Positions 1 through 48,701 of a stretch of 48,701 bases of DNA are shown one piece after another; within the stretch, counting starts at the first letter, position 1, and every line of letters begins with the position of its first letter. This DNA comes from Clostridia bacterium (GTDB taxonomy: Bacteria > Bacillota > Clostridia > Christensenellales > Aristaeellaceae): positions 1 to 48,701 of the forward strand of contig JAFWQA010000044.1 of assembly GCA_017509255.1 (NCBI GenBank), written 5' to 3'. The position numbers were made by a program, and so were the translations under genes. The notes under the pieces are model-generated. The model saw only the letters and a program-made list of their open reading frames with translations. It was not told the origin of the DNA and searched no databases.

Positions 1-129
1 CGCAAACCACCCGCTATACAGGAGTGAGCAAAGTAAATCCGGTTTTGGTATCTGCTATCAATTTGCTATCAAATGCCCCGTTTCCGCTTCAAAAACCCAG
101 TGTTTTCAAGGCTTTGCGGGTTTTGTCAG
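1..129. other. Left edge, 3' flank of guaA
   Basis: No gene is visible in this stretch. It contains a short direct repeat, TTGCTATCA (about 61-69) and CTGCTATCA (about 52-60), spaced by nine bases. The 3' end of guaA is a well known integration site for islands and integrative elements, and the repeats could belong to such an element lying left of the window. This is inference; no integrase is present in the window. Confidence 0.3.
91..124 (-). terminator. Possible terminator after guaA
   Basis: Read on the minus strand just after the guaA stop codon, AAAACCC pairs with GGGTTTT and is followed by a T run. The loop is long (about 19 bases), so this is a weak intrinsic terminator that would end the asnB-purA-purB-guaA transcript. 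Confidence 0.4.
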
Positions 130-1665
130 TTATTCCCACTCGACGGTAGCCGGCGGCTTGCTGGTAATGTCGTAGACAACACGGCTGACATTTTTCACCT
201 CATTGGTGATTCTGGAGGAAACCTTCTCCAGGACTTCGAAAGGGATCCTGGCCCAGTCTGCCGTCATGAAATCGTCCGTTGTAACTGCGCGCAGTGCCAC
301 AGTATAGCCGTAGGTTCTGGCATCGCCCATAACGCCTACGGTGCGGGTATCGGTCAGAACGGCAAAATACTGGCTGATTTCTTTTTCCAGGCCGGCCTTT
401 GCCGCCTCCTCCCTGAAAATGGCATCCGCGTCCTGCGTCAGTCTGATTTTTTCCTCGGTGATCCCGCCGAGAATGCGTACAGCCAGCCCCGGTCCCGGGA
501 AGGGCTGCCGCCAGACCATTTCGTGCGGTATGCCCAGCTCTTCGCCCACTGCGCGGACCTCATCCTTGAACAGATTTCTCAGTGGCTCGATGATCTCGTC
601 AAAGTCGATCACGTCCGGCAGTCCGCCGACGTTGTGATGGCTTTTGATGGTAGCGGCGTCTCCCAGTCCGCTCTCGATCACGTCCGGATAGATCGTCCCC
701 TGCACCAGTGCGTGTACCTTGCCGATTTTGCGGCCTTCCTCCTCAAATACGCGGATGAATTCCTCACCGATGATCTTTCTTTTCCGTTCCGGTTCAGTCA
801 CGTTTTCAAGCGCTTTCAGAAAACGCTGCTTTGCGTCCACGCAGATCAGGTTCATTTTATAATGTCCGCGGAAAGTCTTCTCGACGTTTTCCGCTTCATG
901 CTTGCGCAGCAGGCCGTGATCCACAAAAACGCAGATCAGATCATCCCCGATTGCCTGATGCATCAGCACGGCTGCGACCGAAGAATCCACGCCGCCGGAC
1001 AGCGCGCAGAGTACCTTCTTTCCGGCCAGCTCTTTTCTGTACTTTTCTACGGTCGTTCTGGCGAAGGAAGCCATGGTCCATTCTCCGGTACACCCGCAGA
1101 TCTCATACAGGAACCGGCGGATGATTTCTTTTCCCAGCTCCGTGTGCGTCACTTCGGGATGGAACTGCACGCCGTAAAGCCTTCTTTTCTCATCTGCCAT
1201 GGCCGCGCAGGGGCAGTGCTCTGTGGTGCCGATGACCCGGAAGCTTTCCGGCGTCCGGCTGATATAGTCGGTATGGCTCATCCAGCAGATGCTGTCCGTC
1301 TTCAGTCCGCGGAAAATACCGCTGTTTTCGGTATGCAGCAGAACCTTCCCATACTCACTGACTTCCCCGGCGGAGCGGATCTCTCCCTCCTCCATCCATG
1401 CCATCAGTTGGCAGCCGTAGCAGATTCCCAGAACCGGGATGCCGAGCTGCAGGATCTCCGGAGAATAATGCGGGGATTCTTCCTCATAGACGCTGTTCGG
1501 TCCGCCGGTAAAGATGATGCCCCGATATCCGGCCGCCCGGATCTCTCCGGGCGTGATCCGGTCATAGCGGATAATCTCCGCGTAAACCCTCTGTTCACGG
1601 ACCCGTCTGGCGATCAGCTGATTATACTGCCCGCCGAAATCAAGAACGAGTATTTTTTCCGCCAT
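130..1665 (-). CDS. guaA: GMP synthase (glutamine-hydrolysing)
   Basis: Converts XMP to GMP using ATP and the amide nitrogen of glutamine, in the cytoplasm. The 511-residue length is normal for the family. The N-terminal class I glutaminase shows the nucleophile Cys82 in GICYGCQ and the partners His169 and Glu171 in FHPE. The ATP pyrophosphatase P-loop SGGVDSS lies at about residues 223-229, and the C-terminal dimerisation domain ends in the conserved TVEWE. The start at 1665 gives [13 protein letters not shown] and has GGAGG ten bases upstream; longer forms have no good ribosome site. It is the last gene of asnB-purA-purB-guaA, 43 bases after purB, so it should share the leader terminator in front of asnB. 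Confidence 0.97.
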
Positions 1666-1708
1666 CTCTGTTGTGCCTCCGTTCGGTTGTTCCGGGTATC
1701 CGTTTCCT

Positions 1709-3124
1709 TTATACCTGTATGTCCGCGGAGCCTTCCTCCACGTCTTCAAGCAGGGGCCTGACCTGCTTCAGCAGGTTTTCAACCTGTTGCGCGCACCGGC
1801 CGGTATAGCAGGCGGGATCGAGTGCCTTTTCCAGCTCCTCGCGGTTCAGTCCGAATTCCGGATGCTTCTCCAGCAGTTCCAGCAGCCGTCCCTCTTCTCC
1901 GTTTCTCATCCGCTCCGTTGCTTCCATGGAGCACTGCCGGATCACTTCATGCAGCTCCTGCCGGTCTCCCCCGCGTTTGACCGCTTCCATCATCAGATTT
2001 TCGGTGGCAATAAAGGGCAGATATTCCCGGACCGCCTTCCCGATAACCTTTTCCCGCACGACCAGGCCGTCCGTCACATTCTGACTCAGCCGCAGTACGG
2101 CATCCGCGCAGAGGAAGCCCTCCGGCAGGGAGATCCGGCGGTTTGCGGAATCATCCAGCGTCCGCTCCAGCCATTGCAGGGAAGCGGTCAGCGGTGCGTT
2201 CATCGCATCCGTCATCAGGTAGCGGCTCAGGGAGCAGATTCTCTCGCACCGCATGGGGTTTCGCTTATAGGGCATGGCGGAAGAGCCGATCTGTCCTTTC
2301 TCGAAGGGTTCCTCCAGCTGGCGGTCATGCTGCAGCAGCCGTATATCGTTGGCCATGCGGCAGCAGCTCTGCGCCACAGCCGACAGGCAGTTCAGGATCC
2401 TGCTGTCCAGCTTGCGGGGATAGGTCTGTCCGCATACTGTAAAGCAACGGGAAAAGCCGAACGATTCACACAGCATACGGTTCATCTCGTCGATCTTTTC
2501 GCCATCCCCGTCAAAAAGCTCCATAAAGCTTGCTTCCGTTCCCGTAGTGCCGCGGCAGCCCAGAAAAGGAATATGCTCCAGAACAAAATCGAGCTCCTCG
2601 AGATCGGCCAGGAAATCCTGCAGCCACAGAGCGGCGCGTTTCCCGACCGTCACAAGCTGCGCCGGCTGGAAATGGGTATATCCCAGCGTCGGAAGCGACC
2701 GGTATTTCTCTGCGAAATCCGCCAGGTTCCGGATGACCTTCAGCAGCTCCGCGCGAAGATATTTCAGGCCGTCCCGGTAAAGGATCAGGTCCGCGTTGTC
2801 AGTCACATAGCAGCTGGTTGCTCCGAGATGAATGATGCCGGCTGCGGAGGGCGCTGCCCGTCCAAACGCATAGACATGCGCCATGACGTCATGGCGCACT
2901 TCTTTTTCTCTCTTCCGTATAGCCTCAAAATCTATATCGGCAATGTGTTCCTCCAATTCTCTGACCTGTTCCCGGGAAATCGGGAGACCCAGCCGGCTTT
3001 CCGCGTCGGCAAGCGCCGCCCAGAGTCTGCGCCAGGTCTCCGCCCTTTTCTCTGCGGAAAACAGGTTCAGCATATATTCGGAGGCATATCGGGATGCCAG
3101 CGGTGATTCATAATGTTCAGCCAT
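1709..3124 (-). CDS. purB: Adenylosuccinate lyase
   Basis: Cleaves SAICAR to AICAR and adenylosuccinate to AMP, releasing fumarate in both cases. It has 471 residues and belongs to the fumarase/aspartase superfamily. The signature loop [10 protein letters not shown] is at residues 281-290, and the HxxPAQ-type segment [11 protein letters not shown] is near residues 146-156. The start at 3124 (MAEHYESP) has GAAAGGA eight bases upstream; the longer frame would overlap purA and lacks this site. The gene starts 31 bases after purA, so the two steps that consume aspartate for AMP are made together. Its length and [10 protein letters not shown] loop fit the longer purB type rather than the shorter (about 430 residue) Bacillus enzyme. 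Confidence 0.96.
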
Positions 3125-3155
3125 TTCTGTGATCCTTTCCGGAGTGTTTTGGATT

Positions 3156-4433
3156 TCAGTTTCTTTCAATACAGGCGTCCCGTTCCGGTCCTACGGAAAC
3201 ATACCGGATCGGACATCCGACTTCCTTCTCCACATACTCTACATAGGCGCGTGTTTCCTCCGGCAGATCCTCCCAGCGGCGGATCCCGGTCAGGTCCCGT
3301 TTCCAGCCGGGAACATACTGAATAACAGGCTCTGCGGAAGCGAGTCTGCTCGGGAAGGGGAATCTGTCTGTTTCATTGCCGTCCACCAGATAGCGGACAC
3401 ATACCGGAATCTGATCCATATAGCTGAGAACGTCCAGCTTCGTCAGCGCCAGCGCGGTTGCGCCCTGTACCTTCACGCCGTATCGGGTGGCAACCAGGTC
3501 CAGCGGTCCGACCCTTCTCGGCCTTCCTGTCTTTGCGCCGTATTCTCCGCCGGCTTCCCGCAGCTTTTCAGCTTCTGCGCCAAACCATTCTGCCACAAAA
3601 GGACCTTCTCCGACGCAGGTTGAATAGGCTTTGGCCACTCCGACGACCTCATCGAGCTTTGCTCCGGTCAGCCCGCTTCCGACCGGGGCGTAGGCCGCGA
3701 TTGCGTTGGAGGACGTGGTATAGGGCCAGATGCCGAAATCAATATCCCTCAGTGCGCCGAGCTGAGCCTCAAACAGAATGCTTTTCCCGGCTTTCTGTTC
3801 TTCTTCCAGCAGGGCTGCTGTATCGCAGATGTACGGCTTGATCGCTTCGCCGTAGCGATCAAGCCATTCCTCCATCTGCTCCATCGTATAGGGCTCCGCG
3901 CCGTAAACACCGGTCAGCGTCAGGTTTTTCCATTCCAGAATCCCCTTCAGTCTTTCCCGCAGCGCGTCCCGGTCAAACAGTTCGCCGGCCAGAATGGTCT
4001 TCTTTTGATACTTGTCCGAATAGAACGGAGCGATACCCTGCATCGTGGAACCGTATTTCCTGTCGGAGAGCCTGCTCTCCTCCAGCCTGTCCAGCTCCCG
4101 GTGCCAGGGAAGCAGCACAGATGCCCTCTCACTGATTTTCAGGTTTTCAGGTGAGATAAGGACCCCCTTGGTCCGGACATTTTCCATTTCATTCCACAGG
4201 TTTTCCGGATCCAGTGCAACCCCGTTTCCCAGTACATTGATCACACCCTTCCGGAAGATACCGGATGGCAGCAGATGCAGCGCGAATTTTCCGAATTCGT
4301 TGATCACCGTATGTCCGGCGTTTCCGCCCCCCTGATAACGTACAACAACGTCGTATCTTTGGGTCAGCAGATCCACCATCCTGCCTTTTCCTTCATCGCC
4401 CCAGTTGATTCCGACAACCGCGCAGTTTGCCAT
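3156..4433 (-). CDS. purA: Adenylosuccinate synthetase
   Basis: Joins IMP and aspartate with GTP to give adenylosuccinate, the first committed step to AMP. The 425-residue protein starts with the diagnostic WGDEGKG GTP-binding loop (residues about 11-17), followed by the GNAGHT motif near residue 40. The start at 4433 has GAGGAG eight bases upstream. It lies 29 bases after asnB in the same operon. Pairing asnB with purA makes sense because both enzymes draw on the aspartate pool. Confidence 0.97.
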   Translation of the reverse strand: MANCAVVGINWGDEGKGRMVDLLTQRYDVVVRYQGGGNAGHTVINEFGKFALHLLPSGIFRKGVINVLGNGVALDPENLWNEMENVRTKGVLISPENLKISERASVLLPWHRELDRLEESRLSDRKYGSTMQGIAPFYSDKYQKKTILAGELFDRDALRERLKGILEWKNLTLTGVYGAEPYTMEQMEEWLDRYGEAIKPYICDTAALLEEEQKAGKSILFEAQLGALRDIDFGIWPYTTSSNAIAAYAPVGSGLTGAKLDEVVGVAKAYSTCVGEGPFVAEWFGAEAEKLREAGGEYGAKTGRPRRVGPLDLVATRYGVKVQGATALALTKLDVLSYMDQIPVCVRYLVDGNETDRFPFPSRLASAEPVIQYVPGWKRDLTGIRRWEDLPEETRAYVEYVEKEVGCPIRYVSVGPERDACIERN

Positions 4434-4462
4434 GCTGTCCGCTCCTCTTTTTCACTCCCGCC

Positions 4463-6046
4463 TTACTTCCCGCTTGCTCCGTAATTGGAGAGGACTCTTG
4501 CGGAAGGATCGTTCACGTCACAGCCCTTCCACGCCCGGTTCGGCATCCAGTAATCGGCGATCATTTCCGCCTGTCCCGGATAATGCTTTTCAAAGATTTC
4601 CCTGTAAAGCAGGGACTCCTTCGTAAAAGGCTGCGCGAAAGAATATTTCTTCCTTTTTTCTTCAAATTCCTCTTCCGTATATGTCTTTTCCGCGTATTCC
4701 TTCAGATCATCAACCATGGAATGTCCTACGGCATCGGAAAAAGCGGCCTTTTCCCGCCAGAGGATCCCTTCCGGTAATAATCGATCTTTTTCAAACGCGT
4801 GCCGCAGAAGATATTTCCCGATCTGATACCGGTTCATCTTCAGTTCGGGATCAATACCCATTACATAATCCACGAAGTCCAGATCTCCGAAGGGGACTCT
4901 GGCTTCCAGGGAATTGACGGAAATACAGCGGTCGGCGCGCAGCACGTCATACATATGAAGCTCGCGGATCCTTTTTTTCGCTTCCTCCTGAAATGCTTCC
5001 GCGTCAGGGGCAAAATCCGTATATTTATAGCCAAAGAGCTCATCCGAGATTTCCCCTGTCAGCAGCACACGGATATCCGTATTTTCATGTATGTATTTGC
5101 AGACCAGATACATGCCCATACTGGCCCGGATGGTCGTGATATCCCAGGTGCCGAGCAGGGCGATCACATTTTCCAGATTTTCCAGCACCTCCTCCCGGGA
5201 CATGAAGACCTCTGTATGCTCACTCCCGATATATTCAGCCACCTGACGGGCATATTTCAGATCTATGGCATCCGTACTCATCCCGATGGCAAAGGTGCGG
5301 ATCTTCTCCCGGCTCTCCCGGGCCGCGATCGCGCAGACAAGAGAGGAATCCAGCCCGCCGGAGAGCAGGAATCCTACCTTGGCATCGGCCACAAGCCTCT
5401 TTCTGACGCCCTCCGTCAGTTTCTCCCGGATCCTGTTGCAGACACCGTCCACTGTCTTTTCGCCTGCCGGAAGAGAAACAGTCATATCCCGGTACCGGAA
5501 AAACTTGCCGTCACGGTAATAGCATCCCGGGGGGAACGGATATATTTTATCGACAAGCCCGACCAGGTTTTTGGCCTCGCTGGCAAAAACGGGCGCGCCC
5601 TCTTCTCCGTAGCCGTAATACAGCGGCCTGATACCGATCGGATCCCTTGCTGCGATATATTCTCCTTTTGAACCGTCATAAATGATCAAAGCGAACTCCG
5701 CGTCCAGCATGCGGAACATTTCCGTTCCGTACTCCCGGTACATGGGCAGAAGGACCTCACAGTCACTGTCGCTGTTGAATGTGTAGCCGCACCGGATCAG
5801 TTCTTCCCTCACCTTCCGGAAGCCGTAGATCTCTCCGTTGCATACGACCCAGCTTCCGTCCAGCTCAAACGGCTGCATTCCTTCCGGATGCAGCCCCATG
5901 ATCGCCAGTCGGTGAAAGCCGAGCATACCCTTCCCCGTATCGACGATCCGGCTGTCGTCCGGCCCTCTGGAAACGGTCCTTTCAAAACCGCGGCAGAATT
6001 TTTCTCTGGTAACGGAACTGTCACAGTAACCCATGATGGAGCACAT
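4463..6046 (-). CDS. asnB: Asparagine synthetase B (glutamine-hydrolysing)
   Basis: Makes asparagine from aspartate, ATP and glutamine. The protein has 527 residues. The class II glutaminase domain begins with Cys2 (MCSIMGYC), which becomes the N-terminal nucleophile after methionine removal. The synthetase domain carries the pyrophosphate loop LSGGLDSS near residue 230. The start codon at 6046 has GGGGGAG seven bases upstream. It is the first gene of a four-gene operon with purA, purB and guaA, and its leader holds the box and terminator shared with purC, glnA and amt (listed separately). The asnB-purAB-guaA grouping suggests control by glutamine or nitrogen rather than only by purines. Confidence 0.96.
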   Translation of the reverse strand: MCSIMGYCDSSVTREKFCRGFERTVSRGPDDSRIVDTGKGMLGFHRLAIMGLHPEGMQPFELDGSWVVCNGEIYGFRKVREELIRCGYTFNSDSDCEVLLPMYREYGTEMFRMLDAEFALIIYDGSKGEYIAARDPIGIRPLYYGYGEEGAPVFASEAKNLVGLVDKIYPFPPGCYYRDGKFFRYRDMTVSLPAGEKTVDGVCNRIREKLTEGVRKRLVADAKVGFLLSGGLDSSLVCAIAARESREKIRTFAIGMSTDAIDLKYARQVAEYIGSEHTEVFMSREEVLENLENVIALLGTWDITTIRASMGMYLVCKYIHENTDIRVLLTGEISDELFGYKYTDFAPDAEAFQEEAKKRIRELHMYDVLRADRCISVNSLEARVPFGDLDFVDYVMGIDPELKMNRYQIGKYLLRHAFEKDRLLPEGILWREKAAFSDAVGHSMVDDLKEYAEKTYTEEEFEEKRKKYSFAQPFTKESLLYREIFEKHYPGQAEMIADYWMPNRAWKGCDVNDPSARVLSNYGASGK

Positions 6047-6092
6047 GTCTGTTCTCCCCCTCTCGTTCTGGAACCGGCATTCCCGGAAATAG

Positions 6093-6134
6093 AAAAAGGC
6101 GTCTTTGAGTGATTCTCAAAGACGCCTTTGCCTT
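6093..6134 (-). promoter_or_regulatory. Leader attenuator of asnB operon (conserved box plus terminator)
   Basis: On the minus strand the box AAGGCAAAGGCGTC (6121-6134) begins ten bases after the -10 hexamer. GGCGTCTTTGAG then pairs perfectly with CTCAAAGACGCC (6098-6126, five-base loop) and is followed by a T run, a textbook intrinsic terminator. The AAGGCAA part of the box is outside the stem. A strong promoter followed at once by a terminator means expression depends on antitermination or read-through. The same arrangement stands before purC and glnA. Confidence 0.8.
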
Positions 6135-6144
6135 GGATGCTGAT

Positions 6145-6173
6145 GTTATACAGGATTCGGCTTTTATTGTCAA
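6145..6173 (-). promoter_or_regulatory. Promoter of asnB-purA-purB-guaA
   Basis: On the minus strand a perfect -35 TTGACA (6168-6173) is separated by 17 bases from the -10 TATAAC (6145-6150). Transcription should start near 6138, only a few bases before the conserved box and the leader terminator. The promoter is strong and divergent from the purC promoter about 70 bases away. Confidence 0.85.
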
Positions 6174-6244
6174 CCGGCATCCTGTTTTTTTGATGTCTCT
6201 TTCGGTTTTCAGTCCAAAATACACGGAAAAGCCATCCTGATTTA

Positions 6245-6273
6245 TTGACACGGAAAGGGTCCGGAATTAAAAT
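6245..6273 (+). promoter_or_regulatory. Promoter of purC-purF
   Basis: A perfect -35 TTGACA (6245-6250), 17-base spacer and -10 TAAAAT (6268-6273). The start site should be near 6280, directly upstream of the conserved box. Confidence 0.85.
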
Positions 6274-6283
6274 ACACCGTGTA

Positions 6284-6335
6284 AAGGCAATGGCGTCTTT
6301 GGGTTTTGTTGACCCGAAGACGCTTTTGTTTTTTC
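6284..6335 (+). promoter_or_regulatory. Leader attenuator of purC-purF (conserved box plus terminator)
   Basis: The box AAGGCAATGGCGTC (6284-6297) begins ten bases after the -10. GCGTCTTTGGGT pairs with ACCCGAAGACGC (6293-6323, one wobble, seven-base loop), followed by TTTTGTTTTTT. The 5' AAGGCAAT is not part of the terminator stem. A sequence CCATTG just after the T run (6336-6341) could pair with CAATGG in the box, but the other leaders have no equivalent. No purine riboswitch or PurR box is visible here. Confidence 0.8.
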
Positions 6336-6366
6336 CCATTGAACGTGTGAAAGAAGGGGCTTTGAA

Positions 6367-7083
6367 ATGGAAAAGGGAAAGCAGCTTTATGAGGGGAAAG
6401 CAAAAAAAGTTTTTGAAACCGATGACCCGTCACTTCTGATCGTTTCCTACAAGGACGATGCCACAGCTTTTAACGGCCTGAAAAAAGGATCGATTGCCGG
6501 AAAGGGTGTCATCAATAATCAGATGAGTAATTATCTGATGGCATTGATCGAAAAGGAAGGGATCCCCACTCATTTTGTCAGGGAGCTCAGTGACCGGGAT
6601 ACTCTTGTGCGCCGTGTTGCGATTATCCCCCTTGAGGTCATCGTGCGGAATATTGCCGCCGGCTCCTTTGCTAAAAATTACGGGGTAAGCGAAGGAACGG
6701 TTTTCGACCGTCCGACCGTGGAGTTTTCTTATAAAAACGATGCGCTTGGCGATCCGCTGATTGCTCCGTCCCATATCCTTGCCCTTCATCTTGTCACTGA
6801 GAAAGAGCTCGATACGGTTTCCGGGTATGCTCTCAGGATCAATGAGATTCTGCGCTCTTTTTGGTCAAAACGCGGTATTACGCTGGTCGATTTCAAGATC
6901 GAGTTCGGCAAAACCCCGGACGGAACGGTTATTCTCGCGGATGAGATAAGCCCCGATACCTGCCGTCTGTGGGATACAGCGACTGGAACCAGGCTCGACA
7001 AGGACCGTTTTCGTCGGGACCTGGGAAATGTGGAAGAAGCATATATTGAAGTAATGAAAAGGCTGAAGGCGGATCAGGAATGA
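6367..7083 (+). CDS. purC: SAICAR synthetase (phosphoribosylaminoimidazole-succinocarboxamide synthase)
   Basis: Joins CAIR and aspartate with ATP to give SAICAR in de novo purine synthesis. The 238-residue length is that of the bacterial single-domain enzyme. The N terminus has the typical LYEGKAKKVF segment (about residues 7-16). The second family signature is VDFKIEFG near residue 180. The start at 6367 follows AAGAAGGGG. It overlaps purF by ATGA, so the two are translationally coupled. The remaining pur genes (purE, K, D, L, M, N, H) are not in this window. Confidence 0.97.
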   Translation: MEKGKQLYEGKAKKVFETDDPSLLIVSYKDDATAFNGLKKGSIAGKGVINNQMSNYLMALIEKEGIPTHFVRELSDRDTLVRRVAIIPLEVIVRNIAAGSFAKNYGVSEGTVFDRPTVEFSYKNDALGDPLIAPSHILALHLVTEKELDTVSGYALRINEILRSFWSKRGITLVDFKIEFGKTPDGTVILADEISPDTCRLWDTATGTRLDKDRFRRDLGNVEEAYIEVMKRLKADQE

Positions 7084-8522
7084 TGAAAGCAGCTCATCTT
7101 CATGAGGAATGCGGTGTGTTCGGTATCTGGTCCCCGGATCCTGCGCCGGTCGCCGGCCTGGTTTATTATGGACTGTATGCACTGCAGCATCGCGGACAGG
7201 AAAGCGCAGGTATTGTTCTCAACGATGACGGGGTTTTCTCCGTCAGAAAAGGCTCCGGGCTGGTCAGTGAAGTTTTCCATGGAGATGAACTCCGTTCTCT
7301 CGGAACGGGCAGGATCGGTGTGGGGCATGTTCGGTATGCCACGACCGGATCGGACAGTGAACGGAATATCCAGCCTCTTGTCGTCAACCACGGAAAAGGG
7401 CACCTGGCGCTGGCACACAACGGGAATCTGACCAACTCGTTTGAGCTGCGTAGCAGGCTGGAAGCAGGTGGGGCGATCTTTCATTCGTCCACGGATTCGG
7501 AGGTCATCTCCTACGTGATTGTTCAGCAGCGTCTCCGTCTTGCTTCCATTGAGGAAGCAGTTTCCGCTGCGATGAATATCGTCAGGGGTGCTTACTCCCT
7601 CGTCATCTCTTCTCCGGCGAAGCTGATTGCGGTTCGGGATCCGAACGGATTCCGCCCGTTGTGTTATGGAAAGCGTCCGGACGGGGGAATTGTCTTTGCG
7701 TCGGAATCCTGCGCTCTGGACGCGGTCGGGGCTGCCTTTGTCCGTGATCTTCTGCCCGGGGAAATTGCTGTCGTTGAGGACGGAGATCTTCGCTTTGATA
7801 CTTCACACTGCGGCAGCGTGCCGCGAAGCCTGTGTGTATTTGAGTATATCTATTTTGCCCGGCCGGACTCGGTGATTGACGGGATGCCGGTCAGTGCTGC
7901 CCGCCGGCGTGCCGGTGCCTATCTTGCTGAAGAGCATCCCGTGGAGGCGGATGCCGTCATCGGGGTTCCCGATTCCGGTCTGGATGCTGCTCTCGGTTAT
8001 TCCGTCCGGTCCGGGATCCCCTACGCGATCGGCTTTACAAAGAATAAATATATCGGCCGCACTTTTATTTCGCCGGAACAGTCCGTCAGGGAAAACGGTG
8101 TACGGATCAAGCTGAATCCGATCCGTGAGGCAGTGGCGAATAAAAGAATTGTCCTGGTGGATGATTCCATAGTCCGCGGTACAACAAGCCGGCGGATCAT
8201 TGACCTGCTTCGGGATGCCGGCGCGGTGGAGATTCATATGCGGATCTCCTCTCCGCCCTTTATTGCCCCCTGCTGCTACGGTACGGATGTGGACGATGCC
8301 GGAAGCCTGATTGCCAACAGGCATACTGAAAATGAAATAGCGCGGATGATCGGCGCTGATTCCCTCGGTTATCTGAGCACGGATCATGTCCGGCAGCTGG
8401 CGGACGGCTGTCCGGGTTTCTGCACAGCCTGCTTTGGAGGAGGTTATCCCGTTTCTCCCCCCGCCGTCATGAAAAAATCCCGCTTTGAAGAAAAGATCAG
8501 TCAAAAAAAGGACCCGCTCTGA
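7080..8522 (+). CDS. purF: Amidophosphoribosyltransferase
   Basis: Transfers the glutamine amide to PRPP, giving phosphoribosylamine, the committed step of purine synthesis. It has 480 residues. A short propeptide of about ten residues precedes the nucleophile Cys11 (EECGVFG), as in the Bacillus enzyme. The PRPP motif VLVDDSIVRGTTSRRI lies near residues 357-372. Cysteines in LCVFEY, APCCYG and GFCTACFGG match the four ligands of the oxygen-sensitive 4Fe-4S cluster of the Bacillus type. The start at 7080 overlaps the purC stop; an ATG three bases later is equally possible. A bidirectional terminator follows. Confidence 0.96.
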   Translation: MMKAAHLHEECGVFGIWSPDPAPVAGLVYYGLYALQHRGQESAGIVLNDDGVFSVRKGSGLVSEVFHGDELRSLGTGRIGVGHVRYATTGSDSERNIQPLVVNHGKGHLALAHNGNLTNSFELRSRLEAGGAIFHSSTDSEVISYVIVQQRLRLASIEEAVSAAMNIVRGAYSLVISSPAKLIAVRDPNGFRPLCYGKRPDGGIVFASESCALDAVGAAFVRDLLPGEIAVVEDGDLRFDTSHCGSVPRSLCVFEYIYFARPDSVIDGMPVSAARRRAGAYLAEEHPVEADAVIGVPDSGLDAALGYSVRSGIPYAIGFTKNKYIGRTFISPEQSVRENGVRIKLNPIREAVANKRIVLVDDSIVRGTTSRRIIDLLRDAGAVEIHMRISSPPFIAPCCYGTDVDDAGSLIANRHTENEIARMIGADSLGYLSTDHVRQLADGCPGFCTACFGGGYPVSPPAVMKKSRFEEKISQKKDPL

Positions 8523-8537
8523 AGCGGGTCCTTTCTC
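8503..8537. terminator. Bidirectional terminator between purF and glmS
   Basis: GGACCCGCT and AGCGGGTCC (8510-8531, four-base loop) form a perfect stem. An A run lies to the left and a T run to the right, so the hairpin can end both the rightward purC-purF and the leftward glmS transcripts. It overlaps the purF stop codon. Confidence 0.9.
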
Positions 8538-10389
8538 ATTCTACCGTAACGCTTTTGGCCAGATTGCGGGGTTTGTCCACGTCTTCTCCGCGCCCTACGG
8601 CTGTATAATAGGCCAGTAGCTGCATCGGGATCACAGCCAGGCTTCCCGCGAAATGGGGATCCGTCCTGGGAATGTAAACCGTGAAATCCGCAGTGTCTTC
8701 AATGCTGTAGTAGCCGTAATTGGCCACCGCCATCAGATAGGCTCCTCTGCTTTTGACCTCCACCATATTGCTGAGTGTTTTTTCATACAGTTCCGGCTGT
8801 GTCAGACATCCGATCACCAGTCGTCCGTCTTCGATCAGGCTGATCGTTCCGTGCTTCAGTTCTCCGGCTGCGTAAGCTTCGGAATGAATATAGCTGATTT
8901 CCTTCAGTTTCAGGCTTCCTTCCAGGCAAATGGCGTAATCCAGTCCCCTTCCGATATAAAAAACATCTTTGGTATTGCCGAGCTTGGATGCAAACCATTG
9001 AAGCCGTTCCTTGTCCTCGAGCAGGCGCTCTACCTTGTCCGGAAGCTTCTCCAGTTCTTCCAGGAGGGGCTTTGTATCCTTGATTGTGTCCCGAACCTCC
9101 CCCAGGCGGATCGCAAACAGGTACATGGCGATCAGCTGCGCGCTGTAGGCTTTTGTTGTGGCTACGGCGATTTCCGGACCGGCTTTGGTATAAAAAACGG
9201 AGTCTGCTTCCCGGGCAATGGAGGACCCGACGACATTGACGATGGAAAAGGTCCGGATCCCGTTCTTTTTGGCTTCTCGCAGTGCGGCAAGGCTGTCCGC
9301 CGTTTCGCCCGACTGGGAAATAATGATCACGAGGGCATCCTTTTCCAGCTTCATTTTCCGGTAACGGAACTCACTGGCCAGTTCAACCCGGACGGGAACG
9401 CCGGTAAGATCTTCGGTCACATACTGTCCGATCACGCCGACGTGGTATGCGGAACCGCAGGCCACGATATAGATCTGCCGGATTTGCCGGAGCTGCTCCT
9501 CATCCAGTCCCAGATCGATGATTCCGTTCTGTACGGCGCTGTGCAGCGTGTCAGCGATCACTCTGGGCTGCTCATGGATCTCCTTCATCATGAAGTGCTC
9601 ATAGCCGCCCTTTTCCGCTGCTTCTGCGGAAAATGTCACCTCTGTAAGCTCCTTCTGCACCTCATCGCCGTTCAGGTTGAAGAAATGAGCTTCTCCGGGC
9701 AAAAGTCTCGCCATCTCCAGATTGTCAATGTAATAGACTGACCGGGTATAATTCAGAATGGCAGGCACGTCGGAAGCGATATAGGTTTCTCCGTCCGCAA
9801 TGCCGATGATCATCGGGCTGTCCTTCCGGGCAACATATATCTCGTTCGGATAATCGCTGAACATAACCTCCAGCGCGTATGATCCGCGTACCCGGACCAT
9901 GGTTTTGGCGATCGCGTCGATCGGCCCGATCTGATATTTTTTGTAATAATAATCGATCAGCTTGATGACCACTTCAGTATCTGTACTGCTGTAAAAGCTA
10001 TATCCGTGCCGGAGCAGCTTTTCCTTCAGTTCGATATAGTTTTCGATGATGCCGTTATGGACCCCGACAACTTCAGACTCAACTGTTCCGGAAGCAGAAC
10101 CTGTGCAGTTTCCGCTCACGTGGGGATGAGCGTTGATCTGCGTAGGCTCTCCGTGAGTCGCCCACCGGGTATGTCCGATGCCGCAGCAGCCTTCCAGAGC
10201 TTTCCCGTTATCGGTTTTTTCCTCCAGTTTGACCAGCTTCCCGGTAGATTTGACGACCTCCGCCGGTGCCGATCCGTTCCGCACGGCCAGCCCGGCCGAA
10301 TCGTATCCTCTGTATTCCAGCTTTTCCAGCCCATGCAGCAGAATAGGGCCTGCCTGCCTGTGTCCGGTGAATCCGACAATTCCGCACAT
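8536..10389 (-). CDS. glmS: Glutamine-fructose-6-phosphate aminotransferase (isomerising)
   Basis: Makes glucosamine-6-phosphate from fructose-6-phosphate and glutamine, feeding peptidoglycan synthesis. Starting at 10389 the protein has 617 residues and begins MCGIVGFTGH, with Cys2 as the nucleophile after methionine removal. An ATG twelve bases upstream would put four extra residues before the cysteine. GGAAGG lies twelve bases before the chosen start. The class II glutaminase covers about residues 1-230, followed by two SIS sugar-isomerase domains with VACGSAYH and IGRGLDYAICLEG. The C terminus LAKSVTVE is the usual catalytic tail. No glmS ribozyme is found upstream, so feedback must work otherwise. 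Confidence 0.97.
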   Translation of the reverse strand: MCGIVGFTGHRQAGPILLHGLEKLEYRGYDSAGLAVRNGSAPAEVVKSTGKLVKLEEKTDNGKALEGCCGIGHTRWATHGEPTQINAHPHVSGNCTGSASGTVESEVVGVHNGIIENYIELKEKLLRHGYSFYSSTDTEVVIKLIDYYYKKYQIGPIDAIAKTMVRVRGSYALEVMFSDYPNEIYVARKDSPMIIGIADGETYIASDVPAILNYTRSVYYIDNLEMARLLPGEAHFFNLNGDEVQKELTEVTFSAEAAEKGGYEHFMMKEIHEQPRVIADTLHSAVQNGIIDLGLDEEQLRQIRQIYIVACGSAYHVGVIGQYVTEDLTGVPVRVELASEFRYRKMKLEKDALVIIISQSGETADSLAALREAKKNGIRTFSIVNVVGSSIAREADSVFYTKAGPEIAVATTKAYSAQLIAMYLFAIRLGEVRDTIKDTKPLLEELEKLPDKVERLLEDKERLQWFASKLGNTKDVFYIGRGLDYAICLEGSLKLKEISYIHSEAYAAGELKHGTISLIEDGRLVIGCLTQPELYEKTLSNMVEVKSRGAYLMAVANYGYYSIEDTADFTVYIPRTDPHFAGSLAVIPMQLLAYYTAVGRGEDVDKPRNLAKSVTVE

Positions 10390-10408
10390 CTTTTGCATCA
10401 TCCTTCCC

Positions 10409-10434
10409 GCAGACTCTTTTATGAAGATGTCTGC
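10409..10434 (-). other. Short leader hairpin before glmS
   Basis: GCAGAC and GTCTGC form a stem in the first 30 bases of the glmS transcript, ending just before the GGAAGG ribosome site. It has no T run and is not a terminator. It may stabilise the mRNA or affect ribosome access. Confidence 0.4.
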
Positions 10435-10441
10435 AAGATGT

Positions 10442-10469
10442 ATTATAACATATTGTTTATTTTTTGCAA
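10442..10469 (-). promoter_or_regulatory. Promoter of glmS
   Basis: Minus strand -35 TTGCAA (10464-10469), 16-base spacer and consensus -10 TATAAT (10442-10447). The leader is about 45 bases long, too short for a glmS ribozyme. Confidence 0.8.
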
Positions 10470-10630
10470 CCGGGTCCTTTTACCGTTTCACAGCAAATAG
10501 ATGTCGCATATTGTCTTAATAATGTATCTCCGAAGCTGTAAACGATTGACAGTCTGCGGGCTTTGGGATGAAGCCGTTTCCCTTCACAGCCTGAAGCGGC
10601 TTTCCCGTTCCCGGGAAAGCCGCTTTTTGT
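10470..10630 (+). ncRNA. Candidate small RNA ending at an orphan plus-strand terminator
   Basis: A perfect 14-pair stem (10594-10607 with 10612-10625) followed by TTTTTGTT lies in the gap between two minus-strand genes. It has the polarity to end a plus-strand transcript; the minus-strand side lacks a T run. Within 10560-10580, GGCTT and AAGCC form a second hairpin. A weak plus-strand promoter (TTTCAC, 17 bases, TATTGT, about 10486-10514) would give an RNA of roughly 110 bases. Alternatively the hairpin simply serves amt as a poor minus-strand terminator. Low confidence. Confidence 0.3.
10594..10630 (+). terminator. Strong plus-strand terminator hairpin
   Basis: AAGCGGCTTTCCCG pairs with CGGGAAAGCCGCTT across a four-base loop, with a T run on the plus strand only. 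No plus-strand gene precedes it. On the minus strand it stands immediately after the amt/PII stop codon, where it could still act as a 3' stabilising hairpin. Confidence 0.75.
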
Positions 10631-10639
10631 TATTCCGGT

Positions 10640-12397
10640 TTATTCCACATCCTGCAGTGCGTCATACCCTTCCTCGCCGGTCCGCACCTTCACAACATTC
10701 TCCACATCGTAAACAAATATCTTTCCGTCTCCGATATGGCCTGTGTAAAGCACTTTCTTGGCTGTTTCGATCACACTGCGCACAGGCACCTTGCTCACAA
10801 CGATGTCCACCTGCACCTTGGGAAGCAGGTTGGCCTCCACCTGAACGCCGCGGTAGTACTCAGGCTTGCCCTTCTGCTGACCGTAGCCCATCACGTGGGA
10901 AACGGTCATGCCGGTCACGCCCAGCTTGCTCATGGCATCCTTCAGAGCATACAGGCGCTCTTCCTTGCATACGATCTCCACCTTCGTAAACTTGGGTGTT
11001 CCCTCCTCAAAGGCGGGAACCTTTTTCACGGGAACGGCTTCTGCGACGGGGGTTTCTCCGCTGACCACAACAGGCGCCGCGCCTTCTTCAATATAATCCG
11101 GCAGCATGGCGAATCCGGCATAAGCTGAAGGCAGGCCGTGCTCTGTAGTATCCAGGCCCAGAGTTTCTTCTTCGCGGGATACGCGAAGCCCGATCAGCTT
11201 TTTAATGATGAGGAAAACGACGGTGATGGTAGCTGCCGTCCATGCTGCGACAGAAACAAAACCGGTCAGCTGAAGTCCCATCAGTTCAAATCCGCCTCCG
11301 TAAAAGAGGCCTGTCAGCGTTTTCCCGGAAGCATTGGCAATGCTGTATCCCGGAGCCGCGCTGGTGGCGAAAAGGCCGACCGAAAGAGTGCCCCAGATGC
11401 CGTTCATGCAGTGTACCGCAACAGCGCCGACCGGATCGTCAATATGCAGTTTCTGATCCAGCAGCCATACGCCAAACACGACCAGCACGCCGGCTACCGC
11501 GCCGATGACCGCGGCGCCAAGGGCGTCCGTCACGTCGCAGGGAGCCGTGATCGCTACCAGGCCGGCCAGAGACGCGTTCAGGCACATGGACACGTCGGGC
11601 TTTCCGTACTTGATCCAGGTAAAGATCATGCAGACCACCGTCGCGACCGACGGAGCAATTGTCGTAGTCAGGAAAATGGATCCCATCTGTTCAATGGAAG
11701 TTGCTGCGGCGCCGTTGAATCCGTACCATCCCAGCCAGAGGATGAATACACCCAGCGCGCCCAGTGCGATGCTGTGGCCGGGGAATGCATGGATCTCCGT
11801 TACTTTTCCGCTTTCATCCTTCTTGAATTTGCCGAGTCTGGGGCCGAGCAGTTTTGCGCCGATCAGCGCCGAAATACCTCCGACCATGTGGATCGCGCAG
11901 GAACCCGCAAAATCGTGGAATCCGATCTGAGCAAGCCAGCCGCCGCCCCAGATCCAGTGTGCTTCAATGGGATAGATAACTGCGGAAATAACCGCGGAAT
12001 AAACACAGTAAGAAAGGAATTTCGTTCTCTCTGCCATCGCCCCGGAGACGATTGTGGCTGTTGTGGCGCAGAACACAAGATTAAATACAAAACTGGAGAA
12101 GTCAAAGTCCGTGTAGGCTGTGAAAAGGTCAAATCCAGGTTTGCCGATCAGTCCGACCAGGTCTTCCCCCATCAGAAGGCTGAATCCGATCAGAACAAAC
12201 ACCACGGTTCCGATACAGAAGTCCATCAGATTCTTCATAATAATATTGCCGGTGTTTTTGGCCCGTGTAAAGCCTGCCTCCACCATGGCAAATCCTGCCT
12301 GCATCCAGAACACCAGCGCAGCGCCGATCAGGAACCAAACCCCGAACACCTGTCCCTGCGTCATCTCCGCAACCAATTCGCGAATCGTCTCATCCAT
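10640..12397 (-). CDS. amt: Ammonium transporter fused to a PII signal protein
   Basis: A membrane ammonium channel with a PII (GlnB/GlnK) domain on the same chain, 585 residues. The Amt part (about 1-440, eleven predicted membrane segments) keeps the pore histidines in DFAGSCAIH and VGAVAVHCMNG. A linker leads to PII at about 475-585, with the nucleotide segment GDGKIFVYDVENVVKVRTGE. The T loop reads YYRGVQVEANLLPK, so the tyrosine uridylylated in enteric PII is absent and control by UTase is unlikely. Such fusions presumably let PII gate its own channel. It follows gltD by 89 bases, and the gap holds the shared leader box and a hairpin, so it may be read as a separately gated last gene of glnA-gltB-gltD-amt. 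Confidence 0.93.
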   Translation of the reverse strand: MDETIRELVAEMTQGQVFGVWFLIGAALVFWMQAGFAMVEAGFTRAKNTGNIIMKNLMDFCIGTVVFVLIGFSLLMGEDLVGLIGKPGFDLFTAYTDFDFSSFVFNLVFCATTATIVSGAMAERTKFLSYCVYSAVISAVIYPIEAHWIWGGGWLAQIGFHDFAGSCAIHMVGGISALIGAKLLGPRLGKFKKDESGKVTEIHAFPGHSIALGALGVFILWLGWYGFNGAAATSIEQMGSIFLTTTIAPSVATVVCMIFTWIKYGKPDVSMCLNASLAGLVAITAPCDVTDALGAAVIGAVAGVLVVFGVWLLDQKLHIDDPVGAVAVHCMNGIWGTLSVGLFATSAAPGYSIANASGKTLTGLFYGGGFELMGLQLTGFVSVAAWTAATITVVFLIIKKLIGLRVSREEETLGLDTTEHGLPSAYAGFAMLPDYIEEGAAPVVVSGETPVAEAVPVKKVPAFEEGTPKFTKVEIVCKEERLYALKDAMSKLGVTGMTVSHVMGYGQQKGKPEYYRGVQVEANLLPKVQVDIVVSKVPVRSVIETAKKVLYTGHIGDGKIFVYDVENVVKVRTGEEGYDALQDVE

Positions 12398-12423
12398 GTC
12401 TTATCACTCCTTCTTTTTATGAG

Positions 12424-12475
12424 AAAAGGTGTCCGTTTCAGCGGATTCTCCCGCTTTCCCGGACGCCTTTGCCCT
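12424..12475 (-). promoter_or_regulatory. Intergenic attenuator before amt/PII (conserved box plus hairpin)
   Basis: On the minus strand the box AGGGCAAAGGCGTC (12462-12475) is one base off the consensus of the other three. AAAGGCGTCCG pairs with CGGACACCTTT (one mismatch), with an inner stem AGCGG/CCGCT, followed by TTTTC. No -10 or -35 sits at the spacing seen at the other sites, so this copy is probably read from the glnA operon. That favours action on RNA rather than as a DNA operator. Confidence 0.65.
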
Positions 12476-12486
12476 CTTTGAAATAT

Positions 12487-13890
12487 TTACTTCAGAAAAA
12501 ATCCTGCTTCATCGGCAGCTGCCCGGCCGTCAGCAATGGCACGGACCACCAGGGACTGCCCTGTTTTCATATCACCGGCGGTGAACAGCTTTCCGCCGAT
12601 CCGATGGCTGCCCTTCTCGGTTTCAGGCACTCCCCTGGAACCCAGAGTCAGTCGGAAGGACTCTGCCGTTTTCTGATCGCAGCCGGTAAAACCTGCTGCG
12701 ATCAGCAGGAGCTGGCAGGGTAATGCCTCTTCGGTGCCCGGCACATGCTCCATCCTGCCCTCGGGAGTCCGCCTTACGCGTACGGTTTGGACGGCTTCGA
12801 TCTTCCCTTCCGCGTCCGTCAGGATTTCTTTAACGGTCGTTTCATATATTCTCGGATCTTTTCCGAACAACGTGATCGCTTCCTCCTGGCCGTAATCGGT
12901 TCTCAGGATCCGCGGCCATTCCGGCCACGGATTTCCGGCTGTTCTTTCCATCGGAGGAGCGGGCAGCATTTCCAGCTCTGTAAGGGAACGGCATCCCTGC
13001 CTGATCGCGGTGCCCACGCAGTCATTACCGGTATCTCCCCCGCCGACAACGATCACGTCCAGGCCTCTGGCGCTGACCGACGGTATATCCCCTCCGATCA
13101 CACTTCGGGTCGCTTCTGTCAGATAGTCCACAGCGAAGCGTACTCCCTCCGCGTTCTCCCCGGGAACATTCAGCGTTCTCGGTTTTCTTGCGCCTCCGCA
13201 AAGAACAGCCGCGTCGAAATCCTTCAGGATTTCCGGTGTTGCTTCCGTACCGGTCTGAAAAACGATCCCTTCCTCGCGCATGAGTCCGATCCTTCTGGAG
13301 ACGACGCTCTTGGGAAGCTTCATGTTCGGGATCCCGAACATCAGCAGGCCTCCCGGATATTCTGCCCTTTCAAATACGGTTACACTGTGGCCCATCTGAT
13401 TCAGCCTGTCTGCCGCGGCGAGACCTGACGGTCCCGAGCCTGCAACGGCGACCCTTTTTCCGGTCCTTGCTGACGGGATTCGCGGCCTGACCCAGCCTTT
13501 TTCATAGCCCTTCTCGATCAGGTACAGTTCATTGTCCCGGTTCACGGATGCTCCTTTTTCCGCCAGATTGCACGCTTTTTCGCACAGTGCCGGGCAGACT
13601 CTTCCGGTAAATTCCGGAAAAGGTGCGGTTTTGAGCAGTCTCTCCAGGGCTCCTCTCTCATCCCCCCTCCAGAGGAGATCGTTCCACTCCGGAATCAGAT
13701 TATGCAGCGGACAGCCGTAATCGGATTGGCAGAACGGGACTCCGCAGTTCATGCAGCGGGACGCCTGCTCCTGCCTTTCTCTGGGATTCAGTTCCAGATG
13801 GAGAGAGGAATAATCCCGGATCCTTTCCGCTTCGGATCTCCACGGATTCTCATTTCTTTCCCTTTCCATAAAGCCTGTTGCCTTTCCCAT
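12487..13890 (-). CDS. gltD: Glutamate synthase (NADPH) small subunit
   Basis: Passes electrons from NADPH through FAD and Fe-S centres to GltB. It has 467 residues. The N-terminal cysteine set (CMNCGVPFC and the following YGCPLHN, residues 46-63) binds 4Fe-4S clusters. The FAD motif AGSGPSGLAAA is near residue 150, and the NADPH motif VGGGDTGNDC is near residue 290. The start at 13890 (MGKATGF) has GGAGG seven bases upstream and lies four bases after the gltB stop, so the two are tightly coupled. The longer frame beginning inside gltB is not used. Confidence 0.96.
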   Translation of the reverse strand: MGKATGFMERERNENPWRSEAERIRDYSSLHLELNPRERQEQASRCMNCGVPFCQSDYGCPLHNLIPEWNDLLWRGDERGALERLLKTAPFPEFTGRVCPALCEKACNLAEKGASVNRDNELYLIEKGYEKGWVRPRIPSARTGKRVAVAGSGPSGLAAADRLNQMGHSVTVFERAEYPGGLLMFGIPNMKLPKSVVSRRIGLMREEGIVFQTGTEATPEILKDFDAAVLCGGARKPRTLNVPGENAEGVRFAVDYLTEATRSVIGGDIPSVSARGLDVIVVGGGDTGNDCVGTAIRQGCRSLTELEMLPAPPMERTAGNPWPEWPRILRTDYGQEEAITLFGKDPRIYETTVKEILTDAEGKIEAVQTVRVRRTPEGRMEHVPGTEEALPCQLLLIAAGFTGCDQKTAESFRLTLGSRGVPETEKGSHRIGGKLFTAGDMKTGQSLVVRAIADGRAAADEAGFFLK

Positions 13891-13894
13891 GAGC

Positions 13895-16800
13895 TTACCT
13901 CCTTTCCAGCAGCCGCCGGTATTCTGTCGGAATAACCATCCGGAAGAAGGGCAGCCACGCGTCAAAGCTTTCCAGAATGCGCCCTGCTTTGGGGGACCTG
14001 GTGATTTCAGCATGAAGTGTCAGCATTTCCTTCAGTTCTGCCGCGTATTCCTTTTCCGAAAGATCGTATACCTCCACCATTGCGTTGTTCAGGTGTCTGC
14101 TCAGCTCGCCTTCCCTGTCCAGCACATAGGCGATCCCGCCTGACATGCCGGCCGCGAAATTGTCTCCGATCGGTCCGATCACCGCGACCCTTCCTCCGGT
14201 CATATACTCGCAGCCGTGATCTCCTGTTCCCTCAACGACCGCCTTCGCCCCGGAATTCCGGACGCAGAACCGTTCCCCGGCCATTCCGGCAATATAGGCC
14301 TCGCCGCCTGTCGCTCCGTACAGAGCAACATTTCCGATCAGCGTATCTCCTTCAGCGGTCCTGCCCTCTTCCGGAGGAATGACGGCAATGCATCCTCCCG
14401 AGAGCCCCTTGCCGAGATAATCGTTGGCCTCACCCTTCAGGATCAACTGGATATCCCCTGGCAGAAACGCGCCGAAGCTTTGACCGCCGCATCCGCGGAC
14501 CCTCAGCACGCTTTTTCCGGAGGCACCGCTGGCAGCCTGCCTGGAAGCATACAGTGTCCCGAAAGTACGGTCCGTGTTGAAAACTTCCGTTCCGATAGGC
14601 AGCCTTCGCTGATCTGCCCTTTCCTGAAGCCTGAAATCGAATTCACTTTCCTTGCGGAAAAACCGGTTTTCTCTGCACCGTGTCAGATCACTCAGATCGA
14701 TGGGGCTCTCATCCGCCGTTTTCAGCAGATCGCCCCTGCCCACCAGTTCATTGACAGTCCTTGCGCCGAGTCCGGCCATAATCTCCCGCAGCTGTTCAGC
14801 GATAAAGAACATGAACCGCTGAACATACTCCGGTTTGCCCGCAAAGCGCTTGCGAAGCTCCGGATTCTGAGTGGCAATGCCGAAGGGGCAGGTATCCAGA
14901 TTGCAGACTCTCATCATCCGGCAGCCCATCACGACCAGCGGAGCAGTTGCAAAAGCAAATTCTTCAGCGCCGAGCAGCAGTGCTATGGCTACGTCACGGC
15001 CGGTCATCAGCTTCCCGTCCGTTTCCAGTGTGACCATTTCCCTCAGTCCGTTTTTGCAGAGTGACTGGTGAGCCTCTGCCAGGCCCAGCTCCCAGGGAAG
15101 TCCCGCGCCGTGAATGGAAGTCAGCGGTGCGGCGCCGGTCCCGCCTTCGCCTCCGGAAATTAGCACGACCTGCGCTCCGGCCTTAGCTACGCCTGAAGCA
15201 ATGGTCCCCACACCGGTTTCCGACACCAGCTTGACTGAGATCCTTGCGTTTTCATTCGTGCATTTCAGATCATAAATCAGCTGCGCGAGATCTTCTATGG
15301 AATAAATATCATGGTGAGGCGGCGGAGAGATCAGAGAGATTCCCGGCGTGGAGCACCGTGTTCTCGCGACCTCCTCGGAGACCTTCCCGCCGGGGAGATG
15401 ACCACCCTCGCCAGGTTTTGCGCCCTGTGCCATCTTGATCTGGATTTCCTTCGCTGAAAGCAGGTATTTCAGCGTAACGCCGAAGCGTCCGGACGCCACC
15501 TGCTTGATAGCCGAATTCAGGGCGGTACCGAGTCTTTCGGGCAGCTCGCCCCCTTCACCCGTATTGGATTTGGCGCCGATCCCGTTCATCGCCTCCGCCA
15601 GGCATTCATGTGCCTCCTTGGACAGAGAGCCGTAAGACATGGCCCCTGTTTTGAAGCGCTTGACGATTTCAGATGCCGGCTCCACTTCTTCAAGCGGGAT
15701 CTCCCTGCAGTTTTCAAACCGGAAGTCCAGCATTCCGCGGATCGTTTTCGGCCCGTCGTTCTTCAGCTTGTCTGCATATTTGCGGAACATTCCGTAATCG
15801 TTGTTCCACACAGATTGCTGCAGCAGGTGGATGGTTTCCGGGCTGTAAAGATGCTCTTCGGCATCCTTGCCGGTTCTGAGCCGGTGCCTGCCTATGCTGT
15901 CAGGTGTCCGGTCGCAGTCCTGTCCGCTGAATGCTTTCCCATGATGCCACAGCACGTCTTCTTCTATGCTTTTCAGGTCCTTCCCGTCCAGCCGGTGCAG
16001 TGTGTTCGTAAAGTAACGGTCCACAAGGTCGCCGTTCAGGCCGAGGGCTTCGAAAAGCTGTGCGCTCTGATATGCCTGCATGGTGGAAACACCCATCTTG
16101 GAAGCAATATGCAGCACTGCGTCCGTCAGTGCCTGATTGTAATCCCGGACTGCCTGGCCCGCCGGCTTTGGGATCTGTCCGCTCTCGCACAGGGCAATGA
16201 TGCATTCATGCGCCAGATAAGGGTTGACGCAGCGCGCGCCGTAAGCGATCAGCAGGGCCATCTGGTGTGCGTCCCGCGGTTCACCGCTTTCCAACACGAC
16301 CGATATCGCCGTGCGCATTTTATGCTGCACAAGATATTGCTCCAGCGCCGATACCGCCAGCAGGGACGGGATCGCCATATGAGTCCTGTCCACTCCCCTG
16401 TCCGAAAGGATCAGGATATTGGTGCCTCTGGCATAAGCTTCCTGACAGGATTCAAACAAGTGATTCAGCGCGCCCTCAAGACCGGTTTCCTCAGTAAACA
16501 GGATCGGAAGTGTCTCCACCTGAAAGCCCGGATGATCGATCTCACGGATCCGCTGCAGCTCCTCAGCGGTAATGACCGGTGTCGGCAGTTCCAGCACCGC
16601 GCAGTTCTCAGCGCATGGATTCAGCAGGTTTCCGTCATCTCCCAGATAGACGGCGCAGTCCGTCTTCAGCTGTTCCCTCAGCGCGTCGATCGGGGGATTC
16701 GTTACCTGCGCAAAGCGCTGTTTAAAATAGGAAAAAAGCGGAGGATGTGTTTTTGACAGAACGGCGATCGGCTCGTCTGCCCCCATCGCTCCGATGGGCT

Positions 16801-18250
16801 CTTTTCCGGTCGCGGCCATGGGCAGGATCATTTCCCGGATATCCTCCCAGGCATATCCGAATGCCTGCAGCAGCTGTCCTCTTTTATCGTCGCTCTCATG
16901 TCTCTGATTCAGATTGGATACCGGCAGCTGATCCAGCTTCAGGATACCGTTTCTGACCCATTCGGCGTACGGATGCAGTCCGGAAAAATACCGCTTGATC
17001 TCCTCCCCGCTCATCACCCGTCCGGTGGACAGGTCCGCGGAAAGCAGGTCCCCGCTTTTCAGCCTCCATCTGCGGATAATATGGCTGTTCTCCTCGTACA
17101 GGATCCCGGCCTCCGACGCCAGGATCAGACGATGATCGTCTGTCTCACTGCAGCGCAGGGGGCGAAGTCCGTTCCGGTCCAGGGATGCGCATACTTTTTC
17201 ACCGTCTGTATACAGGATGGCGGCAGGCCCGTCCCAGGGTTCCATCATGGTACTGTAGTAGCGGTACATATCCCGCCAGGTTTCCTTTTCCTTCTTCCCC
17301 TGCCACGGTTCGGGCAGCAGGATCATTCCTGCCAGCTCCGGCGGAAAACCGTTCATACACAGAAACTCGACAGTATTGTCCAGCATCATGGAATCCGATC
17401 CGTTCGGCTCCACGACGGGATAGACTTTTTCCAGCGATCCTCTCATGCTGGCGGAGCGCATGGTCTCCTCCCGCGCCAGCATGCGGTCGGCATTCCCCCG
17501 GATCGTGTTGATCTCCCCGTTATGCAGGAGCATTCTGTGGGGATGGGCCTTCGGCCAGCTCGGTTCCGTGTTGGTGGAAAAGCGGGAGTGCACCAGTGCC
17601 ATCTGTGAAGTATAGTCGTCCCGGTCCAGATCCGTATAAAAGGTCCTCAGCTGGTGCACGAGCATCATTCCCTTATATACGACGGTTCTGCTCGACAGTG
17701 AACAGATATAGGTGTCCTTCCGTTTTTTCTCGAAGACCCTTCGCAGCACATACAGTCTCCTGTCAAAAGCAGAGCCTTCATGTACATTGTCCGGACGCCG
17801 GATGATGCACTGGGCGATAACCGGCATGGTTTCCAGGGCGCCCTTTCCGAGGAGCTCCGGCCTGCAGGGCACCTCCCGCCATGCGGTTACGGGCAGCCCC
17901 TGCGCGGATGCCGTTTCTTCAAAGTCCTGTCTTGCCTGTGCGGATGCTTCCCGGTCCTGCGGAAAGAAGAACATGCCGACGCCGTAGGTTCCCTCTTCCC
18001 CGAGGGAGATCGCGTTTTCCTCCGCCCAATGCTGCAGCAGCGTATGGGGCAGCTGTGTCAGGATCCCCACGCCGTCCCCGGTCGTGCCGGAAGCATCGCA
18101 GCCGGCCCGGTGCGCAAGTCTTTCTACGATCTTCAGCGCATCGGACACGGTGCGGTGGCTTGCCGGCCCTTTCAGGTCAATGATGGCGCCGATCCCACAG
18201 GCGTCGTGCTCCAGGCTGCTGTCCACCATCGGATATCTGTCTTCCATCAT
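13895..18250 (-). CDS. gltB: Glutamate synthase (NADPH) large subunit
   Basis: Makes two glutamates from glutamine and 2-oxoglutarate; with GlnA it forms the GS-GOGAT cycle. It has 1451 residues. The N-terminal class II glutaminase has its nucleophile at Cys18 (HDACGIG) behind a short propeptide. The central and FMN-binding domains follow, with PGEGGHLPGGKV and SGGEGGTGAAPLTS. A 3Fe-4S cysteine cluster appears in CNLDTCPFGIATQ. The C-terminal GXGXG helix domain carries GCGGQSFGAF and GATGGEAYIAG. The ATG at 18250 has AAGGA seven bases upstream; a GTG six bases earlier sits too close to it. It follows glnA by 48 bases with no terminator. Confidence 0.97.
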   Translation of the reverse strand: MMEDRYPMVDSSLEHDACGIGAIIDLKGPASHRTVSDALKIVERLAHRAGCDASGTTGDGVGILTQLPHTLLQHWAEENAISLGEEGTYGVGMFFFPQDREASAQARQDFEETASAQGLPVTAWREVPCRPELLGKGALETMPVIAQCIIRRPDNVHEGSAFDRRLYVLRRVFEKKRKDTYICSLSSRTVVYKGMMLVHQLRTFYTDLDRDDYTSQMALVHSRFSTNTEPSWPKAHPHRMLLHNGEINTIRGNADRMLAREETMRSASMRGSLEKVYPVVEPNGSDSMMLDNTVEFLCMNGFPPELAGMILLPEPWQGKKEKETWRDMYRYYSTMMEPWDGPAAILYTDGEKVCASLDRNGLRPLRCSETDDHRLILASEAGILYEENSHIIRRWRLKSGDLLSADLSTGRVMSGEEIKRYFSGLHPYAEWVRNGILKLDQLPVSNLNQRHESDDKRGQLLQAFGYAWEDIREMILPMAATGKEPIGAMGADEPIAVLSKTHPPLFSYFKQRFAQVTNPPIDALREQLKTDCAVYLGDDGNLLNPCAENCAVLELPTPVITAEELQRIREIDHPGFQVETLPILFTEETGLEGALNHLFESCQEAYARGTNILILSDRGVDRTHMAIPSLLAVSALEQYLVQHKMRTAISVVLESGEPRDAHQMALLIAYGARCVNPYLAHECIIALCESGQIPKPAGQAVRDYNQALTDAVLHIASKMGVSTMQAYQSAQLFEALGLNGDLVDRYFTNTLHRLDGKDLKSIEEDVLWHHGKAFSGQDCDRTPDSIGRHRLRTGKDAEEHLYSPETIHLLQQSVWNNDYGMFRKYADKLKNDGPKTIRGMLDFRFENCREIPLEEVEPASEIVKRFKTGAMSYGSLSKEAHECLAEAMNGIGAKSNTGEGGELPERLGTALNSAIKQVASGRFGVTLKYLLSAKEIQIKMAQGAKPGEGGHLPGGKVSEEVARTRCSTPGISLISPPPHHDIYSIEDLAQLIYDLKCTNENARISVKLVSETGVGTIASGVAKAGAQVVLISGGEGGTGAAPLTSIHGAGLPWELGLAEAHQSLCKNGLREMVTLETDGKLMTGRDVAIALLLGAEEFAFATAPLVVMGCRMMRVCNLDTCPFGIATQNPELRKRFAGKPEYVQRFMFFIAEQLREIMAGLGARTVNELVGRGDLLKTADESPIDLSDLTRCRENRFFRKESEFDFRLQERADQRRLPIGTEVFNTDRTFGTLYASRQAASGASGKSVLRVRGCGGQSFGAFLPGDIQLILKGEANDYLGKGLSGGCIAVIPPEEGRTAEGDTLIGNVALYGATGGEAYIAGMAGERFCVRNSGAKAVVEGTGDHGCEYMTGGRVAVIGPIGDNFAAGMSGGIAYVLDREGELSRHLNNAMVEVYDLSEKEYAAELKEMLTLHAEITRSPKAGRILESFDAWLPFFRMVIPTEYRRLLERR

Positions 18251-18298
18251 TGACACATCCTTCTCTTTTACGAAAATCGGTATTTCTTCCGGCTGAAA

Positions 18299-19630
18299 TC
18301 AGAAAATGGTCAGATATTTTTTCAGTTCCCAGTCGGTCACGTGGGTGCGGTAATCATCCCACTCGGCATATTTTCCGGCGGTATACTGGGGAACGACGTG
18401 CTCTCCCAGCGTGTCGCAGATCAGCTTGTCCTCCAGCATCAGGTCCACCGCTTCCTTGATGGAGCCCGGCAGGCTTTCGATCCCCTTTGCCTTTCTTTCC
18501 TCCGCGCTCATGGCAAAGATGTTTTCGGTTACCTCAGCCGGCGGCGTCAGGCCTTTTTCGATGCCGTCCAGTCCGGCTGCCAGGCAGACAGCCAGCTCCA
18601 GATACGGATTGCAGGAAGGATCCGGACAACGCAGTTCCACACGGGTGCCCATGCCGCGTGCGGCGGGGATGCGGATCAGCGCGCTGCGGTTGGAAGCTGA
18701 CCAGGCCAGATAGCAGGGAGCTTCGTAGCCGGGAACCAGCCGCTTGTAAGAGTTGACCAGCGGGTTGGTAACGGCTGCCATGCCCTTCATGTGTGTCAGA
18801 ATACCCGCAATGAACGCATACGCTTCTTTGGAGAGCCCCAGCTCACCCTTGGGATCGTCAAAAACGTTTTTGCCGTCCTTGAACAGTGACATATTGGTGT
18901 GCATGCCGCTTCCGTTGATCCCGAAGACCGGCTTCGGCATAAAGGTCGCGTGCAGCCCGTTCTTCTGCGCCAGGGACTTGACGGCGAATTTGAAGGTCAT
19001 GATCCGGTCTGCAGCGGTCAGTGCGTCGGCATACTTGAAGTCGATCTCATGCTGTCCGGCTGCCACTTCGTGATGGGACGCTTCGATCTCAAAGCCCATC
19101 TGCTCCAGCGCCAGGCAGATTTCCCGGCGGGTGCTCTCACCGTGGTCAAGCGGTCCGAGGTCGAAATAACCGGCCTGATCAGCCGTCTGTGTGGTAGGCA
19201 TCCCGTTTTCATCAGTCTGGAAAAGGAAGAATTCACACTCAGGCCCGACGTTGAAGGAATATCCCATATCAGAGGCTTTTTTCAGCGCGCGCTTCAGTGT
19301 TCCGCGGGGATCGCCGATGAAGGGCGTTCCGTCCGGATTGTACACGTCACAGATCAGCCGGGCCACCTTCCCGTGCTGCGGGCGCCAGGGCAGCAGGGTG
19401 TAGGAGTCCAGATCCGGGTGCAGATACTGGTCGGATTCCTGGATCCGCACAAATCCCTCAATGGAACTGCCGTCGATCATGATCTGATTGTTCACGGCTT
19501 TTTCGATCTGGGAAGATGTAATGGCTACATTCTTCAGCTGCCCGAAAATGTCAGTGAACTGCATGCGGATGAACTCTACATCGTCCTCCCGCACCATGCG
19601 GATAATGTCCTCTTTGCTGTACCTGCTCAT
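18299..19630 (-). CDS. glnA: Glutamine synthetase, type I
   Basis: Makes glutamine from glutamate, ammonia and ATP as a dodecamer. It has 443 residues, the length of the Bacillus GSI-alpha type. All key residues can be seen: Asp53 of the DGSSIEGF latch, Arg62 (feedback control in Bacillus), Glu131 and Glu133 metal ligands, HHEVAAGQHE, GSGMHTN, flap Glu303 in VPGYEAP, and VELRCPDP. The C-terminal tail that contacts regulators in Bacillus is present. There is no adenylylation-type insert. The start at 19630 follows AAGGAGG. It heads the glnA-gltB-gltD-amt operon behind a promoter-box-terminator leader. The paralogue at 25026-26243 differs sharply at the flap. Confidence 0.97.
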   Translation of the reverse strand: MSRYSKEDIIRMVREDDVEFIRMQFTDIFGQLKNVAITSSQIEKAVNNQIMIDGSSIEGFVRIQESDQYLHPDLDSYTLLPWRPQHGKVARLICDVYNPDGTPFIGDPRGTLKRALKKASDMGYSFNVGPECEFFLFQTDENGMPTTQTADQAGYFDLGPLDHGESTRREICLALEQMGFEIEASHHEVAAGQHEIDFKYADALTAADRIMTFKFAVKSLAQKNGLHATFMPKPVFGINGSGMHTNMSLFKDGKNVFDDPKGELGLSKEAYAFIAGILTHMKGMAAVTNPLVNSYKRLVPGYEAPCYLAWSASNRSALIRIPAARGMGTRVELRCPDPSCNPYLELAVCLAAGLDGIEKGLTPPAEVTENIFAMSAEERKAKGIESLPGSIKEAVDLMLEDKLICDTLGEHVVPQYTAGKYAEWDDYRTHVTDWELKKYLTIF

Positions 19631-19666
19631 GATGAACCCTCCTTAACAAAAATCCTCAAGATAAAG

Positions 19667-19705
19667 AAAAAGGCAACGGCGTCGGTTCAAGACGTCATTG
19701 CCTTT
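19667..19705 (-). promoter_or_regulatory. Leader attenuator of glnA operon (conserved box plus terminator)
   Basis: On the minus strand the box AAGGCAATGACGTC (19691-19704) begins ten bases after the -10. Here the whole box is inside the stem: it pairs with GACGCCGTTGCCTTT (19669-19683, one mismatch) across a seven-base loop and is followed by a T run. Same geometry as the asnB and purC leaders with a different 3' arm. Confidence 0.8.
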
Positions 19706-19714
19706 ACGCGGCAC

Positions 19715-19743
19715 AGATTACACCCTGGAGCTTTTCCTGTCAA
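19715..19743 (-). promoter_or_regulatory. Promoter of glnA-gltB-gltD
   Basis: Minus strand -35 TTGACA (19738-19743), 17-base spacer, -10 TAATCT (19715-19720). It is back to back with the carA promoter. Confidence 0.85.
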
Positions 19744-19775
19744 TCCAAAATGCAAGGGAAATACAAAAATACCCC

Positions 19776-19804
19776 TTGTGCGGAAAATCGGGCTATGCTA
19801 TAAG
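19776..19804 (+). promoter_or_regulatory. Promoter of carA operon
   Basis: -35 TTGTGC (19776-19781), 17-base spacer, -10 TATAAG (19799-19804). The start site should be near 19811, exactly where the leader hairpin begins. Confidence 0.7.
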
Positions 19805-19810
19805 GTTTTT

Positions 19811-19858
19811 AAGAGCGATCCCGTCGGGTTCACCTGTGTATGCCGGTCGCTCTTGTTG
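19811..19858 (+). promoter_or_regulatory. 5'-terminal hairpin in the carA leader
   Basis: AAGAGCGA pairs with TCGCTCTT with further CC/GG pairing inside, followed by TTGTTGTC. It may be a weak terminator or a 5' stabiliser. The shared nitrogen box is absent, and no PyrR-binding consensus is visible, so the signal it answers to is unknown. Confidence 0.5.
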
Positions 19859-19879
19859 TCATGCAATGAGGAGGGCAGT

Positions 19880-20989
19880 ATGGATAAAGTGTACCTCGTT
19901 CTGGAGGACGGAACCGTCTTCCCCGGCCAGCCCATCGGTGCCGATGCGGATGCGGCGGGCGAACTGGTTTTTACAACCGGCATGTGCGGTTATCTGGAAA
20001 CGCTGACCGATCCCAGCTATGCCGGACAGATCATTATGCAGACATTCCCGCTGATCGGTAATTACGGAGTGATTCCGTCCGACTTTGAAGGAAAATGCCA
20101 TGCCCGCGGTTATGTGGTCCGTGAAGACTGCGCCCACCCTTCCAATTTCCGTTCCGAAGGAGTCCTGAGCGATTACCTGAAAAGCCAGGGCATTCCCGGC
20201 ATCAGGGGAGTGGATACCCGGGCGGTCACCAGGCGCATCCGTGAAAGCGGCGTCATGAATGCCATGATCTGCCGGGAAGTGCCTGAATCCCTGGATGAAA
20301 TCAGATCCTATCGTGTTTCAGGCGTCGTTCCGGAAGTGACGAGTGAATTCAAAGTCATTTATCCTTCCCGATCAGACAGAAAATATTCTGTCGTCCTGAT
20401 GGATTACGGTGCCAAGCACAACATCGTCAGGGAGCTTCAGGCTCGCGGCTGCGAAGTGACCGTGCTCCCTGCGGATACTTCTGCAGAGCAGGTGCTTTCC
20501 ATGCGCCCCGACGGTATAATGCTGTCCAACGGTCCCGGGGATCCGGCAGAAAACACGGGCTGTATCGGAGAGATCCGCAAGCTTCTCGGCCGGGTGCCGC
20601 TCTTCGGCATCTGCCTCGGACATCAGCTGGCCGCGTTGGCTGCCGGAGGGAAAACGGAAAAAATGAAATTCGGGCACCGCGGAGCCAATCAGCCGGTCCG
20701 GGATCTTGTCACCGGCCGCACCTGGATCACCAGCCAGAATCACGGCTATGCGGTTTCCTCCGATTCCCTTCCTGAGGGCACACTTCGCTTTGTCAATGCG
20801 AACGACGGCAGCTGTGAGGGGATCGACTACCTGGACCTGAAGGCCTTCACAGTCCAGTTCCATCCGGAAGCTTCCTCCGGTCCGCACGATACCGCGTTTC
20901 TTTTTGACCGTTTCTGCTCCCTGATGTCGGAAAATCAAAACCGATCAGAAACCTCCGGTCTCTCTTTGGGAGGTGATATCCATGCCTAA
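19880..20989 (+). CDS. carA: Carbamoyl phosphate synthase small subunit
   Basis: The glutaminase subunit that delivers ammonia to CarB. It has 369 residues. The N-terminal interaction domain carries GTVFPGQPIGA and GELVFTTGMCGY. The class I glutaminase triad is Cys245 in FGICLGHQ and His328/Glu330 in QFHPEAS. The ATG at 19880 (MDKVYLVLEDG) follows GAGGAGGGC; the open frame extends far upstream antisense to glnA but is not part of the gene. It overlaps carB by eight bases. It begins an operon carA-carB/dapF-GS paralogue-ANTAR. Confidence 0.96.
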   Translation: MDKVYLVLEDGTVFPGQPIGADADAAGELVFTTGMCGYLETLTDPSYAGQIIMQTFPLIGNYGVIPSDFEGKCHARGYVVREDCAHPSNFRSEGVLSDYLKSQGIPGIRGVDTRAVTRRIRESGVMNAMICREVPESLDEIRSYRVSGVVPEVTSEFKVIYPSRSDRKYSVVLMDYGAKHNIVRELQARGCEVTVLPADTSAEQVLSMRPDGIMLSNGPGDPAENTGCIGEIRKLLGRVPLFGICLGHQLAALAAGGKTEKMKFGHRGANQPVRDLVTGRTWITSQNHGYAVSSDSLPEGTLRFVNANDGSCEGIDYLDLKAFTVQFHPEASSGPHDTAFLFDRFCSLMSENQNRSETSGLSLGGDIHA

Positions 20990-23900
20990 GGATTTATCGA
21001 TCAGAAAAGTACTGATGATCGGTTCCGGCCCGATCGTGATCGGCCAGGCCGCCGAGTTCGACTATGCGGGGGCTCAGGCGTGCCGCGTCCTACGCCGGGA
21101 AGGCATTGAAGTTGTTCTTGTCAATTCCAATCCCGCGACGATTATGACGGATAAGGCTCTCGCTGATGAGATCTATCTGGAGCCTCTGACTGTCAGTACC
21201 CTTCGCCGCATTATCGAGAAGGAAAAGCCGGACAGCATGCTGGCGGGCCTGGGTGGGCAGACCGGTCTGACGCTCGCCATGAAACTGCACCGGGACGGTT
21301 TTCTGGAAAAACACGGTGTCAGGCTCATCGGCGTCAATACCGAAGCCATTGAAAAAGCAGAGGACAGAAAGCTTTTCAAGGAAACCATGGAGGCGATCGG
21401 CCAGCCCGTGATCCCCTCCGGTATCGCCACCACAGTGGAGGAAGCCGTCCGTATCGCGGAAGAGATCGGCTATCCGGTCATTGTCCGCCCTGCTTACACG
21501 CTGGGTGGTGCCGGCGGCGGCAGCGCGCCGGATGAAGCTGAGCTGCGCCGTATTGCACAGAACGGTCTGGATCTTTCTCCCATCACTCAGGTACTGATTG
21601 AGCGTTCCGTCGCCGGCTGGAAAGAGATCGAATTTGAAGTCATGCGTGACCAGATCGGCAATGTCATTGCCGTCTGCAGCATGGAGAACGTGGATCCTGT
21701 CGGCATTCATACCGGCGATTCCGTGGTCGTTGCTCCCGCCCTGACGCTGGCCGACAAAGAATATCAAATGTTACGCAGCGCTTCGCTGAACATCATTTCC
21801 GCGCTGGGCATCACCGGCGGCTGCAACTGTCAGTTTGCGCTGAATCCGGACTCCTTTGAGTATGCAGTCATTGAGGTCAATCCCCGCGTTTCCCGTTCCT
21901 CCGCGCTCGCCAGCAAAGCGACCGGGTACCCGATCGCGAAGGTTACGACTCAGATCGCGCTGGGCTATACGCTGGACGAGATCAAAAATGAGGTAACAGG
22001 CAAAACCTGCGCCTGCTTTGAGCCTGCTCTGGACTATGTGGTGGTCAAAATGCCCAAGTGGCCGTTTGACAAATTCCCGACCGCGTCCCGCAGGCTCGGC
22101 ACCCAGATGAAGGCGACGGGCGAAGTCATGTCCATCGCGCCGTCCTTTGAAATGGCGCTCATGAAGGCGGTCCGCGGCGCCGAGATCGGCATGGATACCC
22201 TGAACCGGGAGAGCGGCGATCCGGCTCCTCTTGTGGAACGTCTGACCCGGCAGGACGATCACCGTCTCTTTACCGTCTTTGAAGCGCTCAAGGCCGGGAT
22301 CGCGCCAGAAGAGATCCATCGGATCACGAAGATCGATCTGTTCTTCCTCTGGAAAATCAAAAGTCTGGCGGATTATGAAGCGGAAATCAGCTCCGGGCTT
22401 TCGGATGAGCAGTATCTCCGGGGCAAGCATCTGGGATATACGGATGCCGCTCTCAGGCGTCTGTCCGGGCGCGGCGATCTTCCCGCATTGCCCTTTTCCT
22501 ACCGCATGGTGGATACCTGCGCGGCGGAATTTGACGCGGAAACGCCCTACTTCTATGCCACCTGTGATAAATTCTGCGAATCCCGCGCAATGGAGCGCAG
22601 CGGGCGCCCGGTCATGATGGTCCTCGGCTCAGGCCCGATCCGGATCGGCCAGGGCATAGAGTTTGACTATTCCAGCGTCCACTGTGTCTGGACGCTTCGG
22701 GAAATGGGTTATGATGTCGTCATCGTCAACAACAATCCCGAAACAGTTTCCACCGACTACGACACGGCTGACCGGCTGTATTTTGAGCCGCTGACAGAAG
22801 AAGACGTTATGCATATCGTGGATGTGGAAAAGCCGGCAGGCGTAGTCGTTGCCTTCGGCGGTCAGACCGCCATCCGACTGGCAAATGCGCTGGACCGCCG
22901 GGGCATCCGGATCCTCGGAACCAGCGCGGATGGGATCGACCTTGCTGAAGACCGTTCCCGCTTTGACTCTCTTCTGGAAAAATTCGGCATCCGCCGTCCG
23001 AAGGGAGAATCCGTCCTCACGCTGGAGGAGGCCTTTGCCGCTGTGGAGAGGCTCGGTTTCCCGGTCCTTCTCCGCCCCAGCTATGTCATCGGCGGTCAGA
23101 ATATGACGATTGCCCGCCGCCGGGAAGACGTGGAAACCTACATGAGCAGGATCCTTGCCCACGGCATTGAGAATCCTGTGCTGATCGATCAGTATATGCC
23201 GGGTACGGAACTGGAAGTGGATGTCATTTCCGACGGAACGGATGTCCTGATTCCCGGTATCATGCAGCATGTGGAACGCGCCGGCGTTCACAGCGGGGAC
23301 TCCATCGCCGTATATCCGCCCTTTACTCTGGATGACAGGATGATGGATACTGTTGTCAAAGCCAGTGAGAAGCTGGCGTTGGCGCTGGGCACAAAAGGGT
23401 TGGTCAATATACAGTACCTGGTTTTCCACGGAGAGCTCTACGTCATAGAGGTCAATCCCCGGGCCTCCAGGACGGTACCCTATATCAGTAAGGTCACTGG
23501 CGTGCCGATGGTGGATCTGGCTGCGAAGGTCATGCTGGATCACCCTCTGCGTTCCCTCGGCTTCGGTACGGGCCTGCGCACCCCGCCGCCCTACTGCGCC
23601 GTCAAGGTGCCGGTCTTCTCCTTTGAAAAGCTGACCGACGCGAATGCCTATCTCGGACCGGAGATGAAATCCACCGGTGAGGTGCTCGGCATCGGAAAGA
23701 ACGTTTCGGAGGCCCTGCTCAAGGGCCTGGCAGCCGCGGGACTGCGGCTGCCGGACGGCGAGCATCAGGTCGGCGTCTTCCTCTCTGTCGCGGAATATGA
23801 TTATCCCGAAGTGATCGACATCGCCCGGCGTTTCCATGATCTTCACTGCAGGCTCTTCGCCACGGAGGGAACTGCGGAGACGATCGCACAGCTCGGCATC

Positions 23901-25007
23901 CCCGTCACTACGGTGCGGGGGATCCGTGAAAGCGATCATGCCTTTGATCTGCTTACAGGCGGAGATGTGCAGTATATTATTTATACGGGTGCCCTGCTGG
24001 ATGATACGATCCAGGATTATATCGCCCTGCAGCGTAAAGCGCTTTCGCTGGGTATTCCCTGCCTCACCTCTCTGGATACGGCACGTGCGCTTGCGGATAT
24101 CATTCTCAGCCGTTATACGGAGCTCAACACCGAACTGGTGGATCTGAACCATATGCGTGCTTCGCGCCAGAAGCTCAGCTTTGTCAAAATGCAGGCCAGC
24201 GGTAATGATTATATCATTGTGGATTGCCTGAAGGAGATGATCTCCTGTCCGGAATCGCTATGCGTCCGTCTTTGTGAGACTCATTTCGGTGCCGGAGCTG
24301 AAGGAATGGCCCTGATTGAGCCGTCCGCTCACGCTGATGCGGCAATGAAGCTCTTCAATCGGGACGGAACTGTCGGTGAAGCCGGCGGCAATGCGATACG
24401 CTGTGTCGCCAAATACCTGGCGGACAGCGGTTTTGTCACCGGGCCGGAAATCTCCGTGGAAACCGACAGCGGCCTTCGTACGCTGACGGTTGATACCAGC
24501 TTCGGTCAGGTTCAGTCCGTTTCAGTGGAAATGGGCCGGGTGGATTTTTCTCCCGCTGCAGTCCCCTGTCTGCTGGATTGTGAGAAAGCAGTCAGCATCC
24601 CCGCGATGATCGGGGACCGGACCTGGAATATCACCTGTCTGTCTGTCGGAAACCCTCACTGTGTTGTTTTCACCGACGATGTCGACCTGCTGGATCTGGA
24701 AAAGCTGGGGCCGGTCTTTGAGCATGCTCCCATTTTCCCGAACCGGGTCAATACGGAATTCGTCCGGGTCGTCAATGCTGTCACATTGCGCATGCGCTGC
24801 TTTGAACGCGGAAGCGGAGAAACCATGGCATGCGGTACAGGCGCCTGTGCCGCCGTGGCTGCCGCCGTCGAAAACGGGCTTTGCCGGCCCGACGCGGAGA
24901 TCCAGGTCCAGGTGCCCGGCGGCAACCTGTATGTCCGCTGCAGCAATGGCGCTGTAACGCTCCGCGGTAAGGTCGCTCGGGTCTATGAGGCTGCCGTCGA
25001 ATACTGA
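20982..25007 (+). CDS. carB: Carbamoyl phosphate synthase large subunit fused to a diaminopimelate epimerase-like domain
   Basis: A single open frame of 1341 residues. Residues 1 to about 1060 are a complete CarB: two ATP-grasp halves (the first beginning MIGSGPIVIGQAAEFDYAG, the second VLGSGPIRIGQGIEFDYSS near 547) and a C-terminal MGS-like allosteric domain. From about residue 1063 a complete DapF-like domain follows directly (KMQASGNDYIIVD, FNRDG, SVGNPHCVVF, NRVNTEFV, ACGTGACAA). DapF interconverts LL- and meso-diaminopimelate with two cysteines. Here the second is kept (Cys1284), but the first, normally in a CGNG-type motif, is Gly1135 in EAGGNAIRC. The start at 20982 follows GGGAGG. There is no ribosome site at the junction, so the domains are made as one chain. 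The CarB call is firm; the activity of the DapF part is doubtful. Confidence 0.93.
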   Translation: MPKDLSIRKVLMIGSGPIVIGQAAEFDYAGAQACRVLRREGIEVVLVNSNPATIMTDKALADEIYLEPLTVSTLRRIIEKEKPDSMLAGLGGQTGLTLAMKLHRDGFLEKHGVRLIGVNTEAIEKAEDRKLFKETMEAIGQPVIPSGIATTVEEAVRIAEEIGYPVIVRPAYTLGGAGGGSAPDEAELRRIAQNGLDLSPITQVLIERSVAGWKEIEFEVMRDQIGNVIAVCSMENVDPVGIHTGDSVVVAPALTLADKEYQMLRSASLNIISALGITGGCNCQFALNPDSFEYAVIEVNPRVSRSSALASKATGYPIAKVTTQIALGYTLDEIKNEVTGKTCACFEPALDYVVVKMPKWPFDKFPTASRRLGTQMKATGEVMSIAPSFEMALMKAVRGAEIGMDTLNRESGDPAPLVERLTRQDDHRLFTVFEALKAGIAPEEIHRITKIDLFFLWKIKSLADYEAEISSGLSDEQYLRGKHLGYTDAALRRLSGRGDLPALPFSYRMVDTCAAEFDAETPYFYATCDKFCESRAMERSGRPVMMVLGSGPIRIGQGIEFDYSSVHCVWTLREMGYDVVIVNNNPETVSTDYDTADRLYFEPLTEEDVMHIVDVEKPAGVVVAFGGQTAIRLANALDRRGIRILGTSADGIDLAEDRSRFDSLLEKFGIRRPKGESVLTLEEAFAAVERLGFPVLLRPSYVIGGQNMTIARRREDVETYMSRILAHGIENPVLIDQYMPGTELEVDVISDGTDVLIPGIMQHVERAGVHSGDSIAVYPPFTLDDRMMDTVVKASEKLALALGTKGLVNIQYLVFHGELYVIEVNPRASRTVPYISKVTGVPMVDLAAKVMLDHPLRSLGFGTGLRTPPPYCAVKVPVFSFEKLTDANAYLGPEMKSTGEVLGIGKNVSEALLKGLAAAGLRLPDGEHQVGVFLSVAEYDYPEVIDIARRFHDLHCRLFATEGTAETIAQLGIPVTTVRGIRESDHAFDLLTGGDVQYIIYTGALLDDTIQDYIALQRKALSLGIPCLTSLDTARALADIILSRYTELNTELVDLNHMRASRQKLSFVKMQASGNDYIIVDCLKEMISCPESLCVRLCETHFGAGAEGMALIEPSAHADAAMKLFNRDGTVGEAGGNAIRCVAKYLADSGFVTGPEISVETDSGLRTLTVDTSFGQVQSVSVEMGRVDFSPAAVPCLLDCEKAVSIPAMIGDRTWNITCLSVGNPHCVVFTDDVDLLDLEKLGPVFEHAPIFPNRVNTEFVRVVNAVTLRMRCFERGSGETMACGTGACAAVAAAVENGLCRPDAEIQVQVPGGNLYVRCSNGAVTLRGKVARVYEAAVEY

Positions 25008-25025
25008 TCCTTAAGGAGGCACATT

Positions 25026-26243
25026 ATGAATTACACAGAGGAAGAGGTCCTTCAGTTTGTTCAGGAGGAGGATGTCAAGTTCATCCGCCTTGCCTTCTGC
25101 GATATCTACGGAAAGCCGAAGAATGTTTCCATCATGCCGGATGAGCTCCGCAGGGCATTCTCTTCAGGTATAGCCATTGACGCTTCGGCGATTCCGGGTT
25201 TCGGCACAGGTATCCACTCTGATCTTTTCCTTCATCCGGATCCCGATACGCTCTCTGTCCTTCCCTGGCGGCCTGAGCACGGCCGGGTCATCCGGATGTT
25301 CTGTTCCGTTTCCTACCCTGACGGAACTCCCTATGAAAACGATACCCGGACCCTGCTGAAAAGAACCGTAAAAAAGGCTGCCGACGCTGGTTTCACCTTC
25401 TTCTTCGGTCCGGAAATGGAATTCTATCTCTTTGAACTGGATGAAAACGGGAACCGTACGCGCAAAACCTATGATCAGGCAAGCTATATGGATATTGCCC
25501 CCGACGACAAGGGAGAAAACGTCCGCCGGGAGATCTGCCTGACTCTGGAAAAGATGGGCATTTTCCCGGAAAGCTCTCACCATGAGGAAGGGCCCGGGCA
25601 GAATGAGATCGATTTCCGTTATTCGGATGCTCTCTCATCCGCGGATAACGCGGTCACCTTTATGACTGTGGTCAAAACCGTTGCGGCCCGGAACGGCCTT
25701 TATGCCGATTTTTCTCCGAAGCCCCTGCCGGATCTCCCGGGCAACGGAATGCATATCAATCTTTCCGTCAGAGGCGCGGATGGCAGTTTTCCGCAGGAAG
25801 CCATGATGGCCGGCATCATGGATAAGATCCGCGATATCACGCTCTTCCTGAATCCGTCCGTGGAATCCTATAAGCGTCTTGGCGGCAGAAAAGCCCCGGG
25901 ATATATTTCCTGGTCGAGGGAAAACCGTTCCCAGCTGATTCGTGTCCCTGCGGCCTCCGGTGAGTATGCCCGGGCGGAGCTTCGTTCTCCGGATCCCGGC
26001 ACAAATCCGTATCTGGCCTATACGCTTCTGATCGAAGCGGCCCTGTATGGAATCACAGGCCGTCTTTCCCTTCCGCCAGAAGCGGAACTGGATTTCCAGA
26101 CCGCGTCCGGCGATCAGCTGCGCGCTTACAACAGGCTCCCCGCATCGCGGGAGGAAGCCGCATCCTTTGCGCTTTCCAGCAGCTTCGTTGCCTCCTGTCT
26201 GCCCGCGAGGCTGATCGATTCCTTTGCTTCCGCGCAGCACTGA
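25026..26243 (+). CDS. Glutamine synthetase paralogue, probably regulatory or altered in activity
   Basis: A GSI-fold protein of 405 residues, about 38 shorter than the glnA product in this window. Metal and ATP residues are kept: Glu130 and Glu132, HHEEGPGQNE (185-194), GNGMHIN (His243), YKRL (Arg284), NRSQLIR, and AELRSPDP (Glu318, Arg320). But the flap that closes the active site, VPGYEAP in glnA, reads GGRKAP: one residue shorter, with Lys289 in place of the essential glutamate. The feedback arginine region is also changed (FGTGIHSD), and the C-terminal tail is missing. It lies 18 bases after carB/dapF with AAGGAGG, and 44 bases before the ANTAR gene. I infer a glutamine or nucleotide sensor partnering the ANTAR protein; an enzyme for another amine substrate is an alternative. 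Confidence 0.85.
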   Translation: MNYTEEEVLQFVQEEDVKFIRLAFCDIYGKPKNVSIMPDELRRAFSSGIAIDASAIPGFGTGIHSDLFLHPDPDTLSVLPWRPEHGRVIRMFCSVSYPDGTPYENDTRTLLKRTVKKAADAGFTFFFGPEMEFYLFELDENGNRTRKTYDQASYMDIAPDDKGENVRREICLTLEKMGIFPESSHHEEGPGQNEIDFRYSDALSSADNAVTFMTVVKTVAARNGLYADFSPKPLPDLPGNGMHINLSVRGADGSFPQEAMMAGIMDKIRDITLFLNPSVESYKRLGGRKAPGYISWSRENRSQLIRVPAASGEYARAELRSPDPGTNPYLAYTLLIEAALYGITGRLSLPPEAELDFQTASGDQLRAYNRLPASREEAASFALSSSFVASCLPARLIDSFASAQH

Positions 26244-26287
26244 ATTACTGCTTCCCCATTCATTTTGATACAAAGGAGGATCATGTC

Positions 26288-26869
26288 ATGCCTTATGACA
26301 GGCCGTCATACCGCGCGCTGGTCGTCTCCTCCTCCGAAAAAATGAATACGGCTCTCCGTTCACTCCTGTCCGATCTCGACTGTGAACTGATACGCAATAC
26401 GGATAACATTGCCCATGCGCGCCGCTTGTGCCTGGAAAATGCGTTTGACCTGGTCATCGTCAACGCCCCGCTGCCGGATGACCCCGGTATTCGTTTTGCC
26501 ATTGATGTATCTGCGGGCAAAAGCAGTGTCTGTCTTCTGATGATCCGTTCAGAGGTGTTTCAGGATATTGAAGAAAAGGTGACCTCCTATGGGGTCATGG
26601 CTCTTTCCAAGCCTACGTCTCCCGCGATTCTGAGCCAGTCGCTGCAGTGGATGTCCGCTGTGCGGGAACGCCTTCGCCGCACTGAGCTTCAGGCGCAGAC
26701 CCTGGAAAACAAAATGCAGGATATTCGTATCGTCAACCGTGCCAAGCTCCTCCTCATTGAAAAAAAGGGTCTGTCAGAGCCGGAAGCTCACCGCTTTATC
26801 GAAAAGCAGGCAATGGACCGCTGTATCTCCAGGCGTGCTGTCGCGGAGGAGCTCATCCGTTCCCTCTGA
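26288..26869 (+). CDS. ANTAR-domain RNA-binding regulator with a degenerate receiver
   Basis: A 193-residue protein. Residues about 8-120 have the fold pattern of a response-regulator receiver, but the phosphorylation aspartate is Asn59 (DLVIVNAPLP) and the acidic pair near the N terminus is replaced (VVSSSEK); Lys108 remains. A helical linker leads to the ANTAR domain (about 130-193, ending ISRRAVAEELIRSL). ANTAR domains bind RNA hairpins and prevent termination, and in clostridia such proteins next to glutamine synthetase genes control nitrogen genes. With no phosphorylation site, the signal probably comes by protein contact or a ligand; the neighbouring GS paralogue is the obvious candidate. 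The start at 26288 has AAAGGAGGA seven bases upstream. A terminator follows. Confidence 0.93.
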   Translation: MPYDRPSYRALVVSSSEKMNTALRSLLSDLDCELIRNTDNIAHARRLCLENAFDLVIVNAPLPDDPGIRFAIDVSAGKSSVCLLMIRSEVFQDIEEKVTSYGVMALSKPTSPAILSQSLQWMSAVRERLRRTELQAQTLENKMQDIRIVNRAKLLLIEKKGLSEPEAHRFIEKQAMDRCISRRAVAEELIRSL

Positions 26870-26898
26870 AACCTTTTTTATGCAGTAAAAGTACAGGA

Positions 26899-26935
26899 AA
26901 TTGCCGGGCGTGCACGCGCCGGGCAATTGATTTTC
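26899..26935 (+). terminator. Terminator after the ANTAR gene
   Basis: AATTGCCGGGCG pairs with CGCCGGGCAATT (one mismatch) around a six-base loop, followed by TTGATTTTC. It closes the carA operon. The T-rich tail doubles as the -35 of the next promoter. Confidence 0.8.
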
Positions 26936-26955
26936 TGTCGGGAAAAGGGTATTAT
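26927..26955 (+). promoter_or_regulatory. Promoter of the aminotransferase gene
   Basis: -35 TTGATT (26927-26932), 17-base spacer, -10 TATTAT (26950-26955). It overlaps the preceding terminator. Confidence 0.6.
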
Positions 26956-27007
26956 TTTCACGTTATATTCTGACAGGCACATTGGATGCTGGAAGGAGTC
27001 TGCCGAT

Positions 27008-28294
27008 ATGAAGACCTATGCGGAAATGTCCCGGGAAGAGCTTTCTGAAGAAATCACTTCGCTGAAAAAGGAATATCACCGCTTTCAGACAATGGAGCTT
27101 CATCTGGATATGAGCCGCGGCAAACCCTGTCAGGAGCAGCTGGATCTGTCCATGCATATGATGGATGTTCTGGATTCTTCTTCCGATCTCACCTGTGAGG
27201 AAGGCATCGACTGCCGGAACTACGGCGCCCTCACGGGCATCGAAGAAGCCCGTGAGCTGCTCGGCGACATGATGGAGAATAACCCGAAGGACATTATCAT
27301 CTTCGGCAATTCTTCCCTGAATGTCATGTATGATACGATTTCCCATGCTTATACCCACGGCATTATGGGCAATATGCCCTGGTGCAAACTGGATAAAGTC
27401 AAATTCCTCTGCCCTGTTCCCGGCTATGACCGTCATTTTGCGATCACCGAATACTTCGGCATAGAAATGATCCCCGTCCCCATGACGCCCAACGGTCCCG
27501 ACATGGACCAGGTTGAGAAGCTGGTTGCCGAAGACGCTTCCGTCAAAGGCATCTGGTGCGTTCCGAAATACTCTAACCCGCAGGGTTATTCCTACAGTGA
27601 TGAGACAGTCCGCCGCTTTGCCCGTCTGAAGCCGGCGGCTTCCGACTTCCGTATTTTCTGGGACAATGCCTACGGCGTTCATCATCTGTATGATGACAGG
27701 CAGGATTATCTGATCGAGATTCTTGCCGAATGCAAGCGGGCCGGCAACCCCGATCTGGTCTATAAGTTTTCTTCCACCAGCAAAATCACCTTCCCCGGTT
27801 CCGGGATCGCTGCGCTGGCCACCTCACCGAACAACATGGATGATATCCGCAGCCAGCTCAAAAGGCAGACGATCGGCCATGATAAAGTGAATCAGCTGCG
27901 TCATGTGCGCTTCTTTAAGGATATTCACGGCCTGACGGAGCACATGCGCAGGCACGCCGACATTCTCAGGCCCAAGTTTGAAATGGTGGAGGATACGCTG
28001 GAAAAGCAGCTTGGCGGACTGGGGATCGGCACCTGGACCAAACCGCTCGGCGGTTACTTCATTCACTTTGAGAGCCTTCCGGGCTGCGCGAAGTCTATCG
28101 TCGCCCGTGCAAAAAAGGCCGGTGTGGTCATGACGGGTGCCGGAGCCACCTGGCCGTACGGAAAGGATCCTCAGGACAGCAGCATCCGTATTGCTCCCAC
28201 CTATCCCTCTTCTCAGGATCTGGCAGTCGCCTCCGAGCTCTTTGCGCTTTGCGTCAAGCTTGTCAGTGCGGAAAAGTTGCTGGAGGAGAAGTGA
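27008..28294 (+). CDS. Aspartate-type aminotransferase (class I, subgroup Ic)
   Basis: A pyridoxal-phosphate aminotransferase of 428 residues. The opening region (LHLDMSRGKPCQEQLDLS) and the overall pattern match the subgroup Ic family (Pfam Aminotran_MocR), which includes bacterial aspartate aminotransferases. The cofactor lysine is in FSSTSKITFPGSG, and the cofactor aspartate is in IFWDNAYGVHHL. The start at 27008 (MKTYAEMSREEL) follows GGAAGGAG; the open frame extends upstream through the promoter without a ribosome site. Making aspartate from oxaloacetate and glutamate would supply purA, purC and asnB in this island. The substrate is inferred from family membership. Confidence 0.85.
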   Translation: MKTYAEMSREELSEEITSLKKEYHRFQTMELHLDMSRGKPCQEQLDLSMHMMDVLDSSSDLTCEEGIDCRNYGALTGIEEARELLGDMMENNPKDIIIFGNSSLNVMYDTISHAYTHGIMGNMPWCKLDKVKFLCPVPGYDRHFAITEYFGIEMIPVPMTPNGPDMDQVEKLVAEDASVKGIWCVPKYSNPQGYSYSDETVRRFARLKPAASDFRIFWDNAYGVHHLYDDRQDYLIEILAECKRAGNPDLVYKFSSTSKITFPGSGIAALATSPNNMDDIRSQLKRQTIGHDKVNQLRHVRFFKDIHGLTEHMRRHADILRPKFEMVEDTLEKQLGGLGIGTWTKPLGGYFIHFESLPGCAKSIVARAKKAGVVMTGAGATWPYGKDPQDSSIRIAPTYPSSQDLAVASELFALCVKLVSAEKLLEEK

Positions 28295-28304
28295 TCCTGA
28301 TATG

Positions 28305-28338
28305 AAAAAGCCGTTCCCTGATCGGAACGGCTTTTTTT
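28305..28338. terminator. Bidirectional terminator between the aminotransferase and HD genes
   Basis: AAAAAGCCGTTCC and GGAACGGCTTTTT (28305-28335, five-base loop) form a perfect stem with T runs in both directions. It serves two convergent genes. Confidence 0.92.
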
Positions 28339-28903
28339 ATTGCCCTGCCAACTGCAGTTCTTCGGCATGCTGCTTCATGCCCCGGATCACCAGCTCCGCC
28401 AACTCGCGGATGTCCATCCCAAGCATTTCACATCCCTTCAGAATGAGGGGCCTGTCGCATTTCGCGGCAAACTTTTTATCCTTCCATTTTTTCATGAAGC
28501 TGGATATCTCCATATCAGTGATCCCGTTCGGGCGCATTCTCGCGGCTGCCTGGACGATTCCCGTCAGCTCATCCACGGCAAAAAGGCTTTTTTCCATGTT
28601 GGTCAGCGGCTCCACGTCTGAGCAGATCCCGTACCCGTGGGACAGGATGGCCCGGATATCCTCCTCGGGAACCCCCAGCTCGCGCAGAGGTGCTTCCGTA
28701 TGCTGCAGATGCTCTTCCGGATACTTCTCATAGTCGTAATCGTGCAGGAAGCCGACAGCCTCCCAGTGTTCCCTGTCCTCTCCGAAATGTTCCGCCATAG
28801 CCCCCATGGCTGCGGAAACATTTCCAGCGTGCAGGATCAGATGCTCCTCGCTCACCATGGTGGCATTGATTTCTTTTGCTTTTTCCAGTGTCAGCCTGTC
28901 CAT
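28337..28903 (-). CDS. HD-domain hydrolase
   Basis: A 188-residue protein with an HD metal-binding core: His54-Asp55 in GFLHDYDYEKYP, with further histidines in LILHAGNVSAAM, QHTEAPLRELG and ILSHGYG. It matches the small HDIG-type predicted phosphohydrolases. The substrate cannot be told. The start at 28903 (MDRLTLEKAKEI) follows GAAAGGGAA; the upstream part of the frame has no ribosome site. It stands alone on the minus strand. A TATGAT -10 lies about 30 bases upstream, but no good -35 is seen. Confidence 0.8.
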   Translation of the reverse strand: MDRLTLEKAKEINATMVSEEHLILHAGNVSAAMGAMAEHFGEDREHWEAVGFLHDYDYEKYPEEHLQHTEAPLRELGVPEEDIRAILSHGYGICSDVEPLTNMEKSLFAVDELTGIVQAAARMRPNGITDMEISSFMKKWKDKKFAAKCDRPLILKGCEMLGMDIRELAELVIRGMKQHAEELQLAGQ

Positions 28904-28986
28904 ATTCCGTTCCCTTTCTTTGCGCGTCTTTCTGCTGACATCATAACACATATCGGGAGTTGCTGTTGTTTTTTTCTGTTTTTTGA

Positions 28987-29018
28987 AAAGAAAATGCCCG
29001 GACCTTTCGGTCCGGGCC
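28987..29018 (-). terminator. Terminator after the solute-binding protein gene
   Basis: On the minus strand GCCCGGACC, GAAA, GGTCCGGGC is a perfect tetraloop hairpin followed by ATTTTCTTTTC. It ends the permease-permease-binding-protein transcript. Confidence 0.9.
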
Positions 29019-29037
29019 GGTTTATACGGGATTCAGA

Positions 29038-30621
29038 TTACTTGGCGCCCGGGAAGGTTCCGCGGTAAGTGCCTGCCTGGTAAGCGGCACGGAAGCCTTC
29101 GATCATTTCGGTGGCGCCGACAGTCTTGATTTCTTCAATGCCAGCGTCGAACACGGCGTCGAACTGGTCGGCATCGCAGCTGATCACGGCAGCCAGGAAC
29201 TCAGCCTGCTTGGATTTGACGGTAGCGTCATAGTCGGTCGCAGCCTCGACCTCAGTGGTGAAAGCGATCTGAGTCCAGGTGTCAGTCATGGCGTCAACGT
29301 AGGAGTCACGGACTTCATCTTCATATCCGGTAAACTTCAGAGCCAGAGCAGCGGCATTCTTCACATCGTCGAAGAAGCACAGGCCGTTGGCAATGAAGCA
29401 GATATCGCCGGCATGCATTTTGTGATCGTTCGGAACATTTTCCGTATTCACGACGTCCGTGGGGATACCGTCTTCGGTCAGGCGGCCGTAGTTGATGCCT
29501 TCAATACCGTTCTGCAGCATGAACATGTTCTCCGGGATGGCCATCCAGTTCAGATACTTCATGGCGGCAACAGCAGCCTCGTCGCTGGTGGTCTTCGGGA
29601 TGATGATGCTCAGGCCGTTGGCGGAATACACATCATGCAGGTGCTTGCCCAGAGACTCGTTCAGGAAGGGATTGACGGTCTCCCAGCTGGCGCCGGGGAC
29701 AGCCTTTTCCAGTTCCACTTCATAGTTCTTGTCATCGCGCCAGGGCTGATCGGGCTGCTGAGAGAAGAATCCGGTGTAGCCCTGAGTCAGCGCGGTATCT
29801 GTGGCCAGGTCGTCATTGGTGGCGAAGCCTTCCGGCAGCAGTTCTTCATGATACAGGGTGTTCAGCCAGCGGAAGCCTTCACGGGCGCCGGGCAGCATTT
29901 CGGGGTTGTGGGCCAGCGCGAACCAGTCTTCTTCCGTTACCTGGTTGAAATCAACGAAAGCATCGGTGATGCGGCGTACGTTGAACATGGGATCCTGAGC
30001 GAAGATGCCGAAGGAGAACGGGATGGTGTTCTCGCCGCCCAGATTCTGAGCCTTCGCCTGACGGAGATACTCAGTGAGTTCGGCAATGTTGGTGGGCTTT
30101 TCCATGTTCAGCTTTTCCAGCCAGTCCTTGCGGATGAAGTTGCCGACGTTGGCAACGGACATACGGCGGGCGGGAATGAACCACTGTTCCTTGACTCCGT
30201 CACCGTCTTGGTCGCTCTGGCCGTAGCTCAAAAGCTCCTCGCCGATGAAAGCCTTCAGGTCGGGGCCGTACTCATTCAGAAGGTCATCCAGGGGGCGCAG
30301 GCCTCCGTCATTGATGAACTGCTGTACAGGAGCGTTGTAGGTCATGCACAGGTCAGGAGCGGTGCCGCCGGCCATGTCGTTCACCAGCAGATCGTTCTCG
30401 GTCCAGCGGGCGTAGGAAATGAACTCAAGCTTGATCTTGTTGGGATCGCCGAAGTTTTCCTGAGCATACTTCAGCTGCCAGCAATCGGTCACGTCGAATC
30501 CGGGAGTGTCACGGTCATAGGTTTCAACGCGCAGGGTGACCCAGCCGTCTTCGGCGGAGGCGAAGCTCATCATGCCGAGAGCCAGAGCCAGAACCAGGAA
30601 AAGGGATACGAGTTTCTTCAT
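29038..30621 (-). CDS. Extracellular sugar-binding protein of an ABC importer (LplA-like)
   Basis: A 527-residue secreted solute-binding protein of the long (family 1, LplA/YtcQ-like) type that works with LplB/LplC permeases. The signal peptide is MKKLVSLFLVLALALG followed by MMSFASA, cut before EDG. There is no lipobox cysteine, which is unusual for a binding protein of a Gram-positive cell and leaves its membrane retention unexplained. The start at 30621 has GGAGAG six bases upstream. It is the third gene of the operon, after the two permeases, separated from them by 77 bases holding two small hairpins (GTGCC/GGCAC and CCGCA/TGCGG). The sugar is unknown; the LplA group mostly takes oligosaccharides. 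Confidence 0.88.
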   Translation of the reverse strand: MKKLVSLFLVLALALGMMSFASAEDGWVTLRVETYDRDTPGFDVTDCWQLKYAQENFGDPNKIKLEFISYARWTENDLLVNDMAGGTAPDLCMTYNAPVQQFINDGGLRPLDDLLNEYGPDLKAFIGEELLSYGQSDQDGDGVKEQWFIPARRMSVANVGNFIRKDWLEKLNMEKPTNIAELTEYLRQAKAQNLGGENTIPFSFGIFAQDPMFNVRRITDAFVDFNQVTEEDWFALAHNPEMLPGAREGFRWLNTLYHEELLPEGFATNDDLATDTALTQGYTGFFSQQPDQPWRDDKNYEVELEKAVPGASWETVNPFLNESLGKHLHDVYSANGLSIIIPKTTSDEAAVAAMKYLNWMAIPENMFMLQNGIEGINYGRLTEDGIPTDVVNTENVPNDHKMHAGDICFIANGLCFFDDVKNAAALALKFTGYEDEVRDSYVDAMTDTWTQIAFTTEVEAATDYDATVKSKQAEFLAAVISCDADQFDAVFDAGIEEIKTVGATEMIEGFRAAYQAGTYRGTFPGAK

Positions 30622-30698
30622 GGTAGTCTCTCCTTTTGTTTTATTTACCGCACTCCTGCGGCAGATAACGTTTTTTCGTGCCTTCCGGCACATCTTTG
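30622..30698 (-). other. Intercistronic hairpins between permease and binding protein genes
   Basis: Two short stems, GTGCC-GGAA-GGCAC and CCGCA-GGAG-TGCGG, stand between the permease stop and the binding protein ribosome site. They lack full T runs. Such hairpins often give the binding protein a more stable mRNA than the permeases; that role is inferred. Confidence 0.45.
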
Positions 30699-31616
30699 TT
30701 AACCCTTGATCGCGCCGATCGTCACTCCGGAAACAAAATAGCGCTGTACAAAGGGATAAACAACCAGGATGGGCAGTGTCGCAAAGATGATGGAAGCGGG
30801 CTCAATGGATTCGGAAATGCTCGTTGCTACTGTATTTGCCCCGCCTTCCACAGCTGAAACATCGACTGCCTGGGAGCCCTTGATAATGTTGTAAAGCTTC
30901 AGCTGTAACGGCTGGTAAGCCTTGGTCCGGATGTAGTACAAAGCATCCTGGAAGCTGTTCCACTTACCCACTGCGTAAAACAGCGTCAGTGTCGCCAGGG
31001 ACGCCAGCGACAGGGGAAGATAGACTCTCAGCAGCACCTGGAAGTCGTTGGCGCCGTCAATGATGGCGGCTTCCTCGAGTTCATTCGGAAGCGCGGTGAA
31101 AAAGCTCTTCAGAATGATCATGTTATATGTGCTCAATGCGCCCGGCAGGATCAGGCACCACGGTGTATCAAGAAGCCCGAAATCCTTGATATTCAGATAG
31201 ATCGGGATCGTTCCGCCGGAAAAGTACATCGTAAACAGCGCAAGGAAATTGAAGAATTTCTTTCCTCTCAGGCGGCGCTTGCTCAGCGGATAAGCCATCA
31301 GGATCGTCAGCAGCATGGCCAGCGCTGTATAGCCGACAGTGATCATCACGGTGAATCCCATGCTGCGCATCATGGACGGATCGGAAAAAATCGCTTTGTA
31401 GGCTGTTGTTTCAAAATCCACGGGCCAGAAGGAAACCTTGCCGCCCAGGATCGCGGATTTGGAGGAAAGCGATGTGGCCGCCACATTGACGAACGGCAGA
31501 AGACAAAGCATACTGATCATCAGCACGATGATCACGAGGACGATCTGATAACCGGTCCAGATGGGCTTGGCCTTTTCGGTGATTCCGTTCACGGTTATTT
31601 CTTTTGTTCTGCTCAT
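30699..31616 (-). CDS. ABC importer permease (LplC-like)
   Basis: An integral membrane protein of 305 residues with six predicted membrane segments. The cytoplasmic loop EEAAIIDGANDFQVLLRVYLPLS is the EAA motif that contacts the ATPase. It belongs to the carbohydrate permease group typified by LplC/YtcP. The start at 31616 has GGAGGG seven bases upstream. It begins 13 bases after the other permease. No ATPase is encoded nearby, so a shared MsmX-type ATPase elsewhere in the genome is expected. Confidence 0.92.
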   Translation of the reverse strand: MSRTKEITVNGITEKAKPIWTGYQIVLVIIVLMISMLCLLPFVNVAATSLSSKSAILGGKVSFWPVDFETTAYKAIFSDPSMMRSMGFTVMITVGYTALAMLLTILMAYPLSKRRLRGKKFFNFLALFTMYFSGGTIPIYLNIKDFGLLDTPWCLILPGALSTYNMIILKSFFTALPNELEEAAIIDGANDFQVLLRVYLPLSLASLATLTLFYAVGKWNSFQDALYYIRTKAYQPLQLKLYNIIKGSQAVDVSAVEGGANTVATSISESIEPASIIFATLPILVVYPFVQRYFVSGVTIGAIKG

Positions 31617-31629
31617 TTCCGATCCCTCC

Positions 31630-32568
31630 TTACCAGATGCCTTCTTCGCCGAGGCGCTTCGTGATCAGGTTGGCGGTGGAGATCATGATCAGGCCGACAA
31701 CGGACTGGAACAGGCCGATGGCTGTTGCTCGGTCAAACTTGCTGTTCTTAATGCCGGCGCGGTATACGAAGGTGGAAAGCACGTCGCAGTATTTCTGTAC
31801 CTGCGGATTGCCGAGCACAAACGGCCGGTCGAATCCGATGTTCATCATCTGACCGACATTCAGGATCAGCAGCACCACGATCGTGGAACGGATCCCCGGC
31901 AGCGTCACATGCCAGATCTGCTGCATCTTGTTGGCCCCGTCGATTTTGGCAGCCTCGAACAGCTCCATGTTGATCCCGGTAATGGCGCTCAGATACAGGA
32001 TGGTGCCCCAGCCCATGCTCTGCCATACGCCCACCAGGGTGTACGTGGTCTGCCAGTGGACCCCTTCCGTCAGGAACGGGATACTTTTTTCGATCCAGCC
32101 CCATCTCTTCAGGGCTGTATTCACGACGCCGGAAGGGGCAAAAATCTGCAGCACCATACCGCCGATGATGATCCAGCTCAGGAAGTGAGGAAGATACAGT
32201 AGGGTCTGGGAGACCTTCTTGACCTTGACAGCCCGGATCTCATTGAGCATAATGGCCAGAATGATCGGCACCGGGAAGCCGGCCAGCAGCCCGACGAAGT
32301 TCAGCCACAGGGTATTGGTGAGCGCAACCTTGAAGTCGGGCATTCTCATCACAAATTCGAAATTTTTGAACCCTACCCATTCGCTCGCCCACATGCCCTT
32401 GAACATGTTGAATTTTTCAAATGCGATAATGATCCCCAGCATGGGCTTGTAGCAGAATAAAATGTAAAAGGTGACAGGGAGGATCATCATGAAGTAAAGC
32501 CGCCAGTCCCTGGCGAGAGATACCCGAAGAGGCTGATGTACCTTGATTTCCGTGGCCTGTTTCGCCAT
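31630..32568 (-). CDS. ABC importer permease (LplB-like)
   Basis: The partner permease, 312 residues, six predicted membrane segments, EAA loop EAAKIDGANKMQQIWHVTLP. The cytoplasmic N-terminal tail before RDWRLYFMMILP is typical of LplB/YtcO. It is the first gene of the operon; the start at 32568 has AAAGGAG eight bases upstream. The promoter about 90 bases upstream has a good -10 and a poor -35 next to a putative AraC-type site. Confidence 0.92.
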   Translation of the reverse strand: MAKQATEIKVHQPLRVSLARDWRLYFMMILPVTFYILFCYKPMLGIIIAFEKFNMFKGMWASEWVGFKNFEFVMRMPDFKVALTNTLWLNFVGLLAGFPVPIILAIMLNEIRAVKVKKVSQTLLYLPHFLSWIIIGGMVLQIFAPSGVVNTALKRWGWIEKSIPFLTEGVHWQTTYTLVGVWQSMGWGTILYLSAITGINMELFEAAKIDGANKMQQIWHVTLPGIRSTIVVLLILNVGQMMNIGFDRPFVLGNPQVQKYCDVLSTFVYRAGIKNSKFDRATAIGLFQSVVGLIMISTANLITKRLGEEGIW

Positions 32569-32662
32569 CTCGTTTGCTCCTTTCGGGTGTCGGCCCGCTG
32601 CCTTTTCATGTTGAAAACGGAAGATTGCAGGCTGTATTTGACATGAATTTATTCACAGGTTC

Positions 32663-32726
32663 ATTATAGCTGCAAAATAACCTTACTTCCATGTAAATTT
32701 TGCTGCGTTTTATGCAAATCATGCAC
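32663..32726 (-). promoter_or_regulatory. Activator-dependent promoter and AraC-type site of the sugar ABC operon
   Basis: On the minus strand the -10 is TATAAT (32663-32668) with no recognisable -35. Exactly 25 bases upstream ends an AT-rich element (32694-32726; plus strand begins TAAATTTTGCTGCG and includes TTTTATGCAAATC). The same element with the same 25-base spacing stands before the oxidoreductase gene at 33766. A second copy of TATGCAAATC lies at 32751-32760. Confidence 0.6.
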
Positions 32727-32736
32727 ACAATGCCCT

Positions 32737-32750
32737 TGTAAACGATTCCA
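32737..32750. promoter_or_regulatory. Possible catabolite-response (cre) site
   Basis: TGTAAACGATTCCA agrees with most positions of the CcpA/LacI-family operator consensus. It lies upstream of the ABC operon promoter and just past the stop codon of the oxidoreductase gene. Carbon catabolite control of sugar uptake is plausible but rests on one short match. Confidence 0.35.
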
Positions 32751-32758
32751 TATGCAAA

Positions 32759-33766
32759 TCATATTCTTGTCCGTTCTTTTTGCAGCTTTTGTCTGTTTTG
32801 ATCATATGCTGCCAGCAGGACGCTCATGGTATTTTCGCAGGAAGCGACGTCGTTCCGGTAGGGTTTACCTTCCGCAAGGGAGCGGTAAAAATCGTTGATG
32901 CAGCGCTTGTGTCCGGCGCCCCAGTAGCTTTTTCCGAGCTTTGGGTCCTCCGGGAATACGAAGCGCTCCTTTCCTTCCGCTGTCTGGATCTCCAGTATGT
33001 CGCGTTCCAGCCGGATATTTCCTTTCTCGGTCCGGATATCGATCACGACAGGTTCATCGGTGACGTAGGCGCAGGAGCCGTATAAAAGACCTCTTTTTTC
33101 TCCGCTGGTCAGGAAAAGCTCCACCGTATCCTCGGTCTCCGTGATCCCCCGCAGATGATGATTCTGCATGCCGGCTTCAACAGTGTCCGGTTTCCCGAGA
33201 AAACGGACCGTAAGGTCCAGTGTATGGATCGCCTGGTTGATCAGCGCTCCTCCGCCCTCGGTAACCCATTTCCCGTGCCATTCGTCACTGTAATATCCGG
33301 CGTCTCTCCGCCAGGTCATAAAGGAACGGACACCGGCAACCGGACCGAGCGTTCCCGTCCGCAGGATTTCTTCTGCTTTTTCCACATTTGGATTGTATCT
33401 GTTCTGGAAACAGATCCCGATCGGGACTTTTTCGGAAAGCTTCTGAAGCTCCTCCCACTGTTCATGGTTGACGGCCGGGGGTTTTTCACTGAAAACGGCG
33501 ATTCCTTTCTCTGCTGCCGCTTTGATCTGCTGCACATGCAGATAATGCGGCGTACAGATATGGACCGTATCGGGATGCTCCTTTTCCAGCATCTCCTGCA
33601 TATCCGTATACGCCGGACAGCCGTTGCGGGCCGCCATTTCCTTTGCCCGTTCCGGAATAATATCCACACAGGCAGTAATTTCACAGTTGCCGGATTCACT
33701 GAGTACCTGCTCGTGTACTCCGGCAATTCCTCCGCAGCCGATAATAGCCGCACGGAACTTCTTCAT
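32759..33766 (-). CDS. Gfo/Idh/MocA-family oxidoreductase
   Basis: A NAD(P)-dependent sugar or polyol dehydrogenase-like protein of 335 residues. The N-terminal Rossmann motif is AAIIGCGGIAGVHEQ, and the family lysine motif is FSEKPPAVN near residue 97. The C-terminal domain contains GGGALINQAIHTLDL. The start at 33766 (MKKFRAAIIG) has GGGAGGG six bases upstream; the longer frame overlaps the promoter. It is divergent from the AraC gene and lies just upstream of the ABC operon, so it is expected to act on the imported sugar. The substrate is not recognisable. Confidence 0.88.
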   Translation of the reverse strand: MKKFRAAIIGCGGIAGVHEQVLSESGNCEITACVDIIPERAKEMAARNGCPAYTDMQEMLEKEHPDTVHICTPHYLHVQQIKAAAEKGIAVFSEKPPAVNHEQWEELQKLSEKVPIGICFQNRYNPNVEKAEEILRTGTLGPVAGVRSFMTWRRDAGYYSDEWHGKWVTEGGGALINQAIHTLDLTVRFLGKPDTVEAGMQNHHLRGITETEDTVELFLTSGEKRGLLYGSCAYVTDEPVVIDIRTEKGNIRLERDILEIQTAEGKERFVFPEDPKLGKSYWGAGHKRCINDFYRSLAEGKPYRNDVASCENTMSVLLAAYDQNRQKLQKERTRI

Positions 33767-33805
33767 AGCCGTCCCTCCCGCTGTATGGTTCCTTCTGTTG
33801 CTTTC

Positions 33806-33869
33806 AGTATAACAGACAAGATTATCTCCCTCTCTATAAATTTTGCTTGATTTTATGTGAATCCTGCAA
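33806..33869 (-). promoter_or_regulatory. Promoter and AraC-type site of the oxidoreductase gene
   Basis: On the minus strand the -10 is TATACT (33806-33811) without a good -35. The element at 33837-33869 (plus strand TAAATTTTGCTTGA, then TTTTATGTGAATCC) ends 25 bases upstream, as at the ABC promoter. The same element overlaps the araC promoter on the other strand. Confidence 0.6.
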
Positions 33870-33875
33870 TAAAAT
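33847..33875 (+). promoter_or_regulatory. Promoter of the AraC-type regulator gene
   Basis: -35 TTGATT (33847-33852), 17-base spacer, -10 TAAAAT (33870-33875). It lies inside the putative operator at 33837-33869, which would allow the regulator to repress itself while activating the divergent gene. Confidence 0.65.
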
Positions 33876-33933
33876 ATAAGCAATCATTGGTTATTCGTTC
33901 TTCTCAGCTCCTTCCGAAGGAGGATATATAAAT

Positions 33934-34824
33934 ATGAAGGAAGTCCAGAATGGCCCCAAAATTTCTCCCCTGACCACACTGCCGTCTGACAGCCCCGGTT
34001 TTGAAGCCTTCCATGCCTGTGACGACAGCATGCGCTCCTGGGAGTATCACAGTCATGATTTCTATGAACTGTATATCCATGTGAAAGGCGCGCAGTATTT
34101 CTGTATTGATAATGACAGATACCAGCTGGAGCCGAATGTCTTTATCCTGCTCCCGCCCTTCTGTATGCACGGTCTGGCGCAGTCCGGATTCATGAAGGAC
34201 TATGAGCGGGCCTATCTGAACCTTTCCTCTGAAATGCTCAGGGAGCTTGGCTGCGGCCGCATCGATCTGGATTCCCTTTTCCGTTCCTATTCATCCCACG
34301 GGAAACACATGTTCCAGCTGACAGAAGAAGAATCCGAGCGCTGCGTGGCCGTTCTTGATTCGCTGCAGGCTGCTCATAAGCCTTCCACACCTAATGAGCT
34401 TTTCCGGTGCTGTTCTGAAATCATTTCCTTTTTAAGCATCCTTTGTGACGTGATCACCCGTTCTGAAACGATTTCCGCGGTTACGGCGCCCAATACGGTC
34501 ATGCAGCAGGTACTGACCTATATCAACAGCAATTACACCCAGCCGATCACCATGAGTGATCTGGCGCACCGCTTCAATATCAGCGTATCCTATCTTTCTC
34601 ATGAATTTTCCCGGTATACGCGCCGGAGCGTATACGACTACATTCTCTATCGCCGTATCATGCTGGCGCGGGAGATGATCACCTCTCCCCTCTCTCTGAA
34701 TTCCATCGCTTATCAGTGCGGCTTCAATGACTATTCCAATTTCCTTCGTTCCTTCAACAAGCTGGTCGGCATGACGCCACGGGCATACCGGGATGCCAGA
34801 AGGAATCAGACAGCCTCCCACTGA
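33934..34824 (+). CDS. AraC-family transcriptional regulator
   Basis: A 296-residue regulator. Residues about 10-150 form a cupin-like sugar-sensing domain (HSHDFYELYIHVKG). Residues about 188-290 hold the two helix-turn-helix units: ITMSDLAHRFNISVSYLSHEF, and the signature containing IAYQCGFNDYSNFLRSF followed by GMTPRAYR. The start at 33934 has AAGGAGG ten bases upstream. It sits in the middle of the ABC and oxidoreductase genes, and three similar elements flank it, so it is very likely their local activator. Confidence 0.93.
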   Translation: MKEVQNGPKISPLTTLPSDSPGFEAFHACDDSMRSWEYHSHDFYELYIHVKGAQYFCIDNDRYQLEPNVFILLPPFCMHGLAQSGFMKDYERAYLNLSSEMLRELGCGRIDLDSLFRSYSSHGKHMFQLTEEESERCVAVLDSLQAAHKPSTPNELFRCCSEIISFLSILCDVITRSETISAVTAPNTVMQQVLTYINSNYTQPITMSDLAHRFNISVSYLSHEFSRYTRRSVYDYILYRRIMLAREMITSPLSLNSIAYQCGFNDYSNFLRSFNKLVGMTPRAYRDARRNQTASH

Positions 34825-34860
34825 TTCTTCCATCTCTGCACGATTCGCCTGCTTTTGAGC

Positions 34861-34900
34861 CTGATTTGCGTTGAATCCTGCGTTTCCTGTTTGCTATACT
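34861..34900 (+). promoter_or_regulatory. Promoter and AraC-type site of the second oxidoreductase operon
   Basis: The -10 is TATACT (34895-34900). An element starting CTGATTTGCGTTGAATCC (34861-34881) resembles the operators at 32694 and 33837: GATTTGC is shared with the first, and TGAATCCTGC with the second. It ends 13 bases before the -10, against 33 bases for the matching part of the first site, a difference of two helical turns. Confidence 0.5.
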
Positions 34901-34948
34901 TTTCTTAAACGATGAGGAAAGCATAACAGAAAGGCAGGATTCATTTTT

Positions 34949-36106
34949 ATGATCAAAGTGGCTGTGATCGGCAACGGCGGGATCTGTCCCGCCCATATCG
35001 GCGCTTATCTTCAGTTTCCCGACCGCTGCAGGATCGTTGCGCTGGTGGATATCATTCCCGGCAAAGCGGAAAAAATGAAGGAGCGCTTCTCCCTTGATTG
35101 TGAGACCTACCTGGATCATCATGATATCCTGGATCTGGATATTGATCTGGTGGATATCTGCACTCCGCCTTTCACTCATGCCGAAATAGCGGTCAATGCG
35201 CTCCGCGCGGGAAAAAATGTGGTCTGTGAAAAGCCCATGGCCGCCTCTCTGGAGGAATGCGACGCCATGCTGAAAGCCCGGAACGAGAGCGGCAAAAAGC
35301 TGACGGTCATCGCCCAGAACCGTTTCCGGAAAGAGATCAGGGATATCAAAGCGCTTGTGGACAGCAGTATCGCCGGAAAAGTCCGGGATGTACGTATTGA
35401 TTCCTTTTGGTTCCGTGCTCACAGCTACTATGACCTCTGGTGGCGGGGGACCTGGGAAAAGGAAGGCGGCGGATGTACGCTGAATCATGCTGTCCATCAC
35501 ATTGACATGCTGGGATGGATCATGGGCCTTCCGGAGCGGGTGACCTCTGTTCTGGCCAATACCGGCCATGACAACGCTGAAGTGGAGGACCTGTCCGTTT
35601 CGGTCATGGAGTATCCCGGCGCGCTGGCTACAGTCACTGCGTCCGTTGTGCATCACGGAGAAGACCAGAAACTGGTCTTTCAATGTGAAAAAGCCATGCT
35701 TTCCGCGCCCTTTGACTGCTTTGCGTCCGTCACGCACCCGAACGGCTTTCCGGAGAAAGTGCCGGATGCCTCCTTCCGGGCTGAAGTTGAAGCATTTCTC
35801 GCAAAGCTTCCGCCCGTCCCCTACGAAAATCATTCCGGCCAGCTGGAGGCGATGCTGACGGCGCTGGAAACCGGCAGTCCTGTTCCGATCACCGGTGAAG
35901 AAGGGCGCAGGACCATCGAGCTGATCACGGCGATCTATAAAGCCGGCTCATCCCGTATGCCCGTCACGCTTCCTCTTTCAAAAGAGGATCCCTTCTACAC
36001 CGTGGCCGGTATACGTGCCAATGTTCCGCATTTCTACGAGAAAACCGCCTCTGTGGAGGATTTTGAAGGAGACATCGTGGTGGGCGGTTCAAGAAAGGAC
36101 GGTTGA
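34949..36106 (+). CDS. Gfo/Idh/MocA-family oxidoreductase
   Basis: A 385-residue NAD(P)-dependent dehydrogenase-like protein. The Rossmann motif is VAVIGNGGICPAHIGAY; the family lysine motif is VVCEKPMAASLEE near residue 93; the C-terminal half contains GGGCTLNHAVHHIDMLGW with the histidine pair typical of the family. The start at 34949 follows AAGGCAGGA. It is followed directly by another family member. Substrate unknown; the nearest well known members act on inositol, glucose and related sugars. Confidence 0.88.
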   Translation: MIKVAVIGNGGICPAHIGAYLQFPDRCRIVALVDIIPGKAEKMKERFSLDCETYLDHHDILDLDIDLVDICTPPFTHAEIAVNALRAGKNVVCEKPMAASLEECDAMLKARNESGKKLTVIAQNRFRKEIRDIKALVDSSIAGKVRDVRIDSFWFRAHSYYDLWWRGTWEKEGGGCTLNHAVHHIDMLGWIMGLPERVTSVLANTGHDNAEVEDLSVSVMEYPGALATVTASVVHHGEDQKLVFQCEKAMLSAPFDCFASVTHPNGFPEKVPDASFRAEVEAFLAKLPPVPYENHSGQLEAMLTALETGSPVPITGEEGRRTIELITAIYKAGSSRMPVTLPLSKEDPFYTVAGIRANVPHFYEKTASVEDFEGDIVVGGSRKDG

Positions 36107-36111
36107 TCAGT

Positions 36112-37188
36112 ATGCAGGTATCAGATGGTATGACCTACGCGCCGAAGGGCAGGCCGCAGCCTGTGGTGAAACCCGGTGAATTCATCTTTTCAGCCGTCAG
36201 GCTGGATCACGGCCACATCTACGGGATGTGTAACGGGCTCACGGAAGCCGGAGCTACCCTGAAATATGTCTGGGATCCGGATCCGGCAAAGGTTGCAGCT
36301 TTCCTGAAAGCATTCCCGCAGGCGATTGCCGCCCGCAGCGAGGAAGAAGCGCTTTCCGACCCGGATACAAAGCTGATCGCCGGTGCCGCTGTCACCAGTG
36401 AACGGTGTGCGCTGGGGCTTAAGGCCATGGAAGCCGGCAAGGATTACTTCACGGATAAGGCTCCCTTTACCACCATGGCGCAGCTGGACAGCGCAAAGGC
36501 TATGGTGGCAAAAACCGGCCTCAAGTATATGTGCTACTATGCGGAGCGCCTTCATGATGAAGGCTCCATTCTTGCCGGTTATCTCGTCGATGCCGGCGAG
36601 ATCGGCAAAGTCGTCTCGGTAACGGGCTTCGGTCCTCATCGTCTGGGGGCTCCCGGACGTCCGAAATGGTTTTTCGAGCGCGAGAAATACGGCGGGATCC
36701 TTTGCGATATCGGTTCTCATCAGATTGATCAGTTCCTCTATTATGCAAAAGAGGACGATGCGCGGGTCGTTTCCAGCCGCATAGCCAATTATGCTCATCC
36801 TGATTATCCGGAGCTGGAGGATTTCGGAGACTGCAATATCATTGGCGCCAACGGTGCAGCCCATTATTTCCGGGTGGACTGGTTTACGCCGGACGGCCTG
36901 CGTACCTGGGGGGACGGGCGCCTGTTTATTCTCGGTACCGAAGGCTATATTGAGGTTCGCAAATATGTCAATATTGCAACGGAGACACAGAGCGGCGGGC
37001 ATGTTTACCTCGTCAACGGCAAAGGGGAAAAATATTTCAACGCAGTGGGCGCCACCGGTTTCCCCTACTTCGGCCAGCTGATACTGGACTGTCTGAACCG
37101 CACCGAAAACGCCATGACCCAGCATCACTGCTTCAAGGCGGCGGAACTTTGCCTGACAGCGCAGGCCAACGCGATCCGCATGAAATGA
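36112..37188 (+). CDS. Gfo/Idh/MocA-family oxidoreductase
   Basis: A 358-residue member of the same superfamily, more divergent. The N-terminal part (IFSAVRLDHGHIYGMCNGLTEAG) replaces the usual GxGxxG loop with a less regular segment. The lysine motif appears as YFTDKAPFTTM. GGILCDIGSHQIDQFLYY corresponds to the catalytic histidine region. The ATG at 36112 lies five bases after the preceding stop, with AAAGGA about twelve bases upstream; a TTG nine bases earlier is possible but less likely. A strong terminator follows. It probably works in one pathway with the preceding gene. Confidence 0.85.
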   Translation: MQVSDGMTYAPKGRPQPVVKPGEFIFSAVRLDHGHIYGMCNGLTEAGATLKYVWDPDPAKVAAFLKAFPQAIAARSEEEALSDPDTKLIAGAAVTSERCALGLKAMEAGKDYFTDKAPFTTMAQLDSAKAMVAKTGLKYMCYYAERLHDEGSILAGYLVDAGEIGKVVSVTGFGPHRLGAPGRPKWFFEREKYGGILCDIGSHQIDQFLYYAKEDDARVVSSRIANYAHPDYPELEDFGDCNIIGANGAAHYFRVDWFTPDGLRTWGDGRLFILGTEGYIEVRKYVNIATETQSGGHVYLVNGKGEKYFNAVGATGFPYFGQLILDCLNRTENAMTQHHCFKAAELCLTAQANAIRMK

Positions 37189-37194
37189 TCCAGA

Positions 37195-37240
37195 ATAAAA
37201 AACGGCATTTCCCTTTTTCGGGAAATGCCGTTTTCATTTT
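37195..37240. terminator. Bidirectional terminator between the oxidoreductase operon and pheT
   Basis: AAAACGGCATTTCCC pairs perfectly with GGGAAATGCCGTTTT (37199-37234) around a six-base loop, with T runs on both sides. Confidence 0.93.
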
Positions 37241-39644
37241 ATCTGATCTCAGCTCCCAGTTTGAACTTCAGATTACCGAGGATCTTCTTGATGAACTTGT
37301 CCACTTCTTCCGGCTGCAGAGCTGTTTCTCCGCTTTCAAACCGGATCTTGAAAGCCATGCTCTTTCTTCCTTCACCGATCTGTTCTCCGCGGTAGATGTC
37401 AAACAGCTCCACGTCGCTGACCCTGGGGCATGCCCGGGCAATTTCCTTCATCATATCGCCGCAGGTAACTTCCTCGTTCACAGTCAGGGCCAGGTCACGC
37501 AGGACCGGCGGGAATACGGAAATAGGGCGGTAACGGAAGCTGGCAGCCACATGGCTCATCAGTGTACCGTAATCGATCTCCCCGAGGAAGATCTTGTGAT
37601 TGGCCTTGCTGTCCTTATGCAGTTTCAGTTCACCGGTCACCTCATTGGCCAGCTTGCCGAATACGCCGATCCTTTCCCCCTCGCAGAGGATATATGCCGC
37701 GATCCCGGGATGCAGCCACGGCACGTCGGAAGCGCGTTCCACATCAAATCGCACGCCGAAGGCTTCCCCGAGCCCCTCGATACCGCCCTTGACGGTAAAG
37801 AAGTCCTCAGCATCGCCGAAAGCCGCCAGTCCCAGGTGGAGGCGTTCCTCGGGCAGCTCGCCCATCCTCTTCGGGATATAAATGTTGCTCAGTTCGAAAA
37901 TACGGCCGTCTTCGTTTCCGCGCTTCAGGTTTTCAACCGTGATGTTCAGCAGGCTGGGTGCCAGCAGGGGCCGCATGATCGTAAGCTTCGACGTGATGGG
38001 GTTCATCAGCCGGATCACATTCCGTTCCGGCGCGTCAGGGGCAATATGCAGGGCATCCAGGTCTCCGTCGGAATAGAATGCCAGGGTGGATACTTCGCTG
38101 TATCCCTGGGCGCACATGGCGCGCTTGACCTTTTCCCTGCGAAGCTGGTCAGGGGTTCTTCCTCCGCCCGTGACTGCGGCGTTTTTCAGGAAAGTGGGCA
38201 CCACGTGCTCATAGCCGTATTCACGGATGATCTCCTCCGCCAGATCCGGCTCGCCCACCTCGATATCCTCCCGGTAGCGCGGCGCGGTCACGTGGAGTAC
38301 GTCTCCGTCCATCTCCACTTCAAAGCACAGGTTTTTCAGAATACGCAGCACATCCTCCGCCGGGACTTCAATGCCGAGGATCCCGTTGATCCTGCTCAGG
38401 CGGGCGTCAAATTTCCTCCCTTCCCGAGATGCGCCCGCGCTGACGTCAAAGGCGCTGGATGTCACCTCTCCACAGCCCAGCTCCTCGATCAGGTGCAGGG
38501 CTCTTGCCATGCCCAGCTCGGTAGTGTATTCACTGATTCCCTTCTCAAACCGCGCGGAGGAGTCAGAACTCTGTCCCAGGGAGCGGGAGGTCTTTCGTAC
38601 GCTGTCCCTGGCAAATTTGGCCGCTTCAAACAGCAGCTGTTTTGTGTCGGCGGTGATTTCACTGTTCAGTCCGCCCATGATACCGGCCAGGGCAACCGGA
38701 CGGTTCCCGTCGCAAATCACCAGATTGTCGTGCGTCAGCTTGAATTCCTTCTCGTCAAGCGTCTGTATGCTTTCTCCGTCTTCAGCGCGCCGGACGACGA
38801 TCCGGTTGTTCTGCAGCGTTTCCATATCAAAAGCATGCATCGGCTGGCCGATCTCCAGCATGACGTAGTTGGTGATATCGACGACGCTGTTGATGGAGCG
38901 TAGCCCGCAAAGTGCCAGATTCCTGCGCATCCAGCGGGGGCTCTCACCCGGTGTGATGTTTCTCACGCCGTGCGCCAGGTATCTCGGACACAGATCGGGA
39001 GCCTCAACGGTGACCTCCAGCCCCGGATAGGTATATTCACAGGGGTGGAAATCGGTCGCCGGCATTTTCAGCTCTTTGCCGAGTACCGCGGCCACTTCTC
39101 TGGCAATACCGAGCACGCTCTGGCAGTCCGGCCGGTTCGCGGTCACGGAAATATCAAAAATATAATCGTTCAGGCCGACGATTTCGCGGATATCCGCACC
39201 GGGCTCCGTATCCTTCGGCAGATCTAGCAGGCCGTTCACTTCGGCGCCTGGATACATATCCTCGTTGATGCCCAGCTCGTCGCCGGAGCAGAGCATTCCG
39301 TCCGAGGGGATCCCGTGCAGCGGCTTGGCTTTGATGGTGATACCGCCGGGCAGTGTGGACCCGTCGAGGGCGGCCGGTGTATGCATGCCGGCGTATACAT
39401 TCGGTGCTCCGGTCACGATCTGTTTTGTTCCGTACTCGCCGCAGTTCACCTGACAGGTGAAAAGATGCGTTCCCTCCACCTTTTCACAGCTGAGGACCTT
39501 ACCGACGACAACGCGGCTGATTTCCGCGCCGAGATCGATCAGCTCCTCTACCTCAAAGCCGCAGCCGAAAAGCCGTGTTTCCAATTCCTGCGCGGTAATA
39601 TCGATATCCACATATTCTTTGAGCCAGCTGAAAGGCACTTTCAT
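37239..39644 (-). CDS. pheT: Phenylalanine-tRNA ligase beta subunit
   Basis: The large subunit of the heterotetrameric synthetase, 801 residues. The N-terminal MKVPFSWLKEYVDI is diagnostic. An EMAP-type tRNA-binding domain (about 40-150), the B3/B4 editing domain, B5, the catalytic-like core and the C-terminal FDX-ACB anticodon domain (PISVFPPVLRDLALTV) follow. The start at 39644 has GGAGGG nine bases upstream. It lies 15 bases after pheS and shares its T-box control. Confidence 0.97.
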   Translation of the reverse strand: MKVPFSWLKEYVDIDITAQELETRLFGCGFEVEELIDLGAEISRVVVGKVLSCEKVEGTHLFTCQVNCGEYGTKQIVTGAPNVYAGMHTPAALDGSTLPGGITIKAKPLHGIPSDGMLCSGDELGINEDMYPGAEVNGLLDLPKDTEPGADIREIVGLNDYIFDISVTANRPDCQSVLGIAREVAAVLGKELKMPATDFHPCEYTYPGLEVTVEAPDLCPRYLAHGVRNITPGESPRWMRRNLALCGLRSINSVVDITNYVMLEIGQPMHAFDMETLQNNRIVVRRAEDGESIQTLDEKEFKLTHDNLVICDGNRPVALAGIMGGLNSEITADTKQLLFEAAKFARDSVRKTSRSLGQSSDSSARFEKGISEYTTELGMARALHLIEELGCGEVTSSAFDVSAGASREGRKFDARLSRINGILGIEVPAEDVLRILKNLCFEVEMDGDVLHVTAPRYREDIEVGEPDLAEEIIREYGYEHVVPTFLKNAAVTGGGRTPDQLRREKVKRAMCAQGYSEVSTLAFYSDGDLDALHIAPDAPERNVIRLMNPITSKLTIMRPLLAPSLLNITVENLKRGNEDGRIFELSNIYIPKRMGELPEERLHLGLAAFGDAEDFFTVKGGIEGLGEAFGVRFDVERASDVPWLHPGIAAYILCEGERIGVFGKLANEVTGELKLHKDSKANHKIFLGEIDYGTLMSHVAASFRYRPISVFPPVLRDLALTVNEEVTCGDMMKEIARACPRVSDVELFDIYRGEQIGEGRKSMAFKIRFESGETALQPEEVDKFIKKILGNLKFKLGAEIR

Positions 39645-39659
39645 TTTCTTCGGCCCTCC

Positions 39660-40682
39660 TTAATCCTTGAACTGCTTCAGGAAACGGAGATCGTTTTCAA
39701 AAAGCAGTCCCATATTGTTGATGCCGTACTTGAGCATGGTGATCCGTTCAATGCCGATCCCGAAGGCGATGCCGGAATACACATCCGGATCGATCCCGCA
39801 GTTTTTCAGCACATTCGGATGAACGACGCCGCCGCCGAGCACTTCGATCCAGCCGGTATGCTTGCAGAGTCCGCAGCCTTTTCCGCCGCACTCAAAGCAG
39901 CTTACGTCCACCTCCACGCTCGGTTCGGTGAAGGGAAAATAACTGGGGCGGAGGCGGGTACGCACCTCTGCGTCGAACATACGGCGCACAAACTGGTCCA
40001 GCATACCCTGCAGATCGCACAGCGTGATGCCCTTGTCCACGACCAGCCCTTCCATTTGGTGAAACATGGGGCTGTGTGTGGCATCGCTGTCGGAGCGGAA
40101 AACGCGTCCGGGAACCAGCACCTTGATCGGAGGCTTTTCGTGGTCCATGACGCGGATCTGCCCCGGGCTTGTATGCGTACGCAGCAGAATATCCTCACTG
40201 ATATAGAAGGTATCCTGCATATCCCGCGCGGGGTGGTCCTTCGGTACATTCAGGCGGGTAAAGTTATGGTCGTCATCTTCGATCTCGGGACCCTCAAAGA
40301 CTTCGAAGCCCATGTTTGCGAATACATTGATCATTTCATTTCGGACGATGGAGATGGGATGCATGGTCCCCTGCTGCCGCCTGCTGGAAGGCAGCGTGAT
40401 ATCCACCTGTTCCCTGCGGTTTCTCTCCTGCAGCTCCAGCTCGTCGATCTTTTCACTGCGCTCCTGATAACGCTGTTCCGCAAAGGTTTTAAACTCGTTG
40501 ATCAGCTTGCCGACAGCTGGTCTTTCTTCCTTGGCGACGGCACCGAGACCCTTCATCAGTTCAGCAATGCTGCCTTTTTTCCCGAGAAAATCCTGCCAGA
40601 ATGCGGAAAGCTTTTCACGGCTGTCCACCAGGTTCAGCCTCTGCTCCATCTGTTCCCGCAGGGCCTTGATCTTTTGATCCAT
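39660..40682 (-). CDS. pheS: Phenylalanine-tRNA ligase alpha subunit
   Basis: The catalytic class II subunit, 340 residues. An N-terminal coiled coil (about 1-85) is followed by the core, with HPISIVRNEMINVFANMGFE (motif 1 region), TSPGQIRVM, and the motif 3 segment GIAFGIGIERITMLKYGI. Four cysteines in CFECGGKGCGLCKHTGW suggest a bound zinc or a structural turn, as in other members. The start at 40682 (MDQKIKALREQ) has GGAGG eight bases upstream; the longer frame runs through the T-box leader and is not coding. Confidence 0.97.
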   Translation of the reverse strand: MDQKIKALREQMEQRLNLVDSREKLSAFWQDFLGKKGSIAELMKGLGAVAKEERPAVGKLINEFKTFAEQRYQERSEKIDELELQERNRREQVDITLPSSRRQQGTMHPISIVRNEMINVFANMGFEVFEGPEIEDDDHNFTRLNVPKDHPARDMQDTFYISEDILLRTHTSPGQIRVMDHEKPPIKVLVPGRVFRSDSDATHSPMFHQMEGLVVDKGITLCDLQGMLDQFVRRMFDAEVRTRLRPSYFPFTEPSVEVDVSCFECGGKGCGLCKHTGWIEVLGGGVVHPNVLKNCGIDPDVYSGIAFGIGIERITMLKYGINNMGLLFENDLRFLKQFKD

Positions 40683-40700
40683 CTGACACACCTCCAAAAA

Positions 40701-40960
40701 TAAAAAGTACGGCTTCGCAGGGACGAAGCCGTACTCCGTGGTACCACCCATTTTCCGCCATGCGCACGAATGCGCTGCGCTCATCTCGCCTGTAACGGGG
40801 CGAACCCGGACAAAACTACTTGTTCTCTTTCGCCTTATCTGCTCCGGGGTGAATCTGCGCGTATCCTTACCGAAGGTCTTCCAGCCGGTGGACCTTCTCT
40901 CTGTCGGCATGCGATGCCTGTGGCGGTTATGACGCACACTGTCCCCTTCATTGCGATTCA
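40701..40960 (-). promoter_or_regulatory. T-box riboswitch (Phe) in the pheST leader
   Basis: Read on the minus strand, the leader of about 260 bases has the T-box sequence AATGGGTGGTACCACGG (40736-40752), which pairs with the uncharged tRNA acceptor end, directly before the terminator AGTACGGCTTCG/CGAAGCCGTACT plus T run (40701-40735). In the stem I region GAAGACCTTCGGTAAGG contains TTC, a Phe codon, as the probable specifier. Uncharged tRNA-Phe would allow read-through into pheS-pheT. Confidence 0.93.
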
Positions 40961-40966
40961 AGGGAA

Positions 40967-40995
40967 AATATATCACTCCGCCGAACCCTTGTCAA
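40967..40995 (-). promoter_or_regulatory. Promoter of pheST
   Basis: Minus strand -35 TTGACA (40990-40995), 17-base spacer, -10 TATATT (40967-40972), directly upstream of the T-box leader and 12 bases past the dnaA stop codon. Confidence 0.88.
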
Positions 40996-41006
40996 GCGGC
41001 AGGATC

Positions 41007-42332
41007 TTACTGTTCGTTCCGGACCAGCTGCTGGATATCCTCAACGACCGATTTCATGTTGGCGTTGGTCTTTGTGCTGGCTTCAATGGTTTTGCAGCTG
41101 TGCATGACCGTGGTATGGTCTCTGCCTCCGAATACAGCCCCGATCTGAGGGAGGCTCATGCCTGTCATCTCCCTGGTCAGATACATGGCGATCTGTCTCG
41201 GCACGGTGATTTCGCGTTTTCGCGTCGGCCCGGTCAGGTCTCCCAGTGTCAGCCCGTAATAGTCGCTGACGGTCTTCATGACCAGCTCTGCGGTGATCTG
41301 TTTGATTTTCCTCTGGTCAAAGATTTCCTTCAGCGCGTTCTCGCACAGCTCGACCGTGATCGGCTCCTTAACAAGATTGGCATATGCGGTCAGCCGTGTC
41401 AGGCACCCCTCCAGTTCCCGGATATTGCTGTCGATTTTTCCGGCGATCAGCTGAAGCACGTCGTCCGGTACTTCTATCTTTTCCTGCTGGGTCTTTTCCC
41501 TCAGGATAGCTACTCTTGTATCCACGTCCGGGCGCTGTATATCGGCGACAAGTCCCCATTCAAATCTGCTGCAGAGACGTTCCTCCAGGCGCTGGATATC
41601 CTTCGGCGGCTTGTCGCTCGTCAGGATGATCTGTTTATTGTTATTATGGAGCTCATTAAACGTGTTGAAAAATTCCTGCTGTGTGCTTTCTCTTCCGGCA
41701 ATGAACTGAATATCATCCACCATCAGAATATCCACCTTGCGGATTTTCTCCCTGAACTCGTAAGTCTTTTTCTGCTGGATGGCGCTGATCAGTTCGTTTG
41801 TAAAGCTCTCGCTGGTCATATAAAGGATCTTTTTGCCGGGATCCTCCTGATGCACAAAATGGCCGATCGCCTGCATCAGATGGGTTTTGCCCAGGCCGAC
41901 TCCTCCGTAAATAAACAGGGGGTTGTAGGCCTCTGCGGGACTTTCCGCGACAGCCAGCGCCGCTGCGTGGGCAAAGCGGTTTCCTCCTCCCACCACAAAG
42001 CTCTCGAACGTGTATTTGGGATTCAGATGCGGATCATTGTCTTCTTTTTCGTCTGTCCCGTTGAAGTTTCTGCGTTCGTCCACTTCCCGCCTGGTCAGCA
42101 GCTCCGCCTTCATCGGCCTTCCGGCTGCCTCTGTCAGGCACTTGTCCAGCAGCGTGCCGTATTTATTGACGATCATGGGGCGCATGCTGTCCATATTGAT
42201 GCAGATAATGACCCTGTCCTCCTCCGCGGAAACCGGGGTCATATTCCCGTCCACCCAGGTATTGTAGGACACGTAGCTCATTTCCCGCATCAGCAGGCCG
42301 CAGGTTTTTTGCCACAGCGTCTCCATATCCAT
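41007..42332 (-). CDS. dnaA: Chromosomal replication initiator protein DnaA
   Basis: Opens the chromosome origin. It has 441 residues. Domain I (about 1-80) begins MDMETLWQKTCGLL. The AAA+ domain has Walker A GGVGLGKTH (143-151) and Walker B IDILMVDDIQF. The C-terminal DNA-binding domain carries the family signature GGRDHTTVMHSCKTIE. The start at 42332 has GGAGG eleven bases upstream; the open frame continues far into the origin region but lacks a ribosome site. It is followed by pheST, and upstream lie DnaA boxes and divergent genes. dnaN, recF and rpmH, its usual neighbours, are not beside it. Confidence 0.97.
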   Translation of the reverse strand: MDMETLWQKTCGLLMREMSYVSYNTWVDGNMTPVSAEEDRVIICINMDSMRPMIVNKYGTLLDKCLTEAAGRPMKAELLTRREVDERRNFNGTDEKEDNDPHLNPKYTFESFVVGGGNRFAHAAALAVAESPAEAYNPLFIYGGVGLGKTHLMQAIGHFVHQEDPGKKILYMTSESFTNELISAIQQKKTYEFREKIRKVDILMVDDIQFIAGRESTQQEFFNTFNELHNNNKQIILTSDKPPKDIQRLEERLCSRFEWGLVADIQRPDVDTRVAILREKTQQEKIEVPDDVLQLIAGKIDSNIRELEGCLTRLTAYANLVKEPITVELCENALKEIFDQRKIKQITAELVMKTVSDYYGLTLGDLTGPTRKREITVPRQIAMYLTREMTGMSLPQIGAVFGGRDHTTVMHSCKTIEASTKTNANMKSVVEDIQQLVRNEQ

Positions 42333-42419
42333 ACCGGTCTCATCCTCCGAAAAAACCGTCAGCAAAAAACCGACAGCCGTATGTTTCATCATGAATTTAT
42401 ATTCCTGAAGCAGCCACTT

Positions 42420-42640
42420 TTGCGGTATATCCCACCGAAATGCTGTTCTGAAAAACAATTGATCACAGCCGGAAGCTGTGGATAACCGGGCTGTGGATAA
42501 GTTGTACCAACCAAGTCCGGCTTGCCCATAATAACAGATAATAATTGAAAAAACAACCCTCCCGGGGCTGTGGATAAGTTTTCTTTTTTTTAAGATTTTC
42601 CCTTTGGGAGATTCAAGGTTTAGTGTCTTTCTTTCTGATC
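42420..42640. other. oriC: Probable replication origin (DnaA-box cluster)
   Basis: Three exact TGTGGATAA boxes (TTATCCACA on the minus strand) lie at 42477-42485, 42492-42500 and 42569-42577, all in the same orientation. An AT-rich stretch of about 30 bases lies between the second and third (42528-42556), and a T-rich run follows the third. The position directly upstream of dnaA is the standard place for a Bacillota origin. The AT-rich stretch also holds the dnaA promoter. Confidence 0.75.
42528..42556 (-). promoter_or_regulatory. Promoter of dnaA
   Basis: Minus strand -35 TTGTTT (42551-42556), 17-base spacer, -10 TATTAT (42528-42533). One DnaA box lies just upstream and two just downstream, which fits autoregulation by DnaA. 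The leader is about 190 bases. Confidence 0.65.
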
Positions 42641-42830
42641 CGCTACAAGATTTATGGTTCATAAATGCTTTTCCGTTTGTTTTTTTCCTGTTTCAGGGTC
42701 GTCATGCTACATTTTTGTTATATTGTTGAGTAAAAAGTAATAATTTAATGAAAAATTGGGCCTTCAGGCTGTATTCTTCCACAAAATGTGGTATTATGGT
42801 ATATATTTGAAGCTTCGGAGGAATAAGCCG
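42641..42830. other. Intergenic region between oriC and the unknown gene
   Basis: AT-rich, with no further exact DnaA box. TTCCACAAAATGTGG (about 42777-42792) is an inverted repeat near a likely plus-strand promoter (extended -10 TGGTATTAT or TATATA near 42790-42806). Nothing else is recognised. Confidence 0.4.
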
Positions 42831-43319
42831 ATGATAGAATCGTGGCATGTACGGGAAGCCCTGCGCGACCGCTTTGGCTCCCTGCTGGTAGACAGCCCCG
42901 GCTTCGGCGACAGCGCCGCCGGGATCCTGCGGGCTTATGCTCCGTATAAAGACAGCTATGCCTCCCTCTCTCTGAAACTTCAGGACAACCTTTTCAACAC
43001 GCTTTATGAGCATCTCGGCCCCGGTATGACAGTGCAGATGAATAATGGCATGACGCGCAGGATTCTGATCAGCGAGCTCCCTGATGCGGCTGACGATGTC
43101 CTCGGCATCCTTTTTGATACGCTCAAGCCTTATTCGGTCAATTATGATCAGCTCCACGCTTATTGGATGAATACCGCCTCCCTTGCCGCAATGCGTGTGC
43201 TTTATCAGCGATTTGCTGTTTTCCTTCCGGTTTCGGAACGCCGTATGATCGAAAACATCGTCCGCGAAAATTATCCGCCTTCCCGCTGGGAAAGCTGGAT
43301 CGATTCGGTATCAGAATAA
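42831..43319 (+). CDS. Conserved-looking protein of unknown function
   Basis: A 162-residue soluble protein that I do not recognise. There is no signal peptide, membrane segment or metal motif. It is rich in hydrophobic and charged helical segments (VLGILFDTLKPYSVNYDQLHAYW). The start at 42831 (MIESWHVREALR) has GGAGG nine bases upstream; an earlier in-frame start is unsupported. It precedes the FHA gene by 33 bases and may share its operon, hinting at a role in cell wall or division control. That is only context. Confidence 0.7.
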   Translation: MIESWHVREALRDRFGSLLVDSPGFGDSAAGILRAYAPYKDSYASLSLKLQDNLFNTLYEHLGPGMTVQMNNGMTRRILISELPDAADDVLGILFDTLKPYSVNYDQLHAYWMNTASLAAMRVLYQRFAVFLPVSERRMIENIVRENYPPSRWESWIDSVSE

Positions 43320-43352
43320 TTCATTGTTCTTCCTTGGAAAGGAGGTGGCTGC

Positions 43353-44150
43353 GTGTCCTCAGAACTGTATGAAGTCATATCCCTGGCCGCGCGCTATCTT
43401 TTTTCCCTGCTTGGCGTTCTGATCGTTCTGCGCGCTTTCCTCTGGCTGCGCTCCGATCATTTGGAAAAGCGCCGCCGTCTCCGTCACCTCCCTGATACGG
43501 GAATGATCGGAGAACTGGTGGTTCTGGACGGCGCCGGCTATGTCCAGGACGGCACCTGTTTCCCTGTCCCCTGGGAGGGGATCCTCGGCTTCGTGCGGTC
43601 CTGCGACGTGGTCGTACCCTGTATCGGGATCCGGAAGCGTCATCTTTCCTTCTCCTTTGAACCGGAAACAGGCCTGTTTATCCATCCCTTCAGCGGCTGT
43701 GAGGCTTCGGTGGACGGAACCGTCCTGAATTGCCGCACGTCGGAAAAAGCGGCTCCGATGGTACACGGCTCCTGCCTCAAGGTGGGCCCGGCTGTGCTTC
43801 GGCTGAGGATCTTTGCCGGTCTGGACAGAAATGCCGGATTCGGCCAGGAAGCGCCATCAGGTGTATTGCCTTCCCCCGGCGCAACGCCTTCCGCGCCTGT
43901 TTACCCCGGTCAGCCCGCGCCTCTTCCGGAGACGGTCATTCCTCCGGAATACAGTGCTCCCGCGCCGGGATACCCCGGTTTCCCGCCGTACGGTCAGCAG
44001 GTCCTGCCGCAAAACATGATGCCTCCTGCCTCGGAGCAGTACGGGGGCAGGCCGCCGGCTCCCGGTCATATCTCGGTATCCGGTTCTTCCCCTGCTCCTG
44101 TCAGAAGACGCCGATCCGACCGCTGGGAGGAGGATGACTGGAGTGAGTAA
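43353..44150 (+). CDS. Membrane-anchored FHA-domain protein
   Basis: A 265-residue protein starting at GTG 43353, seven bases after GGAGG. One N-terminal membrane segment (about 8-30) is followed by a basic stretch, then an FHA domain (about 50-155), which binds phosphothreonine peptides. The core motif is loose: VRSCDVVVPCIGIRKRHLSF instead of the usual GRS...SRxH. The C-terminal 100 residues are rich in proline, glycine and glutamine and end in acidic and basic clusters, probably disordered. It overlaps the next gene. FHA proteins beside SEDS and PBP genes usually link Ser/Thr kinase signals to wall growth; no kinase is in the window. Confidence 0.82.
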   Translation: MSSELYEVISLAARYLFSLLGVLIVLRAFLWLRSDHLEKRRRLRHLPDTGMIGELVVLDGAGYVQDGTCFPVPWEGILGFVRSCDVVVPCIGIRKRHLSFSFEPETGLFIHPFSGCEASVDGTVLNCRTSEKAAPMVHGSCLKVGPAVLRLRIFAGLDRNAGFGQEAPSGVLPSPGATPSAPVYPGQPAPLPETVIPPEYSAPAPGYPGFPPYGQQVLPQNMMPPASEQYGGRPPAPGHISVSGSSPAPVRRRRSDRWEEDDWSE

Positions 44151-45372
44151 AAAGCATAACAGGACTCCCGGGCGCAGGCTTGTTGCTGTCGTCATGCTTT
44201 TCTATTTTCTGGCATTTCTTCTGCTTGCGGTCCGCAAAAGCTCGCGCGAGGGCTACATTCTCAGTATTGCCGTCCCGCTCATGATTTTTCTGGGCACCAA
44301 TCTTCTCCCGCATATGTTCAAAGCAGACCGCCTTCTGCTGTCCCTTTCCAATTTTCTCTGTGCGCTCGGCGTCCTGATCCTGTATGACACAAATCCTGCG
44401 TATGCTTATCAGCAGGCTGTCTCTTACGGGATCGGCCTGCTTAGCATGGTCATCTGCATTCTTCTTGTCCGCTCTGTTTTTTCCTGGCGGCTCCTGGTCT
44501 GGCCGCTGATCCTGATCTCATTGCTTCTTCTGGCCCTTCCGGTCCTCTGGGGCAAAGAAACCAACGGCGCGAAAAACTGGATCGCGCTGGGGCCGGTCTC
44601 CTTTCAGCCGAGTGAAGTCGTAAAGCTTTCCCTGGTAATATCCCTTGCCTGGTTTATGTCCCGCAGGAAAATGATCCCCTGGCTGCTGTTTTCGGTTCTT
44701 TGCCTGATCCTGCTGATGCTTCAGAAGGATCTGGGCACCGCCCTCCTGTATTATATGACTGCGTTGATGCTTTACTGGGCATCCGCCGGTAGCATGATTT
44801 TTACAGGGATCGGGATTTTGGGCGGATGCGCGGCTGCCGTTTACGGATATAATCAGTTTTCGCATGTCCGCAGGCGTGTTGCGATCTGGCTGAATCCCTG
44901 GGCCGATTTTGAGAATGCCGGTTACCAGCTGGTCCAGGGCCTTATGGCGATTGCCAGCGGCGGCCTCTTCGGCGTCGGTCTCGGACTTGGGATGCCGACT
45001 GCCATCCCGGTCTATGAATCTGACTTTATTTTTGCTGTCATCTGTGAGCAGTTTGGCCTGATTTTCGGGATCTGTGTCCTTCTGATGTATATTGCGCTGA
45101 TCTGGCGCGGCGTATCCGTTGCCATGTCCGCGCGCCGGAGCTTTCACTCCCTTCTGGCCATGGGCAGCACTGTTCTGCTCGGTTTTCAGACCTTTGTGAT
45201 CATAGGCGGCGTTCTGAAGCTGATCCCTCTCACCGGGGTCACCATGCCCTTTGTTTCCTATGGCGGCACGTCCCTGATTTCCAGCCTCTGCCTGATAGGA
45301 TTTATTCAGGGTGTCGGGAGCATGAATGAAAGCGATCTGGAAGAAGATACCCACCTGGCTATGCTGGGCTGA
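44143..45372 (+). CDS. SEDS-family peptidoglycan polymerase (RodA/FtsW)
   Basis: A membrane glycosyltransferase that polymerises lipid II with a class B PBP partner. It has about 409 residues and ten predicted membrane segments. SEDS motifs seen are WIALGPVSFQPSEVVKLSLV, QKDLGTALLYYMTALMLYW, GGLFGVGLGLGMPTAIP and PLTGVTMPFVSYGGTS. The GTG at 44143, nine bases after GGAGG, overlaps the FHA gene end; an ATG at 44134 sits too close to the ribosome site. It could be RodA or FtsW; pairing with the adjacent PBP supports a joint function. Confidence 0.93.
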   Translation: MSKKHNRTPGRRLVAVVMLFYFLAFLLLAVRKSSREGYILSIAVPLMIFLGTNLLPHMFKADRLLLSLSNFLCALGVLILYDTNPAYAYQQAVSYGIGLLSMVICILLVRSVFSWRLLVWPLILISLLLLALPVLWGKETNGAKNWIALGPVSFQPSEVVKLSLVISLAWFMSRRKMIPWLLFSVLCLILLMLQKDLGTALLYYMTALMLYWASAGSMIFTGIGILGGCAAAVYGYNQFSHVRRRVAIWLNPWADFENAGYQLVQGLMAIASGGLFGVGLGLGMPTAIPVYESDFIFAVICEQFGLIFGICVLLMYIALIWRGVSVAMSARRSFHSLLAMGSTVLLGFQTFVIIGGVLKLIPLTGVTMPFVSYGGTSLISSLCLIGFIQGVGSMNESDLEEDTHLAMLG

Positions 45373-45414
45373 TCAATCCTGTTTTGATTTATTCCGGAAG
45401 GAGGAAGGAAGAAG

Positions 45415-46875
45415 ATGAAACGGCAGCGGCACCGTTTTAAAATGATTGCTTTGTTTCTCTTTGCGCTTTTCCTCCTTTTGGGTCTTTACGGCGTCTGGTC
45501 TGTCACTCATTACGGCAGCCGCTGGTTTTCCTATGCCGGCAACCCCCGTCTCGCCGCGCAGAAGGAAAATGTTGTGGAAGGGGATATTCTGGACAGGCAC
45601 GGGACTGTCCTCGCATCTACCGATGACGGCAGACGGATCTTCTCATCCTCCCCGCAGGCCCGCGCGGCCATGGTGCACGTTCTGGGAGACCGGAACGGGA
45701 TGATCGCCAACTCGGTTGAAACCTTTCAGGCCGGTTATCTGTACGGATACCAGTCCTCTCTTTCCGATGCGGTCCATCTTCTGATGACCCCCTCGGATGT
45801 CCGCAAAGGCAACACCGTAACTCTTACGCTGGATGCCGGTCTGAATACTGTTCTTCCCGGTTTTTTCCAGCTCCATCCTCTTTCCGCCGGGAAAAACGGT
45901 GCTGCCGTTGTCATGAATTATCTCACCGGGGAAGTGCTTGCCATGACATCCCTTCCCTGCTTTGATCCGGACACGGTGACCGACGCGGACATCGCCTCCC
46001 TCGATCATCCCTTCTGGAACCGGGCCACACAGGCTCTTTATCCTCCCGGAAGTACCTTTAAAATCGTCACCTCGGCCGCCGCGATGAAGGCCATTCCGGA
46101 TATTCAGTCTCAAAGCTTCGAATGCACAGGAACCCTGCCGGTTTCTGAAACCTTCGCGGTCCATGATTTCAACTCTGTCACCCACGGCACCCTTTCCCTT
46201 CGGGATGCTTTCCGGCGTTCCTGCAATTGCGTATACGCGTCTCTTGCCCTGAAGCTGGGGGATGACGCTCTCCGTTCAGCGGCGGAAAGCTTTGGCTTTA
46301 ATCAAAACTTTCTGTTCAGGGATCTTGTGGTCTATAATTCCTCCTACCCTGTTTCAAACCGTACCTTTGATGCGATCGCCGCTTCCGGTTACGGCCAGAG
46401 CGCGCTGACCGCCACTCCTGTCCACATGTGTCTGATATCCGCGGCTGTGGCAAACGGCGGCACTATGCCGGAGCCCAGGCTGATCCGCAGTGTGAAAACA
46501 GCCTCCGGATCGCAGGTGCTCTCCTTCTCAACAGCTTCAGCCCGCCGCGTCTGCAGCGATGAAATTGCTTCTGAGCTTTCCTCCATGATGAAAGACGTCG
46601 TTCAGGGGGGTGGAAGCGGAAATCTCGCGGATATTCCGTCATTGGATATCCGCGGTAAAACCGGGACGGCTGAATCTTCTCTGAACGGGGAAAAAATCAA
46701 CTATGCCTGGTTCACCGGCTTTAATGCTCAGCCTGAGCTTCCTGTTGCGGTCTGCATCCTGGTGGAAAACATACCGGACGGGGAAACGGGCGGAACTGTT
46801 TCAGCCCCTGTCGCAAAGGATGTTTTCATGTGGCTGAAGAATAATATATCTCAGGTATTATCCTCCGATCCCTGA
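45415..46875 (+). CDS. Class B penicillin-binding protein (transpeptidase)
   Basis: A 486-residue wall cross-linking enzyme with one N-terminal membrane anchor (about 9-30). The dimerisation region contains VEGDILDRHGTVLA. The transpeptidase motifs are Ser213-Lys216 in PPGSTFK, SCN near residue 270 and KTG in IRGKTGTAESS. It matches the PbpA/FtsI type. The start at 45415 follows AGGAGGAAGGAAG and lies 42 bases after the SEDS gene, its likely partner. Confidence 0.94.
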   Translation: MKRQRHRFKMIALFLFALFLLLGLYGVWSVTHYGSRWFSYAGNPRLAAQKENVVEGDILDRHGTVLASTDDGRRIFSSSPQARAAMVHVLGDRNGMIANSVETFQAGYLYGYQSSLSDAVHLLMTPSDVRKGNTVTLTLDAGLNTVLPGFFQLHPLSAGKNGAAVVMNYLTGEVLAMTSLPCFDPDTVTDADIASLDHPFWNRATQALYPPGSTFKIVTSAAAMKAIPDIQSQSFECTGTLPVSETFAVHDFNSVTHGTLSLRDAFRRSCNCVYASLALKLGDDALRSAAESFGFNQNFLFRDLVVYNSSYPVSNRTFDAIAASGYGQSALTATPVHMCLISAAVANGGTMPEPRLIRSVKTASGSQVLSFSTASARRVCSDEIASELSSMMKDVVQGGGSGNLADIPSLDIRGKTGTAESSLNGEKINYAWFTGFNAQPELPVAVCILVENIPDGETGGTVSAPVAKDVFMWLKNNISQVLSSDP

Positions 46876-46925
46876 TATCCTTTTTAATCCGTACAGTCTA
46901 TTCCCTCCGAAAGGACCTGATTTAT

Positions 46926-47759
46926 ATGAAACGCTTTCTTTCCCTTCTTCTGATTCCGTTTTTTCTCTTCTCTTCGGCCTATGCCGCAAAAAGCAAGCCC
47001 ACGCCCACGCCGGCTCCGATGGAAATACCGGCTGAAGTCATCGATCCGCCGGAAGAAATACAGTATCTGCTGGATATAGCATATCAGGACTGGGAAGCTG
47101 CCGAAGGAAAAACGCAGGGAAAAATAACGACCAAAAACGGGAAAAAAAGCATCAAAAACAAGTATACCCAGTGGTTCAACGATTATTCTTGGAACAGTAA
47201 CGGTTGGTGCGCCGGCTTTGTAACATGGTGTATGATCGAGGCGGGCCTGACTGAGCTGAATGAAGTGAAGCCGGAAAACATCTGGGGAAGCCCGAACTGG
47301 GTCGGCTGGGAAACGATCAAAAAGCGTTCGGGCGATATTCCAAAGCCGATATATGCCCCTGCTGACTCCAAACAGGGCAACATGTTCTACAGCTACCAGC
47401 ATTATGGCCGGATTACAACGTATCCCCAGAAAGGATTCGTTGCTCTCTTCGGCAGCGGCAGCAATAAATTCGTTCATGTGGGGATAGTATATGATGTACA
47501 GCCCCTGGGGAACGGTAAATACCGTCTGACCACGATCGAAGGGGCAATGGGCTCCAATACCGTGCGCATGTATGTTTTTGATTATGATCGGAACGCAAAG
47601 CAGGATAAAAATGTCACTGCCGTTCCCGCGGAAGAACGGAACCGTGAAGAATCCGAAATGTTCCAGTATGCGCTCAAAGCCACCAAAAAAAAGCCCTGGT
47701 ATATCACGAAATTCCTCATGCCCTGGGTGCCGGGAGATTCGGATGTGCCTGAACAGTAA
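46926..47759 (+). CDS. Secreted CHAP-like amidase/peptidase
   Basis: A 277-residue protein with a signal peptide (MKRFLSLLLIPFFLFSSAYA, cut near residue 20) and a short proline-threonine linker. The catalytic-like cysteine is Cys95 in GWCAGFVTWC, and a histidine follows in KFVHVGIVYDV near residue 181, the order expected for CHAP (NlpC/P60-like) wall hydrolases. The start at 46926 has AAAGGA upstream. It lies 50 bases after the PBP gene. It could trim peptidoglycan during growth; substrate not known. Confidence 0.82.
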   Translation: MKRFLSLLLIPFFLFSSAYAAKSKPTPTPAPMEIPAEVIDPPEEIQYLLDIAYQDWEAAEGKTQGKITTKNGKKSIKNKYTQWFNDYSWNSNGWCAGFVTWCMIEAGLTELNEVKPENIWGSPNWVGWETIKKRSGDIPKPIYAPADSKQGNMFYSYQHYGRITTYPQKGFVALFGSGSNKFVHVGIVYDVQPLGNGKYRLTTIEGAMGSNTVRMYVFDYDRNAKQDKNVTAVPAEERNREESEMFQYALKATKKKPWYITKFLMPWVPGDSDVPEQ

Positions 47760-47771
47760 CAGGAGGTTTCC

Positions 47772-48440
47772 ATGCTGAACAGCCTTTTCTCTGATGCGGG
47801 CAGGCTGTGGCTGATTGCCGGTTGTGCTGCTCTCTGCCTTTGTATCTGTCTGCCCATGTTTCTGCATTATAAAAAAATCCGTTTGGAACTGGCTGCCTGC
47901 TTCAAATCAATTGGAACCGCATGTGCAATGATCATGGCGTTGATCGCCTCCATAAAGCTGGATCCGCGCTGCTGGGTCTGCTTTGCGGGGCTTGCTGTCC
48001 ATTCCGTGGCGGACGCGCTGCTCGAGTATCATTTCCTGATCGGTATGGGCACCTTTATCTGCGGCCATATCCTGTATATTGCTTTCTTTACCGGTCTTTT
48101 CTCCTTTTCCGCGCCGGTGCTGATCTGTTTCCTGATCCTCGCTGTTCTTCTGGTACTGCTTCTCTACAGGTTCCGAAAGAATGCCGGAAAAAGTCTGCTT
48201 CCCTGTGCCGTATATGCATCGGTTCTCTGCGCGATGGCCGCCTGCGGGATTGGCGGCGGGATCTCCTCACATACTGTACAGGGCGCGATGATCGCGCTGG
48301 GCGCTTTCCTTTTTGTCATCAGTGATTCGCTGATCTTCCGCTCCCTTTTATTCCCTGCCGAGGGACGTATGAATAAGCTGATCATGATCACCTATTATTG
48401 CTCGCAGCTCCTGATCGGCGCATCCTGTCTTTTTATCTGA
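47772..48440 (+). CDS. YhhN-family membrane protein (lysoplasmalogenase-like)
   Basis: A 222-residue protein with about eight predicted membrane segments. The pattern SVADALLEYHFLIGMGTFICGHILYIAFF and the closing VISDSLIFRSLLF with YYCSQLLIGAS match the YhhN/TMEM86 family, some of which hydrolyse lysoplasmalogens. The start at 47772 has AGGAGG upstream and lies 12 bases after the CHAP gene. Clostridia commonly contain plasmalogens, which fits. The enzymatic role is inferred from the family. Confidence 0.8.
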   Translation: MLNSLFSDAGRLWLIAGCAALCLCICLPMFLHYKKIRLELAACFKSIGTACAMIMALIASIKLDPRCWVCFAGLAVHSVADALLEYHFLIGMGTFICGHILYIAFFTGLFSFSAPVLICFLILAVLLVLLLYRFRKNAGKSLLPCAVYASVLCAMAACGIGGGISSHTVQGAMIALGAFLFVISDSLIFRSLLFPAEGRMNKLIMITYYCSQLLIGASCLFI

Positions 48441-48449
48441 TTATTACAA

Positions 48450-48475
48450 CCGGTTCGTCTCCGGCCTGCACTGTA
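48450..48475 (-). pseudogene. Third, highly decayed 5S rRNA fragment
   Basis: About 25 bases matching the core of the two copies further right (CGTCTCCGGCC then CACTGT on the plus strand), followed by the same GTAAAGAAAAA spacer that precedes the neighbouring terminators. Confidence 0.5.
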
Positions 48476-48478
48476 AAG

Positions 48479-48508
48479 AAAAAGCCTGTTGATTTCTCAA
48501 CAGGCTTT
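48479..48508 (-). terminator. Second rRNA operon terminator
   Basis: On the minus strand GCCTGTTGA and TCAACAGGC (48484-48505, four-base loop) are followed by a T run. It is nearly identical to the terminator at 48603-48630, showing duplication. Confidence 0.9.
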
Positions 48509-48512
48509 ATTT

Positions 48513-48590
48513 GGATCCGGCAGTGACCTGCTCTCCCGGGCCGTCTCCGGCCAGGTACTGTTGCGGATACTGAAGGGCTTCTTCAGTGCC
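48513..48590 (-). pseudogene. Truncated 5S rRNA copy
   Basis: The minus strand gives the 3' part of a 5S rRNA (AAGCCCTTCAG, then GTACCTGGCCGGAGACGG, then GGGAGAGCAGGTCACTGCC). The 5' portion is missing: only about 75-80 bases lie between it and the upstream terminator, against about 117 for a full gene. It differs from the right-hand copy at several positions, so it is a decayed tandem duplicate. Confidence 0.75.
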
Positions 48591-48602
48591 TGAAACGTAA
48601 AG

Positions 48603-48630
48603 AAAAAACCTGTTGATCTCTCAACAGGCT
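48603..48630 (-). terminator. First rRNA operon terminator
   Basis: On the minus strand CCTGTTGA and TCAACAGG around a four-base loop (48609-48628), followed by TTTTTT. It directly follows the 5S rRNA 3' end. Confidence 0.92.
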
Positions 48631-48636
48631 TTATTG

Positions 48637-48701
48637 GAATCCGGCAGCGACCTGATCTCCCGGGCCGTCTCCAGCCAGGTACCATCGGGGAACGAGGGAA
48701 G
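48637..48701 (-). rRNA. rrf: 5S rRNA, 3' portion (runs off the window)
   Basis: The minus strand reads CCCGATGGTACCTGGCTGG, then AGACGGCCCGGGAGATCAG, then GTCGCTGCCGGATTCC, the standard 3' half of a bacterial 5S rRNA. The remaining 5' half, and presumably 23S and 16S genes, lie to the right. It points leftward, convergent with the YhhN-family gene. An rRNA operon within 6 kb of oriC is common. Confidence 0.85.

Follow-up and report, generated by a model that had tools for sequence, protein, structure and literature searches.

Analysis of a recurring box in the nitrogen-related leaders of a Clostridia bacterium showed that it corresponds to a small hexaloop hairpin that overlaps a terminator. 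Sequence comparison indicates that the box very probably belongs to a single-hexaloop ANTAR antitermination system, in which a single 5′-terminal hairpin serves a wide nitrogen regulon. The stretch analyzed here, referred to as the window, is 48,701 nt long (contig JAFWQA010000044.1).

The original prediction of a shared 14-base box at four sites was borne out by a scan of the window: AAGGCAAWGRCGTC occurs without mismatches at 6121–6134 (minus strand), 6284–6297 (plus strand) and 19691–19704 (minus strand), and with one mismatch at 12462–12475 (minus strand, amt). With up to two mismatches allowed, the window contains seven matches, compared to 1.24 on average and at most 5 in 100 shuffles; an additional one-mismatch match at 19670–19683 (plus strand) is the opposite arm of the glnA terminator. 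Within the box, AAGGC pairs with GTCTT around the hexaloop AAWGRC. At all four sites this hexaloop is of the ANTAR type (A at position 1, G at position 4) and is carried by a stem of at least 3 bp, and the amt copy, with the stem GGGC..GTCC, shows a compensatory change from A-T to G-C. A terminator-like hairpin overlaps the box at each of the four sites, as had been proposed, and the hexaloop hairpin and the terminator are mutually exclusive folds. AAGGCAA had been described as unpaired in three of the four leaders; this does not agree with the computed minimum-energy folds, in which it is partly paired with downstream RNA in all four and wholly so in purC and glnA. The 14-base sequence is one version only, and other loci carry TGAGC/GTTCA, TGAAC/GTTCA, ACAGC/GCTGT and further stems.

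Three of the four window boxes are directly preceded by a sigma-A-like promoter, the amt copy being the exception. Upstream of the minus-strand operon asnB-purA-purB-guaA, the promoter (6145–6173; TTGACA at 6168–6173, 17-nt spacer, TATAAC at 6145–6150) is followed by a putative antiterminator hairpin with the loop AAAGGC on the AAGGC/GTCTT stem (6119–6134) and by a predicted intrinsic terminator that has bases in common with it (6093–6129; sequence and fold); asnB, encoding asparagine synthase B (NF006949), lies at 4463–6046. The covariance model R1 matches promoter and leader of this operon at 6115–6173 with 45.2 bits. On the plus strand, purC and purF (6367–8522; TIGR00081, TIGR01134) are preceded by a promoter at 6245–6273 (TTGACA at 6245–6250, 17-nt spacer, TAAAAT at 6268–6273; R1 35.1 bits), a putative antiterminator hairpin with the same stem and the loop AATGGC (6284–6299), and an overlapping terminator predicted from sequence and fold (6293–6334). 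The minus-strand genes glnA, gltB and gltD (12487–19630), assigned by profile matches to type I glutamine synthetase and glutamate synthase, follow a promoter at 19715–19743 (TTGACA at 19738–19743, 17-nt spacer, TAATCT at 19715–19720; R1 30.9 bits), a putative antiterminator hairpin with the loop AATGAC, again on this stem (19689–19704), and a predicted terminator (19667–19704; sequence and fold).

The amt copy is internal and lacks a promoter: the hexaloop hairpin in the gltD-amt gap (12461–12474, minus strand; loop AAAGGC; R1 16.2 bits, E 0.087) is overlapped by a terminator-like hairpin (12424–12468, minus strand; sequence and fold) upstream of an ammonium transporter fused to a PII domain (10640–12397, minus strand; TIGR00836 and PII models). 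The gene names originally given for these four units agree with the profile matches. The window also encodes an ANTAR regulator with a degenerate receiver, the presumed hexaloop binder (26288–26869, plus strand; PF03861, 1.4e-16), and directly 5′ of it the glutamine-synthetase-like gene glnA2 (25026–26243, plus strand; profile and locus comparison). In the carA-to-ANTAR operon of the window, sequence and folding reveal a terminator-like hairpin; no recognizable hexaloop was found there, which speaks against the ANTAR reading.

In the mechanism we propose, the box would supply the antiterminator side of an attenuator acting on transcription. RNA synthesis would begin at a strong vegetative promoter and yield a transcript whose first 20–30 nt form a small hairpin of at least 4 bp with the loop AANGRN. 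As the downstream RNA emerges, it would capture the hairpin's 3′ half to form the intrinsic terminator, so that transcription ends at roughly 40–80 nt. The NitR-like ANTAR protein would read A1 and G4 and keep the hairpin closed, thereby blocking the terminator and allowing transcription of the operon. Across the leaders described below, the core stem begins 1–7 nt past the predicted transcription start, leaving no room for the upstream hairpin P1 of classical ANTAR targets; one hairpin may therefore suffice because an upstream P1 could not be transcribed. Counting against such sufficiency, antitermination in Enterococcus faecalis needs the two-hairpin motif, according to the available text of PMC3369931 and PMC8934654.

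Comparison of leaders from the window and from ANTAR-bearing loci showed that this architecture is widespread. We compiled 59 leaders, comprising 57 sites that passed criteria on promoter, stem, loop and T-run (loop AANGRN, with two loop strings dropped; the window and loci L039–L126 entered this selection) and two window sites with deviating −10 boxes, which for that reason were included manually. Loop, promoter-coupling and stem counts refer to the window and loci L047–L126; the best 80 of 108 loci had been kept. Without a loop filter, A1/G4 accounts for 57 of 85 hexaloops at promoter spacing, and for 53 of 154 rows of hexaloops over terminators, where the next type reaches 14 and some rows repeat one site. 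At L055, G1 loops are present in both leaders. AANGRN sites at a promoter number 61, compared to 4 in reversed sequence (55 versus 0 at a promoter score of at least 10 of 12), and 56 of the 61 lie 7–11 nt 3′ of the −10 box, whereas other loops are evenly spread. AANGRC hexamers at promoter spacing, taken without a stem filter, are flanked by a stem of at least 4 bp in 54 of 147 cases, with 20 distinct stems, versus 0 of 82 in reversed sequence. Among the 59 leaders the stems differ by compensatory changes and the loop stays constant: 82 cells are altered on both stem sides, versus 31.8 after shuffling and 4–30 after sliding, stem length itself having been a selection rule. Moreover, a terminator overlaps the hairpin in 58/59 leaders under a lenient rule that also passes 30/346 shifted places, and in 53/59 under a stricter score that passes none of the 346.

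The genes behind the leaders mostly encode enzymes that make or spend glutamine or ammonia, or transport the latter (GS, GOGAT, GDH, Amt, AsnA/B, PurF, GuaA, CarA, PyrG and NadE); PurC and PurA, whose substrate is aspartate rather than glutamine, are also found. For the 59 leaders, one of which (L120) has no ORF, 55 of 58 first ORFs were named, and the short ORFs at L058, L101 and L103 were dropped as unlikely genes. Among strong whole-genome matches taken irrespective of ANTAR proximity, 25/27 first genes fall into a nitrogen set, defined as glutamine, glutamate, ammonia, asparagine, purine, CTP, carbamoyl phosphate, NAD and amino-sugar synthesis and similar amide transfer. A further 18 of 20 strong matches, hand-picked one per genome among listed matches without a locus and with their gene content then unseen, do so as well. 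Thus, the predicted union of these genes by glutamine and ammonia use is found genome-wide, the strong leaders being tied to such genes rather than scattered, and the idea of a shared attenuator-like leader element is upheld. In the window's own family, R1 matches down to E 0.01 precede GS, GOGAT, GDH, PurF or Amt in 18 of 28 first ORFs. These derive from the 29 loci of L127–L156 after omission of the window's own L128, L145 yielding no ORF, and the element was relocated by our own scoring rather than by Infernal. The other 10 lie at non-nitrogen genes, including impB/mucB-family, Clp and ABC-permease genes, which indicates that many matches at E 0.001–0.01 are noise. The pattern RGGCAANGRCGTC was discarded as a genome-wide probe: owing to its resemblance to coding sequence, it has matches in 144 of the 150 family genomes, and the covariance model was used in its place.

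Leaders and ANTAR proteins co-occur. Of 243 genomes of the class, with 36 or 22 candidates scored per genome, strong leaders are present in 52/68 with this ANTAR clade, 6/63 with other ANTARs and 4/112 without ANTAR, counts that are not independent events because the genomes are related and that are partly circular because R1 was trained on ANTAR-locus leaders and some genomes may be conspecific. Genomes were assigned to the clade when they matched alignment A4 with an E value no higher than 1e-46, this threshold being placed at a gap in the list (next best 3e-34). The four genomes with strong leaders but no detected ANTAR (G182, G186, G333 and G365) consist of 70–200 contigs each, so that assembly gaps may explain the absence. 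At a laxer cut-off of 0.01, leaders appear in 29/112 genomes without any ANTAR match.

The window ANTAR protein resembles Rv1626, EutV and AmiR among its PDB relatives. Its receiver carries N at the phospho-Asp position and SSS in place of the acidic pair, and thus lacks the Asp and acidic pair that mark a phosphorylation-controlled response regulator; the acceptor Asp is likewise missing in 73/81 homologs and kept in 8/81. Since conventional phosphorylation is precluded in such a receiver, the signal probably arrives via a partner. A GS-like gene is located within 700 bp 5′ of the ANTAR gene in 71/80 loci (the best 80 of 108), as in the window, and its product, GlnA2, or GS itself is a candidate partner that would pass the signal to the pseudo-receiver. 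In AmiC-AmiR of Pseudomonas aeruginosa, a metabolic protein rather than phosphorylation controls the regulator. The system may respond to nitrogen; as to the sign of the signal, glutamine users such as asnB, purF and carA share the design of the glutamine makers, which fits poorly with simple induction by low glutamine.

Several other explanations were weighed. P1 and P2 hairpins occur together in the characterized ANTAR cases (PMC3369931; PMC8934654, in the text available), and some leaders carry tandem hexaloop copies (L050, L076, L127 and L129), as would be expected if the targets were of the classical dual-hexaloop kind with an overlooked P1 and a true transcription start further upstream. 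We regard this as unlikely: the 60 nt upstream contain six A1/G4 hexaloops with stems of at least 3 bp, in 6/59 leaders, where 11.8 would be expected (one sixteenth of all hexaloops in this stretch), a near-consensus promoter at fixed spacing fills the region, and in the listed tandem copies a separate terminator-like hairpin comes after each hexaloop. It is also quite improbable that another RNA-binding protein or a small molecule, as in a glutamine mini-riboswitch, reads the hairpin and ANTAR is a bystander. The four genomes with strong leaders and without detected ANTAR, and a regulon wider than those of the published ANTAR systems compared, as far as the available text describes them, speak for such a bystander role; the A1/G4 loop, the overlap of hairpin and terminator and the skewed co-occurrence all point to ANTAR. 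Moreover, no Rfam family matches the window leaders or loci L049, L076 and L091, and a 16-nt hairpin leaves little room for an aptamer, so that a T-box or riboswitch reading of the box was rejected. The original statement that no known leader motif fits therefore stands with respect to Rfam, but not with respect to the ANTAR antiterminator principle, which does fit and whose protein is encoded in the window.

The constant position of the box (approximately +1 to +25) and its strong sequence conservation within the lineage would also suit a DNA operator immediately 3′ of the promoter. This is very improbable given that both stem sides change with pairing retained, that a terminator overlaps under the strict score in 53/59 leaders, and that the amt copy is internal. 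Finally, terminators are inverted repeats in which similar arms recur; a coincidence of ordinary terminators is nevertheless scarcely credible, being contradicted by the shuffle, reversed-sequence and shifted-place controls as well as by the conserved gene content.

Single-hexaloop ANTAR antitermination would, if true, place nitrogen control under a defined RNA switch in a large anaerobic class that is common in gut and rumen assemblies. It would represent a natural single-hexaloop ANTAR target and bear directly on how a single protein dimer makes use of one or two hairpins, a question that the EutV structure has raised; a regulator with a dead receiver would call for a search for kinase-free nitrogen sensing. 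Given how short the leaders are, tests of binding and antitermination would be easy. More tentatively, and with some doubt about the whole, a single RNA-based regulator might set the cell's amide-nitrogen economy across much of Clostridia and into Treponema and Fibrobacterota assemblies: a pseudo-receiver ANTAR, controlled by GlnA2 and kinase-free, would catch the single hexaloop co-transcriptionally and switch ammonia uptake, glutamine and glutamate synthesis, and many glutamine- or ammonia-using enzymes (for asparagine, purines, GMP, CTP, carbamoyl phosphate, NAD and amino sugars).

The box had been considered perhaps undescribed. Its working principle is already known, ANTAR antiterminator targets of this kind having been described (PMC3369931 and PMC8934654, in the text available), but neither a single-hexaloop 5′-terminal ANTAR leader nor a regulon of this breadth was found described in the open-licence literature searched; the clostridial NitR papers (Stutz 2007, Fierro-Monti 1992) may hold part of it. 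Like the dual-hexaloop ANTAR RNAs of eut, nas and ami (Ramesh 2012, PMC3369931; Walshe 2022, PMC8934654), the leaders have an A1/G4 hexaloop on a small stem, an overlap of hairpin and terminator, an ANTAR protein in the genome and a link to nitrogen genes. In contrast to the RNAs described in the available parts of these papers, a window-type leader has one hairpin, located at the RNA 5′ end directly behind the promoter, and its loop consensus is longer (AANGRN, in most cases AAAGGC). Target genes listed there include PII, ammonium, urea and nitrate transporters, nitrogenase, and glutamate, glutamine and arginine synthases (PMC3369931), to which the set found here adds asparagine, purine, GMP, CTP, carbamoyl phosphate, NAD and amino-sugar synthesis.

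Another close counterpart is the NitR-type nitrogen system. NitR of Clostridium saccharobutylicum, an ANTAR protein, reportedly acts as an antiterminator of GS/GOGAT genes when nitrogen is limiting (PMC6316151), and expression of the C. thermocellum ANTAR gene Clo1313_2030 was down together with its GS-GOGAT cluster (PMC4676874). The system described here shares with NitR of C. saccharobutylicum and C. acetobutylicum the ANTAR-type regulator and the proposed GS/GOGAT antitermination, as well as the GS-like gene that adjoins the ANTAR gene in the window and most compared loci; compared to NitR, which is known to us from citing papers (PMC6316151, PMC4676874, in part), the present data define a target with one hexaloop, and both the regulon and the range of taxa are wider. 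The light-regulated ANTAR protein NmPAL also targets single short RNA hairpins, as is presumed for binding here; unlike our leaders, its hairpins stem from SELEX and genome mining, its natural target is unknown, and the protein has LOV and PAS domains and no receiver, as far as described in the available text of PMC10966536. Lastly, the proposed GlnA2-ANTAR interaction would resemble GS-TnrA of Bacillus subtilis (PMC6316151, available in part), in which a regulator is likewise under the control of a metabolic protein, with the difference that TnrA binds DNA.

The original prediction had placed a shared 14-base box in the leaders of the asnB operon, purC-purF, glnA-gltBD and amt/PII; all four positions were confirmed in the sequence, and the number of box matches exceeds the chance expectation in a shuffle comparison. 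Around the boxes, the DNA reads as an AAWGRC six-base loop bracketed by AAGGC and GTCTT, which can pair, and bases 1 and 4 of the hexaloop are A and G, respectively (A1/G4). The amt stem is GGGC/GTCC, a compensatory change of one A-T pair to G-C. In these small hairpins, the 3′ arm doubles as a stretch of the terminator's 5′ arm, which makes the two structures mutually exclusive; when the full leaders were folded computationally, the terminator was favoured.

An A1/G4 hexaloop overlapping a terminator is the hallmark of ANTAR antitermination targets (PMC3369931). The only ANTAR match in the window's assembly, which is 74% complete, lies at 26288-26869 (+; PF03861, E 1.4e-16), behind the glutamine synthetase (GS)-like gene glnA2 (25026..26243, +); by sequence, the solved relatives of this protein are Rv1626, EutV and AmiR. 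The leader of the carA-carB/dapF-glnA2-ANTAR operon itself (19801-19865, +) folds into a terminator-like hairpin with GATCCC as loop region and lacks the A1/G4 hexaloop, unlike a carA leader at another locus (L206). In the same operon, a single ORF (20973-25007, +) joins the carbamoyl phosphate synthase large chain (CarB) to diaminopimelate epimerase (PF01678). Elsewhere in the window, a T-box-like match (40716-40960, −; 78 bits, below the gathering score of 93) lies at the start of the phenylalanyl-tRNA synthetase genes, named by reading translations.

Scanning named genomes with the window ANTAR protein gave 80 loci (the best 80 of 108), mainly clostridial but also including Treponema, Chitinispirillia and Fibrobacterota assemblies. 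When the loop was left unconstrained, A1/G4 accounted for 53 of 154 terminator-overlapping hexaloop rows from these loci and the window, some of which repeat one site, and the next class for 14; the majority of these A1/G4 rows lie directly 3′ of a TTGACA-17-TATAAT-like promoter. The stem varies among the 59 leaders that were gathered and aligned (AAGGC/GTCTT, TGAGC/GTTCA, TGAAC/GTTCA, ACAGC/GCTGT, TGCAC/GTGTG and others); changes affecting both sides number 82, versus a shuffle mean of 31.8.

Controls relaxed the stem rule or the loop rule in turn. Without the stem rule, AANGRC hexamers at promoter distance fall into two groups, with fewer than four pairs (93/147) or at least four (54/147, comprising 20 distinct stems), whereas none of 82 such hexamers in reversed sequence reaches even three pairs. 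Without the loop rule, 57 of 85 hairpins at promoter spacing carry A1/G4. Both rules together yield 61 AANGRN sites versus 4 in reversed sequence, and 55 versus 0 at a promoter score of at least 10 of 12. The stem follows the −10 box by 7-11 nt at 56 of the 61 sites, while other loops show a flat distribution. A terminator overlaps the hairpin in 58/59 leaders under a lenient rule (30/346 at places shifted by 300-900 nt) and in 53/59 under a stricter score (0/346).

Several individual loci deserve mention. Outside Clostridia, an ANTAR gene and leaders of the R1 type (after the covariance model used below) occur together in Treponema MAGs (L113, L118, L093) and a Fibrimonadales MAG (L099). Two hexaloop-terminators follow each other directly in tandem at L050 (−), L076 (−), L127 and L175 (−), and L129 (−), and no separate promoter is evident for the second. 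At L055, both leaders of the one organism (3525-3583, −, and 3638-3694, +) begin the loop with G rather than A (GAAGAA, GAAGGT); this joint change might signal a shift in ANTAR specificity.

Among 55 leaders examined, the first gene encodes the split amidotransferase of glutamate synthase in 19, GS in 22 (12 type III, 9 GlnA2-like, 1 type I), glutamate dehydrogenase (GDH) in 6, asparagine synthase in 3 and SAICAR synthetase in 2; full glutamate synthase, a GXGXG protein and an oxidoreductase (L100) occur once each. Because loci next to ANTAR genes bias this picture, the top genome matches at class level were examined separately. Here, 25 of 27 first ORFs belong to a glutamine/ammonia-related set (glutamate synthase amidotransferase 13, type III GS 6, GDH 2, and asparagine synthase, SAICAR synthetase, GlmS and a CobB/CobQ-like glutamine amidotransferase 1 each); the other two are short and had no match. 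So do 18 of 20 further matches: Amt 4, type III GS, PyrG and PurC 2 each, and CarA, NadE, AsnA, GDH, GuaA, PurF, PurA and AsnB 1 each. PurC and PurA are purine-pathway enzymes, but use aspartate. Of the remaining two, one lies ahead of a PPDK_N protein and the other ahead of an S1-domain protein, with no hairpin visible at the second. The PPDK_N-domain protein, of 778 aa and without obvious nitrogen role, has a leader (L216, G262:C31:32190-32248) that is well formed, with AAAGGC hexaloop and terminator. The window also encodes an Amt-PII fusion (10640-12397, −), and comparable fusions lie behind leaders at L222 and L225. Judged from these gene assignments, what unites the genes is that they make, import or spend glutamine and ammonia, as originally guessed from four cases.

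Searching whole genomes with R1, a covariance model that combines promoter and hairpin, showed leaders to be commoner where ANTAR is present and, among strong matches, to lie mostly before glutamine/ammonia genes. Misses are expected because the search scored no more than 22 or 36 candidates in each genome. Within the window's family (150 genomes), R1 matched (E 0.01 or better) in 29/86 with an ANTAR domain versus 5/64 without, and in 18/51 versus 0/34 when the set is limited to completeness of 90% or more and contamination of 5% or less; noise lowers the weight of this table, since 10 of 28 matches with an ORF are not ahead of nitrogen genes. At E 1e-4 or better, matches in 243 class genomes were found in 52/68 with this ANTAR clade (E 1e-46 or better against alignment A4), 6/63 with other ANTARs and 4/112 with none (Fisher p about 1e-14 for any ANTAR versus none, relatedness ignored); at the laxer E 0.01 the counts are 59/68, 28/63 and 29/112. 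The link is partly built in, as the training leaders of R1 came from ANTAR-bearing loci and some class genomes may be of the same species. Of the best 80 of 108 ANTAR loci, 43 gave an R1 match at E 0.01 or better, most training leaders being among these.

The sequences bear on how the regulator may be switched. Across 81 aligned regulators, the ANTAR part is strongly conserved (AK..L, HRFIEKQAMD), the phospho-acceptor position is Asp in 8, Asn in 67, Tyr in 5 and Ser in 1, and the receiver acidic pair is mostly Ser or Ala instead. With Asp and acidic pair mostly replaced, a kinase is unlikely as the input. A GS-like gene lies at most 700 bp upstream of the ANTAR gene in 71/80 loci (best 80 of 108). 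The 71 aligned GlnA2 sequences retain the majority of catalytic residues, but 42 of them have Lys in place of the flap Glu, which 20 retain; GlnA2 is perhaps a sensor rather than an enzyme. Such a GS-like sensor may act on the ANTAR regulator in the way that Bacillus GS controls TnrA (PMC6316151). Clostridial NitR is reported in PMC6316151 to antiterminate GS/GOGAT genes on nitrogen limitation. In C. thermocellum, expression of an ANTAR gene dropped in step with its GS-GOGAT cluster (PMC4676874). The window ANTAR protein (26288-26869) shares up to 52% identity with homologues in named genomes (best 80 of 108 loci) but only 27-29% with the glnA-adjacent ANTAR of four same-genus genomes (L160, L164, L166, L169), in which the phospho-Asp is likewise missing by eye; cassette exchange between lineages is possible.

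We infer the proposed mechanism from strong comparative evidence; binding, early termination and a response to nitrogen are its predicted steps. Described ANTAR targets have two hexaloop hairpins, P1 and P2 (PMC3369931), whereas the leaders here have one. If the transcription start is the seventh base downstream of the −10 box, as predicted, the 5-bp core stem begins after 1 to 7 nt of RNA, leaving no room for P1, and A1/G4 hexaloops are not enriched in the 60 nt upstream of the hairpin (6 versus 11.8 expected, 59 leaders). In the EutV structure, each ANTAR domain contacts one hexaloop; the authors of that study now take a single hexaloop as the minimal binding motif, with the dimer still contacting both in turn to prevent termination (PMC8934654). 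The box hairpin thus appears to work like an ANTAR target yet departs from the two-hairpin definition, and we therefore class it as a variant of the ANTAR target.
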